Positions 1 through 22,729 of a stretch of 22,729 nt of DNA are shown here, one piece after another. The notes beneath the pieces are model-generated. The model was not told the DNA's origin, did not search any database, and saw only the letters and a list, made by a program, of their open reading frames with translations. The first letter of the stretch is position 1; each line of letters opens with the position of its first letter. Made by a program: the position numbers and the translations under genes. Source of the stretch: a virus. The stretch lies in the IMG/VR virus record IMGVR_UViG_3300010413_000184, positions 1-22,729 of that record; one strand, given 5' to 3'.

Positions 1-831
1 AGCCGCCGCCGCTTCTATCTTGATTCCCGCCTCCTCAAGATAGTTTTTGATTTCCATAATCGCATCCGCGATAGGATCGGGCACGCTCTCGGCAGCGTCA
101 AAGGCCCTGAACAGCTTGTCTATAAGGGAAAGGCTTTCAGGCCCGTGCTTGTCCCAGCGGATGCGCGGGGTTTTTTCCTTCGCGCTTCTTTTTGTGGCCT
201 TGCTCTTTCCGGTTTCGGCGGCCTTGCCTATGGCCTTTTCAATCACGCTTGCCGCCTTGTCGCCGTGTTCCTTCATGGCTTCCATTGCAAAGCGGACGGA
301 AACCTTGCCAGATTTCAGGTGCTTTACAATCTGAGGCGGCGCGGAAAGAAGCGTTAGCAGATTGTTCATGTGTGTGATGGATTTGCCCGTTTTCTGCCGG
401 ATCTCGTCAACCGACCAGCCGAAGTCAAGCAGCCTCTTTACAACCAATGCCTGTTCGATTGTCTCAAGAGGCTTGCCGCTGTTCCTGGTAAGCATCGAAA
501 GCACATGGTCGGCCTCGTTTGAATATCTTTCTTCCAGCTTCACTGGCACGGATTTGATGTCGGCCCCTCTTGATATGGCAAGCAATGCTGCCTCATGCCT
601 GCAAAAGCCGTCAGTTATCCACGGTTCATTGTCAATAAAGCGGATTGTCAATGCCTGCAAAACTCCAAGTTCCGCGATACTGATTGAAAGCATTTCTATA
701 TGCTCCTTAAGCTCGGCGGTCTTTCCCCTGACGTTCCATTTCGGGTCGACCTTCAAATCCTCCGGCCGTAATCTGAATTCGTCCTTACGGCCGACCGCGA
801 AATCCTTTATGCCCTTTTTCTTTCCTGTCAT
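1..831 (-). CDS. ParB-family DNA-binding protein, C-terminus beyond window edge
   Basis: The minus frame is open from the ATG at 831 to base 1, giving 277 codons with no stop, so the gene runs off the left edge. Residues 20-115 look like a ParB/Srx N-terminal domain: a GVLQALTIR stretch (57-65) is followed by DGFCRHEAALLA (74-85), in the place of the usual GERRxRAA nucleotide-binding box, of which the Gly, the second Arg and the Ala are kept. Residues 116-190 match the central KorB/Noc-like helix-turn-helix domain (RNSGKPLETIEQA, then TGKSITHMNNLLTLLSAPP, then KVSVRFAMEA). Residues 205-225 are Lys/Arg-rich. The start overlaps the stop of the preceding small gene by one base (TAATG), with GGAGGGCAGC upstream. 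ParB proteins segregate DNA or act as regulators or nucleases; no ParA partner is visible here, so its role is open. Family assignment is fairly sure, function is not. Confidence 0.8.
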   Translation of the reverse strand, partial: MTGKKKGIKDFAVGRKDEFRLRPEDLKVDPKWNVRGKTAELKEHIEMLSISIAELGVLQALTIRFIDNEPWITDGFCRHEAALLAISRGADIKSVPVKLEERYSNEADHVLSMLTRNSGKPLETIEQALVVKRLLDFGWSVDEIRQKTGKSITHMNNLLTLLSAPPQIVKHLKSGKVSVRFAMEAMKEHGDKAASVIEKAIGKAAETGKSKATKRSAKEKTPRIRWDKHGPESLSLIDKLFRAFDAAESVPDPIADAIMEIKNYLEEAGIKIEAAAA

Positions 832-1022
832 TATTCGCTGCCCTCCTTTAAAGCGTTTTTGATTTTAGTTGCCTTGCCTGGCCTGAATGAATTTACTGCT
901 ATAGAGAAAATGCCGGTATTGTCTTTGTTGAGTAGGCCTATTGAGGTAAAACCCGTTTCCGGGTCTGTGTAGGCCTCAAGAAAAATGCCCTTGTACGACA
1001 ACATATCGCCTATCGTGTTCAT
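831..1022 (-). CDS. small hypothetical protein (63 aa)
   Basis: A 63-residue protein between the XRE regulator and the ParB-like gene. It has no membrane segment or recognised motif. The sequence alternates short hydrophobic and polar stretches (GIFLEAYTDPETGFTSIGLL, residues 12-31), which suggests a small beta-rich fold, followed by a basic C-terminal stretch (RPGKATKIKNALK). The ATG follows GGGCAGGGC, a weak ribosome site. Its stop overlaps the ParB-like start by one base, so the two are probably translationally coupled. By position it could be a toxin or partner paired with the upstream XRE protein, but nothing in the sequence shows this. Confidence 0.6.
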   Translation of the reverse strand: MNTIGDMLSYKGIFLEAYTDPETGFTSIGLLNKDNTGIFSIAVNSFRPGKATKIKNALKEGSE

Positions 1023-1046
1023 GCCCTGCCCTTTCGCTGTTTAAAT

Positions 1047-1068
1047 CAGGGGCCTCAGAATGCCCCTG
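1047..1068 (-). other. intercistronic hairpin after the XRE gene
   Basis: A perfect 7-bp inverted repeat, CAGGGGC (1047-1053) and GCCCCTG (1062-1068), has an 8-base loop and lies just after the XRE stop codon. On the minus strand it is followed by GATTTAAAC, which is not a proper U-tract. It is more likely an attenuator or RNA-stability element that lowers expression of the two downstream genes than a full terminator. Confidence 0.4.
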
Positions 1069-1071
1069 TAA

Positions 1072-1281
1072 TTAACGAAAATAAACGTAGAGGCGCTTTC
1101 CCGTGCTTTCGGCTATCCTGATAAGGGTTTTCAGTGTCACATTTGATTTGCCGCCTTCGATACGGCTTATATGGCCTTGGTCTAAATCCGCCTTTTCGGC
1201 CATTGCCTGGCCGCTGAGGCCTGATTTCCGGCGCTCTCGCTTAACCAATATGCCCAAATCCAGAAGCGTTTTAATCAGCAT
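1072..1281 (-). CDS. XRE-family helix-turn-helix transcriptional regulator
   Basis: A 69-residue protein with one XRE/Cro-C1 type helix-turn-helix: RRKSGLSGQAMAEKADL (18-34) forms the first helices, GHISRIEGGKSNVTL (36-50) holds the recognition helix and the typical ExGxxN turn, and KTLIRIAESTGKRLYVYF (51-68) closes the fold. The size and the C-terminal beta-like strand resemble HigA/HipB-type antitoxins as well as small phage repressors. It is the first gene of an operon with the 63-residue gene and the ParB-like gene. A promoter and a palindrome lie directly upstream, so autoregulation is likely. The -10 hexamer ends five bases before the ATG and there is no Shine-Dalgarno sequence, so the message may be leaderless; a later start is possible but would cut into the first helix. 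Confidence 0.85.
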   Translation of the reverse strand: MLIKTLLDLGILVKRERRKSGLSGQAMAEKADLDQGHISRIEGGKSNVTLKTLIRIAESTGKRLYVYFR

Positions 1282-1286
1282 GCCGT

Positions 1287-1316
1287 ATTATGTAATTTAT
1301 TACATTGTATTGTCAA
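1287..1316 (-). promoter_or_regulatory. promoter of the XRE/ParB operon
   Basis: On the minus strand a perfect -35 TTGACA (1316-1311) is followed after 18 bases by CATAAT (1292-1287), five of six matches to the -10 consensus. The predicted transcript start falls at or next to the ATG at 1281, so the mRNA would be leaderless. The -35 lies just past the U-tract of the late-operon terminator, which insulates this promoter from late transcription. Confidence 0.7.
1290..1305 (-). promoter_or_regulatory. palindromic operator overlapping the -10
   Basis: The 16-base sequence ATGTAATAAATTACAT (minus strand) is an inverted repeat with 7-base arms, ATGTAAT and ATTACAT, around a 2-base centre. It fills the spacer and overlaps the -10 element, where a bound repressor would block RNA polymerase. 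The size and placement suit a dimer of the adjacent XRE protein. This assignment is inferred from position and symmetry. Confidence 0.6.
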
Positions 1317-1317
1317 G

Positions 1318-1358
1318 CAAAAAATAAGGGCCAGAGGCGGGCAGTTCGCCTCCAGCCC
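1318..1358 (-). terminator. rho-independent terminator of the late operon
   Basis: On the minus strand GGGC-TG-GAGGCG pairs with CGCCTC-TG-GCCC around a 7-base loop: a 6-bp GC-rich inner stem (1334-1339 with 1347-1352), a 2x2 internal loop and a 4-bp outer stem (1328-1331 with 1355-1358). TTATTTTTTG follows directly (1327-1318). It lies 17 bases after the stop of the last late gene and upstream of the XRE promoter. Confidence 0.85.
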
Positions 1359-1375
1359 ATGCGGCAGGCGGCAGC

Positions 1376-2167
1376 CTATGGCCCGTATATGCCGTCAAGC
1401 TCTGCAAGCCTATTGTTATAGGCCTGTAAAGCCGCCGCCTTTGCATCGTCTATTTCCTGTTGCGTCCCGAGAATATCTGCCATAGTGCTGTCATGCACAT
1501 ACTGGTTTTGTGCAATCTCATTCATGGTTGCCTTTTCCGTTGCCTTTTCACCGGCAGTGAGTCCGTCAATCCTGTTGGCTTCGATTATGTCGATCTCCGC
1601 CTGGTCTGGTTCCACATAAAGGGCTTCAGCCGGTATGTCCTCGTCAGGCTCGGTCGCTGATATCCAGCTAAGTGAATTCGGCAGCCTGTAAACAGTGCCT
1701 CTGACGCTATCGGCCTGAACATGGCCGGTAAAATCTCCATTAGCGTCAACGTTGATTTTTACATACTTGTTTTCGACCATATCTGCGCTTACCAGATCCG
1801 CCGTTGCATCGTCCACAAGCACTGATTCCATAGGCGTCAGATAGATGGGATTTGCCGCTATGTAATCAGCCTCCATCTGCCTTAAGGTTGCCTGCTGCTG
1901 GGCCACAAGGGTTAGCTTGTTTTGCATTTCGGTTAAAATCGCCGAAGGCAATGTGTCAGGCTTGCCCACCTTGTAGCCATCAGCAACTAGCTGATTGATA
2001 TAATCGTTATAGGTAGTGATTCTGGCCAGAAGTTCGGCATACTCGGGAGTCGTTTGTAATGCGGTGATAGCCGCATTCCTGGTTTCGCGCGGGTCTATCT
2101 TTGCGGACGATATGCCAAGTGCTATCCTGTTTCCATTGCTAGATATATTATATGTTATGCTTTTCAT
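1376..2167 (-). CDS. hypothetical late protein, possibly fibre-associated
   Basis: A 263-residue protein encoded last in the late operon, directly after the tail-collar fibre gene. The start follows GGGAGGGCAG, a good ribosome site. I do not recognise a family. Residues about 28-105 and 190-260 are predicted to be mostly helical, rich in Ala, Gln, Glu and Asp, with a likely beta-strand section between them (about 108-185, with KYVKINVDANGDFTGHV). In many phages the gene after a fibre encodes a fibre assembly chaperone, and the short acidic Tyr/Pro stretch ALYVEPDQAEIDI with a helical tail would be compatible with that. This is inference from position; it could instead be a minor structural protein. 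Confidence 0.65.
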   Translation of the reverse strand: MKSITYNISSNGNRIALGISSAKIDPRETRNAAITALQTTPEYAELLARITTYNDYINQLVADGYKVGKPDTLPSAILTEMQNKLTLVAQQQATLRQMEADYIAANPIYLTPMESVLVDDATADLVSADMVENKYVKINVDANGDFTGHVQADSVRGTVYRLPNSLSWISATEPDEDIPAEALYVEPDQAEIDIIEANRIDGLTAGEKATEKATMNEIAQNQYVHDSTMADILGTQQEIDDAKAAALQAYNNRLAELDGIYGP

Positions 2168-2176
2168 CTGCCCTCC

Positions 2177-2917
2177 CTAGTACCTTATCCAGACATAGCC
2201 TGTATAGTTTATCGGCCTGGTTTCATTTCCTACCCTTACCGGCGTACTGTAAATTCCTGAGTTCTTAGCCTCGGATGAAATACCCTGGTCGACGGCAGGA
2301 ACAGCGCTGTAACCAACTGTCTGACCGGCTGTTATTTCATCGGTTGTATCGCCATAGTTTGCGACCGATCCTGCAACTGACTGTCTAACTCCGTTCCAAT
2401 GCCTGTGCCCCTGCATCTGGTCGGTTTGCGGTGCGGCAAAAACACGGCCCGGGTCTACTCCTGCCCCGGCGTCAAAAGCTCTCCTGAATTTTCCACGCGC
2501 GGCGGGAAGGCGAAAAGTTCCGACTGGTTCGCCGCCAGTATTCCATTTCGTGCCTATTGCCGCGTATAGCTCGGGATATGTCGCCTGACTTATGGTCGAG
2601 CCGTCACATACAAGCGCACGAACATTCAGAAGCGCCGGATCTGAATCACTTCCAAAATCAATAAATGCGCCAACCGGAAGTACAGCCTCCAGTATTCGCA
2701 CAAGATCGCTATCCCCGACCTGTTCCTGCAAGTCAGAAGGCATCAAACCGAAATGGTCAAGAGCCGCATACATTCCAAGTATGGGGTCGTTTGCCCATTC
2801 TGCAATTGCCGGGCTGCCGTTTCCGCTTCCAAGCGGGTTGCTGTTTATAAGCCGCCCGTATGGGTAAGGGGCCGATGGCGCTTCTATTACAATGCCAAGG
2901 TTGTCTAGTCTGAACAT
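2177..2917 (-). CDS. tail fibre protein with phage tail-collar domain
   Basis: A 246-residue protein. Residues 81-150 carry the tail-collar signature: PVGAFIDFG, then VCDGSTISQATYPELYAAIG, then a Gly-rich turn and GTFRLPAARGKF. Residues 166-173 hold DQMQGHRH; such His-rich motifs in short fibres often bind metal in the trimer. The C-terminus ends NETRPINYTGYVWIRY, the usual end of collar-type fibres. The first 75 residues probably attach it to the baseplate. This is a short fibre compared with P2 gpH, so it may be a minimal receptor-binding protein. The start follows GAGGAGG at good spacing. The gene is separated from the baseplate genes by the lysis cassette. Confidence 0.85.
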   Translation of the reverse strand: MFRLDNLGIVIEAPSAPYPYGRLINSNPLGSGNGSPAIAEWANDPILGMYAALDHFGLMPSDLQEQVGDSDLVRILEAVLPVGAFIDFGSDSDPALLNVRALVCDGSTISQATYPELYAAIGTKWNTGGEPVGTFRLPAARGKFRRAFDAGAGVDPGRVFAAPQTDQMQGHRHWNGVRQSVAGSVANYGDTTDEITAGQTVGYSAVPAVDQGISSEAKNSGIYSTPVRVGNETRPINYTGYVWIRY

Positions 2918-2932
2918 TTGCCTTTTCCTCCT

Positions 2933-3442
2933 CTATTTCAAAGCCATGAGCTTTGTTTTTGTATGGCTACCAAGCGTCGTGCCGTGGAAATACTGCATTG
3001 AGCCTATCCATGCTGTGCCCAATGAGCCCACCATGTAATTGACTATGGCCTTGTTTGCTTCGGGAATCTCCACAAAGCACATTGCCGCAAGAGAGCCGAA
3101 AAACCCTATGGTAAGAAGTATTGAAAGTATTCCCGGCATTTTCGAGTCCTTATGCGTTGCCCTGGCATCGGCCTTGTCATTAAAAACAAGTTCATCCTCC
3201 TTGATTCCAAGCTCTTTCATTTTCAGACGGAGTTCGGAATCAATCTGCTTAAGCTGAACAAGCTGTTCTGGCGTTGCCTTTTCTATGTACTCTGCCATTT
3301 GTGCATCGTCAGGCGGCGTGTCTCCCTGGTGGTTAAATACAGCGCCTATAGCCTTTGTCGCGAGTCCGCCCCACGGGCCGCCTATCATGGTTGCGGCGAT
3401 GGGCGCGACCTTTGATATTATCTGCTTCCATTTAGCGTCCAT
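2933..3442 (-). CDS. holin, 3-TM gene-transfer-agent type
   Basis: A 169-residue protein with a hydrophobic N-terminal segment (about 8-35, Gly-rich: IGGPWGGLATKAIGAVF), a charged middle (50-100) and two clear membrane segments (about 103-124 and 132-150). The layout, and the ADARATHKDSK stretch just before the second segment, resemble the family of three-TM holins first described for gene-transfer-agent release. Such proteins open the inner membrane so that the endolysin reaches the cell wall. The gene overlaps the endolysin stop by 11 bases and starts after GCAGGAGGGCAGTT. An inner-membrane holin next to an M15 endolysin without a signal peptide fits classical holin/endolysin lysis. Confidence 0.75.
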   Translation of the reverse strand: MDAKWKQIISKVAPIAATMIGGPWGGLATKAIGAVFNHQGDTPPDDAQMAEYIEKATPEQLVQLKQIDSELRLKMKELGIKEDELVFNDKADARATHKDSKMPGILSILLTIGFFGSLAAMCFVEIPEANKAIVNYMVGSLGTAWIGSMQYFHGTTLGSHTKTKLMALK

Positions 3443-3965
3443 AACTGCCCTCCTGCAATAGCTGTCTTAACCGCTTCCAGTACATATGCTGGTAATGCGG
3501 CGAATCGACAAATTTGTGGTCGTCAAACCTGTTATCACCATTCCAATCAGCGCCGTTTACAAGCGGTATGTTATGCGCTCTGAATACTCCGATTATCACG
3601 CCCGCACAATGCCGCATCCTCTTTATGTTCTCGATGATTTCGGCGGCCTCTTTTTCATCCCCGCGCTGTATTGCTTCCCATAGCTCCCCGGTTCCGCGCC
3701 AGTCTACACCGTGGGGTTTCTCTGGATAGTATGGCATGGCGTCAAAGGCAAAAACGCGGTCATTGTCTTTAAGCGGGTTATGCGCGCTGTCAGGAAACTT
3801 AACCGTTGTTCTGCCTTCGTCAAAAAGCATATTCTGCCTGGCCCAGATTCGACGGCCCTCAAGCAGCTTGATGTCGATTATCTTGATTACGTCCATCAAG
3901 GGTGCTTCATAGGACGGATCCAGTTCTGATACTATCTGCAATGATGATTCCGAATACTTATACAT
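3432..3965 (-). CDS. endolysin, M15-family L-alanyl-D-glutamate peptidase
   Basis: A 177-residue protein with the M15C (VanY/CwlK-like) zinc peptidase motifs: SAH (60-62) and AFD (73-75), corresponding to SxH and AxD, and GADWNGDNRFDD (138-149) then DSPHYQ (154-159) with the third metal ligand His157. Expected zinc ligands are His62, Asp75 and His157. The enzyme would cut the L-Ala-D-Glu bond of peptidoglycan stem peptides. No signal peptide or membrane anchor is present, so export needs the downstream holin. I chose the ATG at 3965 because AAGGAGG lies six bases before it; a TTG one codon upstream is also possible. The start overlaps the preceding 46-residue gene by 8 bases. It is a compact, single-domain enzyme with no separate wall-binding domain. 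Confidence 0.88.
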   Translation of the reverse strand: MYKYSESSLQIVSELDPSYEAPLMDVIKIIDIKLLEGRRIWARQNMLFDEGRTTVKFPDSAHNPLKDNDRVFAFDAMPYYPEKPHGVDWRGTGELWEAIQRGDEKEAAEIIENIKRMRHCAGVIIGVFRAHNIPLVNGADWNGDNRFDDHKFVDSPHYQHMYWKRLRQLLQEGSYGR

Positions 3966-4098
3966 CAAGCGCCTCCTTGTCCAATGCTATCAAAAGGTTC
4001 TTGCCGTATGTCTCTTTCAGGTATTCTATAAAGGCTATGCGCTCGGGGCCTTTGCATTTTTCCCATGCCGTAATTATATCATTTTCGGATTTGCTCAT
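3958..4098 (-). CDS. small protein of the lysis cassette (46 aa)
   Basis: A 46-residue reading frame running from MSKSENDI to LDKEALDV. It starts by a 4-base ATGA overlap with the coiled-coil membrane protein and ends by an 8-base overlap with the endolysin, which is the tight coupling seen for the real genes here. It is soluble, amphipathic and probably all-helical, with no membrane segment. The function is unknown. Its place between a membrane protein and the endolysin suggests a role in lysis timing, or just a carrier of the endolysin ribosome site (AAGGAGG lies inside its last codons). Confidence 0.55.
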   Translation of the reverse strand: MSKSENDIITAWEKCKGPERIAFIEYLKETYGKNLLIALDKEALDV

Positions 4099-4592
4099 TG
4101 CCCGCCCAATGCCGGTAAAAGGTATTTGAATATTCCAAGCGTTGTGCTTAGAAGCAGTAACAGCTTGAGCATTTCGCCTATATCAAGTTTGCTCCTGAGC
4201 TTTCCCTCGTTCTGCTTGTCCGCGACCTTGAGGTCGCCTATCTTTTCCGCTATGGATGTTTTTATATTGCCCGCAAGTTTGGTGCTTTCATTTACTGCAT
4301 TAGTTACCCTGGCATGTAAGGCCCTGTCCTCTGCCTCAAGTTTGCCATGCTCCTTTTCATTTATCCTTGCCATTTCCTGAATTGATTTTGCAAGCGATTT
4401 AACCTCGGTTGCCGTTGTTGCAAGGTTCACGACCGCCGCTTCCATGTGCATTGAATTTTCTTCTATGGTCTTTGATAACCTGGCATAATCATTTTTAATC
4501 TGTTTGTATTGCATATCCATTACCGCGATCCTTTGCGATATATTTTTATTGGGCGGGCAGCTTTCAGGATCCTGGCAATGTTCAGTCCCCAT
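4095..4592 (-). CDS. coiled-coil protein with C-terminal membrane anchor, lysis cassette
   Basis: A 165-residue protein. Residues 1-15 hold two cysteines (Cys6, Cys12) near prolines; residues about 17-130 form a long, highly charged helical coiled coil; residues 140-161 (MLKLLLLLSTTLGIFKYLLP) form one membrane segment, leaving only a few residues outside. Topology resembles XhlA-type accessory lysis proteins, which have a cytoplasmic coiled coil and a C-terminal anchor, but no family match is claimed. It starts the lysis cassette, directly after the baseplate gpI-like gene. I chose the ATG at 4592 because TAGGAGG lies four bases before it and the frame upstream would overlap the previous gene by 31 bases. 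Confidence 0.65.
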   Translation of the reverse strand: MGTEHCQDPESCPPNKNISQRIAVMDMQYKQIKNDYARLSKTIEENSMHMEAAVVNLATTATEVKSLAKSIQEMARINEKEHGKLEAEDRALHARVTNAVNESTKLAGNIKTSIAEKIGDLKVADKQNEGKLRSKLDIGEMLKLLLLLSTTLGIFKYLLPALGGQ

Positions 4593-4600
4593 GAGTCCTC

Positions 4601-5344
4601 CTATACAAGATTTAATGATGCCAAAGCCCATGTCCTTATAGGCTTGTATCTCAAAACCAGTTCCCGGAATTCGCTATAACGTGATGCCGGGATATTGGCA
4701 ATTGCAGTAATATCAAGAGGATCGCCGGATATGTAAAAAAAGAATTTCCACCTGTAAGGGTCAATAGGGCAGAAATCCTCGTTTTCAAGTTCGCCGTCAA
4801 TATGGTTCTGTATTATGCGGGGCCTGTTAATATCAAGCACCAAATTATCACCGAGCACAAAATCACCAAGTATTGCACCGGCAGTAATGAATTGATTGCA
4901 TGGGTCTATCGAAGCAAGAAAGCCCGATACAATGCCCTCAAGGTTGAAATCTCCCAGCACTACGTCGCCTAGTATCGATTGAAAATCGGCCGAATAAACG
5001 CCCGGAGTGACATAAACATCAAAGCCGCTTTCCCTCAACTTGTCCTGCACATATTCCTGAGTCTGTCCACCCCTGTTATTCCATTGTGTTTCCAGCCTGG
5101 CGCGGCGCTCAGCGATAGTAAGCGCCGGGTTGAAAGGCAGCCTGAATCTTGATTCCCAATCCGGTATAAAGGATTCTTCCATCAGGGACGGGAAAATTGA
5201 ATCTCTTACAGTATTTATGTAAATGTAATACTTTTGCAGTTCATCGCCAATTCCGCTGATGATAGCTGACATTACCTTGAATGGCCTTTGAAGCCATGCG
5301 CGGCCGGTTGTTAAATGACTGCTTATAATTTTCTGGAAATCCAT
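4601..5344 (-). CDS. baseplate wedge protein, Mu gp48 / P2 gpI-like
   Basis: A 247-residue protein in the position after the gpJ-like gene, as in P2 and Mu. The N-terminus (HLTTGRAWLQRP, 10-21) and the C-terminus (YRWKFFFYIS, 197-206, then ASRYSEFRELVLRYKPIRTW, 220-239) match the DUF2313/YmfQ pattern, where a Trp/Phe-rich strand precedes a helix ending in KPxxT. In Mu and P2 this protein joins the baseplate wedge to the tail fibres. Residues 124-132 (ILGDVVLGD) and 158-166 (ILGDFVLGD) are a near-exact internal duplication. The start overlaps the upstream stop by one base (TAATG), with no clear Shine-Dalgarno site, so translation is probably coupled. Confidence 0.75.
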   Translation of the reverse strand: MDFQKIISSHLTTGRAWLQRPFKVMSAIISGIGDELQKYYIYINTVRDSIFPSLMEESFIPDWESRFRLPFNPALTIAERRARLETQWNNRGGQTQEYVQDKLRESGFDVYVTPGVYSADFQSILGDVVLGDFNLEGIVSGFLASIDPCNQFITAGAILGDFVLGDNLVLDINRPRIIQNHIDGELENEDFCPIDPYRWKFFFYISGDPLDITAIANIPASRYSEFRELVLRYKPIRTWALASLNLV

Positions 5345-6537
5345 TATGAATAAATTATATTTCCCGCTTTTGATTTTTCTCCGTTGTCAAGCTGGTAAAC
5401 GTCAATAGGAATAGTATTCAATTCAAGCAGCAGGTCGTTGATAGTTCCGCCTAATTGACTTATCGCGGAAACGGCCACTGCCAGAAGTTCAGCGCGTGAA
5501 ACAATATCATTCTTTTCGTCCAGAAAATCAGCGCCATCAAGGAATGGCTTTTTATTCTTTAGCGTCGTTACAAGGGCATCATTAATCCTTGATTGCGCGG
5601 CCGGTATATCAGGTGCATTAAGGCCGACAATCTCTATATCAAAAAGAAGCAGCATAATAGGAAGCATAATCACTACGTCAGACAACGGCTTGCGCTGGAG
5701 GCCGGTTTCAGGGTCAATGAGTATCGCATCATAAGCGGCATCGAGCACGTCCTGTGTTGGGATTCCGTCAGGGTCTACCTCCGGCGTCGCCTCTATATAA
5801 ACGTTGATTTTGCCGGGCTCTATTATATCGCTGTAAGGATACGATGCCGCCACGCCTTCCGCATCAAGGGGCCATCTCTTATAATCAATCCTCGCGCCCC
5901 CCTGTGGTGCAAGTCTCAGGACGCTTACAACACGGGGCCGGTATGATTTTTCTATATCCTCGCCATCCGTCGCGGTAGTCTCAACCGCGCTCACAATGGC
6001 AGGATTATCAATGCCCGAGAATGGATTAACCGTTATAACTTCCGCGCCTATTGGTAATGCATATTCAGTATTTTCTCTATCCTCTGGAACGCTGGCCTTT
6101 ATAATGCCTTGGGCCGCGCCTCCGGCAATTGTTATTTCAGCCTCAAGCAGATATATATTGCCGGTGCTGCTTCTGTAGGCAGTACCGGCAAGGAGTGTGC
6201 TGCCGTCAGTTCCGGCTATATCAATAGTGTATCTAGGGGCCTGTCCCGGCTTGGGTTCGCCTACTTTCAATAGCCTGCCCCATTGTTGTAAACGTCCGCC
6301 ATCCACAACGTTTTCATCATCCGCCGTTTGCGGGTCTGTCTGGTTTAGTATCCATAATCCAAATGTATAAACAAGCCTTATAACTGGCGCGATTGCCGAG
6401 GCGAGGACAAAAAGGGCAGACTTGAATGATCTCTGAATCTTTATTGAGCCCCGAGGCAAACCCTGTATTTCAGAAAATCTGCTTTCCCAAGCATTAATGA
6501 TAGAATCTCTGATTTCTATGGTAGTCGGTATATGCAT
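5344..6537 (-). CDS. baseplate J-like protein (Mu gp47 / P2 gpJ)
   Basis: A 397-residue protein of the baseplate J family, length close to Mu gp47. The N-terminal helices (TTIEIRDSIINAWESRF, 5-21) are followed by a segment typical of the family (FVLASAIAPVIRLVYTFGLW), the ENVVDGGRLQQWGRLLKV stretch, a Gly-rich beta domain with PAGT-like turns (LLAGTAYRSSTGNIY) and a C-terminal helical part. It forms the main wedge of the contractile-tail baseplate with the gp46- and gp48-like proteins. Both ends are coupled by TAATG one-base overlaps with its neighbours. Confidence 0.88.
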   Translation of the reverse strand: MHIPTTIEIRDSIINAWESRFSEIQGLPRGSIKIQRSFKSALFVLASAIAPVIRLVYTFGLWILNQTDPQTADDENVVDGGRLQQWGRLLKVGEPKPGQAPRYTIDIAGTDGSTLLAGTAYRSSTGNIYLLEAEITIAGGAAQGIIKASVPEDRENTEYALPIGAEVITVNPFSGIDNPAIVSAVETTATDGEDIEKSYRPRVVSVLRLAPQGGARIDYKRWPLDAEGVAASYPYSDIIEPGKINVYIEATPEVDPDGIPTQDVLDAAYDAILIDPETGLQRKPLSDVVIMLPIMLLLFDIEIVGLNAPDIPAAQSRINDALVTTLKNKKPFLDGADFLDEKNDIVSRAELLAVAVSAISQLGGTINDLLLELNTIPIDVYQLDNGEKSKAGNIIYS

Positions 6538-7022
6538 TATTCAGATAGTGTCCTTTGCTTTTCATATTCCCAGCTAAAATTGAAGCTGGTATCATTCGTG
6601 GGCTGTTCAATCGTGTCCCTTACTTCGATGCGATCTACTCCCGTTATAAAGGCTTCTGAAATAATGCTAACAGCTATTCCCTTTCGCCTTATCCAGTCTA
6701 TATCGTCCTCGCTAAAATCACTTATACGCAAAAGGTTACCGCTGGTAATCTCCAATTCGTTTAGCGCGCGCTCAAGGCCGGAGTTCATCTGTCTTTCAGG
6801 CTCATTCTTTACAAGCTCGTTTCCAAACCAGTCGAGGCGCAATTCTCCGGGCTTTTCGTTTCCAGTAGTGGATGCCTCTACGTTTCCGCCGAAATGAGAT
6901 AAATAAACTGCACTGTAAAGTCCGCCGTCAAGCTCCAAATCAACATAGGAGTTTTCCTGGTCGAAAGTATCAATCAGCCTGAAATCGCCGCCATCGTGTG
7001 TTTCTGTTAAAAGTATTTCCAT
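6537..7022 (-). CDS. baseplate wedge protein, Mu gp46-like
   Basis: A 161-residue protein between the spike and the J-like protein, the place of gp46 in Mu and gpW in P2. Residues 62-68 (RLDWFGN) correspond to the GWWGD-type motif of the family, and residues 80-110 (SGLERALNELEI) fit the following conserved helix. The family protein links hub and wedges of the baseplate, like T4 gp25. The ATG at 7022 has no ribosome site; a TTG at 7028 in the same frame is an alternative. TGATATAAT lies just before the ATG, so a leaderless transcript or reinitiation after the spike stop, 11 bases upstream, are both possible. Confidence 0.75.
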   Translation of the reverse strand: MEILLTETHDGGDFRLIDTFDQENSYVDLELDGGLYSAVYLSHFGGNVEASTTGNEKPGELRLDWFGNELVKNEPERQMNSGLERALNELEITSGNLLRISDFSEDDIDWIRRKGIAVSIISEAFITGVDRIEVRDTIEQPTNDTSFNFSWEYEKQRTLSE

Positions 7023-7033
7023 ATTCAATTATA

Positions 7034-7540
7034 TCATGGTATAGGTGGCGATGTTGGAACAACGCCCACAAGATGCCTGTGCGTTTTAAGCCCTATACCG
7101 TCCGCTATGACATCGCCTCCTGTTACTGTTATGTCCCCATTAGTCATATTGATATTGCCCTCAATATCCAAATCGCCTGTCATGTCGATATTGCCGTTTA
7201 TTTCCAGATCCCCGTTTATAGTGCCCTGGCCCTCTATAACATAACTTCCATCATTTTTAAAATGCATCGAAGCTGAAACCGCATTGCCCGTCGCGTCCGT
7301 GCTGTAAATCCTTATCTCTCCCGGCTGCGTTGCAAGGAATCTGTTTATGAATGCCATGATAAGCCCGCGCCCAGCGGTTGTCGCCCTGACAAAAGCGCCC
7401 TTTATTCCAGGATATGGGTTAGCATCTATCCCGAAAGGCGAAGCAATCTCGTTTTCGCTTGCCTTCCCCTTCAATGGCTCATGTATGGCTATTCTGAGCC
7501 CTCTTTTAGAGGCGGTTGATTTTATCTTTGTTAGTCTCAT
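7034..7540 (-). CDS. baseplate central spike, Mu gp45 / P2 gpV-like
   Basis: A 168-residue protein. Residues about 45-75 (FVRATTAGRGLIMAFINRF) probably make the short N-terminal barrel; LATQPGEIRIYSTDATGN (69-86) is the family's PGE-x-(R)-x-YS signature; residues 104-148 form regular Gly/Asn/Asp-turned strands (GDLEINGNIDM, GDLDIEGNINM, NGDITVTGGDV) of a triple-stranded beta-helix; THRH (153-156) gives the HxH motif that in P2 gpV binds an iron ion at the spike tip. As a trimer it would pierce the outer membrane. It starts by a 4-base ATGA overlap with the tape measure stop. Confidence 0.82.
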   Translation of the reverse strand: MRLTKIKSTASKRGLRIAIHEPLKGKASENEIASPFGIDANPYPGIKGAFVRATTAGRGLIMAFINRFLATQPGEIRIYSTDATGNAVSASMHFKNDGSYVIEGQGTINGDLEINGNIDMTGDLDIEGNINMTNGDITVTGGDVIADGIGLKTHRHLVGVVPTSPPIP

Positions 7541-9381
7541 GTTCCGACAAAGCCTTCGTCCATGCCCGCCGTCCTCGGAGTCATTTCTATTATTCCGGGC
7601 GCGCCGTCCTCTGCCATTCTGCCGCGTCCCGTTTTGTCCTCTATGATAAGTCTGTTTCTGGTTTCCTTGCTTGTTTCCTTTATCTCTTTTGTCATTGCCG
7701 CCTGTGGTGCAACTATCCCCTCGCCCGTTCCCGTTACCTTGATATCAGCGTTGCCGCCGCCGAATCCCTCGGATATAGCCCCCTTTATAGCTCCCTGTAT
7801 CGCTTCTGACGCCTTGCCCAATGCACCAAGGCCCGGTATTTTCCCTAAAAGCTCCATGAATTTCAATGTCGGCCATAACATGAAACCTATTATTGCCGCG
7901 CCTATTGCTATAACCTGTTTTCTGAATACTATTAACGCGGCAATTGCGGCTGTAATACCCAGCGCTATAAGCACTATCGGATTAAGCGCAAGTATAAAGT
8001 TCATCGCTGCAAGGGCGATATTTACAACCGCGATTGCAGCCGCCAGTGCAAGTACAGGCGTCGCTATCTTTGCGATTGATATAATTGCTTTGATAACTCC
8101 CGGATGCGTTTCAATGAAACTATTAATAGATCTTATTATTTTAGTTATTGCTTGGACAGAGCTTAAAATTGATGGTTGAAGTTGCTTATATAATGTAATG
8201 GAAAGCCCTTCTGTGGCGCTTTTCATAGTTTTAAAAGCGCCTAAAGTTGTAGATCTCATTAATGATGCCATATCAAAAGCAGAGCCAGATGCATTCTCAA
8301 GCTGTTTCTGATATTCTCTCATGCTGTCCGCGCCCTCTTTCAAGAGGATGTTTACACCTGCAATAGGTATCTTGCCGAATATCTGATTGAGGGCGGCGGC
8401 CTTTTCGGCGGATCCAAGGCGGCGCGTTGATTTATCAAGGTCGTCCAGTATATCTATGATGTCCCGCATATTGCCGGATGAATCCTGTGTCCTCACGCCC
8501 AGCTTTTTAAGCTGCTTTGCGGCCTGTGGAGTTGCGGCTGCAAGTCTCAGGAAAACGTTTTTAAGCGTTGTTCCGGCATCGCCACCCTTGATTCCCGCAT
8601 TCGCCAGAACACCGGCAAGCGCTGAAAACTGTTCTATTGACGCACCGGCGCTTGTCGCCACGGGGCCGCCCTGCTTGATTGTCTCAAACAGTTGAATCAT
8701 ATCCGTATTGGATGTTGTTACAGTCTTTGCCAGAACATCATTGACGCGCGCGAGGTTCATCGAAAGCTGGGAAGCGTCCTTTGTAGCAAGTCCCATAGCG
8801 CCCAGCGTATCCGTTGCGATATCGGTTGCGGTTGCCAGGTCTGTTTGTGCCGCCGTTGCCAGATCGACAACCTTTGGAAGCGCCGCGACCGATTGCTCGG
8901 CGTTCATTCCTGCCATAGCAAGGAAATTAAGGCCGGAAGCTGCTTCCGCCGCCGTGAATTCCGTCGTTGCGCCCACGTCTCGCGCGGCGGCCTCTAATGC
9001 TTCAAATTCCTTTGTCCCCGGACGTATAGCGCCCGGAAACTTTGCGGCAGCGTTAACGACTGTCTGTTCAAACTCAAGGCCCGTTTTTATAGCGTCCTGG
9101 GCCACAAGTGTAAAGCCTGCAATACCGGCAATAGCTATACCAGCACCAAATGCCTTTTTGAATCCTTTTCCGAATGTCTCAGTTTTTCGTTCCAGCTTTG
9201 AAATGATAGCGGAAATCTTGACGCGGGCATTTTTGAAAGACTGCACGGCCGAGGCGCTCATTTGTTTGAAGCGCCCGGCCATGCCTGATGCCGCAATCTT
9301 ACCGCTTCGGGCAATCTGTTTTAAAACTCTGGTCGTTTTGTCTATAGCAGTATATGCACTGCTTACTGCAAAATCAGACAT
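7537..9381 (-). CDS. tail tape measure protein (TP901 core family)
   Basis: A 614-residue protein with the TP901-type tape-measure core at about 90-330 (QDAIKTGLEFEQTVVNAAAK, ARDVGATTEFTAAEAASGL, FLAMAGMNAEQSVAALP, ALAGVLANAGIKGGDAGTTL). Residues about 430-510 are strongly hydrophobic, as in tape measures that enter the host membrane for DNA passage. At the usual 0.15 nm per residue the tail would be roughly 90 nm. It follows the frameshifted chaperone gene with an 8-base overlap, the universal order for tailed phages. GAGGGCAGA stands before the ATG. The C-terminal tail after 520 is Gly-rich and probably contacts the baseplate. Confidence 0.92.
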   Translation of the reverse strand: MSDFAVSSAYTAIDKTTRVLKQIARSGKIAASGMAGRFKQMSASAVQSFKNARVKISAIISKLERKTETFGKGFKKAFGAGIAIAGIAGFTLVAQDAIKTGLEFEQTVVNAAAKFPGAIRPGTKEFEALEAAARDVGATTEFTAAEAASGLNFLAMAGMNAEQSVAALPKVVDLATAAQTDLATATDIATDTLGAMGLATKDASQLSMNLARVNDVLAKTVTTSNTDMIQLFETIKQGGPVATSAGASIEQFSALAGVLANAGIKGGDAGTTLKNVFLRLAAATPQAAKQLKKLGVRTQDSSGNMRDIIDILDDLDKSTRRLGSAEKAAALNQIFGKIPIAGVNILLKEGADSMREYQKQLENASGSAFDMASLMRSTTLGAFKTMKSATEGLSITLYKQLQPSILSSVQAITKIIRSINSFIETHPGVIKAIISIAKIATPVLALAAAIAVVNIALAAMNFILALNPIVLIALGITAAIAALIVFRKQVIAIGAAIIGFMLWPTLKFMELLGKIPGLGALGKASEAIQGAIKGAISEGFGGGNADIKVTGTGEGIVAPQAAMTKEIKETSKETRNRLIIEDKTGRGRMAEDGAPGIIEMTPRTAGMDEGFVGT

Positions 9382-10016
9382 TCTGCCCTCGCGGGTTTAT
9401 CTTATTGTCTATCTGTTTAGCTGCATCGTACCAGTAATCAAGTCCGTATAATGGTACATCGCTTATTTCAAGCTCCCCTATCGCCTGTGGCGAAAAGTGA
9501 AACGTTGCGGCAACTGATACTATCTTGTCATGTGCCGCGCTTATATCATGCGAGAAAAAACAGCGCGTATGATCTGAGGCTTGCATGGTCGCCAGTATCA
9601 AGCCCCTTATCCCCGAGTTCGTTTTCCGCATTCTTGAGAATTTGTCTCGGGATATTGGAAAGCGCTGAAACCATCGCAAGCGCTCTTTCGTCGACCGCGC
9701 CTATCTCGATATCCTTAAAGGAATTGAAAGCCTGGTTAACGCCTATGAAAAAACGCATTGAAAGGCTCTCTATCTTGCCGGATTCGCGCGGGCTCAGGGG
9801 TACTGCCAGTTTGTATGTCGCGCGCTTTTTCTCGAAATCGAAAGTAAGCGCGCCGCTTTCAACAAGCCTTATAAGATCTTTGATGTTCTGCTCAAAGGTC
9901 TGTTCCCTCTTGGATTCGGGAATACGCTTAAGGTCAAGGAATTTCTTAACCTCAAGCTCTGCCGCTTCCGTATCCACCTTTGCTATATCCTGAGTCTTGC
10001 CGCCTGCCTTGTCCAT
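9374..10016 (-). CDS. tail assembly chaperone, long frameshifted form
   Basis: Just before the tape measure, two overlapping frames are arranged as in the gpG/gpGT (lambda) and E/E' (P2) chaperone pairs. The long form reads the first frame to the Phe-Phe codons at 9560-9555, then continues in the second frame (SHDISAAHDK onward) to the stop at 9374. The second frame is +1 relative to the first, so a +1 or -2 slip is needed, not -1; Mu is known to use -2. The product would have about 213 residues (+1) or 214 (-2). The extension is rich in Tyr, Trp and Asp (PLYGLDYWYDAAKQIDNK), as is common in these extensions, which are thought to bind the tape measure while tube subunits assemble around it. 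The second frame's own ATG at 9679 has no good ribosome site. Confidence 0.7.
9546..10016 (-). CDS. tail assembly chaperone, short form
   Basis: A 156-residue protein encoded between the tail tube and the tape measure. Residues 24-40 (LKRIPESKREQTFEQNI, approx.) and 73-90 (PRESGKIESLSMRFFIGV) form amphipathic helices, and the rest is mostly helical, as expected for a chaperone of the gpG/gpE class. It is not a virion protein in known systems; it keeps the tape measure soluble and recruits tube subunits. The stop TGA at 9548-9546 comes two codons after the TTTTTTC run. ACAGGAGGGCACAGGC stands before the ATG. Assigned mostly by position and by the overlapping second frame. Confidence 0.7.
   Translation of the reverse strand: MDKAGGKTQDIAKVDTEAAELEVKKFLDLKRIPESKREQTFEQNIKDLIRLVESGALTFDFEKKRATYKLAVPLSPRESGKIESLSMRFFIGVNQAFNSFKDIEIGAVDERALAMVSALSNIPRQILKNAENELGDKGLDTGDHASLRSYALFFLA
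9555..9563 (-). promoter_or_regulatory. putative ribosomal frameshift site
   Basis: The minus strand reads CTG TTT TTT CTC GCA TGA in the first frame. The Phe tRNA on the second TTT can move forward one base to TTC, which it reads well, or back two bases to TTT; both enter the second frame. No X-XXY-YYZ site for a -1 slip fits the required frame. A possible downstream stem (GCGGCA at 9538-9533 with TGCCGC at 9512-9507) starts 16 bases later, with a 20-base loop, and is weak evidence. Confidence 0.6.
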
Positions 10017-10031
10017 GCCTGTGCCCTCCTG

Positions 10032-10427
10032 TTATACGTCCTTTTTTAGTTCCGTACCCTTGAACATAACGGTTACGGTTGAATTGCCGTCGTTCTTTGC
10101 CATATCACCCGTGGGTTTTGCCTTGTGTGTGTATATGCTGCCGCTGATATGCTCGTAACTGACCGTTGAAAGCGCTGTTGCCCTGGACGCCTCAAGCAGC
10201 CATTCATGGTCGCCGTTTGAATCGTCAACGTTCAGGACGACCTCGCGCTCTCCGGGCCTCACGCGCATAATATCCCTCATGCTTCCATCGCCGTTTGCCT
10301 CAACCTCCTCCGTGAAGCGGCCGCCAATTATGCGGCTGTTATCGCCGCCAGTGGCAACGGAAAAGTTTTTTGTCTGTCCGTCAGGCCTTTTTATGAATAC
10401 GCTTATTAAATCACCGCCCTGTGCCAT
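10032..10427 (-). CDS. tail tube protein
   Basis: A 131-residue protein directly after the sheath gene, the tube position in contractile-tailed phages (Mu gpM, P2 gpFII). It is predicted to be beta-rich (RPDGQTKNFSVATGG, GEREVVLNVDDSNGDHEWLL, STVTVMFKGTEL), fitting the single-domain tube fold, which stacks in hexamers to form the inner channel. Length is close to Mu gpM. AAAGGAGG precedes the ATG. The assignment rests on order, size and predicted fold rather than on a strong sequence motif. Confidence 0.75.
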   Translation of the reverse strand: MAQGGDLISVFIKRPDGQTKNFSVATGGDNSRIIGGRFTEEVEANGDGSMRDIMRVRPGEREVVLNVDDSNGDHEWLLEASRATALSTVSYEHISGSIYTHKAKPTGDMAKNDGNSTVTVMFKGTELKKDV

Positions 10428-10458
10428 GTTGATATGCCTCCTTTATTTTTCTTTTTTT

Positions 10459-11997
10459 CTATCCGCCGAAGTTAAAGCCCCAGCGTACCGTCGAGTCGGC
10501 CTGGCGCACGTTGCCGGAGTATATGAGAGAAAAGGACGTTTCCACGCGCTCAGGGTTCTGAGCGCCTATGCCGGTTAAAACCGTATCCCTGGATTCGTCC
10601 GCCCTCGTGGTTATGCCTTCCGTCTGCAAGTCCGTTATGAATTCACGGACTATGCTTGCCCATTTCTTGGGGTCTATTGCCTCGGGATTGCTTGTCTGCG
10701 TAACATCCTCGACCAGTATCTTGTCCATGAGGGCGCTTTCTTCAAGCACCCTGTACTGGTAGATAACGTTCATGGAACGTCCGAGCACGTTCACTACCCT
10801 GAAATAAGGGCTTGCTGCCGGATTTTCACCGTCAGGATGATAATGCATATTCACGTCCTCTATGTAGTAGACGCCGTTGTTGAGGGTTGCCGATGAAACG
10901 CCCTTGCTTTCGATGAAATCCCGTGACAGGTAATCGTTGAAATCTCCGGCGTCCGCCTGGTTTGCGGGTGCTGGCACATCAAGCAGGCCCTTGCCGCTGT
11001 AAGACTTCGGCGGATTCTGCGTAACCGTCAGGGCAATTTGCAGGACGAATGCAGCCGCAATCTCGAAAGTGAAGCCCGGAGATCCCGGTGCGGGCACTTT
11101 GCTGTTTGTCATGTCTGCCTTGCGCGTATCCGGGACAAGCACTATATCGTCCTTGTCGTTTTCGTTTGTCCCGTAAAATGAAACGAAAGGCTTTGTTACC
11201 AGCGCGTTCCATCTTCCAGTGTCGAGTTCTGCCGATCCGTTGAAATCCTCAAGCTGGTCGAGTACGGTTTCCGCAACGTCAACCGCGTTGACTACCACGT
11301 TGTACCATGTTTCCCCGAAGTTGGCAAGGGCCGCTGAAACATCATATGTGCCTACTCCGCCCGCGAAAACGGGGTTTGTGTAGATTATTCCCGCGAAGTC
11401 GTCCGCCTCGATGGAAATGTCTATTTCGTTTCCGCTTTCGCCCTTCCATCCTGCCGTAAGGTTAATGTCAATGTCATTGCCCACGGCGGCCTGAACAACG
11501 CTGTCGACGGTATTGAATTTTATTGCCGCATCGAGAGTGTCCTTGATGCGGTTTGCAAGCGATGTAACGTCGTCCGTTTTCAGCACCACAAAAGGAATGC
11601 GGCGGCCGTTGGCCTTTATGTAATGCGTTATGTTTTTGTCCGGATTCACGGCGGCAATGTTTATCGCGAGTACACCTGCCGCCGCTACTCCGTCGCCCGC
11701 CTTGACGGGAAATAGCGTTGTCCTTATGGTTGAAAGGCCGCCTCCAGTTTCGGGCCTGAGCATACGCGCGGCCCTGTATGCGGGCGATTTGTAGCCCACG
11801 GCCTCGCCGATTTCGCGGGCAGTCTGGAAGTCAATGCCTATGTTTTCCGCAAGTCCTGCCTCGGCTGCCGCTGAAACAGGCGCAAGCAATGCGACCTGAA
11901 CGGGCATACGCTGCGGAATGTTCCGCAAGTCTATGAATTCCAGCTTTGTTCCGATAACCCTTGCGATAGCATCCTCTGGTATTGCGTTGCTTATCAT
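10459..11997 (-). CDS. tail sheath protein
   Basis: A 512-residue contractile sheath protein, similar in length to Mu gpL. The N-terminal part (ALLAPVSAAAEAGL, DFQTAREIGEAVGYKSPAYR) matches the region in which sheaths define the subunit interface. The middle has beta-rich insertions (about 200-240), and the C-terminal domain is typical: FNDYLSRDFIESKGVSSATL, then GVYYIEDVNMHY, then FRVVNVLGRSMNVIY and a final strand ending VRWGFNFGG. The C-terminal domain weaves neighbouring subunits together during contraction. I prefer the ATG at 11997, six bases after AGGAGG; the GTG one codon earlier (12000) is too close to it. The upstream gene ends at 12000. Confidence 0.9.
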   Translation of the reverse strand: MISNAIPEDAIARVIGTKLEFIDLRNIPQRMPVQVALLAPVSAAAEAGLAENIGIDFQTAREIGEAVGYKSPAYRAARMLRPETGGGLSTIRTTLFPVKAGDGVAAAGVLAINIAAVNPDKNITHYIKANGRRIPFVVLKTDDVTSLANRIKDTLDAAIKFNTVDSVVQAAVGNDIDINLTAGWKGESGNEIDISIEADDFAGIIYTNPVFAGGVGTYDVSAALANFGETWYNVVVNAVDVAETVLDQLEDFNGSAELDTGRWNALVTKPFVSFYGTNENDKDDIVLVPDTRKADMTNSKVPAPGSPGFTFEIAAAFVLQIALTVTQNPPKSYSGKGLLDVPAPANQADAGDFNDYLSRDFIESKGVSSATLNNGVYYIEDVNMHYHPDGENPAASPYFRVVNVLGRSMNVIYQYRVLEESALMDKILVEDVTQTSNPEAIDPKKWASIVREFITDLQTEGITTRADESRDTVLTGIGAQNPERVETSFSLIYSGNVRQADSTVRWGFNFGG

Positions 11998-11999
11998 CA

Positions 12000-12833
12000 C
12001 TAACCTCCTGTGGTTTCCATTGATATAACTTTGCCATTATCGGCAGTTCTTAGTTTAACATTTATTCCAGTAATTATCTTTTGCAAAATTTCTCCGCTTA
12101 TTGCCGGGCCAATTTCGTTAAACATCACTGTGGCGTTAAGAATTCCGACCGTCCCGTGAACGGCATCGTTCTCCTGATAATCAGGCTGAAATACATCGAC
12201 GCTGTTAACCCACCTTTGCCAAATAACGTTATCCTGTGTTGAATAACCAAGCCTCACATACTGGCCTGACATTATGATTGCCCTGATAAGCCCAATTATA
12301 CGCGCGGCCACTCTTGCCGCCTTTTCATCGCCGTATTTTATTTCATCATTCTTTTGTTTGTGTTTTGCGGTTATGTGTGCCTCAATTGTATAAGATGCAT
12401 TAGCTACCTGACGGTTGATTGCATCGCCCTTGTCGGCAGGATAATCAGAACGGTTATAGTAAATGTTTATTCCCGGGAGTTCGCTTTTGTCAAACTTGGT
12501 TCCCTTTTCTATAAAGAAGTTTGAAAGGACATCATAAACGCCGTTTTCCAGATCCCAAAGGGCCTGCTTCCCTACAAGCGTTTCAGGCTGTGTCGCCGCC
12601 AGATTTTCTGCAAGCGTTTTATGGTTATTGAGTTCACCTATGATAATTAACGCTATCTGATCCCTGACTATTTCCGCAATCATCGGCATTATGTAGTTGT
12701 CGATTACCGGATTGAAGGGCTCGGGAGGTTCGAATACATCAGAACATGTACGCATTTCATCAATGACAAAAGTTTTAAAAATACTTATAAGCCCTGGATT
12801 AGGTAACACTATGCCAACATCAATAATAGCCAT
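12000..12833 (-). CDS. putative tail terminator/completion protein
   Basis: A 277-residue protein just before the sheath, the usual place of tail terminator or completion proteins (P2 gpR/gpS). The N-terminal 100 residues are helical (VIDNYIMPMIAEIVRDQIAL). The rest fits an alpha/beta terminator-like fold: LPGINIYYNRSDYP, YTIEAHITAKHKQ, a helix AARVAARIIGLIRAIIMSG, and strands QRWVNSVDVFQPDYQ and VGILNATVMFNE. The pattern of helix between two long strands is that of terminators which close the tail tube. No specific family is recognised, and the N-terminal extension is longer than normal. The start overlaps the previous stop by one base (TAATG). Confidence 0.55.
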   Translation of the reverse strand: MAIIDVGIVLPNPGLISIFKTFVIDEMRTCSDVFEPPEPFNPVIDNYIMPMIAEIVRDQIALIIIGELNNHKTLAENLAATQPETLVGKQALWDLENGVYDVLSNFFIEKGTKFDKSELPGINIYYNRSDYPADKGDAINRQVANASYTIEAHITAKHKQKNDEIKYGDEKAARVAARIIGLIRAIIMSGQYVRLGYSTQDNVIWQRWVNSVDVFQPDYQENDAVHGTVGILNATVMFNEIGPAISGEILQKIITGINVKLRTADNGKVISMETTGG

Positions 12834-13789
12834 TATTTAGGTATAGCTACTCTTACTGTTCCGTTATTGCCCAATATCCAATGCTCGGAGTCAATGCCTG
12901 CCGGATTCGGGAAACCATCATTGTCAATCTTGAATATTGTTTCATCCGTGAATGGAAAAACCACGCCATTTGAATATTGCCCGAGAAGTATCATGCCTGT
13001 TACACGGCCCCTGATCTCCCATGAAATTGTACTTTGACCGAAATAAGCTACCATTTTAGATGCTATTACTTTTCCACTCCATGGATGATTACTGCCAGGT
13101 ACAGTTGTTCCGTGTATTCCATAGTTGCCAGTATCGAGGCCCCTGAGATTGTAACGGCCCATCTGTCCAAAGTCAGTCAGAAAACCGGCATAAATGGTTG
13201 CCTGAATTCCGGTATTACCAAGGCGTGTCCGGCAAAATGCAAGCATAAATGCACTAGATACTGCATTTATCCCAGCGGCGGATGTCCATATATAAGGCGG
13301 ATATCCGGCAGCTACCGTGTCCTCTGGATTATCACGCATGGTTTCACAGATACAGGTAAAACCGTTTTGATTGTTTCCGATTTCCCCGTTGACTTCCGAA
13401 AGCAGGAACATATAACTTGCCTGGGCAAATATATGCATCTTACCTCCAGCCACCAAATCAACAAGCTGGGCATATGCTGTCGTATCACTGCCATATGCTA
13501 GGTTTGTTCCTGCATGTGTTAACTCGTTCCAGCTTTCATAGACCTTGAGCATAAGATAACCGGCAGCGTCATAGTCAAGCACTATGTACTTGTAAGATAT
13601 GCCGTCCTTATTGAATGCCCTGTATGCCCTGGCGTTTGCACCTGCCGCCACGTCAAATAATATCCAGCCCATAGTCAAAATTGCAGCCTCTATGGTATCA
13701 ATAAAGTCTGCAAGGTTTGCTGCTGCCGGATAAGTTATTGTTCTGCTATTTGTGCTTGGTTGTGTTATCCATGCCGGAAAGGATGCCAT
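12833..13789 (-). CDS. hypothetical virion-associated protein (318 aa)
   Basis: A 318-residue protein between the head-tail connection genes and the tail completion gene. I do not recognise the family. It has no membrane segment; it is rich in Gly, Ala, Tyr, Trp and aromatic-Gly turns (NARAYRAFNKDGISYKY, GKMHIFAQASYMFLL, ENGFT-like turns, GVVFPFTDETIFKIDNDGF), suggesting a compact beta fold exposed on the particle. About ten Trp and Tyr residues near small residues are compatible with carbohydrate contact, but this is a guess. GAGGAGG stands eight bases before the ATG, directly adjacent to the previous stop, so it is well translated. It could be a neck, decoration or tail-completion protein. 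Confidence 0.6.
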   Translation of the reverse strand: MASFPAWITQPSTNSRTITYPAAANLADFIDTIEAAILTMGWILFDVAAGANARAYRAFNKDGISYKYIVLDYDAAGYLMLKVYESWNELTHAGTNLAYGSDTTAYAQLVDLVAGGKMHIFAQASYMFLLSEVNGEIGNNQNGFTCICETMRDNPEDTVAAGYPPYIWTSAAGINAVSSAFMLAFCRTRLGNTGIQATIYAGFLTDFGQMGRYNLRGLDTGNYGIHGTTVPGSNHPWSGKVIASKMVAYFGQSTISWEIRGRVTGMILLGQYSNGVVFPFTDETIFKIDNDGFPNPAGIDSEHWILGNNGTVRVAIPK

Positions 13790-13990
13790 CTATAAAACCT
13801 CCTCGGGTATCTCGGGCACATAAGCAACGGAAACATAACCCATATTGTCAAAATGCATTTCATTGTCAGAACATATGACATATGGCTTTCCGTTTTCGTC
13901 CTGTCCTATCCAGTGGTCAGAGGTTAAATTTCCAGATGCTTCCGCTTTGACTGCTTCAAAGGCCTTGTCCGCAATGGTTATCTTTTTCAT
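13790..13990 (-). CDS. small hypothetical protein (66 aa)
   Basis: A 66-residue protein starting by a 4-base ATGA overlap with the preceding gene and ending directly at the next start. Its tail encodes the GAGGAGG site of the 318-residue gene. It is acidic, with a short strand-turn pattern (DHWIGQDENGKPYVICSD, 25-42) and a Pro/Glu-rich end. There is no recognised motif. Its position suggests a small neck protein or a virion accessory. Confidence 0.6.
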   Translation of the reverse strand: MKKITIADKAFEAVKAEASGNLTSDHWIGQDENGKPYVICSDNEMHFDNMGYVSVAYVPEIPEEVL

Positions 13991-14403
13991 TCTATTTCAA
14001 GCTCCCCTAAAATGAACACAACATGTCCTAGCGTTTTTGTGGGCAAGGTGAATTCTATCTTGAAATCACGGCGCGCGCCGCTTGCGGGGTCTAGCCATGA
14101 TATTTTCCAGTTCTTTAGTTTTATGTCCGAGACTTCCGTTATAACGCCCTTGTCCAAAAGCGTTTTAAGGTGGAATGATGCCTTTGCATTGACGCCCGCC
14201 TGTGGTATGCCCTGGTCGGGATCGTGCTGGGTAAAATGGTCGCCTATGAATGCGCGTATAATATTATCCGTGTTCAACGGGTCAAGTGTTCCGTATTCGG
14301 TATTCTCAGGGGGCGGACTGATAATGAGGGCAGGAACAGAAAAGCCGTCGACATCTTCGATGATTTCTCTTGCATCGTCAATTGCCGAATCAAAAAGGCT
14401 CAC
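13987..14403 (-). CDS. hypothetical head-tail connection protein
   Basis: A 138-residue protein starting with GTG after AAGGAGG at nine-base spacing. An N-terminal helix (LFDSAIDDAREIIEDVDGF) precedes a Pro-rich segment (PALIISPPPENTEY), and the second half forms strands (VSDIKLKNWKISWLDP, RRDFKIEFTLPTKTLGHVVF). Helix-then-barrel architecture and location after the capsid gene fit a head completion or neck protein, but no family is recognised. The stop is coupled to the next gene by ATGA. Confidence 0.6.
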   Translation of the reverse strand: MSLFDSAIDDAREIIEDVDGFSVPALIISPPPENTEYGTLDPLNTDNIIRAFIGDHFTQHDPDQGIPQAGVNAKASFHLKTLLDKGVITEVSDIKLKNWKISWLDPASGARRDFKIEFTLPTKTLGHVVFILGELEIE

Positions 14404-14428
14404 CGTTCCTGCCCTCCTTCCGGGGTAT

Positions 14429-14833
14429 CTAGTTACCGGCCTCGGCTGTCCTTAAAAAAGCAGCCCATGCCTCGTCGCGCTCGGCGGCGGTTATACCATC
14501 CTCAAAACCGGCCGTGTTTTCAAGCAGGGCATGAAGGGCCGTCACCTGTGGTTTGCCGTCCGCCGTGAAATCGGCCGTGTTTATGGGTTCACCCTTGTCA
14601 TTGTAAAGGCTGCCTATAGCCTTGACAATGACATCCTGTTTGCTCTCGCCGGGAGGAGGCGTCTTTGTGGCAGCTTCGGTCTTTTCCTTGACGCGCCCCT
14701 TTTTCACAAGGCCGTCAAATATCTCCTGCGATACGCCCATTATCTTAGACGTTACCACTTTGCCGGGGCCGTGTACCTCGTGACCGGAGGATATTGATCT
14801 GTCACCCACAATATATATTTTCTCTTTTGCCAT
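14429..14833 (-). CDS. hypothetical protein after the capsid gene
   Basis: A 134-residue protein directly after the major capsid gene. It begins with short strands (EKIYIVGDRSI), has a helix QEIFDGLVKKGRVKEK (36-51), a Pro/Lys linker and a C-terminal helix ending AERDEAWAAFLRTAEAG. The FDxLVxKGxV pattern occurs in small phage head-tail region proteins. In lambda this place is held by FI, a DNA packaging accessory, but there is no clear similarity. GAAGGAGG precedes the ATG at good spacing. Confidence 0.6.
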   Translation of the reverse strand: MAKEKIYIVGDRSISSGHEVHGPGKVVTSKIMGVSQEIFDGLVKKGRVKEKTEAATKTPPPGESKQDVIVKAIGSLYNDKGEPINTADFTADGKPQVTALHALLENTAGFEDGITAAERDEAWAAFLRTAEAGN

Positions 14834-14844
14834 GTTGCCTCCTT

Positions 14845-15939
14845 CTAGAATATGGCTTCAAGGCAACCGTGGCCGCCGTTGTTTGTGGGCACAAGCAGCG
14901 GCGCGCTGTCTATGCCGATTATCGTTGACTTGCCCTCCGTCCTGGCAGTGGGCATAAAGTCCATTGCCTGACGGGTCGCTATGGTTGTCACACGGCCCGG
15001 CAGGAGTGACATTATTTCGGCCTCTGCCTGCACTACCACGTCAACGCCAGCGTGATAGCGGCGGCGGTCGGCGGCGGAGGCGAACATGACAACATTGTTG
15101 TCATTGATGTAAGGCACAAGGTTGCCGGTCACAGGATCGTTGTACTTGCCCGTGTAAAGCCAGAGCGTGTATTCGTATTCGTCAATGATGAAACGGCCGA
15201 GGCGCTTCATGCCGTTTCCTGCTATCGGCGAGGGCTCTATCATGCCCTTTTCCACACGGCGGTTGTCAAGCTCGGCCCTGACGTCGTCGTCGCCCATGAA
15301 ATAACGGAAAGCGGCTTTTCCGAATATGATGTTGTCAGGGTCGACAAGGCCCTTTTCCCTTATCTTGTTTGCAAGGGCCGCGAGGTCTGCGAATTTGTCT
15401 GACGCGCCCGCCCATGATGCCACGGCCTGCGGGAAAAGGTCTGCGGACATTTCAAAGTCAAGATCCTGAACGGAATCGCCCAGCACGGCGGCGAATACCG
15501 AAAACTGAATCTTGCCTTTCTGTAATATCTCGGCGGCCTGCCACTCGATGCCACGGTCAATCTTGTCCTGCATACGGCCGAAATCCGTCGCTATCTTGAG
15601 CATGAGGGCCTGGGTTTTGTTCATGTCGCCCGCATCATACTTTGTCATGCCCGCGCCGCGCGCGGCGAAGTCGGCGATATTGAAGGGCCTTTCCTCTGAG
15701 TAGTAAGGAGGTCTGAATTCCCGCGTTATAAAGCGGTCTGCCGTGTTTATCCTGGGCGGGCCGCCACGCCTGACGGGCAGAGCCATAGCCTCAAGGCTCT
15801 TGGTTATATCGTACTCCACCACTTCGCCCGAGAATATGCCATCGGGCTCAAGCGGAAAAAGGTTCATGAGTCCGTTTGTCGGACGGCGCGTTTTCTGGAC
15901 AAGCCGCCCGAATTTGGTTGCGAATTCTGGATTGAGCAT
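14845..15939 (-). CDS. major capsid protein, lambda gpE family
   Basis: A 364-residue capsid protein, close to the 341 residues of lambda gpE. The E-family pattern is visible: N-terminal YDITKSLEAMALPVRRGGPP, then FITREFRPPYYSEERPFNIADF, a long helix with ATDFGRMQDKIDRGIEWQAA, and the C-terminal LYTGKYNDPVTGNLVPYI then VVMFASAADRRRYHAG. It would build the icosahedral shell with the decoration protein encoded upstream. AAAGGAGG stands before the ATG. An 11-bp RNA hairpin lies between it and the decoration gene. Confidence 0.92.
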   Translation of the reverse strand: MLNPEFATKFGRLVQKTRRPTNGLMNLFPLEPDGIFSGEVVEYDITKSLEAMALPVRRGGPPRINTADRFITREFRPPYYSEERPFNIADFAARGAGMTKYDAGDMNKTQALMLKIATDFGRMQDKIDRGIEWQAAEILQKGKIQFSVFAAVLGDSVQDLDFEMSADLFPQAVASWAGASDKFADLAALANKIREKGLVDPDNIIFGKAAFRYFMGDDDVRAELDNRRVEKGMIEPSPIAGNGMKRLGRFIIDEYEYTLWLYTGKYNDPVTGNLVPYINDNNVVMFASAADRRRYHAGVDVVVQAEAEIMSLLPGRVTTIATRQAMDFMPTARTEGKSTIIGIDSAPLLVPTNNGGHGCLEAIF

Positions 15940-15977
15940 CTTTCTTTATCCTCCTTTAAAAGCGTTTTCAGTTTTTA

Positions 15978-16003
15978 GCTTCGATACTAGGGAGTATCAA
16001 AGC
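15978..16003 (-). other. RNA hairpin between decoration and capsid genes
   Basis: On the minus strand GCTTTGATACT (16003-15993) and AGTATCGAAGC (15988-15978) form an 11-bp stem with one U-G pair and the 4-base loop CCCU. The stem spans the stop codon of the decoration gene. On the plus strand the same pair would be a C-A mismatch, so the fold favours the late transcript. TAAAAAC follows, so there is no U-tract and it is not a normal terminator. It may mark an RNA processing or stability point before the capsid gene. Confidence 0.6.
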
Positions 16004-16385
16004 CCGTAAGCTCGGTACTGTCTATCGCGTGAATGGTAACGTCCCTTAGCTGTTCACGGATGCTCAGGACTGCGCCATTGGGCCTATCGTCTATCGCGAA
16101 TGCGCCGCTGAAAATATCCAGCTTGTCCGTGAATACCTTACCGCCTATGCAGATAGGCAGTGTCCTTTCACCGGCCCCTGCGACCACTATGTCCTCATCT
16201 ATTGCCAGAACGGCGCGGGCATCCTCGGCGGCAGCGCCAGTGTAAAGCAGCCACTTGTCGTCTGCCGGGTCGTACTTCATTACCGCGCCGGGCTTGAGCG
16301 TTTCGGCCCCGGCGCTCTTGACTATCACGCGCCGGTAAATATTGTTACCGGCCCTGAATTGCCTTGTATCCCTCTCGGTTCCCAT
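15987..16385 (-). CDS. head decoration protein, lambda gpD family
   Basis: A 132-residue protein of the decoration family, slightly longer than lambda gpD (110). It shows the expected pattern: IVKSAGAETLKPGAVMKYD (22-40), a mid-section with ARAVLAIDEDIVVAGAG, and the strand-rich end GGKVFTDKLDI and LREQL-like close. Trimers bind the expanded shell at threefold sites and stabilise it against the packaged DNA. It lies between protease and capsid as in lambda (C-Nu3-D-E). AAGGAGG lies nine bases before the ATG. Confidence 0.88.
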   Translation of the reverse strand: MGTERDTRQFRAGNNIYRRVIVKSAGAETLKPGAVMKYDPADDKWLLYTGAAAEDARAVLAIDEDIVVAGAGERTLPICIGGKVFTDKLDIFSGAFAIDDRPNGAVLSIREQLRDVTIHAIDSTELTGFDTP

Positions 16386-16418
16386 CTATATAATCCTCCT
16401 TTTTATTTTTCTTTTCGC

Positions 16419-16763
16419 TTAACCGGCAAGCAGCCCGTCAAGAATGGCCATGTTCTTCTTTTCCAGGTCGCTCATGCCGTCCTGGCCGCCGCCCTGGCCT
16501 TCGGGTGTAAGGCCTTCAAGGTTATCTGCCGTGGCGTCCTCTCCCGCCTTGTGCTTCGCGGCCGCGTTCATATAGGTTGAAATGGCGCTTTCATCAAAGG
16601 GCTTGCCTTCGGTTATGCTCTTGATAACCACGTCCTTTGAATGCTCGATGTTCTTCAAGTGCGCGGATACCCTCGTGCGCTCACCTTCAACTGCCTTTTT
16701 TACTGCCTCCTCGTGCTCGGCCTTGGCTTCGGGGTTGTCCCTGAAAATATCCTGTAGGCTCAT
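16419..16763 (-). CDS. nested scaffold protein, lambda Nu3-like internal start
   Basis: An in-frame ATG (codon 402 of the protease gene, at 16763) stands ten bases after a strong internal Shine-Dalgarno sequence AAGGAGG. It would yield a separate 114-residue protein, MSLQDIFRDNPEAKAEHEEA onward, which is strongly charged, helical and Gly-rich near its end (GQGGGQDG). Lambda uses the same device: Nu3, the scaffold, is translated from an internal start of gene C. The nested product would be present in many copies while the full protease is rare. Position, the internal ribosome site and the composition agree; expression is inferred. Confidence 0.65.
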   Translation of the reverse strand: MSLQDIFRDNPEAKAEHEEAVKKAVEGERTRVSAHLKNIEHSKDVVIKSITEGKPFDESAISTYMNAAAKHKAGEDATADNLEGLTPEGQGGGQDGMSDLEKKNMAILDGLLAG

Positions 16764-17966
16764 TCCTGTAAAACCTCCTTTTTGTGTTCTCTGGTTTTCG
16801 TTGTCCTGCTTTGCTATTTTATTGCGGTATCTGTCTATATGCCTTTGCACTGCCGCCCTGTCACTCTCGGGAATGTCTGGACGCTGGCCGCGCGCTCCTG
16901 ACATTGCGGCGTTTGCGGCAAATACTCCGCGCCTGATTGCGACCAGCTTCCCGTCTACAACGTCAACAAAAGGCAGCTTGTACGCCCCGAAGTTCTCTTT
17001 TGTGGCCGGGTCATACCAGAAAAACGCTTTCTTGTAATCGGCCGAAGGGCTGTCGGTTGAATTGGTAAAACGCCTTACACGCCTTAACGCGGCGGTTGAA
17101 TCCCATGCTTTTTCTATAATCTCGAAATCCTGAAAAGGCGGCGTACCGGCTGAAGGTTCATTGCCGTCTTTTCTTACCAAAGCGCTTGCCCCTATCCTGC
17201 CGCTCTGTATTGTCATATCTTCGCCGCCCTCTATTGCGTCAATCATGCCGCGCCTTAAGGCTATATCGGCGGTCAATGTCATGCCCTTGCCAAATTCGCT
17301 GTTTACGATATCAGGCGTTATATCACGGCCCCTTGCGATAGCACTTGCCATATGGTCATGTACCATATCAAGTTCTTCTCGTACTTTTTCAATTCCTGCT
17401 TGCGTCTTTACGTCAGGGGCCTTGAAAGGGGCCTTTGTTGAAGTGATGTCGATAACGTTGTCAGACGTTATCATTGATATTCTTACGCCCACGCTGCCTA
17501 TTCTGTCTGCCGGATTCTCGGCGGTTATCTTGTCTGCCTGCGATGCAAGCAGATATGCTCCGCTTGCGGCAAGCCCTGATATCCTGGCCTCGACCGGCTT
17601 TGATGCATTCTTTATTACATCGGCGGCAGCAAAAGCTCCGGCAACCGTGCCACCTGGGCTGTCAACGTCAAGCAATATCCTTTCAACATCCGCCCTTGAT
17701 TCCGCCTCCTGAATGCCTTGCACTATTTCCTGATATGTAGTGCCGCCTAGAAGCATCCTGATTAAGCCAAAGCCAGAGGCCGATTTTGTCAGTATTCCCT
17801 GAATCGGTATTACAGCTATGCCGTCGTTGACGTTCAGCTTGTAATCGTTTCGCGGTACTGTGATATTTCCTGCAATGGAAGGATCCTGATAGGCGGCGTT
17901 ATTGCCGTTCAGGATGCTTTGAATCATCTTGAAAGCATATTCATCTATAGCCCAAAGTTCAAACAT
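16419..17966 (-). CDS. capsid protease (S49, lambda gpC-like) fused to scaffold
   Basis: A 515-residue protein in the lambda gpC position. Residues 45-250 are an S49/SppA-type serine protease: VIPIQGILT, LDVDSPGGTVAG (99-110) with the oxyanion Gly-Gly, GLAASGAYLLA (131-141) with nucleophile Ser135, and Lys178 in STKAPF as probable base. Residues about 278-385 are an extra domain (AFFWYDPATKENFGAYKLPF, then VDGKLVAIRRGVFAANAA, DIPESDRAAVQRHI) that I have seen in other phage capsid proteases but cannot name. Residues 402-515 are charged and helical, as a scaffold. It exceeds lambda gpC (439) because of the extra domain. It would process portal and scaffold inside the prohead. AAGGAGG lies 15 bases before the ATG, which is long, and TATAAT lies five bases before it. 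Confidence 0.85.
   Translation of the reverse strand: MFELWAIDEYAFKMIQSILNGNNAAYQDPSIAGNITVPRNDYKLNVNDGIAVIPIQGILTKSASGFGLIRMLLGGTTYQEIVQGIQEAESRADVERILLDVDSPGGTVAGAFAAADVIKNASKPVEARISGLAASGAYLLASQADKITAENPADRIGSVGVRISMITSDNVIDITSTKAPFKAPDVKTQAGIEKVREELDMVHDHMASAIARGRDITPDIVNSEFGKGMTLTADIALRRGMIDAIEGGEDMTIQSGRIGASALVRKDGNEPSAGTPPFQDFEIIEKAWDSTAALRRVRRFTNSTDSPSADYKKAFFWYDPATKENFGAYKLPFVDVVDGKLVAIRRGVFAANAAMSGARGQRPDIPESDRAAVQRHIDRYRNKIAKQDNENQRTQKGGFTGMSLQDIFRDNPEAKAEHEEAVKKAVEGERTRVSAHLKNIEHSKDVVIKSITEGKPFDESAISTYMNAAAKHKAGEDATADNLEGLTPEGQGGGQDGMSDLEKKNMAILDGLLAG
16774..16780 (-). promoter_or_regulatory. internal ribosome binding site for the scaffold
   Basis: AAGGAGG lies within the coding sequence of the protease, encoding part of QKGGF (residues 395-399). 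It is a full match to the 16S anti-Shine-Dalgarno core and is as strong as the sites before the separate genes here. Spacing to the ATG is 10 bases, a little long but workable, and a second weak AGGA lies directly before the ATG. Confidence 0.6.
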
Positions 17967-17977
17967 GAATGATTATA

Positions 17978-19624
17978 TCAACCTCCTTGTGACTTTTCAA
18001 GCTCTTTTATCGGCCTGATTGCATCGGCAAGTGCAACATTCTGCCGCTTTAGGCGGGCAACAACCTTTTCATGCCTTACGCCGAAATACTTTAAAGATAT
18101 GGCATCCCTGTCGGTCAGGCCGTTTTCAAATGCCTTTTCAAACGTATTAACGTGCTTTAGCATATCGACCGAAAGCTCGGCAGTGCTAGACCAGTTGGCA
18201 TTCATCCATGCTTGCACTGTCAGGTGGTCGTTTCTTCTCATGGCATCGAAAAGGCTCGGAGTTACCAGCTTGCCTGTCAGGTCAAGCCCTATAACTATAT
18301 CACGGTAAACAGGCTCATTGAATGTAGGATTAAACTGTGAATGCTCCTTGCGCCTTATAGCGTCGAATTCATTTACCGCCTGGCGCGATGCCGAGAAATT
18401 GTTATTGAACATAAGCATGAGTATTTCAGGCGGAACACCGGCAGCCGCGCCGGAAATATGCACCCCTGCCATTACCGCCTTTGTAACGTCCGGGTTAGGA
18501 TGCCTTGTGTTATGGCTCTCTATTTTCTGCCCTGGCTTTAATCCTTCAATCATGAGCCCCGGCCCTAGCTGCTTGAATTCGACAACTCTTTGTGTCCCGT
18601 CCGCCGTTGTATTTGTAACTGTCTGTTCATTGCTTGCCATGCGGCGTAATGGGCCTTGCTTCAATATATCGGATGCATCCCGGGGCGCGTTTGAATCCGT
18701 GACAACCGAAAGCACTAACTGGTTATCAAGTGCCATCGCAAGCTGTGAATTGTCAAGGGTCGTATCTATCTGCTTTAGCATCTGGATTGAACATCCAAGC
18801 AGAGGCATCCCCCTATATTCGTTCACTCTCATTCTTGAGCCGAAAACAAGGTTTGCCACGCGGCGGCCGCTGTTAGGGCCGAAAGCTGGAATGAAAACGT
18901 AATCCATGCCCTCAATTGAATATACAAGGTTAGGGTTAAAGGCCTTTGCCCTTACCCAATAACCAACCTCGATGCCCCTTGAGTTGATCTCGACGCCGTC
19001 TATAACATCGTTTCCGGTATTCGGATTGATGCCCCTTATCATATTAAGAGGCGTTGAAATATTGTAACCATCAATTAGCTGTATTCTCGGGAGTCGCGTT
19101 ACCGGGTCTATCCTTGTTATTCTGAGGCAATCGCCTGAAAGTTTCGCCGTGCTGTATGCCTGACGCTGCTTTTCATAAAGGTTATCGCGCATTGCCTCGT
19201 CAACGACCTCTGGAATCAGGGCATAAAGACGTATGAATGATTCAACGGATTCCGACCATGTCCTTAAAAATTCATCGTCCTCCGTGAATCCGAGTATTTT
19301 TGCCTCTGGCAATGCATCCGGGTTCAGTCCGTCGTTTATCACCTTTGTTTCAAGGCGGTTGAATATCATATTAGCTATCGGATTTGCGCGCCAGAGGTTA
19401 AGGCTGTGTCTTTGAAGTTCACGGAGATTTACAACCTCATAATTTTTATCCATGCCAAGGCCGCCCGGGAATTTCTCTCCGGTATAAAGATAATGAATAG
19501 CATCGAAATAGTTTGATTCCGCCATAACGTTTTTCATATTGGATGCACGGCGGCTGATAGCTGAATTGCTCTTGCCTAAAACCATCCCCGCGAGGCCTTT
19601 GGCTATGGCAAGGGGATTATTCAT
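17978..19624 (-). CDS. portal protein, lambda gpB family
   Basis: A 548-residue portal protein, near the 533 of lambda gpB. It shows the expected pattern: N-terminal NLWRANPIANMIFNRLETKV (76-95), a mid-section with GDCLRITRIDPVTRLPRIQL, and the conserved NNNFSASRQAVNEF near residue 410 followed by a helix. Twelve copies make the ring through which the terminase packs DNA and to which the tail binds. It follows the gpW-like gene with two bases between stop and start, and there is no Shine-Dalgarno sequence, so translation is probably coupled to that gene. The C-terminus (KSQGG) encodes the AAGGAGG site that stands before the protease. Confidence 0.92.
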   Translation of the reverse strand: MNNPLAIAKGLAGMVLGKSNSAISRRASNMKNVMAESNYFDAIHYLYTGEKFPGGLGMDKNYEVVNLRELQRHSLNLWRANPIANMIFNRLETKVINDGLNPDALPEAKILGFTEDDEFLRTWSESVESFIRLYALIPEVVDEAMRDNLYEKQRQAYSTAKLSGDCLRITRIDPVTRLPRIQLIDGYNISTPLNMIRGINPNTGNDVIDGVEINSRGIEVGYWVRAKAFNPNLVYSIEGMDYVFIPAFGPNSGRRVANLVFGSRMRVNEYRGMPLLGCSIQMLKQIDTTLDNSQLAMALDNQLVLSVVTDSNAPRDASDILKQGPLRRMASNEQTVTNTTADGTQRVVEFKQLGPGLMIEGLKPGQKIESHNTRHPNPDVTKAVMAGVHISGAAAGVPPEILMLMFNNNFSASRQAVNEFDAIRRKEHSQFNPTFNEPVYRDIVIGLDLTGKLVTPSLFDAMRRNDHLTVQAWMNANWSSTAELSVDMLKHVNTFEKAFENGLTDRDAISLKYFGVRHEKVVARLKRQNVALADAIRPIKELEKSQGG

Positions 19625-19626
19625 GT

Positions 19627-19866
19627 TTAGGTAGTTCTGCCATAAAAGCCAATTGGTTTTTCATCTTGTATGTTTTGAAGTTCTAATATCTCTTTTCTGA
19701 GGCGGTCGCGTTCATCATAAAGTGTCTGGAGGTTTGCACGGCCGACGCTCATCTTACCCTGGCCGTCGTCAAGGCTGTAATTCTGTTGTTTCTCGGCCTT
19801 GAGTATTGCGGCTTTAACGCTTGCTAATTCCTCTTGAAGTTCCGTTATGGTATCGCTTATTGCCAT
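19627..19866 (-). CDS. head-tail joining protein, gpW-like
   Basis: A 79-residue protein between terminase and portal, exactly where lambda encodes W. Two helices (ITELQEELASVKAAILKAEK, 7-26, and NLQTLYDERDRLRKEILELQ, 45-64) flank a short beta-hairpin (YSLDDGQGKMSVG, 30-42), the gpW architecture of two helices and a hairpin, and the disordered C-terminus ends in PIGFYGRTT, comparable to the GPAGFYV end of lambda gpW. It binds the portal after packaging so that the tail can attach. There is no Shine-Dalgarno sequence; a consensus-like promoter lies directly before the ATG. Confidence 0.82.
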   Translation of the reverse strand: MAISDTITELQEELASVKAAILKAEKQQNYSLDDGQGKMSVGRANLQTLYDERDRLRKEILELQNIQDEKPIGFYGRTT

Positions 19867-19872
19867 TGAAGG

Positions 19873-19901
19873 ATTATAACAAAATGAATTTTATTTAGCA
19901 A
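19873..19901 (-). promoter_or_regulatory. possible internal late promoter before gpW
   Basis: On the minus strand TTGCTA (19901-19896) and TATAAT (19878-19873) are separated by 17 bases, with TG one base upstream of the -10 (extended -10). The predicted transcript would start at the ATG of the gpW-like gene, giving a leaderless message. The stretch is in the AT-rich gap between terminase and gpW, so chance is possible. Confidence 0.4.
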
Positions 19902-21912
19902 TATCTTGTTCAAGGGCATCAAACACCGTCTTGTAATCAAGCCCTTGAATGTTCATCGCCTGGCATGTAAGGTAAACGAATATATCAAGCAATGCCATAT
20001 TGTAAACCCGGCAATCCCATGCATGGTTAGGCACTTTTGAATATTTCCTTGTCCAGCGAGTGCCTAGAAACCGTCCCGTTCTTTCATCATAGACATTGAT
20101 TTTATTTTCACCGCCGTACATGTCGAAGTATTCTTTATTGTATGGATCCCCATAAGGATAGTTCATGTAACCCGAAGGTTGCGGCATCGGATGTCCTGCC
20201 CACTTCAAGGCCATCTGGTCGGCTAGTCTGTCTTTATACCTGTCAACTATTATCTGAAAATATATGCCGTGGTCGCCCTTCTTTTCCTTGAACGTTGCGG
20301 CAAGGTCTTTGAATTTATCAAAACCCCAAATAGGTATCACTCCGAATTCAAATTGCTTGCAAAAGGTTTGTACCATGTAGGGCTCATAACCCATATCAAC
20401 GCCCGTCAATCTTATCGGATAAACTGTTTTGCCATTATCGGCAACAAACTGCTTTGCCAGTATGTCATGCTCTAGCCTATACCATGTATTTTCTTTTAAC
20501 GCTTCCGGGTCTGCCTGGTAAGCCGCTGAATATTCCCTAAACCAATATGCCTCCGTGTCACCTTCGAGCCTTTGCCATAAAATACTGTAAGTGCTTCCAT
20601 TTCGGCAGTGCCCCAATATTTCAACGTCAAGCCTTCCCTCCGATGTTTTCTTTTTCTTATGCACGTCAACTGAACACGTCAGTAAAAGTATAGGCCCGTT
20701 TCCATCCTTGATAGCAATATCATTCGGGACAATCCATGGCAGATAATCCCTTTGCTTGCCCTTGAGCATTTCAGGTTTCGGGCTGAGTTCTACCTCCTCG
20801 AAGGGTATTGCCATTCTGAGGTTCTTAAACGTCCTGAGTAATGATTTATCTTTTTGCGCGGCTATCCAGTCGGCGGCGATTTCATCCCATGATTCAAAAA
20901 GAGAATACCAGGATGGAATGTGATAGCCTTTTGTCAGGAGTCTTTTTGTTTTTTGCGAGGGCCTGTATTCACCGGCATTCATTATCTTGTGTTTATATGG
21001 TTCGGTTATTCCGTGCTTCTTTCCCTTTTCACAGTATCGGCAGCGGTAATGTGTACTGCCGGGAATCAAAATATAATCATCGTCTGTTTCATATCTGAAT
21101 CCGGTATCATTTTCCTCGTCATACCAGACAAGCTCCTGGTATTCACCACAAAAAGGACAAGGCACAAAACGTTTATTGAAATCCGATTCAAGCAGTAACT
21201 TGTAAATCCTCGAGGTTTGTGCTGACAGTGGCGTTGATATGTCGCATATCTTTTTTGTATGTCTGAATGTGATTGTTCTCTTTTCGGTAAGAGTTAAGGG
21301 ATCTCCCTCATTTGTTTCTAGAGGCCATGCGTCTATTTCGTCCCTTAATAATTTTCTGACAGGGTTAGAACGCGCTTTTTTCGGGTTTAAAACTCCGATG
21401 GCAAGCAGGAAACCTCCGGGAAACTGCTTAAATAGTTTTCTATCGCCTGTTTTCTTTCCGGCTTTTCCTTCCCTCTGGTTTGATAATATTTTATCTTCAA
21501 GCTCGCTATGTTCAAGCATCCTTGCGACCTGCAATTCCATTGCAAGTTCCGCCGCCTCTTTTTCTTCTCGGGCATAGAGCATTCCGCAAGGGTCACTGTC
21601 TATAGTGAATCCTATAAAGTTTTCAATCAGGCCCGTTGTAGCACCTATCTGGACGCCTTTACATACTATGACTTGTCGTGTTGCACTTGTCGGCGATAGT
21701 TCTAAGGCAGGCTCTATTAAATGCGGGGCTTTAGTCCAATCATATTTTCCTGGGCTGGCCGTAAGCTCTGGAGGCAAATAACGTTTTTCTTTTGCCCATT
21801 CAACCATATTGAGAAGTGATTTGCCTTTAGGTAAATCATCAATACTGGTTTCGATGAAATCAAGTTCAGATATTTCAAACAAAGATATGAGTTCAAGAAA
21901 ATCATGCTGCAT
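19891..21912 (-). CDS. terminase large subunit, lambda gpA family
   Basis: A 673-residue packaging motor, close to the 641 of lambda gpA. The ATPase domain has KGVQIGATTG (85-94) at the Walker A position (this family lacks the classical GKT) and LLRDEID (188-194) as Walker B. A zinc-binding insertion CPFC (252-255) and CRYC (291-294) is typical of gpA. The nuclease domain starts near CSVDVHK (413-419), with Asp416 a probable metal ligand, and contains GVDMGYEP. It cuts concatemeric DNA and pumps it into the prohead. The start overlaps the small subunit gene by 11 bases; GAGG stands just before the ATG. Family membership suggests cos-type packaging. Confidence 0.93.
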   Translation of the reverse strand: MQHDFLELISLFEISELDFIETSIDDLPKGKSLLNMVEWAKEKRYLPPELTASPGKYDWTKAPHLIEPALELSPTSATRQVIVCKGVQIGATTGLIENFIGFTIDSDPCGMLYAREEKEAAELAMELQVARMLEHSELEDKILSNQREGKAGKKTGDRKLFKQFPGGFLLAIGVLNPKKARSNPVRKLLRDEIDAWPLETNEGDPLTLTEKRTITFRHTKKICDISTPLSAQTSRIYKLLLESDFNKRFVPCPFCGEYQELVWYDEENDTGFRYETDDDYILIPGSTHYRCRYCEKGKKHGITEPYKHKIMNAGEYRPSQKTKRLLTKGYHIPSWYSLFESWDEIAADWIAAQKDKSLLRTFKNLRMAIPFEEVELSPKPEMLKGKQRDYLPWIVPNDIAIKDGNGPILLLTCSVDVHKKKKTSEGRLDVEILGHCRNGSTYSILWQRLEGDTEAYWFREYSAAYQADPEALKENTWYRLEHDILAKQFVADNGKTVYPIRLTGVDMGYEPYMVQTFCKQFEFGVIPIWGFDKFKDLAATFKEKKGDHGIYFQIIVDRYKDRLADQMALKWAGHPMPQPSGYMNYPYGDPYNKEYFDMYGGENKINVYDERTGRFLGTRWTRKYSKVPNHAWDCRVYNMALLDIFVYLTCQAMNIQGLDYKTVFDALEQDIAK

Positions 21913-22591
21913 TTTCCTCTAAAACCTGTTCCTTTGTTTTTCTCTTTGCATGTTGAATCCTTGTTTTTATATCCGTATCCATTGCCATAAATATTTTTTC
22001 GATTTCAGTTGTCCATACATCGTTAAGACTAAGCAGCATTTCAGAATCAGTTTTATTGAGGTCTAAACCGCTTTTTATTTCGTCAAGCACAAGTTGGGCA
22101 ATATTAGGGATTGAATTTAAAACTTGTTCCCTGGATGCCGCAATCAGGCCCATAAGGAATTTACCGAATGGATTTATCGAAACAAGTTGCCCGCGCAATT
22201 CCAGTGCCCTTGTCCTGGCCGCCTCGGCATCATATTTCATCTTGTTAGCCTGAAAGCGTTTATAGTCATTTGTGCTTTTCTGTAACTCAGGGTCACAAAG
22301 CAAAACGCTTTGATTTACACTGGCAGGGCCTTCATTCAATGGCAAGGTTTGCGGTTGTTCTTTTTCAGTTTCGGTTATAAGGCGGACGCCTTCAAAAAGC
22401 CGGGTTAGGTCGTCAGGAACAATTCGATTATTTTTTAACAGAGCCTCGGTAATCCATTGTTTATTCTTTGAATTGGTTATATCAATAGTTCCGTCCTGGG
22501 CCTTGTTAAGTTTTCCGCGCTTCACGGCCACTGATACAGCAGCGGGTTTGTATCCTAACACCCTTGTTAACTGACTAGGCCTTACGCGCAT
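21902..22591 (-). CDS. terminase small subunit
   Basis: A 229-residue protein directly upstream of the large subunit. The N-terminal 48 residues form a winged-helix-like DNA-binding domain (RPSQLTRVLGYKPAAVSVAVKR, i.e. helix-turn-helix, then GKLNKAQDGTIDITNSKNKQ), comparable to Nu1-type packaging proteins. Residues 100-225 are helical, with a probable oligomerisation segment (YKRFQANKMKYDAEAARTRA) and a C-terminal tail for binding the large subunit. It would recognise the packaging site on phage DNA. AAGGA lies nine bases before the ATG. It is the first gene of the late operon seen here. Confidence 0.85.
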   Translation of the reverse strand: MRVRPSQLTRVLGYKPAAVSVAVKRGKLNKAQDGTIDITNSKNKQWITEALLKNNRIVPDDLTRLFEGVRLITETEKEQPQTLPLNEGPASVNQSVLLCDPELQKSTNDYKRFQANKMKYDAEAARTRALELRGQLVSINPFGKFLMGLIAASREQVLNSIPNIAQLVLDEIKSGLDLNKTDSEMLLSLNDVWTTEIEKIFMAMDTDIKTRIQHAKRKTKEQVLEENAA

Positions 22592-22729
22592 TTTTTAAAT
22601 CCTTATTTTAAAACGTTATTCTGCCCTGCCTTTAACCGATATGCAGATATTTTAACATACTGATAAGTTTTTTTACAGGAAAAAGTTAACAGGCGTTTAA
22701 CAGCTTTTTTAGTCCAATGATTACAAACG
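22592..22729. other. non-coding leader upstream of the late operon
   Basis: An AT-rich 138-base stretch with no gene. It holds the putative extended -10 promoter and four copies of GTTAA(A) on the minus strand (near 22636, 22656, 22690 and 22701), the last two inside a tandem pair, GTTAACAGGC and GTTTAACAGC on the plus strand. These may be sites for a late activator or the packaging proteins. No terminator is seen. Confidence 0.4.
22649..22657 (-). promoter_or_regulatory. putative late promoter (extended -10)
   Basis: Upstream of the terminase genes the minus strand reads TGTTAAAAT: the TG-N extension followed by TAAAAT, five of six matches to the -10. The -35 region (TGTAAA at 17-base spacing) is weak, as is common for extended -10 or activator-dependent late promoters. 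The predicted start lies about 50 bases before the terminase small subunit ATG. Confidence 0.45.

Follow-up and report, generated by a model that had tools for sequence, protein, structure and literature searches.

Two small overlapping ORFs in the tail region of an IMG/VR virus record are very probably joined by a ribosomal frameshift, of either the -2 or the +1 kind, at a TTTTTTC site. We think it somewhat more probable than not that the event joining ORF1 to ORF2 at this site is a programmed -2 frameshift. Most ribosomes would terminate at the TGA of ORF1, releasing a 156-aa protein, whilst a minority, with tRNA-Phe on the second TTT, would slip and go on in ORF2. The resulting fusion of about 210 aa may bridge the tape measure and the tail tube, by analogy with lambda GT. 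The two-base backward step appears the most likely: TTT (9557-9555) would re-pair on TTT (9559-9557) with TTC read next, giving the junction ALFF-F-SHD.

Gene order and frame relation in the window

In the window, meaning the whole stretch of DNA analysed (22.7 kb), the minus strand encodes the head and tail genes. The two ORFs sit between the tail tube and tape-measure genes, as is characteristic of a tail chaperone pair (Table 1). Over the window as a whole, head genes of lambda type (GpA terminase, lambda-family portal, S49 protease and capsid E; 14845-21912) occur together with a tail of the contractile kind, which has a sheath and Baseplate_J and Mu Gp48-like proteins (4601-12000). A 318-aa gene with no Pfam match lies between the head-tail genes and the sheath (12833-13789).

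Table 1. Putative chaperone locus and neighbouring tail genes, in window coordinates.
Feature	Position	Strand	Basis
ORF1, putative tail assembly chaperone short product, 156 aa	9546..10016	-	position between tube and tape-measure genes; phrog_4648, E 1.1e-7
ORF2, putative T part of long product	open frame 9374..9700 (open upstream as far as 9700); post-slip coding part about 9374-9557	-	phrog_5697, E 4.9e-6; conserved YWY/W motif; third-position bias
Candidate slip site TTTTTTC (0-frame TTT TTT C), two codons before ORF1 stop	9554..9560	-	sequence; conserved in L002; T run at same place in nearly all relatives
TGA stop of ORF1	9546..9548	-	sequence
ATG in window ORF2 frame, not a conserved start	9584..9586	-	L002 ORF2 frame stopped just after equivalent point
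Tail tube gene, upstream neighbour	10032..10427	-	phrog_4699 tail tube, E 3e-16
Tape-measure gene, downstream neighbour	7537..9381	-	PF10145, E 9.8e-47; phrog_1533
Tail sheath gene	10459..12000	-	phrog_165, E 3.5e-49

The ORF1 start is at 10016, and ORF2 could begin at 9679 at the earliest. The distance of 337 bases (337 mod 3 = 1) places ORF2 in the +1 (= -2) frame relative to ORF1, as a preliminary description of this DNA had calculated. On the minus strand the 3' end of ORF1 reads TAC GCG CTG TTT TTT CTC GCA TGA, confirming the overlap TTT TTT CTC GCA TGA read in that description, with TTTTTTC (9560..9554) two codons before the stop. The -1 frame shuts 2-5 codons past the ORF1 stop in the window and in its one close relative, L002. 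The claim that the pair is not joinable by -1, leaving +1 or -2 as the sole single-slip options at the T run, is supported. The interval first marked, 9546-9679, covers the overlap, but the functional unit extends over 9374-10016. Six copies of TTTTTTC were seen in the window against 9.5 expected, indicating that the heptamer by itself is not unusual. It is the placement and conservation of the site, rather than its mere presence, that appear unlikely to be due to chance. Conserved RNA structure was sought at the junction and none was found.

We call ORF1 and ORF2 a tail chaperone pair on the basis of their position, their family linkage and the overlap itself, which together suggest a chaperone function. 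The phrog_4648 family holds the FCV-1 and phiSM genes that occupy the place of ORF1, and phrog_4648 and phrog_5697 include the corresponding Flavobacterium and Cellulophaga phage genes. PF10109 (Phage_TAC_7, tail assembly chaperone 'E, or 41 or 14') was matched by more distant members of the set, 12 of 60 members in all, and Shewanella phage SppYZU01 (L010) matched it above the curated cutoff. The window ORF1 protein itself had no match in Pfam. Its predicted model, which is confident (pLDDT 91.7), resembles three viral proteins of 131-138 aa, and a fold search of the PDB returned nothing credible.

Gene finders that seek only -1 sites miss the long chaperone, and its second part is unannotated in many public records of these phages. 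GenBank records lacking the second ORF include FCV-1 and FCL-2 (Flavobacterium), SppYZU01 (Shewanella), CKB-S1 and 1.030.O (Vibrio) and PY6 (Pseudoalteromonas). The -1 extension lies in the gap before the tape measure at L005:6916-7162, L010:6912-7125, L012:6871-7115, L013:6844-7040, L018:6760-7006 and L011:7752-7994. The PHROGs phrog_4648 and phrog_5697, both of unknown function, probably represent the chaperone short part and T part and could be named so. Vibrio phages of the family also carry variable opposite-strand cargo between the tail tube and chaperone genes (L011:6490-7170, L016:6228-7192, L017:6229-8412 and L019:6256-7342), including C-5 cytosine methylase and homeodomain-like proteins.

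Junctions in the close relative and the wider phage family

The ORF1 of L002 (IMGVR 3300009506_000216) is 79% identical to that of the window over the whole alignment and 83% over the best segment. At the same place L002 reads CTG TTT TTT CTG GCC TGA, and the changes in the flanking codons are silent. Conservation of the TTTTTTC run and of the two-codon distance to the stop, for which the preliminary description had proposed an alignment, was thus borne out in this one close relative. The L002 +1 frame opens merely 29 nt before the ORF1 stop and contains no ATG, GTG or TTG, so the shift must happen at or beside the T run. Since the L002 ORF2 frame lacks these start codons, the ATG at 9586 in the window is not the conserved way into ORF2. 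The T-domain protein in the ORF2 frame is conserved, with the YWY/W motif found across relatives. Post-stop changes in this frame fall at codon positions 1/2/3 in the numbers 14/7/17 between the window and L002 and 12/9/24 between L107 and L109. Scans of IMG/VR with single and two-sequence queries matched L002 only, and a DNA scan for TAYGCNCTNTTTTTTCTNGCNTGA again returned the L002 contig only. The window lineage therefore rests on two sequences. ORF1 as a tblastn query gave no match among GenBank phages.

Junctions were gathered from IMG/VR, GTDB genomes and GenBank phages with sheath and capsid proteins as bait, and the sampling follows that similarity. The tail sheath gene of the window served both as bait and as the basis of the trees. 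A first genome scan yielded no relatives and a second yielded six, all of the -1 type. In the first table 86 of 91 junctions were -1 and five were +1/-2. The enlarged set contained 144 distinct junctions, 137 of them -1 and seven +1/-2 (the window and L002; L109, L113 and L084; L124 and L134). The -1 state is by far the commonest in these relatives. In nearly all of them, four to nine consecutive Ts stand just 5' of the ORF1 stop, and in many there are only four or five. GTT TTT is the commonest slip site in the phage family, and all seven +1/-2 junctions have six Ts followed by C. Automatic +1/-2 calls for L190, L192, L207 and L245 were rejected on inspection, as the real ORF2 domain is read in -1 and the longer open frame, in +1, is spurious. 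That frame runs across the genuine -1 extension (L190:12413-12686, L192:12047-12263, L207:12221-12422 and L245:13190-13427) and misleads a longest-frame rule.

Maximum-likelihood sheath trees placed the seven +1/-2 junctions in three separate lineages, two of them nested among -1 phages; the second tree was a quick one. The window lineage is on a long branch in the sheath tree, making its nearest -1 relative unsure. Because 137 of the 144 junctions show the -1 relation, with a T run next to this same stop, the ancestral slip appears to have been backward. The ancestor would have slipped -1 on the T run at the same place, and the sequences indicate that the +1/-2 state is derived, having arisen at least three times.

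Switched phages of two lineages have the slip site GTTTTTTCRTAR in common with their -1 sisters, and a one-base deletion just downstream altered the frame. Compared with their -1 sister L117, L124 and L134 have one base deleted a few nucleotides past the slip site, which is GTTTTTTCATAR in L117 and L124 and ATTTTTTCATAA in L134. L109, L113 and L084 likewise have GTTTTTTCGTAR in common with the -1 phage L116. Where T6-C stands in the phase of these five switched phages, 5 of 12 distinct junctions are switched compared with 0 of 130 others, an association that the Fisher test (p about 2e-6) overstates because the sequences are related. On the simplest reading, the site may already bring ribosomes into more than a single frame, and a downstream indel of one base would then be tolerated. 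We also put forward, tentatively and with slightly more doubt than belief, that the T-run site lets a bacterial ribosome slip back one or two bases without a known cofactor, and that a downstream one-base deletion switched -1 to -2 in one step at least three times. A Ser codon, TCG, is kept right after the slip TTT in both -1 and switched phages (L032/L116, L084, L109 and L113). It is kept although it is very rare in these AT-rich genomes (0-1.7 per 1000), and it may set a pause.

Direction of the slip and competing explanations

Three points lead us to favour the -2 step: the ancestral slip apparently went backward, the Ts 5' of the slip codon have been retained, and the Mu site is built in the same way and shifts -2. 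In the window, as in Mu, the second ORF lies in the +1/-2 frame and the run (TTT TTT C) permits full re-pairing two bases back. All three switched lineages retain the T directly 5' of the slip codon, on which -2 depends but +1 does not. If this base were free, the chance of its retention would be 0.255 x 0.457 x 0.259 = 0.03; with at least one T taken as given, it would be 0.08. The A-site codon of the window lineage, neither stop nor rare, also counts for -2, as does the arterivirus GUU_UUU site, at which slips of both sizes occur (PMC10747760). CTC and CTG occur at 9.7 and 16.8 per 1000, compared with 7.2 and 5.3 for the new-frame codons TCG and TGG, in codon counts taken from the phages only.

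The same programmed shift may instead run in the +1 direction, which we regard as a serious but less probable alternative, at about one chance in three. With the A site (CTC) still empty, peptidyl-tRNA-Phe would move from the second TTT to TTC, and the junction would read ALFF-SHD. UUU_C would re-pair to the better UUC, and in influenza PA-X it has been proven to act as a +1 site (PMC3498833). Salmonella tRNA-Phe at UUU-CAA slips +1 when the A-site tRNA is scarce (PMC3617221), and TTT-CGC has been proposed as the site in the tail chaperone of HF1-like haloviruses (PMC7230728). The preliminary description had considered a +1 UUU-C site near the stop uncommon for this gene family. The halovirus proposal provides a parallel in this gene class. 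A +1 slip is one option only, and -2 is slightly better supported here.

Two further findings count against -2. Every switched site permits +1 as well, with UUU followed by a pyrimidine (UUU_C in the window and L002, UUU_U in the other two switched lineages), and none of the 31 distinct T5-A junctions is switched, UUU-A being a site that permits -2 but not +1. A pyrimidine would however be found in all three lineages by chance with a probability of about 0.38, so the argument from pyrimidine context is weak. Codon rarity at the A site differs by lineage: the TCG of the L109 lineage is very rare, which favours +1, whereas the A-site codons of the window lineage are common enough and no stop follows the slip codon, contrary to what a slow A site would entail. 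A +1 slip would also leave the upstream Ts free to vary, yet they are kept, and would require a change from backward to forward slip three times. On the other side, natural programmed -2 cases are few. A -2 step preserves the VFFxRW spacing in L124, but the deletion itself entails that, and in comparison with L036 a +1 step would preserve linker length in the window. Such sequence tests of direction appear weak, and two of them point in opposite ways. The calculated mass of the junction peptide is 1954.92 Da for -2 (SYALFFFSHDISAAHDK) and 1807.85 Da for +1 (SYALFFSHDISAAHDK).

Slippage of RNA polymerase on the T run, leaving some mRNA minus one U or plus two to be read straight through, is very unlikely. 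The junction runs of four to nine Ts in nearly all relatives are consistent with it, but many relatives have only four or five, and six Ts are short for transcriptional slippage. We infer that the ribosome, rather than the polymerase, slips and that a fusion is made. That no fusion exists, ORF2 being translated separately by re-initiation or not at all, is marginally less credible again: the ATG at 9586 would allow it in the window, but the ORF2 frame of L002 has no ATG, GTG or TTG and yet encodes a conserved protein. Least likely of all is a sequencing or assembly error in the T run, where one more T would restore the -1 relation of most relatives, given that L002, a diverged and separate contig, has the same six Ts with different neighbouring codons and that five distinct sequences from two other lineages show the +1/-2 state too. 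The preliminary description had named an unbroken frame in related phages, which would suggest such an error, as an outcome that would overturn it. No relative has an unbroken frame, and the two independent contigs agree on the T run.

Comparison with known frameshift systems

What is new here is a family with a -1 rule and at least three departures from it, in which sister phages use one common site for different frames. The conversion of one chaperone frameshift type into another has hitherto been hard to see. These sister phages provide a natural series for how the direction and size of a slip change while the ratio of long to short protein stays workable.

The -1 chaperones of Flavobacterium, Cellulophaga, Vibrio and Shewanella phages (phrog_4648 / phrog_5697) share with the window their gene order, homologous ORF1 and ORF2 and a T run beside the stop, but have ORF2 in the -1 frame, as do 137 of the 144 distinct junctions in the set. 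The tail chaperone of phage Mu shifts -2 with an efficiency of about 2.2% (PMC3498833), and its -2 shift is also described in PMC5009743. In Mu gp41 (NC_000929) the site is CGG GGG CGA and the second frame is in the same +1/-2 relation, with an overlap of 38 nt. Mu thus resembles the window in its contractile tail, the place of the gene between tube and tape measure, the short overlap, the +1/-2 second part and a homopolymer of at least five bases ending in C (CGG GGG C), which allows both -2 and +1 re-pairing. It differs in having a G run rather than a T run, lying about eight codons before the stop instead of two, and in that its direction is known whilst that of the window is inferred. No direct match between the window protein and Mu gp41 was obtained at the sequence level.

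HF1-like haloviruses likewise have two small overlapping genes between tube and tape measure, a fusion needing +1 and TTT-C near the first stop (PMC7230728). Unlike the window phage they are archaeal, no T6 run is described for them, and their direction too is deduced from frame only. The arterivirus site GUU_UUU yields both -1 and -2 (PMC10747760; PMC5009743). Like the window family it has a U run serving two backward steps, and GTT TTT is also frequent in the phage family; it belongs, however, to a eukaryotic virus and is stimulated by one viral and one host protein. If our tentative proposal of slips by one or two bases is true, the T-run site of this family would be a bacterial parallel of the arterivirus site. 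Lambda G/GT is similar by role, with a minority fusion linking tape measure and tail tube (PMC5009743), a likeness drawn without sequence comparison; its slip is -1 and its tail non-contractile. Different phages are documented to use -1, -2 or +1 in their tail chaperone genes (PMC5009743), so either direction would have a precedent here.
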